In this document: piece by piece, positions 1-20,145 of the stretch
Layout of the letters: every line of letters starts with the position of its first letter
How positions within the stretch are numbered: the stretch's first letter is position 1
Source of the DNA: a virus
IMG/VR virus record: IMGVR_UViG_3300029286_000302
Span: 1 to 20,145 of that record
Direction: 5' to 3' (one strand)
DNA length: 20,145 nucleotides
Made by a program: the position numbers and the translations under genes
The notes under the pieces: generated by a model
What the model was told of the DNA's origin: nothing
Database searches by the model: none
Seen by the model: the letters and a program-made list of their open reading frames with translations, nothing else

Positions 1-493
1 TTCCTGAAGATCCACTAGTTCCAGATGTACCAACGCCAGATGTACCTGAAGTTCCACTAGACCCAGCAATACCGGATGTTCCACTAGTTCCGCTCGTACC
101 AACTCCAGATGTTCCACTAGTAAATATTACTCCATTTTTGTAGTAGTTTCCACTTACATCGATATTCGGTGCGTATAGTGTATTACCTGAAAAGATAAGA
201 TCTGGGGATGTTCCACCAGTTATAGATGTTCCACTTGTACCTGATGTACCATTAGTTCCAGTATCTCCAGATGTTCCACTAGACCCACTTGTTCCACTTG
301 AACCTGTTCCACCACTAGTACCAGATGTACCTGAAGTTCCAACTCCAGATGACCCAGAAGAACCACTAGTTCCGCTAGACCCACTCACACCTGATGTACC
401 ACTGGTTCCAGAAGTTACACCAGTGTAGGCGATAGATATTGGATCACCCTTAACAACTATTTTAGATATATCTGAATTTAATATTAGTCCCAT
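1..493 (-). CDS. Collagen-like tail fibre protein, N-terminal part (runs off the left edge)
   Basis: The minus-strand frame opens at ATG 493 and stays open to base 1, giving at least 164 residues with no stop, so the C-terminus is missing. A short unique head (about residues 1-25, starting MGLILNSDISKIVVKGDP) is followed by Gly-X-Y triplets, mostly GTSG, GSSG and GVGTSG. They are broken once, at about residues 95-125, by a unique segment (PDLIFSGN...NIDVSGNYYKNGV), after which the triplets resume. Gly-Thr-Ser triplet runs are common in fibres of Bacteroidota phages and should form a collagen-like triple-helical shaft. The gene lies 20 bases downstream of the PKD-LRR gene and last in this run of tail-tip genes, so a host-contact fibre is the likely role. 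The receptor-binding tip is outside the window. An upstream ATG at 503 is followed at once by a stop. Confidence 0.85.
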   Translation of the reverse strand, partial: MGLILNSDISKIVVKGDPISIAYTGVTSGTSGTSGVSGSSGTSGSSGSSGVGTSGTSGTSGGTGSSGTSGSSGTSGDTGTNGTSGTSGTSITGGTSPDLIFSGNTLYAPNIDVSGNYYKNGVIFTSGTSGVGTSGTSGTSGIAGSSGTSGTSGVGTSGTSGSSG

Positions 494-513
494 TTTATTT
501 CATTTATTATATT

Positions 514-1413
514 TTATTTCCATCCTGCGGGAATAGATGCGTAATTACTCAACCCTATATCATTTAAAAAACAGTTAAAACCAATTGGTTCAGGAACGAT
601 TTCCCATATAGCCGGCGCATTACCTGTTAGTCCTGTACAATCTTGGAAACAACCACTAAAGTCATTGGCCAATGTATTATATGTAAATAAACCCGCTGGA
701 ATACTCGTTAATGGACACACTGTAAATGTGGTGATAAAAGTTGTGGCCAATGTATTATACCTAAATAGATCGACTGGAAGTGTTGTTAGATTTGAGCATT
801 CCATAAATGCTGTTTGGAAACTTGTCACATTTATACAGTCTTTAAATAGATCGGCTGGAAGTGTTGATAACCCAATACAATTTCTAAATACAGTACTAAA
901 ATCTGTGATGTAAATACATCCTTCAAATAAGTCTGATGGAAGAGATGTTAATAAGTAACATTGTGAAAAGTCTACCGTTGATAATTGAGTGGGATCCAGT
1001 TTACCTGGTATCTCAGTTAAGTTCTCACACATCCCAAAAATTACTGCAATTGGAGACAAGGTTCCCCAGTTGATAATTTTTGTTACCAATAATGGAACAT
1101 TGATACCAAACAATAAAAACTCACAAATTCCGGTCATTTTCACAATATAAACTCCTGGGTCTGTATAGATATGTATTGAGTTTGGGTCATCCCAAGTACT
1201 TACATGAAGAATTGTTCCATCCCCGTAGTCAATATCATAATTAAAAATGTTTCCTTCAAATTGCATTACCGAAAATTCGGTATTTGGATCGACTGTAGTG
1301 ATCTCCATGATAAATGATGGATCGGCAGGAGGTGCTGGAGGATCATAATATGTTAAATATTCATTGTCCGTCAGTATTAATTCTCTACTTGATGCATCAA
1401 AGTACACATTCAT
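514..1413 (-). CDS. PKD-like and BspA/DUF285-type leucine-rich repeat protein, probable receptor-binding tail protein
   Basis: The 299-aa protein has three parts. Residues 1-35 are a head with a PPAPPADP linker. Residues about 40-97 form a PKD-like beta domain, with the hallmark YDIDYGDGT near 59-67 and a closing YTDPGVYIVKMTG near 83-95. Residues about 125-265 hold four to five repeats of roughly 25 residues (pattern F-x-x-C-x-x-L-x-x-LP-x-x-LF), as in BspA-type LRR/DUF285 proteins. No signal peptide is visible. Such LRRs bind surface ligands in bacterial adhesins, and between other tail-tip genes they suggest a receptor-binding or cell-wall-contact role. The start ATG follows the stop of the 124-aa gene directly (stop at 1414, start at 1413), so the two are probably co-translated. 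The domain call is firm; the receptor role is inferred from position. Confidence 0.75.
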   Translation of the reverse strand: MNVYFDASSRELILTDNEYLTYYDPPAPPADPSFIMEITTVDPNTEFSVMQFEGNIFNYDIDYGDGTILHVSTWDDPNSIHIYTDPGVYIVKMTGICEFLLFGINVPLLVTKIINWGTLSPIAVIFGMCENLTEIPGKLDPTQLSTVDFSQCYLLTSLPSDLFEGCIYITDFSTVFRNCIGLSTLPADLFKDCINVTSFQTAFMECSNLTTLPVDLFRYNTLATTFITTFTVCPLTSIPAGLFTYNTLANDFSGCFQDCTGLTGNAPAIWEIVPEPIGFNCFLNDIGLSNYASIPAGWK

Positions 1414-1788
1414 TTAGTTACTTGTATTTTGTATATAAGTTATCTTACCTCTGAGGAATGCTCGTTTTGGATATGTAGTATTTGAAAGATACATATCATA
1501 ATTATATTCACCGGATCTTACGGTATCCATTTCTTCAGCTGTTTTAATGAGTTTAAAGACACCACCAACTAGAAGTGATATAGAACCATCAATTGTTGAA
1601 AAAGTTTGAACAATTGTCCCTGAATTATTTTTAACGGTAAGTGTGGATCCAGTATACACAAAAAAGTCAAATGTGTTTTCTGTATTGCCACTAAAGTATG
1701 TACAAGATACAGATGCACTTAGACTTTTGTTTTTGTCAACAATTAAGTTATACTCTGCTGACATTGACAAATCTAGAAGTTTTTCCAT
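1414..1788 (-). CDS. Small beta-rich tail/baseplate protein (BppU N-terminal-like)
   Basis: This 124-aa acidic to neutral protein has no signal peptide or membrane segment. Its order of features is like the N-terminal domain of phage baseplate upper proteins: an alternating beta segment (LSASVSCTYFSG), an F-x-F-x-V-x-x-G-S-T strand, a TVKNNSGTIVQTFST hairpin, then IDGSISLLVG, and finally GEYNYDMYLS near residues 93-102 followed by RAFLRGKITYIQN. The segment 'S-G-x-Y-x-Y-D-x-x-L' before a final strand is the most telling part. Members of that fold attach fibres to the tail tip. The gene sits between the 634-aa mosaic protein and the PKD-LRR protein, which fits an adaptor role. A CGTTATAT element lies in the 37-base gap just upstream. 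The fold call is pattern recognition only, and a generic structural protein is the alternative. Confidence 0.5.
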   Translation of the reverse strand: MEKLLDLSMSAEYNLIVDKNKSLSASVSCTYFSGNTENTFDFFVYTGSTLTVKNNSGTIVQTFSTIDGSISLLVGGVFKLIKTAEEMDTVRSGEYNYDMYLSNTTYPKRAFLRGKITYIQNTSN

Positions 1789-1803
1789 GAGAATTATATA
1801 TAT

Positions 1804-1812
1804 TATATAACG
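1804..1812 (-). promoter_or_regulatory. CGTTATAT core motif upstream of the 124-aa tail gene
   Basis: Read on the minus strand, CGTTATATA lies in a 37-base intergenic gap about 17 bases before ATG 1788, followed by more TA steps. It shares the core CGTTATAT with three other intergenic sites, near 15460, 7172 and 5843. Upstream there is an A-rich run as at the other sites, but the preceding TT of the best copies is AG here. It is the weakest member of the set. Confidence 0.35.
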
Positions 1813-1825
1813 CTTTTTATTTTTT

Positions 1826-3730
1826 TTAAACTATATAATGGTTAAGTACGAACTTTAAACTATCACCATACCTTATCGGTCTAGTTACAACATCAAATGG
1901 AGCCCCATAAATTCCAGAATACAAGTCTTGATAAACACTTTGAGTCATAATTCCTTGTGAAACTCCGTTTATAAAAGTCTCTAGCGTTCCATAAACTAGT
2001 GTCCCGTAACAATTATTTGCATAATATGACCAATTCAATGTAAACCCAGTAAGTCCATATATCGTATTATCAATTTGAGTAAATGTATTTGATGAAATAT
2101 ATGGTCCATCAGTTGTTTCCCATACCACTAAATTCGATAAATTATATCCACCATTATAAAATAGATCAACACTTGTTAATTTAGTGTGATGATATTCAGA
2201 ATTATCAGTCCCATTAAATTCCCATGTAATATTCGTATTACGGGGTGAAGTTCCACTAGGTGTTGGAGTTGGCGCAGGAGGACTAGGTGTTGGAGTAGTT
2301 CCAAAATTTCTAATCCTATTCATACTAACTGACTCCCAGACAAGATTGAGTAAATTATCATCTCCAATATTTGTTTCCATCGTGACCAGATATAATGGGT
2401 TATCATATCCAATACATATTTGGTTTTCATCAGCGTCTATCATGAACGCAATTGTCGGTGCCTGTTTGAACTTATTATTATTAAGCAAGAAACTTTTACT
2501 ATCAACTATAAGTCCTAAGTCAATTGCGGATAAAGATACCTGAATTTTTTTCCCGTAATTATACCCATTACTACCCTTTGATAAGTTTTCTGTGAATAGA
2601 ATATTTTCCCCGGTATTTAATACCTCAACCAATTGAACAATTTGCCCACCAATTGTTATAGTTTTATTTACCTTGTCCCATGTATCAATTACAACATCCT
2701 TATTTAACGCTCTGTAATTTATTGGATATTCAATAGTAGTTCCTGAAGTAACCATATTTCCAAGATATAATTTACTTATCTTCTCAGAATTGAACCCACA
2801 GGTACTCAATACTTTCCAATTACTCGGTGTAACCGAAGGAGTAGGTGTCGGAGTTGGTGTTGCACCTGGTATACTGGTTGCCGTAGGTGTCGGAGTTGGG
2901 GTCGTACTTCTAGTAGGTGTCGGAGTTGGGGTTGGAAGTACTATTGGTTCATCAGAGATATTAAAAGTTCCACCCTGATTAAATTTATGAATAGTATATG
3001 TTGCATCCTCAAAAACTGTTGTACCATTTCTTAATGAATAATATGGAAATTCAGATTTTCTTATTCTAAATAAAAATACACCGGATGCTCCGTTACATTT
3101 AATAACAGCAGGCATATCTAATTGGTTTCCACATCCACCACCACCAGTATTTGGAGTTGCCCCACTAAATGGAGACACAACTTGTCCTCCACCGTCAGTT
3201 GCCGTTCCTCGTTCTTCAGCGTAGGATCCATATGCAGCTCCACCACCACCAATTTTACCAATTATAGATCCAAATATTGGGAATGTATAACCTGGTCCTC
3301 CGTCATTACCATTACCAGGACCACCCATTCCACCACCTCCACCAGCAGCCCTATGATATGGGTTACCATCGTATAGCACATAATGAGTTCCTTCCCCGTT
3401 GAAGCCCTGAAGACCAATTCCACCTGATAAAATTTCGGTCAAAGATGTTCCTGCTCCACCACCGCATCCACCAGTGGATCCAGATAATAAATATCCATCT
3501 CCATGTCCACCACCAATTGCGGTAAAACCTGAAAATACTGAGTCCTGTCCATTTGTTTCAACTCCCGTCGATACTCCACCAGCACCAACCGTAACATTAA
3601 ATTGACCATTATTAATTGTAAGTCCTGTTTGGAAGATATATCCACCCGCTCCACCACCACCTGCAGGAAGGTTATTGTGAAATCCGCCAGCACCACCACC
3701 GGCAACTAAAAGAAAGTCTATTACTCCCAT
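1826..3730 (-). CDS. Mosaic tail-tip protein: Gly-rich domain, TPTP linkers, tube-like domain and C-terminal beta domain
   Basis: The 634-aa protein is modular. Residues 1-225 are a Gly-rich domain opening MGVIDFLLVAGGGAGG, with many G3-G5 runs and a closing SGVFLFRIRKSEF strand, like the glycine-rich adhesin domains of phage and bacterial surface proteins. Residues 265-303 are a Thr-Pro linker. Residues about 304-477 form an independent beta domain (NWKVLSTCGFNSEKISKLYL ... IAFMIDADENQICIGYD) that resembles the product of the neighbouring 159-aa gene and, more weakly, the tail tube protein. Residues 478-495 are a second PT linker. Residues 498-634 form a final beta-rich domain rich in Tyr, Trp and Asn. 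It starts 3 bases after the 159-aa gene ends. It is probably a multi-domain receptor-binding or tail-tip protein; the functions of the domains are inferred. Confidence 0.65.
   Translation of the reverse strand: MGVIDFLLVAGGGAGGFHNNLPAGGGGAGGYIFQTGLTINNGQFNVTVGAGGVSTGVETNGQDSVFSGFTAIGGGHGDGYLLSGSTGGCGGGAGTSLTEILSGGIGLQGFNGEGTHYVLYDGNPYHRAAGGGGGMGGPGNGNDGGPGYTFPIFGSIIGKIGGGGAAYGSYAEERGTATDGGGQVVSPFSGATPNTGGGGCGNQLDMPAVIKCNGASGVFLFRIRKSEFPYYSLRNGTTVFEDATYTIHKFNQGGTFNISDEPIVLPTPTPTPTRSTTPTPTPTATSIPGATPTPTPTPSVTPSNWKVLSTCGFNSEKISKLYLGNMVTSGTTIEYPINYRALNKDVVIDTWDKVNKTITIGGQIVQLVEVLNTGENILFTENLSKGSNGYNYGKKIQVSLSAIDLGLIVDSKSFLLNNNKFKQAPTIAFMIDADENQICIGYDNPLYLVTMETNIGDDNLLNLVWESVSMNRIRNFGTTPTPSPPAPTPTPSGTSPRNTNITWEFNGTDNSEYHHTKLTSVDLFYNGGYNLSNLVVWETTDGPYISSNTFTQIDNTIYGLTGFTLNWSYYANNCYGTLVYGTLETFINGVSQGIMTQSVYQDLYSGIYGAPFDVVTRPIRYGDSLKFVLNHYIV
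2841..2932 (-). repeat. Three near-identical 20-base repeats coding the TPTP linker
   Basis: Copies of GTAGGTGTCGGAGTTGGGGT (plus-strand reading) occur at 2841-2860 (one base different), 2883-2902 and 2913-2932, within the 634-aa gene. They encode the Thr-Pro linker around residues 267-300. Related shorter versions at about 2258-2298 encode the second linker. The unit spacing differs (42 and 30 bases). These are coding repeats, not a CRISPR array. Confidence 0.8.
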
Positions 3731-3733
3731 ATA

Positions 3734-4213
3734 TTATCGTATTATATTGTTGATGACATAAGTACTTTCAATACCGGTAAGTAAATTGGAACTGAAATTA
3801 CTGATGAAATTAAAACTAAACTGGTTATTTTCTAGTGAATATACCACTACTTTTGCTCCGTATCTCCAAGCGAGAGTCCAATAATTATCATTCGCGTCAA
3901 TAAATATTACAACATATTTTCCTGTCAGGATTTCCGCAACATTATTCCAATAATTCATATCGTTATTTTGGATGATAATTGAGATACTTTCTTCAAATGT
4001 TTTTCCGTTGGAAGCATCAATTAACTTTTGAGAGTATCTGAAGTTTACGGACTCCGTTTCAATTTCTCTCCATACATTGGTTAACCCATTATAGGAAGAT
4101 ATTGTAACCATATCAGAGTTATATGTAGGATAAATTGAGGAATTCCATTCAGTTATGAATAATTTAACGATCTCGATGTTTGAATAAGAACAATTTCCCA
4201 ATATTGAAGACAT
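3734..4213 (-). CDS. Small tail protein, tube-like fold suspected
   Basis: The 159-aa protein has no signal peptide or transmembrane helix. The N-terminus (MSSILGNCSYSNIEIVKLFI) and the order of features parallel the tail tube gene two terminators upstream. Both have an early Cys-containing GNC/GVCDYS segment followed by a statement-like 'I/VEKLW/F' strand. In mid-protein both have 'YSQKLIDASNG' or 'FSDDLVVNGSRR' before a long helix-strand pair. Near residues 95-125 this protein reads YVVIFIDANDNYWTLAW, against LVAFVKGSDGKVRAFGV in the tube protein. The match is in pattern rather than identity. In many siphophages a second tube-like protein forms the distal tail ring, so this is a candidate for a Dit-like or tail-tip ring subunit. 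It lies downstream of the hairpin at 4264-4292 and 3 bases before the 634-aa mosaic gene. Confidence 0.5.
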   Translation of the reverse strand: MSSILGNCSYSNIEIVKLFITEWNSSIYPTYNSDMVTISSYNGLTNVWREIETESVNFRYSQKLIDASNGKTFEESISIIIQNNDMNYWNNVAEILTGKYVVIFIDANDNYWTLAWRYGAKVVVYSLENNQFSFNFISNFSSNLLTGIESTYVINNIIR

Positions 4214-4263
4214 AATTTTAATGTATATTAATATAACTCAAAACCCTGAACTTGATGAAAATG

Positions 4264-4292
4264 AAAAACCCAGTCCGTCACGAACTGGGTTT
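4264..4292 (-). terminator. Intrinsic terminator after the tail tube gene
   Basis: On the minus strand AAACCCAGT (4292-4284) pairs perfectly with ACTGGGTTT (4274-4266). The stem is extended inside by a T-G wobble, then C-G and G-C, leaving a TGA loop, and the T-tract runs on to 4264. The wobble would be an A-C mismatch on the plus strand, so the structure suits minus-strand RNA. It lies about 40 bases after the stop of the tail tube gene and before the 159-aa gene. Confidence 0.75.
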
Positions 4293-4331
4293 ACACTAAT
4301 TTAAAACCAAAAAACAGAAAACAGAATAAGA

Positions 4332-4838
4332 TTATACCAATCCTTTTGTAATGGCGAAAGCCGCATTTACAAAACTTGCTTTTCCTAAAGAAGATCCTGC
4401 TAAAGTTATCGCGATGTTACCATCGTTTCCAGCTGCAGTACCACTGGTGTCTGTCATTACGGTTGTTCTCAATCCAGTACCTTTAACACCGAAAGCTCTA
4501 ACTTTACCATCACTACCTTTTACGAAGGCAACTAAGTTGGAAAGTCCGAGATCTTCTAAAGTATCAAGGATAGTGGCATCGATAGAACCAATACCAAAGT
4601 TTATTGTCTGCAAGAAATTTCTGCGTGATCCGTTTACAACGAGATCATCACTAAAAGTTGCAGTGTCAAGAGCAGGTTCGATACTAAACAATGTTCCAGA
4701 AGTAAATCCTGTAATTTCTCCTGATGCATTATATGTAACGCCGGTTACGCTTGCCTTATTCGCAAACCAAAGTTTTTCAACTCCAGATGAGCTATAGTCA
4801 CAAACGCCAACTATTCCACTAACTAATTCACATCCCAT
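4332..4838 (-). CDS. Probable major tail tube protein
   Basis: The 168-aa protein is rich in Gly, Ala, Thr and Ser. It starts MGCELVSGIVGVCDYSSSGVEKLWFANKASV and continues with NASGEITGF, then an FSDDLVVNGSRRNFLQTINFGIG strand pair, a helix SIDATILDTLEDLGLSNLVAFV (residues 85-106), a KGSDGKVRAFGVKG hairpin, and a C-terminal TAAGNDGNIAITLAGSSLGKASFV. This architecture is characteristic of major tail proteins in phages of Bacteroidota, where 'helix, L-V-V-F-V-K-x-x-x-G-K, GLRxT...GTAxGDxNG' recurs. It follows the capsid gene and is flanked by terminator-like hairpins on both sides, as expected for two abundantly made virion proteins. The start is the second of two nearby ATGs (4838 and 4833 are in different frames). 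Assignment is by pattern and context. Confidence 0.65.
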   Translation of the reverse strand: MGCELVSGIVGVCDYSSSGVEKLWFANKASVTGVTYNASGEITGFTSGTLFSIEPALDTATFSDDLVVNGSRRNFLQTINFGIGSIDATILDTLEDLGLSNLVAFVKGSDGKVRAFGVKGTGLRTTVMTDTSGTAAGNDGNIAITLAGSSLGKASFVNAAFAITKGLV

Positions 4839-4872
4839 ATTATTATTTTTTTAATTATTTCTTATTGTTATT

Positions 4873-4898
4873 AAAAGGGACCCATTTTCATGAGTCCC
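4873..4898 (-). terminator. Intrinsic terminator or attenuator after the capsid gene
   Basis: On the minus strand GGGACTCA (4898-4891) pairs with TGGGTCCC (4884-4877) around the loop TGAAAA, with one T-G wobble, and is followed by TTTT (4876-4873). The hairpin begins 8 bases after the stop of the capsid gene and ends about 35 bases before the tail tube ATG. The wobble is again only compatible with minus-strand RNA. The T-tract is short, so partial read-through is likely. Confidence 0.6.
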
Positions 4899-4905
4899 AT
4901 TTTAT

Positions 4906-5814
4906 TTATCCGCGACTTACAGCTTCAGCTTCGTAAATTAATTTTACATCAACTTTACCCTGAAGTTTCAAACGAATTGAATTGTCTCCAGTAGTTTGTC
5001 TCATATCCAATATCTGCATTTGGGAGAAATTATCCATTGCACCAACACCGATTGCGATGTTTTTAGGATTTAAAACATAAAGTTTATTGTCAGCAATTTT
5101 ACCAACAGTATATATTTCAATACCATCATAAGTAGCCGGCATTTGGTCAGCAGGGGTATTAATACCTAATGACATAAGTGCTTGTTTGTAAAGTAACAAA
5201 GATTTGTTATTCATAAACACTTTAACCTGTGATAAGTCTTCAAGAACTGTTTCAGGTAAAGCTGCAAAAGCTGCGTCTACTTCACCAATGATGTTCGACT
5301 TAGTGAAAGTGTTTCCAGTTAATGCATGAGTTGTGATCTGAGCGTCAATACCGTTGAAAAGTAATACTTCAGTACTACCATTACCAGATACACCATTCCA
5401 AATAGCGTTCTCGAAAGAGCTATTCATAGCGTCCTGTAATACACCAACCAATGCTGCGTTGAAGTCAGCAGTTAAGTTCTGTGAGTTAGCGTTAGCACTG
5501 TCAACAGCATTCCAAAGAGCTTCCAAGTCATTGTAACAAAGTTCAACATTGATGAACATTGTTTTAGGGATCAACTGAACTTCTCCAGCTACCAATGTAC
5601 CAGCAGCAGTGAATGAACAGTTGTCACCAACTTGTACCAATGAACTACCAGTTAATTTTGCCACATAAGCAGACTGTTTAATGTCCTGAACGATAGTTGC
5701 ACCTGAGTCAGCAGTTCTGTTTTTAAGGAATGCTCCAAGGATGTAATTCAACGCCTGTTCTCCAATATATGACTGACTATCAGTCAAAGCTGTTGCGAAA
5801 TCTAATTTTCTCAT
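4906..5814 (-). CDS. Major capsid protein (HK97-like fold)
   Basis: The 302-aa protein has the layout of an HK97-fold capsid subunit. It has a short N-arm (MRKLDFATALTDSQSYIGEQ), a central strand-rich region, and a long spine-like helix at residues about 112-138 that ends in FENAIWNG (135-141), a position where many capsid proteins have 'E-x-x-i-l-n-G'. Near 195-240 is VKVFMNNKSLLLYKQAL followed by YDGIEIYTVGKI. The C-terminal KNIAIGVGAMDNFSQMQILDMRQTTGDNSIRLKLQGKVDVKLIYEAEAV forms the closing P-domain strands. It directly follows the protease-scaffold gene, the standard pairing for capsid assembly. Its leader carries the CGTTATAT element and a hairpin follows the stop, both consistent with strong expression. 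There is no obvious N-terminal delta domain, in line with a separate scaffold in the gene upstream. Confidence 0.85.
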   Translation of the reverse strand: MRKLDFATALTDSQSYIGEQALNYILGAFLKNRTADSGATIVQDIKQSAYVAKLTGSSLVQVGDNCSFTAAGTLVAGEVQLIPKTMFINVELCYNDLEALWNAVDSANANSQNLTADFNAALVGVLQDAMNSSFENAIWNGVSGNGSTEVLLFNGIDAQITTHALTGNTFTKSNIIGEVDAAFAALPETVLEDLSQVKVFMNNKSLLLYKQALMSLGINTPADQMPATYDGIEIYTVGKIADNKLYVLNPKNIAIGVGAMDNFSQMQILDMRQTTGDNSIRLKLQGKVDVKLIYEAEAVSRG

Positions 5815-5841
5815 ATTTTTATTTTTTTTATTTATTCGTAC

Positions 5842-5871
5842 TTATATAACGAATATTAATTTTTATTTTTA
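5842..5871 (-). promoter_or_regulatory. Candidate phage promoter upstream of the capsid gene (CGTTATAT element)
   Basis: This 30-base stretch matches 7171-7200 at 29 of 30 positions. The minus-strand core TTCGTTATATAA follows an A-rich run and lies about 30 bases before ATG 5814. The core is flanked by a perfect inverted repeat, ATTCGT (5854-5849) and ACGAAT (5839-5834), that is absent from the other copy. It overlaps the stop codon of the protease gene. There is no Bacteroidota TAnnTTTG box here, so reading by a phage or alternative sigma factor is more likely; this part is inference. Confidence 0.55.
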
Positions 5872-6558
5872 CTTACGGTTGTTAGCTTTATATACGGCCT
5901 TCTCGTAAGCACTCATTTTGGAATAATCTTTTACAGGAACTTCAGGTGTCAAGATAGGTTCACCAATTGGTTCGTTCAATTTTTCTTCCAATTCCATTTT
6001 TTGTCTCGAAAGTTCAGCAACCTGTGACTTGAGTAAATTAGTTTCAGAACTAACTTCAGCTTCGGTAACTTCACCTCCAACAACACATACTTTTATCCAA
6101 TATTCACCATCGTTTATACCTACAACATCACCAATAGTTTTTGACTTAACATCAACAACTGGGACTTCGGGTGCAACTACGGGTTCTACTTCGGGAACTT
6201 CCACTTCTGGAACTTCAGGAACTAATGGATCTACCAATGCAACGGCTTCCGATAAAGTTTCTTCTATTGGAACTTCGGGAGTTGCTTCTGGTACTACTGG
6301 TTCTACTACGGGTAATTCTCTTACTTCAACAAGATTTGATGACTCATCAACTACAACGACACCCATTTCAGTTGTAAATTCACCTTGTCCAACAGGATTT
6401 GTAGTTTCATTACCATTCGCGTCAACTTCAACTTTGTTAACTGGTAATCCTACTTCAGACCATTCAATTTCAAAACCTAATTCCGGTACTAGACTACTTT
6501 CAAATACATCTAAGCGGAATAAATTAATTATCTTATCTAAAATACTTTTTTTATTCAT
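5869..6558 (-). CDS. Possible nested scaffold protein from an internal start in the protease gene
   Basis: An in-frame ATG at 6558 (Met191 of the protease-scaffold protein) is preceded on the minus strand by about 30 bases that are almost all A, with a few G and T. This is the kind of A-rich, structure-free leader seen before genes in this window. Starting here would give a 229-aa product without the protease domain, beginning MNKKSILDKIINLF. Nested scaffolds made this way are well known, for example lambda C/Nu3. An alternative internal ATG is at 6591. The A-run may simply encode the Lys-rich linker, so this is a suggestion. Confidence 0.35.
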   Translation of the reverse strand: MNKKSILDKIINLFRLDVFESSLVPELGFEIEWSEVGLPVNKVEVDANGNETTNPVGQGEFTTEMGVVVVDESSNLVEVRELPVVEPVVPEATPEVPIEETLSEAVALVDPLVPEVPEVEVPEVEPVVAPEVPVVDVKSKTIGDVVGINDGEYWIKVCVVGGEVTEAEVSSETNLLKSQVAELSRQKMELEEKLNEPIGEPILTPEVPVKDYSKMSAYEKAVYKANNRK

Positions 6559-7128
6559 TTTTTCTTTTTCTTTTTTACTTTTATTATTCATCTGTACTAA
6601 TATTGAGTCCAAATAACTTTCAATAGAAAATCCTCTAAATTCCCCGGATAATACTTTCTCAAATACTTTTGGGTCATTTATTTTGTAGGCCACCATCCAT
6701 GTCCCGATCTTCGTATCTGGTATTCCTTTGTTCTTTAGGTCCTCAATTTGTAGTTCAGAGTCAACAATATAACTCGCTACCATATAAGCATCGATGAATT
6801 TATTTTCATTGTGATCTAAATTCATATTTTTAGTTTGTTGTTCTCTATGGAATTTATAAACAATTTTCTTTATTGTTTCTTTACTGAATTTTCCATAATA
6901 TTCAAATTGTCCGTCATTTCTATAAATAAGAAGATCAGGTTGAATGGCAACACCAAGGACTACTTGTTCGTACTGGTTAAATTTAACATACTTAGGACTG
7001 GGCTTATCTTTATCGAAGGCGACAAACATAGACTCCATAGCGGGATCGTTAACCATCGATATACATTTTACCCCACTATCATCATCATCGTTAATTAAAA
7101 ATTCAAAAACAGGAAGTTTATGAGACAT
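5869..7128 (-). CDS. Prohead protease fused to scaffold-like domain (XkdF-like)
   Basis: The 419-aa protein has a protease-like N-terminal domain (about 1-175). Residues 101-108 hold NMNLDHNE with a candidate catalytic His106. GTWMVAYKINDP (142-153) leads to GEFRGFSIES (162-171) with candidate nucleophile Ser168. This His ... G-x-W-x-V-x-K ... F-x-G-F-S-I order is typical of XkdF-like serine prohead proteases. After a Lys-rich linker (180-195), the rest is scaffold-like: an acidic Pro/Val/Glu region with many PEV repeats (about 260-335), a short beta segment, and a coiled coil (about 364-388, LLKSQVAELSRQKMELEEKL). The gene sits directly upstream of the capsid gene, as expected for a maturation protease that also supplies the scaffold. 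The gap upstream carries the CGTTATAT element. Catalytic residues are assigned by motif only. Confidence 0.75.
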   Translation of the reverse strand: MSHKLPVFEFLINDDDDSGVKCISMVNDPAMESMFVAFDKDKPSPKYVKFNQYEQVVLGVAIQPDLLIYRNDGQFEYYGKFSKETIKKIVYKFHREQQTKNMNLDHNENKFIDAYMVASYIVDSELQIEDLKNKGIPDTKIGTWMVAYKINDPKVFEKVLSGEFRGFSIESYLDSILVQMNNKSKKEKEKMNKKSILDKIINLFRLDVFESSLVPELGFEIEWSEVGLPVNKVEVDANGNETTNPVGQGEFTTEMGVVVVDESSNLVEVRELPVVEPVVPEATPEVPIEETLSEAVALVDPLVPEVPEVEVPEVEPVVAPEVPVVDVKSKTIGDVVGINDGEYWIKVCVVGGEVTEAEVSSETNLLKSQVAELSRQKMELEEKLNEPIGEPILTPEVPVKDYSKMSAYEKAVYKANNRK

Positions 7129-7170
7129 ATTTTTGGATAATAAGATATTTATTATTACATTTGCAATATA

Positions 7171-7200
7171 TTATATAACGAATACTAATTTTTATTTTTA
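7171..7200 (-). promoter_or_regulatory. Candidate phage promoter upstream of the protease-scaffold gene (CGTTATAT element)
   Basis: This is the second copy of the 30-base element at 5842-5871 (one mismatch), in the 100-base gap between the tape measure and protease genes. The minus-strand core TTCGTTATATAA is followed by TATATTGCAAATG, and ATG 7128 lies about 45 bases downstream. The gap contains no gene on the minus strand. Its position at the tail-to-head module boundary suits a promoter that starts a protease, capsid and tube transcript. Confidence 0.55.
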
Positions 7201-7228
7201 TGGAAAATTATATTAAGAAAAATATGGA

Positions 7229-10180
7229 CTACCTTGTAATACTAGCATTTTGTTTCGTAAGTTCAACATCATGTAAACCATTTGAAATGTTGACAAGTGA
7301 AACCTGTGGACTTGGTAACGCGCTCATTCCCAAAATTAATGCTTGAGATAATTTATCGTAGTCTATCATCCCACTAGTATTAATACTTTGTACTGGAGAA
7401 ACATATCCACCATTTTCATATTTACGGTTACCCTCATCATTTACCCTTCTAAGTAATGGTAAATACTTGGCTGTGGAATTTCTGTTGACAATGAACTCTC
7501 CTCCTTCAGCTTCTATTTTTACTCCTCCTTGAGAATGTCTGGCACCTTCAATGATACCACCTTTAGCGTATGGTTTATCGGGAACTTTCTGTACCGCTAT
7601 CGTAGCGATACTTGCGGCTGCGGCTACACCTGTTGCCACAGCAAGGAATACATTTGGTAATGCTTTGATAACTGCTAGTGCACCTTGAACAACACCCTCA
7701 ACAATTGCTGCCGCCTTACGCCATTGTGCCGCCTTGCGTTCCTTTATCATTTTCTCGTCTTCTAACTTTTTAATGTTAGCTCTCTGTAATTCTTCGGAAA
7801 TATATGCGGCGTCCTTAGCATCTTTTTCTTCTTGAATTAACCCTAGAAGTTCATCATATCTTTCACCATTGGCGTCCTTTAATTCTGTTTCATACTCAAG
7901 TAGTCTATCCTGTCTATCTGCTTCCACAGAATTCATTTCCTCATACTCAGCATTCAATTTATCAATTTTGGTCTGTTGTTTTTCAGACTCAGCGTCGAAT
8001 ATTGAAGCGATAAGTTCCATGGACTGTCCTAGACCTTGCATGATAATATCAATTTCTTCCCCATAGTTTGCAATAAACCCTTGAAGTTTCTCGTATCCAC
8101 GACTTTGTTTCTCAATTTCAGCAGTAGTTTCCGCTGTTTTATCGGCTGTATCAGTAACGGTTTTATTAATACTAATACTAACCTTATCAATTTGGTTATT
8201 TAATTTTAAATTTTCATTATTAGAATTAACAATTTCATTATTAGCGTTAGCAATTTGTGTTTTATTTTCAAGACTTTTGACTTCAGTTTCATTTATTTTA
8301 CTCTGAAGGTCTAAAGTTTTTTGTTGCTTTTCTTCAATTGAAAGAAATTTATCGTTTTTAACACTATCTAACTCGTTTTTCAAACGAATTGCGGTCGCAT
8401 CATTTTCTTCCTGATCTTTTAATATGTTATCTTTTTCTTCCTGAAGTTTTAATATGTTATTATCGTTACTTTTTTTCTGGTTCTCCAACCCAAGTTTTTC
8501 AAGTTCTAATTTTTCTTTAGTCTTTTCTTGTATCAGGATAAAATAGTCCAATTCAGTTTGGAGAGCATCAATTCGTTCCTTCCAACCAATTTTATGGTTC
8601 TCATCGATAATTTTATTTATCTCTAACACATTCTGACGATGTTCCTCAGCGTTTTTCTCAACAATTAATTGGTTATCTATTGCATCGGTTGCGTTTTTTA
8701 TCTGGTCACTAATTTCTTTGTTAATTTCATTGATAGACTGGTATTTAAACTCAAGTTCTGAAATAGCTGCACTGAGTTCATGTTGAACCTTTAAGTCCTT
8801 CAGATCTTGTTCATATTTTGTTTTACTTATTTCAACTTGGTAGTTATATAAGTCGTTCTCGGTTTTTAATACTACTAATTGAGCTTGTAAATTTATTATT
8901 CTTTCTTTTTCTTGCTCAGTAAAACTAGAAACACTAAGTCCCAACATGGCATAACCATCTAGTTCCTCATCTATAGCTTTTTTCTTTAAGTTATAAATTT
9001 CATTCTCAACATCTTTTTTCCCCGTTAATTTTAATAGTTGTATTTCAATTCCTTTAATTTCATCTTCCCTAGCTTTTATTGCAAGTTTTTCGGACTCATT
9101 ATATCTCAATCTTTCAGCAACGAATTTTTCAAAATAAACTAACTTTTGTCTTAATAACACCAATTCAACATTATCGGCTATAGTGGATTCGTTGTTTAAT
9201 ATTCTTTTTTCTTGAGCAAGTTGTAATTCAGTTCTTGCTTGTTTTACAATTGATACCGAAAGATTATCCGTATTATTTTTAAGCCTATTAATTTTTTCTT
9301 GGTTTACCAATATTTCTTTATCAAGAGATAAATTTTCTTTCTTTTTCTTAGGATCTTCAATTGATAATTGTTTAACGGCAATTAATTTTTTATATTCTTC
9401 TATCTGTGTTTTAATACTATCTTCAGTTAACTTTGCAGTTTGTTCAGTGGTCAGAGCATCAGTACCAAGCGCGAAATTTATTTCTTTAATTAAATTGAGT
9501 CTTTCTGAATAAAACTTATTTAAATTTTGAAGGTTCTTAGCGGATTCCTCATTAAACTTTCTTGAGTTTTCATTTGCTTCTTCTTCTTTTTTACTGGTAC
9601 CAGTTATTAAGTCTTTTATTTTCTCCCAATTAGAAATAAGCAACCCAATACCCACAACTAAAGCTCCGACTCCTGTTGATATCAATGCAGTCTTCATAGC
9701 CAATGAACTTGCCTTAACAGTTGTAACCAATTGTCCAAACCCAACTCCAACGGCTTTCAGTCCTTTCATATTGGTTGCGGAGAATAATTCAGATATCGCA
9801 TTGAGTCCTTGCATCACAGCAAGAAAACTTGCAGCTTTGGCTGTAATTTTATCAAATGTTTCTGAACTTCCACCAAGTAATGTTACGGCACCATTCACAG
9901 CAGCAAATGCTCCAACCATACCCTGTCCAAGTTTTACTATTGCTTTTAACTGTTGGTCGCCACTTACTTTTTGAACAACATTCTGTAATTTTTTTGCTTC
10001 ATCGGTCGCGTCCTTAAATTTATTTTTAAGGTCACCTAATTTCTGGTTCTGTGCCACCCATTCAGTAGTCCCAATCTTGAGACCCTTCATGGATGTTTCC
10101 ATTGCCTTAATTTCGTTGTTTAACGCAATTAATGACTTATCATCTACCTGAATTATAATTTGAGCCGTGCGTGTCGCCAT
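7229..10180 (-). CDS. Tail tape measure protein
   Basis: At 983 aa this is the longest gene. The N-terminus (RTAQIIIQVDDKSLIALNNE, residues 4-23) and the Ala/Gly-rich region about 80-185 are typical of tape measure proteins, with a hydrophobic segment near 163-183. Residues about 190-800 are largely long coiled coils rich in Glu, Lys, Asn and Gln. A second hydrophobic Ala/Val-rich stretch (about 825-865) precedes KGGIIEGARHSQGGVKIEAE and GGEFIVNR (about 873-900). This C-terminal signature occurs in many tape measures of Bacteroidota phages. The protein sets tail length; at about 1.5 angstrom per residue the tail would be near 150 nm, an estimate. The gene starts 2 bases after the hub-like gene ends. 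An unrelated short plus-strand frame overlaps its 3' end and is not counted. Confidence 0.9.
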   Translation of the reverse strand: MATRTAQIIIQVDDKSLIALNNEIKAMETSMKGLKIGTTEWVAQNQKLGDLKNKFKDATDEAKKLQNVVQKVSGDQQLKAIVKLGQGMVGAFAAVNGAVTLLGGSSETFDKITAKAASFLAVMQGLNAISELFSATNMKGLKAVGVGFGQLVTTVKASSLAMKTALISTGVGALVVGIGLLISNWEKIKDLITGTSKKEEEANENSRKFNEESAKNLQNLNKFYSERLNLIKEINFALGTDALTTEQTAKLTEDSIKTQIEEYKKLIAVKQLSIEDPKKKKENLSLDKEILVNQEKINRLKNNTDNLSVSIVKQARTELQLAQEKRILNNESTIADNVELVLLRQKLVYFEKFVAERLRYNESEKLAIKAREDEIKGIEIQLLKLTGKKDVENEIYNLKKKAIDEELDGYAMLGLSVSSFTEQEKERIINLQAQLVVLKTENDLYNYQVEISKTKYEQDLKDLKVQHELSAAISELEFKYQSINEINKEISDQIKNATDAIDNQLIVEKNAEEHRQNVLEINKIIDENHKIGWKERIDALQTELDYFILIQEKTKEKLELEKLGLENQKKSNDNNILKLQEEKDNILKDQEENDATAIRLKNELDSVKNDKFLSIEEKQQKTLDLQSKINETEVKSLENKTQIANANNEIVNSNNENLKLNNQIDKVSISINKTVTDTADKTAETTAEIEKQSRGYEKLQGFIANYGEEIDIIMQGLGQSMELIASIFDAESEKQQTKIDKLNAEYEEMNSVEADRQDRLLEYETELKDANGERYDELLGLIQEEKDAKDAAYISEELQRANIKKLEDEKMIKERKAAQWRKAAAIVEGVVQGALAVIKALPNVFLAVATGVAAAASIATIAVQKVPDKPYAKGGIIEGARHSQGGVKIEAEGGEFIVNRNSTAKYLPLLRRVNDEGNRKYENGGYVSPVQSINTSGMIDYDKLSQALILGMSALPSPQVSLVNISNGLHDVELTKQNASITR

Positions 10181-10182
10181 TG

Positions 10183-12225
10183 TTAATACTTTTTAATAAT
10201 TTTTATTGTTGCTCTCTGAGTCACCGGATTGAAACCCTGAATTTCCACCAGTGAATATAGTTCTCCTCTATATAACAAAGGACGGTTTATCTGCATTTCA
10301 TTCCAGTCATAACTCGTCATCAACATGTCGGCAGTAACTAATTCTGAATTTTGATAACGATCCCATTTATATTTGTGAAACCTAGACCAAAGTGTCTCAT
10401 GGAAATACCCGTTATCATCAAATACTAGAGAAAAGTCGGTACATAATGACTCGGTAACTCCAGTACTATTCCCCATCATCTGCCACAGGGCTTGGAGATA
10501 TGACGCTACTGGTGTTCTTCTGTCCTCAATATTATCTGTATTAACCTGAGATAACCAATCCGTAATTACTGTCCTGTATGATAATAACTGGAATGGGCTT
10601 ACTATTGGAATTGGAACTGAAAATCTAGTTGAACCAGTATACATACTGAAGAATAAATAATTCGCTAGGGGTCCTCTTGAAATTACATTCTCGAAGTCAG
10701 TAGTACTCGGGCCATAATAATACATCAAAGAACCATCTCCTTGGAATTTAATGGTACTCTCATTGTTCATCAAGTATGTGTCGGCGTCCGCCTTATTAAA
10801 TTTTACAGAATTATTATCCTGTGGAGTTTGTTTCGAAAGTATCGGTAAATAAAAAACTTGCATCCCGGCACTGGTATAACTACCAGCACTATTATAGTCA
10901 TTCCAAATATAATGTTTCTTAATAGTAGGTTCACTAAATGGAAGATCTATCTTGGTGACAGTACTTACATAGTTATTTAAGTTTACATTCGACTGTTCAA
11001 CAAACCCTACCCTATTAAATGTCTGGTTAAATGTTTTATTACTAACACTATACCATAGTCCAGTTGTGGGGTTATTCGTATCGAACCTCATAACTTTATT
11101 ATCTCCAAATACTTTCCTATTCAATGCGGGTTTAAATAGTACCGATGGATTGTTACTACTAAAATATGAACTATTAAATGTAGATGTACTTCTATCAACC
11201 TTATAGGTTATGTCATATGGATCTATTTCATCCGTCTTTTTAAAGTAAGTATCGTATGTTTCAAATTCAATTATTTTATTACCTGCATCAATTCTAAAGT
11301 ATAGGTTGAAGTAATTCATTACTCCTTTCAGGAATTCACCCTGTGACATATCCGGAAGGAATTTACCCATATTTAAATTAAGTGGAGCACTTCCATAAGC
11401 AGTATCCCCGCTAATTGCCTGGTCATATATATCGTCCGTTCCACTAAATAGATAAATAATTCTCTTGATATTATCATCATTGAAGAATTGTCCACCAAGA
11501 CTCCATCCCGCATCATTGATAATTTGTTTTACAATTGATACCAGATATAGTGCTGGAGGTAATTGATGAAAATAAAACCTGTTCTTACGGGTAGTCTCAA
11601 CAGTATTCAATAAGTGATAATAATTCTGTTTGGTGTTATCCGATGTAAATGTACTACCATCCATACTTAACTTCCCAGTATATACTGCGTTCTCGGTATA
11701 ATGCGTACTGTAAAAACTGAGTGGATATTGATAGAAAGTCTCATCACTATTCTTATAGTTTGCGTTGATATGGGTAATGATACTACTTTCATAATCCCAG
11801 TTAATTATCGTAGGAAAATTTAAGTCCTTCAATGTCTTTTTATCCCCAGTAGCAGTAGTCCCATTGATAGTATCAACCAGTTCCTTAAACTTTGAATAGA
11901 ATTTACATTTGTATGTATCCGTAGTTACGGATTCCAAATTAATTAACCCATCCAATATCAATTGCTGGTTATTATATACCTGACAACCGATATTTCTATT
12001 TCTCATGAAATAATTCTTGCTACCAATGGACTCAGGACTCCCAAATATTAGAGAATTCTCTTTTATTATTGGTAAGTTAAAGTCATAGGAAAAGTCCCCG
12101 TACTTATTGCTGATATCAGTGAAGTCATCCACAATTCTGGAAAATGAAAGATTAAGATCATTCACCTCCTTGTATATGAGTTCACCAAGTTCTGTTAAAA
12201 TTCTTATATTTGATATTGTAGACAT
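10183..12225 (-). CDS. Tail hub / tail-tip structural protein
   Basis: The 680-aa protein has no signal peptide or membrane helix. Residues 26-62 (SFSRIVDDFTDISNKYGDFSYDFNLPIIKE) match a pattern frequent in large structural proteins of Bacteroidota phages: 'D-I-x-x-x-x-G-x-F-S/T ... LP-x-x-x-x-N'. Two further blocks fit the same family: LPPALYLVSIVKQIINDAGW (222-241) and FLPDMSQGEFLKGVMNYFNL (289-308), the latter leading into FRIDAGNKIIEFETYDTYF. In tail-hub (gp27/Tal-like) proteins an 'x-D-M-x-x-x-x-F-L-x-x-x-x-x-x-F-x-L' block of this type precedes a beta sheet. It lies just upstream of the tape measure, with which hubs interact. The role is inferred from these patterns and position. A ring or baseplate wedge protein is the alternative. 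Confidence 0.6.
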   Translation of the reverse strand: MSTISNIRILTELGELIYKEVNDLNLSFSRIVDDFTDISNKYGDFSYDFNLPIIKENSLIFGSPESIGSKNYFMRNRNIGCQVYNNQQLILDGLINLESVTTDTYKCKFYSKFKELVDTINGTTATGDKKTLKDLNFPTIINWDYESSIITHINANYKNSDETFYQYPLSFYSTHYTENAVYTGKLSMDGSTFTSDNTKQNYYHLLNTVETTRKNRFYFHQLPPALYLVSIVKQIINDAGWSLGGQFFNDDNIKRIIYLFSGTDDIYDQAISGDTAYGSAPLNLNMGKFLPDMSQGEFLKGVMNYFNLYFRIDAGNKIIEFETYDTYFKKTDEIDPYDITYKVDRSTSTFNSSYFSSNNPSVLFKPALNRKVFGDNKVMRFDTNNPTTGLWYSVSNKTFNQTFNRVGFVEQSNVNLNNYVSTVTKIDLPFSEPTIKKHYIWNDYNSAGSYTSAGMQVFYLPILSKQTPQDNNSVKFNKADADTYLMNNESTIKFQGDGSLMYYYGPSTTDFENVISRGPLANYLFFSMYTGSTRFSVPIPIVSPFQLLSYRTVITDWLSQVNTDNIEDRRTPVASYLQALWQMMGNSTGVTESLCTDFSLVFDDNGYFHETLWSRFHKYKWDRYQNSELVTADMLMTSYDWNEMQINRPLLYRGELYSLVEIQGFNPVTQRATIKIIKKY

Positions 12226-12236
12226 CTATCTATATA

Positions 12237-14564
12237 TTAAGTACTTATGTTGTTCTCTGAAATTGTTTCTCTAAATATTAACTGAATAGAATACTGGTTT
12301 TCGTTGCTAGATTTAGTAGCAGTCTGTCCAATAACGGTAATATAATTTTGATGTACATCAGTATAGTTATAAATTTTATTACTTTGGAGTAACCCCATCA
12401 GATAATAATAAACATCCTCAGATATAATTCCAGTATTTACAACATATGTTTTTGTGAACATAGTATTGAAAATTGAGTTATATTGGAAGCCCAGACCCGC
12501 ACTACCATCATCACTAATTGGATATGGTTTCTGGTATGAACTTCTGGATATTTCCTGCTGTTCCTGACGCTCACCAACGAATGAAAATGTTTCATATGTC
12601 CCAAGTTTACTAAGGAACGCTACATTGAAGTAAGATGGTTGTTCGTCAATTTCCAATAAGTAGGATTTTTTCTCCGTGTATAATGGACTGATATGTACAT
12701 GACGGATCCAGAATTCTACTTTTCTTATTTTATTACCGGATGTTTCATAAGACGATAGTCCTAATTTATTGTATCCCATATTTAAACAACATACTCCACC
12801 AAAATTATTTAATGTAGTTGTTGGTATTGAGAAGAAATTTACATTAGAATAAGTTGTACCATCGTACATATAGATATTACCCCTTACAGCCATTGCAAAC
12901 CCATAATTTTTTGGAATTACAACATAATAAAGTTCATCACTGTCCCTGTGGGAATATTTTGTATTGGGAGCGGTATTTAAGAATGGAGTATCATATCTCC
13001 AAGTCGTCCCTGAAAGACCTCTATATGACTCCATAGTATTACTATCCTCAAAATTCAATGCGGAATTAATTACCCACCCATATGATGTAATACCTTTATA
13101 TCTCTTTTTCTTTGTATTACTATTTGGAACTAGAGGATATTTTTCACCATATTTGAGGTAATAACTACACATCATGTCCGCAAGATATGTTGCACCAGTG
13201 AAATTAAAGTCGAATTTTGAAGTGTTAACAAAATTTTTCAACGATGAACTCAAGTCAAATTGATGCTGGTTAGTTTTATTGTATGGAAGTTCTAGTTCAA
13301 GCACACGTTTGTAATTTACTGGGTTTGGAGTGTCCCCATATTTCAGTTCTTCATCAACAAATAATTCAGTATAGATACTATAATTTGAAACCAGAGCACC
13401 ATCGAATTCAGTTACCCCACCCTGAGTATTTGTAAGGGTTAAATTAGACCCAGTAATTGTTACATTACTTGTACTTAGATCATACATATTCCCAGTTTCT
13501 TTCGACCTTAAAGTAATTGTACTTCCTGAAGATGAGATATAATATAACCTAGATATAATTGGATCTTTCTGTAATACTTCTGAAAAACTTGTGGTAATTT
13601 CTTCCCCGGAATTCGTTCCAACTGGATTACCAATTTCATCTGATAAAATACTTTCAAGAAAATATGTACTTCTGTCTGGGTATTCTTTACTTCTAAACTC
13701 AGCGGTATATACATATGGATATACAAGGTTGAATACAACCACGACATCACTTATAGTTCCAGTTACTCTAAACTCGTTAATACTTACCAACGGATTAACT
13801 GAGTTGGTACTAGTATTTACATTTAAGATAATAGGATTTTCAACCGCAACAATTTTATCGGTTGGGGATATGGTTTGAAAGTCTGAGGTTCTAAATTCAC
13901 CATCGAATATTTGTACTTGTACCTGTGAAGAACATATCCCCTCAACAGAACGAACATAATATATTCCTGCAGTAAGTCCCGAAAATACATGAGTACGAGT
14001 AGTTCCAGTTTGAGACACCCCATTTAAAAACCAATTTATTGTTGTTCCAGTAGCTCCACTTACTCCAGCATAAATTTGTCCATCTGAACCACCTCTAATT
14101 GATGGAGATGTTGCTGTGGAGCCAGTAACTGATAAATGACAAGCAGGAGGGGTGTAACATACTGGCTCGTCTTGTTGAGGAAGGAGTACTAATTCACTTG
14201 TATCAGTATCGTAAGCCCATTGGGTATTTCCCTGTTCAATAACTTTTAAACACTCATGGTCAAATTGGTATGTAGTTACACCCGCGGGTATGGTAATTTG
14301 TACTGGTACATCATATGTATATGGAAACCCAGGTTGTAATATTCCATTGATAATAATTGAATACTGTTGTACACAGGTATATTCAATAAAGAATTCTTCT
14401 GCGGCTGCAACATCTAATGTAACATCAATTACTTGGTTGTATATATTATATAATTTTCCACCCAACCAATATTGCTCAGATAAATTACATCCGCCAGCCG
14501 GAGCTAGTTCGACACTTATTTCTACTGAAGTTGCTCCACTACATACTATATAAGTTTCTGCCAT
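12237..14564 (-). CDS. Large tail structural protein with an SprB-like repeat domain
   Basis: The 775-aa product is unrecognised overall, but the layout can be read. Residues 1-135 are a Cys-containing beta region. Residues about 142-220 form one SprB-like/Ig-like domain: SIRGGSDGQIYAGVSGATG (155-173), then INWFLNG, then FSGLTAGIYYVRSVEGICSS (194-213). This is the 'G-G-x-D-G-x-I ... W ... G-L-x-A-G-x-Y-x-V-x-x-x-x-x-x-C' signature of surface adhesin repeats of gliding Bacteroidota. The remainder (about 225-775) is rich in Tyr, Asn, Ser and Thr, with no coiled coil, and resembles large baseplate or tail-tip proteins. The gene lies between the neck-like protein and the hub-like protein, separated by 10-11 bases on each side. 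It is probably part of the tail tip, with the SprB-like domain possibly contacting the host surface; the role is inferred. Confidence 0.5.
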   Translation of the reverse strand: MAETYIVCSGATSVEISVELAPAGGCNLSEQYWLGGKLYNIYNQVIDVTLDVAAAEEFFIEYTCVQQYSIIINGILQPGFPYTYDVPVQITIPAGVTTYQFDHECLKVIEQGNTQWAYDTDTSELVLLPQQDEPVCYTPPACHLSVTGSTATSPSIRGGSDGQIYAGVSGATGTTINWFLNGVSQTGTTRTHVFSGLTAGIYYVRSVEGICSSQVQVQIFDGEFRTSDFQTISPTDKIVAVENPIILNVNTSTNSVNPLVSINEFRVTGTISDVVVVFNLVYPYVYTAEFRSKEYPDRSTYFLESILSDEIGNPVGTNSGEEITTSFSEVLQKDPIISRLYYISSSGSTITLRSKETGNMYDLSTSNVTITGSNLTLTNTQGGVTEFDGALVSNYSIYTELFVDEELKYGDTPNPVNYKRVLELELPYNKTNQHQFDLSSSLKNFVNTSKFDFNFTGATYLADMMCSYYLKYGEKYPLVPNSNTKKKRYKGITSYGWVINSALNFEDSNTMESYRGLSGTTWRYDTPFLNTAPNTKYSHRDSDELYYVVIPKNYGFAMAVRGNIYMYDGTTYSNVNFFSIPTTTLNNFGGVCCLNMGYNKLGLSSYETSGNKIRKVEFWIRHVHISPLYTEKKSYLLEIDEQPSYFNVAFLSKLGTYETFSFVGERQEQQEISRSSYQKPYPISDDGSAGLGFQYNSIFNTMFTKTYVVNTGIISEDVYYYLMGLLQSNKIYNYTDVHQNYITVIGQTATKSSNENQYSIQLIFRETISENNIST

Positions 14565-14574
14565 AATTATTAAT

Positions 14575-15030
14575 TTATTTATTTCCTATTGTAACTGTTA
14601 GGTCAGTTGCTATTTGATCCGATATTTGTACACTCAGATCTTCACTTATGTATTCACTGATAATATCCAATGACGCACCGATCATCGGGTCGATAAATTT
14701 CTTTGCTTTAATTCCTATCTTGTAGATACTATTCTGGATTGCGAACGCCAAAGAGTTTATTGTTTGCCCGGGTCTTGGTCTAATATTTTTCTTCTTTATC
14801 CACTTTATCAATGCCTCAACTGGAACTTTCTTAACCCTCGGTCTTCTCCCTGAGTCAACCCATTTGAAATAGTTATTGGCTACTAGTATCCACGCATTGT
14901 CCTTGTAAGTCCATTCAATACTATCAATAAGGTCTGTCTTACCCAACTTATAGATAATTAATATCTGGTCACAGGCAGCAGTTAATTCCTTTAGAATTTC
15001 TTTATTTATATCTACAGCTATTACAGACAT
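14575..15030 (-). CDS. Probable neck / tail-completion protein (HK97 gp10-like)
   Basis: The 151-aa protein has an N-terminal helix, followed by a strand pair (IEWTYKDNAWILVANNYFKW), then WVDSGRRPRVKKVPVEALIKWIKKKNIRP (about residues 58-86). Next comes NSLAFAIQNSIYKIGIKAKKFIDP (about 93-116) and an amphipathic C-terminal helix. The order 'Y/F-x-x-W-V-x-x-G-R-x-P ... V-x-x-L-x-x-W-I ... AFAIxxxIxxxGI/TxxxxFIDP' is the usual pattern of HK97 gp10-like tail-completion proteins, which join head and tail. It overlaps the tail-terminator-like gene by 10 bases (start 15030, previous stop 15021), implying coupled translation. Basic residues near 65-86 are typical. Identification is by pattern. Confidence 0.55.
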   Translation of the reverse strand: MSVIAVDINKEILKELTAACDQILIIYKLGKTDLIDSIEWTYKDNAWILVANNYFKWVDSGRRPRVKKVPVEALIKWIKKKNIRPRPGQTINSLAFAIQNSIYKIGIKAKKFIDPMIGASLDIISEYISEDLSVQISDQIATDLTVTIGNK

Positions 15031-15440
15031 TCTCTATTTGAGTAAAGTTTAATATCGAGTCTTATTCCACATGCGTTATCCGCGTTGATGGTCTTAACAC
15101 TTAACCCTGTTGGGATATCCATTAATTTATAATCTGGATCTCGTTTTAGATAGTACAGGAATTTATCGGCAAGGACTTCACACTCGGATATCTTTAGGAT
15201 CTCATCATCGGTATTATCGGATTTGGGTAATTCCAAGAAGTCAATACTGAAAGTAAATGTCTTGGTAAGTTTGTTTACGGTGTTATAGTCAACTAGGACT
15301 GGCATCTCGAACCAACAGTTTGGATATTTATCACCTTTACCCAGTGACATATCAAAGGTATTCCCTATGTAGAAACTCTTACAATCTAGTTTATTGAGAG
15401 CAATATCCTTACAGGTGTCAACTAAATTTTGGATAGTCAT
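15021..15440 (-). CDS. Probable tail terminator protein
   Basis: The 139-aa protein begins MTIQNLVDTCKDIALNKLDCKSF, an amphipathic helix, followed by a short strand and a loop. It then has a central beta sheet (YPNCWFEMPVLVDYN, then KTFTFSIDFLELPKSDN), a helix EILKISECEVLADKFLYYL (about residues 80-98) and a closing strand pair ending in GIRLDIKLYSN. An N-terminal helix, a sheet with D-F-L-E-L, and a central A-D-K-F-L-x-x-L helix is the usual arrangement of tail terminators in Bacteroidota phages. Their job is to cap the tail tube and join it to the neck. It overlaps the next gene by 10 bases and is preceded by a 33-base gap that holds a CGTTATAT element and an inverted repeat. The call is by pattern. 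Confidence 0.5.
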   Translation of the reverse strand: MTIQNLVDTCKDIALNKLDCKSFYIGNTFDMSLGKGDKYPNCWFEMPVLVDYNTVNKLTKTFTFSIDFLELPKSDNTDDEILKISECEVLADKFLYYLKRDPDYKLMDIPTGLSVKTINADNACGIRLDIKLYSNRECL

Positions 15441-15442
15441 AT

Positions 15443-15460
15443 TTCATATCATTATATGAA
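15443..15460 (-). repeat. Perfect 7-bp inverted repeat abutting a start codon
   Basis: TTCATAT (15443-15449) and ATATGAA (15454-15460) are exact inverted repeats around a 4-base loop. They lie 2 bases upstream of ATG 15440 and directly downstream of the CGTTATAT element. The repeat could be a protein-binding site near the start of the tail-terminator-like gene or a hairpin that limits its translation. AT-rich DNA produces such repeats by chance fairly often. Confidence 0.4.
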
Positions 15461-15470
15461 TATAACGAAA
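15460..15470 (-). promoter_or_regulatory. CGTTATAT element upstream of the tail-terminator-like gene
   Basis: Minus-strand TTTCGTTATAT lies in the 33-base gap between the chaperone-like gene and ATG 15440, 20 bases from the start. It shares TTCGTTATAT with the elements at 7171 and 5842, including the preceding A/T-rich run, though it lacks the AA that follows the core in those copies. Confidence 0.45.
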
Positions 15471-15473
15471 TTC

Positions 15474-16277
15474 TTATTTAGTTAATTTATTTCTTCTGAG
15501 ACTGCTTATACGCAATTTCTTCCAGATCGTATTTGAGGTTTTCTTTGAGCGTTTTGTAGGAGTAAAATTGAAATATCTCCCCAACAGACTTTTTATATAC
15601 CAGAGATAAATTTGGTAATACCCAATCCGCAATTTCGTAAGCAAAGATATACCACTCTCCGCCTTTCGTGCTTTCATTATATTGCTTAATTCTGTCAATT
15701 TGGCTTGGATTAATATGTCTTGATGTTCCAACACCGAAGACAGTCGGGTAAAATTGTTGTAAGCGTTTAGACTGGTCAAAAAAAAACCCTCAATGTTCTT
15801 CGCATCAGTTATTGGTAACTCGTCAAACATCCTTGCTCGTTCATCCAAATTGATACTATCCAGGGTTTCACTTTCTTTCTTACATAATACTGCTATCATC
15901 CTAGACAGTCCTCTTACTGGTGCATCCTTATAGTTATGAAGTATTGTTTGGATACTCACCCAGTCCTCAAATTTCTGTTCCACAATGTCAGCGTTACAAC
16001 TATATGTCTTACCAAAATATGTGAATGAATTGGTTATTTCTGGTTGGTATTCGTGGTAGATAAATTCCATAATGGACATTATGTTCTGAACTTCGGGTAC
16101 ATTACCGGATTTTAATTCCTCCATCGGGATACCAGTATACCCACATATGATGGAGATAATTGGTGCGTCGGGGACAATTTGACTATAGTCATCAACATCA
16201 ACCACCATCTTTATAGTTACCTCTCCCCAATTTTCGGGTACCTGGTAATCCTTGTCGTTAAATTTAATTGTCTTCAT
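15474..16277 (-). CDS. Tail-assembly-chaperone-like protein
   Basis: The 267-aa product begins MKTIKFNDKDYQVPENWGEVTIKMVVD, a typical start for tail assembly chaperones of Bacteroidota phages ('I-x-F-x-x-K-x-Y-x-V-P-x-x-W-x-E-V-T'). Later blocks fit too: IICGYTGIPMEELKSGNV (about 44-60), FTYFGKTYSC, FEDWVSIQTILHNY (about 102-117), LSRMIAVLCKK (about 123-134), and DERARMFDELPITDAKNIEGFF (about 145-166). The last third, from Leu167, changes character: it becomes very basic and aromatic near residues 215-267. From a T9 run at 15778-15786 onward, the -1 frame is also open to 15487 and looks more protein-like at its end. A programmed -1 frameshift or a base-count error are both possible. The gene is far from the tail tube and tape measure genes, which is unusual for this family. 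Confidence 0.6.
   Translation of the reverse strand: MKTIKFNDKDYQVPENWGEVTIKMVVDVDDYSQIVPDAPIISIICGYTGIPMEELKSGNVPEVQNIMSIMEFIYHEYQPEITNSFTYFGKTYSCNADIVEQKFEDWVSIQTILHNYKDAPVRGLSRMIAVLCKKESETLDSINLDERARMFDELPITDAKNIEGFFLTSLNAYNNFTRLSSVLEHQDILIQAKLTELSNIMKARKAESGISLLTKLRIGYYQIYLWYIKSLLGRYFNFTPTKRSKKTSNTIWKKLRISSLRRNKLTK
15487..15786 (-). other. Alternative -1 reading frame inside the chaperone-like gene (possible frameshift extension)
   Basis: On the minus strand, re-reading one T of the run at 15778-15786 opens a frame that has no stop until TAA 15489-15487. It contains no ATG of its own, so it could only be reached by frameshift. Its end reads as a coherent helix: EIADWVLPNLSLVYKKS, then VGEIFQFYSYKTLKENL, then KYDLEEIAYKQSQKK. 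In the zero frame the same DNA gives a run such as KRSKKTSNTIWKKLRISSLR. Two candidate slippery sites exist: GGT TTT TTT TTG (15778-15788), and CGA AAG in frame at 15668-15663. A switch at the second would give a 263-aa product. Confidence 0.45.
15663..15668 (-). other. Candidate slippery site CGA AAG
   Basis: In the zero frame of the chaperone-like gene, codons 204-205 read CGA AAG, a hexanucleotide known to support -1 frameshifting in bacteria (described for IS1222) and similar to the lambda G-T site GGGAAAG. A -1 slip here would continue as GGEWYIFAYEIADWV. I did not find a clear downstream stimulatory hairpin by eye. Confidence 0.35.
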
Positions 16278-16318
16278 CTTGATAAATTCTTTATTTATTT
16301 TTTACTTTTTAATTCTGC

Positions 16319-16347
16319 TGGACCTTTTATTCTAGTGGACCTTTTAT
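16319..16347 (-). repeat. Two copies of a 12-bp direct repeat at the end of the large terminase gene
   Basis: TGGACCTTTTAT occurs at 16319-16330 and again at 16336-16347, 17 bases apart. The second copy covers the terL stop codon, so the gap between terL and the chaperone-like gene includes a short duplication. I see no hairpin here, and its role is unknown. It may be a replication slippage product. Confidence 0.6.
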
Positions 16348-17783
16348 CTATAAATTGGCGCACTATTACCACTATTTAAATATTTGTCAACCGCATAATA
16401 CATAACATCCACAATATCATCCGCTTTACTATATGGAAATGCGGTAACCTGTTGTAAAAATAATGAATTACTGGCATCCTTGAGTAACATACATCTCTTC
16501 GACTCTAATTTTGCGGTGATAGAATTTACCCTTACGAACTTTCCATCCTTTGGAGAAGATAGTTCAACCACATTAAGACTGGTTTCTTTCTTCAATTGTT
16601 GAACAATAGATTTCCCACTAGCTTTAGGCTCGATCCATATTCTACCTCCACTATTAATTTGAGTTGAAATTTCCTGTATCTTACGACATAATTCGGGGAA
16701 CTCCAGATAAAATGTATATACTTTTTTAATTAAGATATTATTACCAAATTTTCCTGCAACAAGAATAGCGGACGCGTCATTCTTTATATCACTGGTATAC
16801 GCTGAGTCAATAAATATTTCCCAATTGATATTACTCATAGTCTGAGTGTCGTATTCAACAACTGGGAACCAGTCTCTTTTTATTATCGTACCCTCATTAC
16901 TACTTGGAGACTGTTGATATTGTGTTTGATAAGTTCGACTTCCTAAATTTAACCTATATTCCTGACATACTTTCTTATTAAATCTGTCAGGCCATAGTAG
17001 TCCATCAATATATTTTTCTTTTAATTCTATCGGAGATACAATCCCGGTATCTTCCATTGGAATACATATGTGGTTATATTGTCCTGGCTGAGTAAGTAAT
17101 AAATGTCCACATAGGTCGGATTCATCTGTACGCTGTCCGATTATAAACCTTATTCCAACCACAGGATCATTTAACCTATTGAATATTACATCTCGATATG
17201 TCTCTATAACATTCTTTAATTTCAGTTCCGATATCTCATTTGTCTTCTGTACATCATCGATAATTATTATGTCCGCTCCCGCACCAGTTACTGACCCATG
17301 AGTTCCATAACTTTCTCTAGTCCCACCCTTGGAATTACTATATGATGTCTTTCTGTTATCATCCGAATTAATTGTATATATATTTCCGTAATGACTTGTG
17401 TACCACTCACTTGTAATTAGTAGTCTTGTTTTATACCCGAATGTACTTGCTAGTATATCTGAGTATGAGATAGTCATAAATTTCAGATGCGGGTAGTCGA
17501 TCCAAGCCCAGGCGTTGAGACATATAGACCATATGAGGGACTTCATACTTCTTGGACAAAGATTAATGATGTAGTCTTTTTCCTTTGGGATACCTTTACC
17601 AACATTCTCTATCTGTTCCTGAGCAACATTACATAGGTATTCAATATTCCAATTCCATTTAAAGTCTGTACTGGGTTCCAGAACTTTTACCGCAACTTGA
17701 ACAAACTCATAGAAAGACCTACGATAAATTTCCGACTCAATTTGTCTACGAATATCCTGCTTCTGTTCTGGAGTAAGCTCCAT
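16344..17783 (-). CDS. terL: Terminase large subunit
   Basis: The 479-aa protein has both halves of a packaging motor. The ATPase has a Walker A-like CPRSMKS (76-82), an unusual form with Met in place of the usual Gly, and a Walker B-like stretch DIIIIDD (171-177). FIIGQRT (213-219) is the likely coupling motif. The C-terminal RuvC-like nuclease has FIDSAYT (324-330) with Asp326, IWIEPKASG (382-390) with Glu385, and ADDIVDVMYYAVD (454-466) with Asp455/456/459 as metal-binding candidates. Between them, FNRLND and LLWPDRF (262-268) are typical of large terminases. The N-terminal IRRQIESEIYRRSFYEFV (11-28) is the usual helical lead. It follows the small-subunit-like gene by 11 bases. The stop lies inside a 12-bp direct repeat. 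Confidence 0.92.
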   Translation of the reverse strand: MELTPEQKQDIRRQIESEIYRRSFYEFVQVAVKVLEPSTDFKWNWNIEYLCNVAQEQIENVGKGIPKEKDYIINLCPRSMKSLIWSICLNAWAWIDYPHLKFMTISYSDILASTFGYKTRLLITSEWYTSHYGNIYTINSDDNRKTSYSNSKGGTRESYGTHGSVTGAGADIIIIDDVQKTNEISELKLKNVIETYRDVIFNRLNDPVVGIRFIIGQRTDESDLCGHLLLTQPGQYNHICIPMEDTGIVSPIELKEKYIDGLLWPDRFNKKVCQEYRLNLGSRTYQTQYQQSPSSNEGTIIKRDWFPVVEYDTQTMSNINWEIFIDSAYTSDIKNDASAILVAGKFGNNILIKKVYTFYLEFPELCRKIQEISTQINSGGRIWIEPKASGKSIVQQLKKETSLNVVELSSPKDGKFVRVNSITAKLESKRCMLLKDASNSLFLQQVTAFPYSKADDIVDVMYYAVDKYLNSGNSAPIYR

Positions 17784-17794
17784 TTTCGTTTGCT

Positions 17795-18235
17795 TTAGTT
17801 TTTGACATTTAATAATTCCTTCAATTCCTGAAGACTCATGTCCTTGAAATTCAAGTTATTAACTGTGTTATTTTGGATGGCTACTTCTGGTTGAAATGCA
17901 CGCATAAGTTTTGCCAGTAATTCTGCTGCCTTGAGACGGCTCATTGAGAACTCTTCTTTATCAAACATTATATCTTCTGATAATTGTTTTATCTGTCTCT
18001 TAGCAAGATCTATTTCCTCGGTACTAAATTGTTTTGCCGCAACTTTCATTGCGTCTGAAATTAGATCCCCCGTAGTATTGATAGAGTAATTATGTTTATT
18101 AATTAATACATCTACCATTTCACTCCTAGGTCTACCTTTCAACATCATCTCTGCAAGTTCCAGTAATACAAGATCCCTTTGAACTTTGTCACATCGTTGT
18201 TTCTTAACTACAACTTTCGTTGCTTTTTTCTTCAT
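17795..18235 (-). CDS. terS: Probable terminase small subunit
   Basis: The 146-aa protein is basic at the N-terminus (MKKKATKVVVKKQRCDK). A helix-turn-helix-like part follows, at about 20-68 (DLVLLELAEMMLKGRPRSEM ... NKHNYSINTTGDLISDAM), then a helical part including LAKRQIKQLSEDIMF and SRLKAAELLAKLMRAFQPE (about 99-118), and a short C-terminal tail ending LQELKELLNVKN. This architecture is common in small subunits of Bacteroidota phages, with a predicted DNA-binding head and a helical oligomerisation part. The 11-base spacing to terL strongly supports the call. The start overlaps the previous gene by 32 bases; no better downstream ATG was seen. Sequence similarity among small terminases is low, so the call rests mostly on position and helical pattern. 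Confidence 0.65.
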   Translation of the reverse strand: MKKKATKVVVKKQRCDKVQRDLVLLELAEMMLKGRPRSEMVDVLINKHNYSINTTGDLISDAMKVAAKQFSTEEIDLAKRQIKQLSEDIMFDKEEFSMSRLKAAELLAKLMRAFQPEVAIQNNTVNNLNFKDMSLQELKELLNVKN

Positions 18236-18458
18236 CTTTTAACTGTTTGTCTATCAGATATCTCTGGAGGGTCTCAGTAGAAATTCTCTCGAATTCAGAT
18301 AATATCATTTTTATTTTTTCTTTCCTATTCAGTTTATGACTGTATTTTGTTGGAAGACTTTTATAAACAAAGTCAATATCCTTGAGACTTACCTCAGAAC
18401 TGTTCTTGACGAGGGCCTCGTGGATAAGGGTTAGGTTATATAATTCCGGAATGGTCAT
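18204..18458 (-). CDS. Small helical protein, possible paralogue of the gene before it
   Basis: The 84-aa protein is unrecognised. It is charged and helical, and its middle reads SLKDIDFVYKSLPTKYSHKLN followed by RKEKIKMILSEFERIS. The 102-aa product of the gene immediately upstream has DLNEAYNALPNK followed by NRAKILAITRY at a similar position, sharing the pattern D-[LI]-x-x-x-Y-x-[AS]-L-P-x-K and a following N-R. The two may be a small duplicated family. Its ATG overlaps the stop of the preceding gene (TAATG at 18460-18456), so translation is probably coupled. No DNA-binding motif is obvious. Because it sits just before the terminase genes, a role in packaging or late control is possible but unproven. 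Confidence 0.6.
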   Translation of the reverse strand: MTIPELYNLTLIHEALVKNSSEVSLKDIDFVYKSLPTKYSHKLNRKEKIKMILSEFERISTETLQRYLIDKQLKDEEKSNESCS

Positions 18459-18766
18459 TATTTCTTTCCCTTTCCTTTAGGTCTTCCAGCTTTCTTTGCT
18501 GGAGATGGAAGTTTTATATCTGAAGTTTGTTTTCCAGTTTCAGATTGTTCGTTAATAAGTGTTGTTGGCATATCTATCGTATTTAATAGGTCGTCACGAT
18601 TGAACATAACATACCTGGTTATTGCCAGAATTTTAGCTCTATTTGAAGTATCGATCCCGATAATTTTATTGGGGAGTGCGTTGTATGCTTCATTAAGATC
18701 TACTGGTGTCATTCCATTTTGTAATTGATGGAAACATTTCAAAATTAATGCTTGTTCTGGTTTCAT
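18458..18766 (-). CDS. Small protein with C-terminal AT-hook-like motif
   Basis: The 102-aa product starts at ATG 18766 (MKPEQALILKCFHQLQNGM). A longer frame from 18856 exists but runs through the upstream 55-aa gene in another frame, so this start is preferred; it lies 4 bases after that gene's stop. The N-terminal half is helical (ALILKCFHQLQ, then DLNEAYNALPNK, then NRAKILAITRYVMF), and the end is Lys-rich with KKAGRPKGKGKK, where GRPKG is a typical AT-hook core. AT-hooks bind the minor groove of AT-rich DNA. Such a protein may condense or regulate phage DNA. It appears related to the following 84-aa protein through the D-x-x-x-x-Y-x-x-LP-x-K block. Function unknown. Confidence 0.6.
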   Translation of the reverse strand: MKPEQALILKCFHQLQNGMTPVDLNEAYNALPNKIIGIDTSNRAKILAITRYVMFNRDDLLNTIDMPTTLINEQSETGKQTSDIKLPSPAKKAGRPKGKGKK

Positions 18767-18770
18767 AAAT

Positions 18771-18938
18771 TTAGTTTTTATTTTTATTATAGTAATCCTG
18801 AATGACTTCTCGTAGTCTACCCGATTTACATTTACACCCAACCCATTTTGATCCATATATTTCTTTGTAGACTTCCATGTATTCAGACCAATATGAATTT
18901 ACATCTTTTTCAAGTAATATTCTAACTCGTTCTATCAT
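18771..18938 (-). CDS. Small Cys-x-Cys protein (55 aa), unknown function
   Basis: A minus-strand frame of 55 codons opens at ATG 18938 and ends TAA 18773-18771. It begins MIERVRILLEKDVNSYWSEY and ends with KWVGCKCKSGRLREVIQDYY plus a short Asn/Lys tail. The G-C-x-C pair in a charged helical context suggests a small metal-binding or regulatory protein; similar small Cys-x-Cys proteins occur in Bacteroidota phages. The start overlaps the end of the sigma-like gene (ATGA at 18938-18935), and the following gene starts 4 bases after its stop. This tight packing, coupled starts and protein-like composition support a real gene. Confidence 0.6.
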   Translation of the reverse strand: MIERVRILLEKDVNSYWSEYMEVYKEIYGSKWVGCKCKSGRLREVIQDYYNKNKN

Positions 18939-19516
18939 ATTAATATAACTCTTTCTCCATATAATATATAGTTTTGTAAATTTTCCTTTAAATCTTTTTT
19001 AATACATTTTATAGTGTTACTGACTGCCGTCATACTATACCCAGTCGCCTCAGATAGTTGTCTGTAGTTGAGATGTTTCCTCTTGAGTAAATAGTAGGTT
19101 TTGAAGATCATCACAGACTTAGGATCATAATATTTATCGATGAAGTCATAAATGTATGTCACCAGGCACTGGTTCTCGTGGTATGTTTCTTGATCCTGTT
19201 CACTCTGTGTTTGTGCTAGTAATAGCATTTCTTCAATGTGGGAGTAATAATTGTTGTCCAGCACGTCCACAGACATTCTCTTCTTTTTTTTACGATATTC
19301 GGACTTAAATGTGTTCATGATCGTCACACGAACAAAATTCATATAATCCGTTCCTTGGTAACCATTAATTTCTATTCTATCCCTACATTTTATGTAGCAG
19401 TCGTGAAGTAATGACTCATAGTCTTCTCTTGGATCTATGCTTTTACAAAACCCTCTAAGATAACGATATTCTTTTACATAGAACTCATCGTATAATTTAA
19501 GTTCATTACAATGCAT
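18935..19516 (-). CDS. Sigma-70-family-like sigma factor
   Basis: The 193-aa protein, started at ATG 19516 (a TTG at 19522 is a possible alternative), looks like an ECF-type sigma factor. The region-2-like part (about 10-80) contains LHDCYIKCRDRI (37-48), then NFVRVTIMNTFKSEYRKKKKR (60-80), where the basic end is typical of region 2 DNA contacts. A variable acidic linker follows (about 81-130). The region-4-like part (about 134-182) has MIFKTYYLLKRKHLN followed by a helix-turn-helix, YRQLSEATGYSMTAVSNTIK (151-170). Such proteins in phages redirect host RNA polymerase to late promoters. It overlaps the next gene by 4 bases and precedes terminase. No anti-sigma gene is nearby. The family call is reasonably firm; a late-gene role is inferred. 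Confidence 0.7.
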   Translation of the reverse strand: MHCNELKLYDEFYVKEYRYLRGFCKSIDPREDYESLLHDCYIKCRDRIEINGYQGTDYMNFVRVTIMNTFKSEYRKKKKRMSVDVLDNNYYSHIEEMLLLAQTQSEQDQETYHENQCLVTYIYDFIDKYYDPKSVMIFKTYYLLKRKHLNYRQLSEATGYSMTAVSNTIKCIKKDLKENLQNYILYGERVILI

Positions 19517-19563
19517 TTTCAAGTTGAGTTGACCATTCTTCCATATTCAAATTATTATATTTT

Positions 19564-20109
19564 CTATTTATTTTTTCTAAGTATATCATATTCCCTCGGA
19601 GCTTTCTTGATGAAATTAAATACTTGTTCATCAACTAGGATATCATAGACGATATCTTCTGATACTTTTTTCATTATAGGTTCCATCTGATCTCGATCAT
19701 ATTGGATGTCTTTTACAAATAAGGTGATATCAAGATTAAGGAACTGGGGTCTACTCTGAGTTTCGAGTCTTTGTTTTCTGGTTGTATCGAGATCCACGAT
19801 ACATTTTGAATAGAAGAATGGATATTTTTTTGCCAGTTGTTCTACATAGTTTCTTAAATTTCTAACTGTCAAATTAACTATACGGTTGATATCGTGGTCT
19901 TCAATTTCTGGATCTATCTGTATCCATGCCCCGAAGTCTATTTGAATACTTTTATATCGAAATACATTTGGAACATACACATTGAAAGTTATTCCTTCTA
20001 CTTCCGGTAATGTGAAACCTTTTCCAAATTTTACTTTATTGGTGAATTCTTTTTCTTTTGGAACTACAGGAGTTCTTTCGACTATTGGATGTATTCTTTT
20101 TCTACCCAT
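19564..20109 (-). CDS. Conserved-looking protein of unknown function (181 aa)
   Basis: I do not recognise this protein. The N-terminus is basic (MGRKRIHPIVERTPVVPKEK). The rest alternates strands and charged helices: FKYKS-like FRYKSIQIDFGAWIQIDPEI (about 50-70), then DINRIVNLTVRNLRNYVEQL (about 73-93), FFYSKCIVDLD, and a final helical part including DRDQMEPIMKKVSEDIVYDI. No signal peptide or membrane helix is present. The start is ATG 20109, in an A-rich context with a second ATGGGTA 11 bases upstream in another frame. It is first in the visible run and 41 bases or more before the sigma-like gene. It may be part of a regulatory or early-late switch cluster, which is only a guess from position. 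Confidence 0.7.
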   Translation of the reverse strand: MGRKRIHPIVERTPVVPKEKEFTNKVKFGKGFTLPEVEGITFNVYVPNVFRYKSIQIDFGAWIQIDPEIEDHDINRIVNLTVRNLRNYVEQLAKKYPFFYSKCIVDLDTTRKQRLETQSRPQFLNLDITLFVKDIQYDRDQMEPIMKKVSEDIVYDILVDEQVFNFIKKAPREYDILRKNK

Positions 20110-20145
20110 TTTTTACCCATTTATTATTCACTAGTTTCTCCATAA

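Follow-up and report, generated by a model that had tools for sequence, protein, structure and literature searches.

What is the 30-bp element that stands in two nearly identical copies upstream of the protease and capsid genes of this phage, and which protein would read it? The window analysed here, 20,145 bp long, is the whole IMG/VR record IMGVR_UViG_3300029286_000302, a fragment of a tailed-phage genome. All recognised genes of the window lie on the minus strand, including a terminase (16344-17783), a head maturation protease (5869..7128; Peptidase_S78_2, E 1.5e-14), a capsid-type gene (4906..5814; phrog_1623 virion structural protein, E 1.4e-6) and tail genes. The nearest matches to the terminase are in a Chryseobacterium phage, a Croceibacter phage and phage vB_RanS_PJN03 (34-36% identity), and those to the capsid in Nonlabens phages (22%), suggesting, as matches of this kind can without proving it, a Bacteroidota host.

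The two copies of the repeat, at 7171..7200 (copy 1, upstream of the protease gene) and 5842..5871 (copy 2, upstream of the capsid gene and overlapping the last codon of the protease gene), are both on the minus strand, and a recount gave the 29 of 30 identical bases originally reported. The repetition was confirmed, but not the 30-bp size: the repeated unit is smaller, namely GTTATAT, often extended to CGTTATAT, in A/T-rich surroundings. The GTTATAT cores occupy 7173-7179 and 5844-5850, with spacings of 44 nt to the ATG at 7128 and of 29 nt to the ATG at 5814, respectively. Searching both strands of the window, we detected CGTTATAT on the minus strand only, at these two sites (7173 and 5844), at 15460..15467 (19 nt before the ATG of a 139-aa gene, 15021-15440) and at 1805..1812 (16 nt before the ATG of a 124-aa gene, 1414-1788); the plus strand has no copy. 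All four are intergenic and on the coding strand, as the original prediction had it, and its spacing of 17 to 45 bases to the ATG is nearly right (measured 19, 44, 29 and 16 bases for 15460, 7173, 5844 and 1805). Its count of four sites was too low, the window holding at least five: a gap copy at 4231..4237 (minus strand), GTTATAT without the leading C, had been missed; it is separated by 17 nt from the ATG of gene 3734-4213. The claim that no copy lies inside a gene is correct for CGTTATAT but not for the 7-mer, which has intragenic sense copies at 6767, 10270, 13542 and 18943, the last at the 3' end of the sigma-like gene discussed below.

A comparison of gaps with background had been proposed as a check, and GTTATAT was found to be over-represented in sense gaps of the window and, independently, of a close relative, G001 (IMGVR_UViG_3300032156_000044, a 35.6-kb IMG/VR phage brought in by a capsid profile search). 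It is present in 5 of 13 sense gaps of the window (expected 0.15) and in 7 of 14 of the G001 rightward cluster (expected 0.19), and none of 2000 dinucleotide-preserving shuffles of the gaps alone reached the count in either genome; CGTTATAT occurs four times in window sense gaps against 0.05 expected. Fisher tests of the enrichment gave p = 1.4e-6 for the window alone and 2.5e-9 in a second test. Antisense GTTATAT was absent from all gaps counted in the window and the G001 cluster. In a de novo ranking of gap 7-mers GTTATAT comes first in the window and in G001; when the gene caller and the score were changed, it came second in the window to the overlapping CGTTATA. The loose 12-mer TTCGTTATATAA, with up to 3 mismatches, is not enriched window-wide (61 versus 55.8 expected), so that the signal is made by exactness and position together. 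This null result would suit a chance origin in A/T-rich gaps, or the recent copying of a single gap, and so would an exact 20-bp match in the unrelated record L004, showing that A/T-rich coincidences occur. Since the gap shuffles never reach the observed counts in either genome and the core is retained at orthologous gaps, such an origin is highly improbable. L004, the sole IMG/VR match to the exact 20-mer, was itself rejected as a chance A/T-rich coincidence; its genes look unrelated.

G001 is the only close relative found. Single-sequence searches with the capsid and the terminase returned no relatives, profile searches did, and a scan of genome contigs for relatives found none. G001 is 63% identical to the window in the capsid, 51-52% in the sigma-like protein and 39% in the terminase. 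Loss in relatives that keep the genes had been named as refuting evidence; in G001, 5/5 gap sites of the window have a counterpart ahead of the orthologous gene. The G001 sites are at 16411 (orthologous to 15460, before the 139-aa gene, with a well conserved leader), 24868 (to 7173, protease), 26381 (to 5844, capsid), 27967 (to 4231) and 33907 (to 1805, 124-aa gene). The 30-bp identity is lost in G001; the core and the A/T-richness are kept. The gaps before genes 15474-16277 and 4332-4838 have no GTTATAT in either genome, the best match being at most 5/7.

G001 has extra sites at 2576 (before a 129-aa gene), at 19710 (where the gap is only 11 nt long in the window) and, on the minus strand, at 9234 (upstream of the replication-initiation gene), 15694 (before an 89-aa gene, L114 15406-15675) and 5637 (before a 93-aa gene). 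The expected restriction to late genes did not hold, as sites also precede the replication-initiation gene and the 89-aa minus-strand gene; in view of the former, the element is not late-only. The 89-aa gene, absent from the window, is inserted in the G001 rightward cluster with a GTTATAT site of its own. A sixth shared site at the junction of the sigma-like gene and the next gene (window 18943, G001 11151) was dropped, because the two genomes carry the copy at different codons within that 3' end.

The distance from GTTATAT to the ATG ranges from 14 to 104 nt, and this variable spacing is unlike a ribosome signal. Two terminator-like hairpins were detected on the minus strand of the window, each by a consensus scan only: one at 4266..4292 (12-bp stem), after gene 4332-4838 and before the 4231 site, and one at 4877..4898 (9-bp stem), after the capsid gene. 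The tail-gene site lies behind a terminator-like hairpin in both genomes (window 4231, G001 27967). Alignment of 14 sites revealed no conserved -35 box or other second box, A/T-richness only, so the element would be -10-only. An A stands 19 nt after the G in 12/14 sites and could mark the transcription start, a regularity that would fail correction for the many positions inspected.

Folding of ten leaders detected no shared structure, and most have no stable fold. The capsid leader is the exception: a hairpin is predicted in both genomes (z -2.6 and -4.6), the dyad TTCGT(TA)...(TA)ACGAA is kept in both (window 5828-5858, minus strand; L090 9945-9970, plus strand), and the whole leader is unusually conserved between the window and G001. 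The dyad may provide the most expressed gene with additional control or stability. The capsid hairpin and the sense-only orientation would also agree with an RNA-level element of the 5' leader, such as a translation enhancer, a stability hairpin or a processing site. We regard that possibility as very unlikely, because no fold is common to the leaders, the distance to the ATG varies widely, and a position just behind terminator-like hairpins is expected of a promoter.

The sense-only orientation, the placement after a terminator-like hairpin and the conservation at orthologous gaps despite the variable distance to the ATG together argue for a promoter. A one-element, orientation-dependent promoter fits best, and a putative phage-specific promoter very probably accounts for the motif. 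In a promoter employed repeatedly within the structural-gene cluster, GTTATAT would be the recognition element, acting like a -10 element with no conserved -35 box; RNA would begin a few bases further on, so that most leaders would be short, and the tail-gene site would restart transcription behind the terminator-like hairpin. The start at GTTATAT, the reader and the timing are what we infer from sequence.

The candidate reader is the gene at 18935..19516 (minus strand), which the original prediction called sigma-factor-like. Its match to TIGR02937 (E 8.7e-10; residues 9-180 on model positions 3-165 of 165) confirms this and indicates the sigma-70/ECF type; the gene is conserved in G001, where the match extends over the full model (E 9.3e-11), both matches falling slightly under the curated cut-off (38.5 bits against 42.9 for the window protein). 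The AlphaFold model has low confidence (mean pLDDT 67), and its first eleven PDB matches are sigma factors, including one integrative sigma-like model, none of them significant; a PDB sequence search with the protein gave weak spurious matches only. In G001 the sigma gene heads the rightward structural cluster, adjoining a divergent leftward cluster. The ORFs of the window and of G001 revealed no obvious RNA polymerase gene, the window being a fragment and only part of the ORFs having been searched for families. RNA polymerase with a non-host sigma, most likely the phage ECF-type sigma on the host core enzyme, would open GTTATAT. Reading of the promoter by the product of 18935-19516 in particular is, to us, an evenly balanced proposition. 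Taken as a whole, that the motif is a phage-specific promoter element, most likely opened by host core polymerase with a phage ECF-type sigma, is on balance probable.

A host sigma, primary or alternative, could instead read the same promoter element, the phage sigma-like protein then having another role. All the promoter evidence counts equally for this alternative, a host alternative sigma could use an A/T-rich -10-like box, and G001 has sites before the replication-initiation gene as well. The core is, as originally stated, unlike the primary promoter element of Bacteroidota, TAHHTTTG (PMC6847099): this element is in none of the window's sense gaps and stands directly before two ORFs of the G001 leftward cluster. 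The phages compared here share the inferred kind of host and the A/T-rich surroundings with such TTTG / TAnnTTTG promoters, but the core is unrelated. Moreover, terminase relatives without a sigma gene have little or no gap GTTATAT. We therefore consider reading by a host sigma rather unlikely; the data are consistent with host-type promoters in the G001 leftward cluster, the structural cluster being served by a second specificity.

GTTATAT could also be bound by a phage activator or repressor and not be a polymerase contact; the sigma-like protein might, for instance, act in the manner of RinA/ArpU. In Firmicutes phages the late activators of the RinA/ArpU type are encoded by a sigma-4-like HTH gene, classically located just before the terminase genes. 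In the window a few small genes separate the sigma-like gene from the terminase genes downstream of it, which agrees with such a role, as does the dyad at the capsid site of both genomes. However, the core lacks palindromic symmetry and has a strict sense orientation, the dyad occurs at the capsid site only, and no separate promoter was recognised beside the sites. In contrast to RinA/ArpU, the present protein aligns with the sigma-70/ECF model over the whole length, and there are many sites at several genes, not one late promoter. Action as an activator or repressor site is improbable.

Distant relatives bear on the phage sigma as reader. A sigma-70/ECF match was found in 15 of 25 protease-related records searched. 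The terminase-only relatives searched yielded none, the two positives there being capsid relatives; the sigma-type gene thus travels with the capsid/protease lineage. The protease relatives, mostly at 31-41% identity, have no gap GTTATAT except two copies in L169, and the terminase relatives have at most one gap copy each. As distant sigma-bearing relatives do not have gap GTTATAT, the link of the sigma to this motif comes from one lineage. Another pattern, CGAACA-(1-9)-[AT][CT]ATAATA, occurs 17 times in 11 protease-related records, always sense and mostly before the protease and the next gene, while its reverse has no match in the same records; the pattern was picked after viewing those gaps, and the 11 records are interrelated, so independent events are few. 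The copy at the protease may share bases with the end of the preceding gene.

Within a sister group TCGAACA-N-TTACATAATATA is repeated in the gaps before the protease and the next gene, near 9975 and 10910 in L121, L128, L131 and L141 and at 9042 and 9979 in L147. These phages carry a sigma-type gene whose product is strongly diverged from the window sigma. The right half of their pattern, TTACATAATATA, and the word TTATATAATATA found at two window sites differ at a single base; TTATATAATATA taken alone shows no enrichment and has one further copy within a window gene. The different motif and the sigma divergence fit a parallel divergence of sigma and promoter, without being proof of it. Tentatively, and at somewhat less than even confidence, we propose a probable Bacteroidota phage family with a fast-diverging ECF sigma and subgroup-matched gap promoters, GTTATATWAWATA in the window and G001 and TCGAACA-N-TTACATAATATA in the sister group. 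If this is true, the family would provide a set of naturally occurring sigma/promoter pairs, each diverting a host polymerase from the TAnnTTTG that it usually recognises; with its different motif, the sister group offers a way to test the co-evolution of sigma and promoter.

A -10-only, A/T-rich element combined with a phage sigma is known from the T4 late promoters (TATAAATA, gp55), which the present element resembles in both respects. T4 gp55 needs co-activation by the sliding clamp and its motif differs from GTTATAT; the sigma here has sigma-2- and sigma-4-like parts over the ECF model. The closest analogue is the promoters of phiEco32, SU10 and 7-11, read by a phage ECF sigma (gp36 in phiEco32). 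In phiEco32 the motif tAATGTATAtA lies 6-8 nt before the starts of middle and late genes (PMC4331800; PMC4281155). Common to both systems are a short single-block motif with few gap copies, a phage-encoded ECF-type sigma, a role, presumed for the present phages, at middle as well as late genes, and structural and functional genes in opposed clusters (PMC4331800; PMC4281155). They differ in the motif, GTTATAT as against TAATGTATA, and in the probable Bacteroidota host; no anti-sigma gene was identified here, and the present system is known from its sequence. A tblastn search with the window and G001 sigma proteins against the phage collection gave no match, thus none to gp36, so the window/G001 system may work like phiEco32 by analogy without belonging to that system.

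Transcription programmes of Bacteroidota phages are little described, and within our partial coverage of the open literature we found nothing on point about their sigma factors or promoters. The reading proposed here, if true, would give a compact promoter system for Bacteroidota and make transcription units directly readable from metagenomic genomes of this phage group.

Several further observations were made in the relatives. G033 and G034 (24% capsid identity) have a sigma-like gene and, judged by eye only, another upstream motif. In L118/L119 (G034), TTTGTAACAAAA...TAGTTTTAATTAT is repeated upstream of genes 3613-3945, 5978-7102, 14905-15516 and 18689-18916 at a nearly fixed distance to the ATG; it is partly like host-type TTTG / TAnnTTT promoters, and a related sequence is present in G033. 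Genes 13532-13861 and 13906-14271 of L117 (G033) are adjacent and similar, with nearly identical upstream regions, and look like a tandem duplication including the putative promoter. A collagen-like GTSGTSG repeat gene is found at window 1-493, L114 1-572 and L090 17879-19172. Both ends of the G001 contig lie inside a gene of this kind, so the assembler may have opened a nearly complete circular G001 genome at the repeat.
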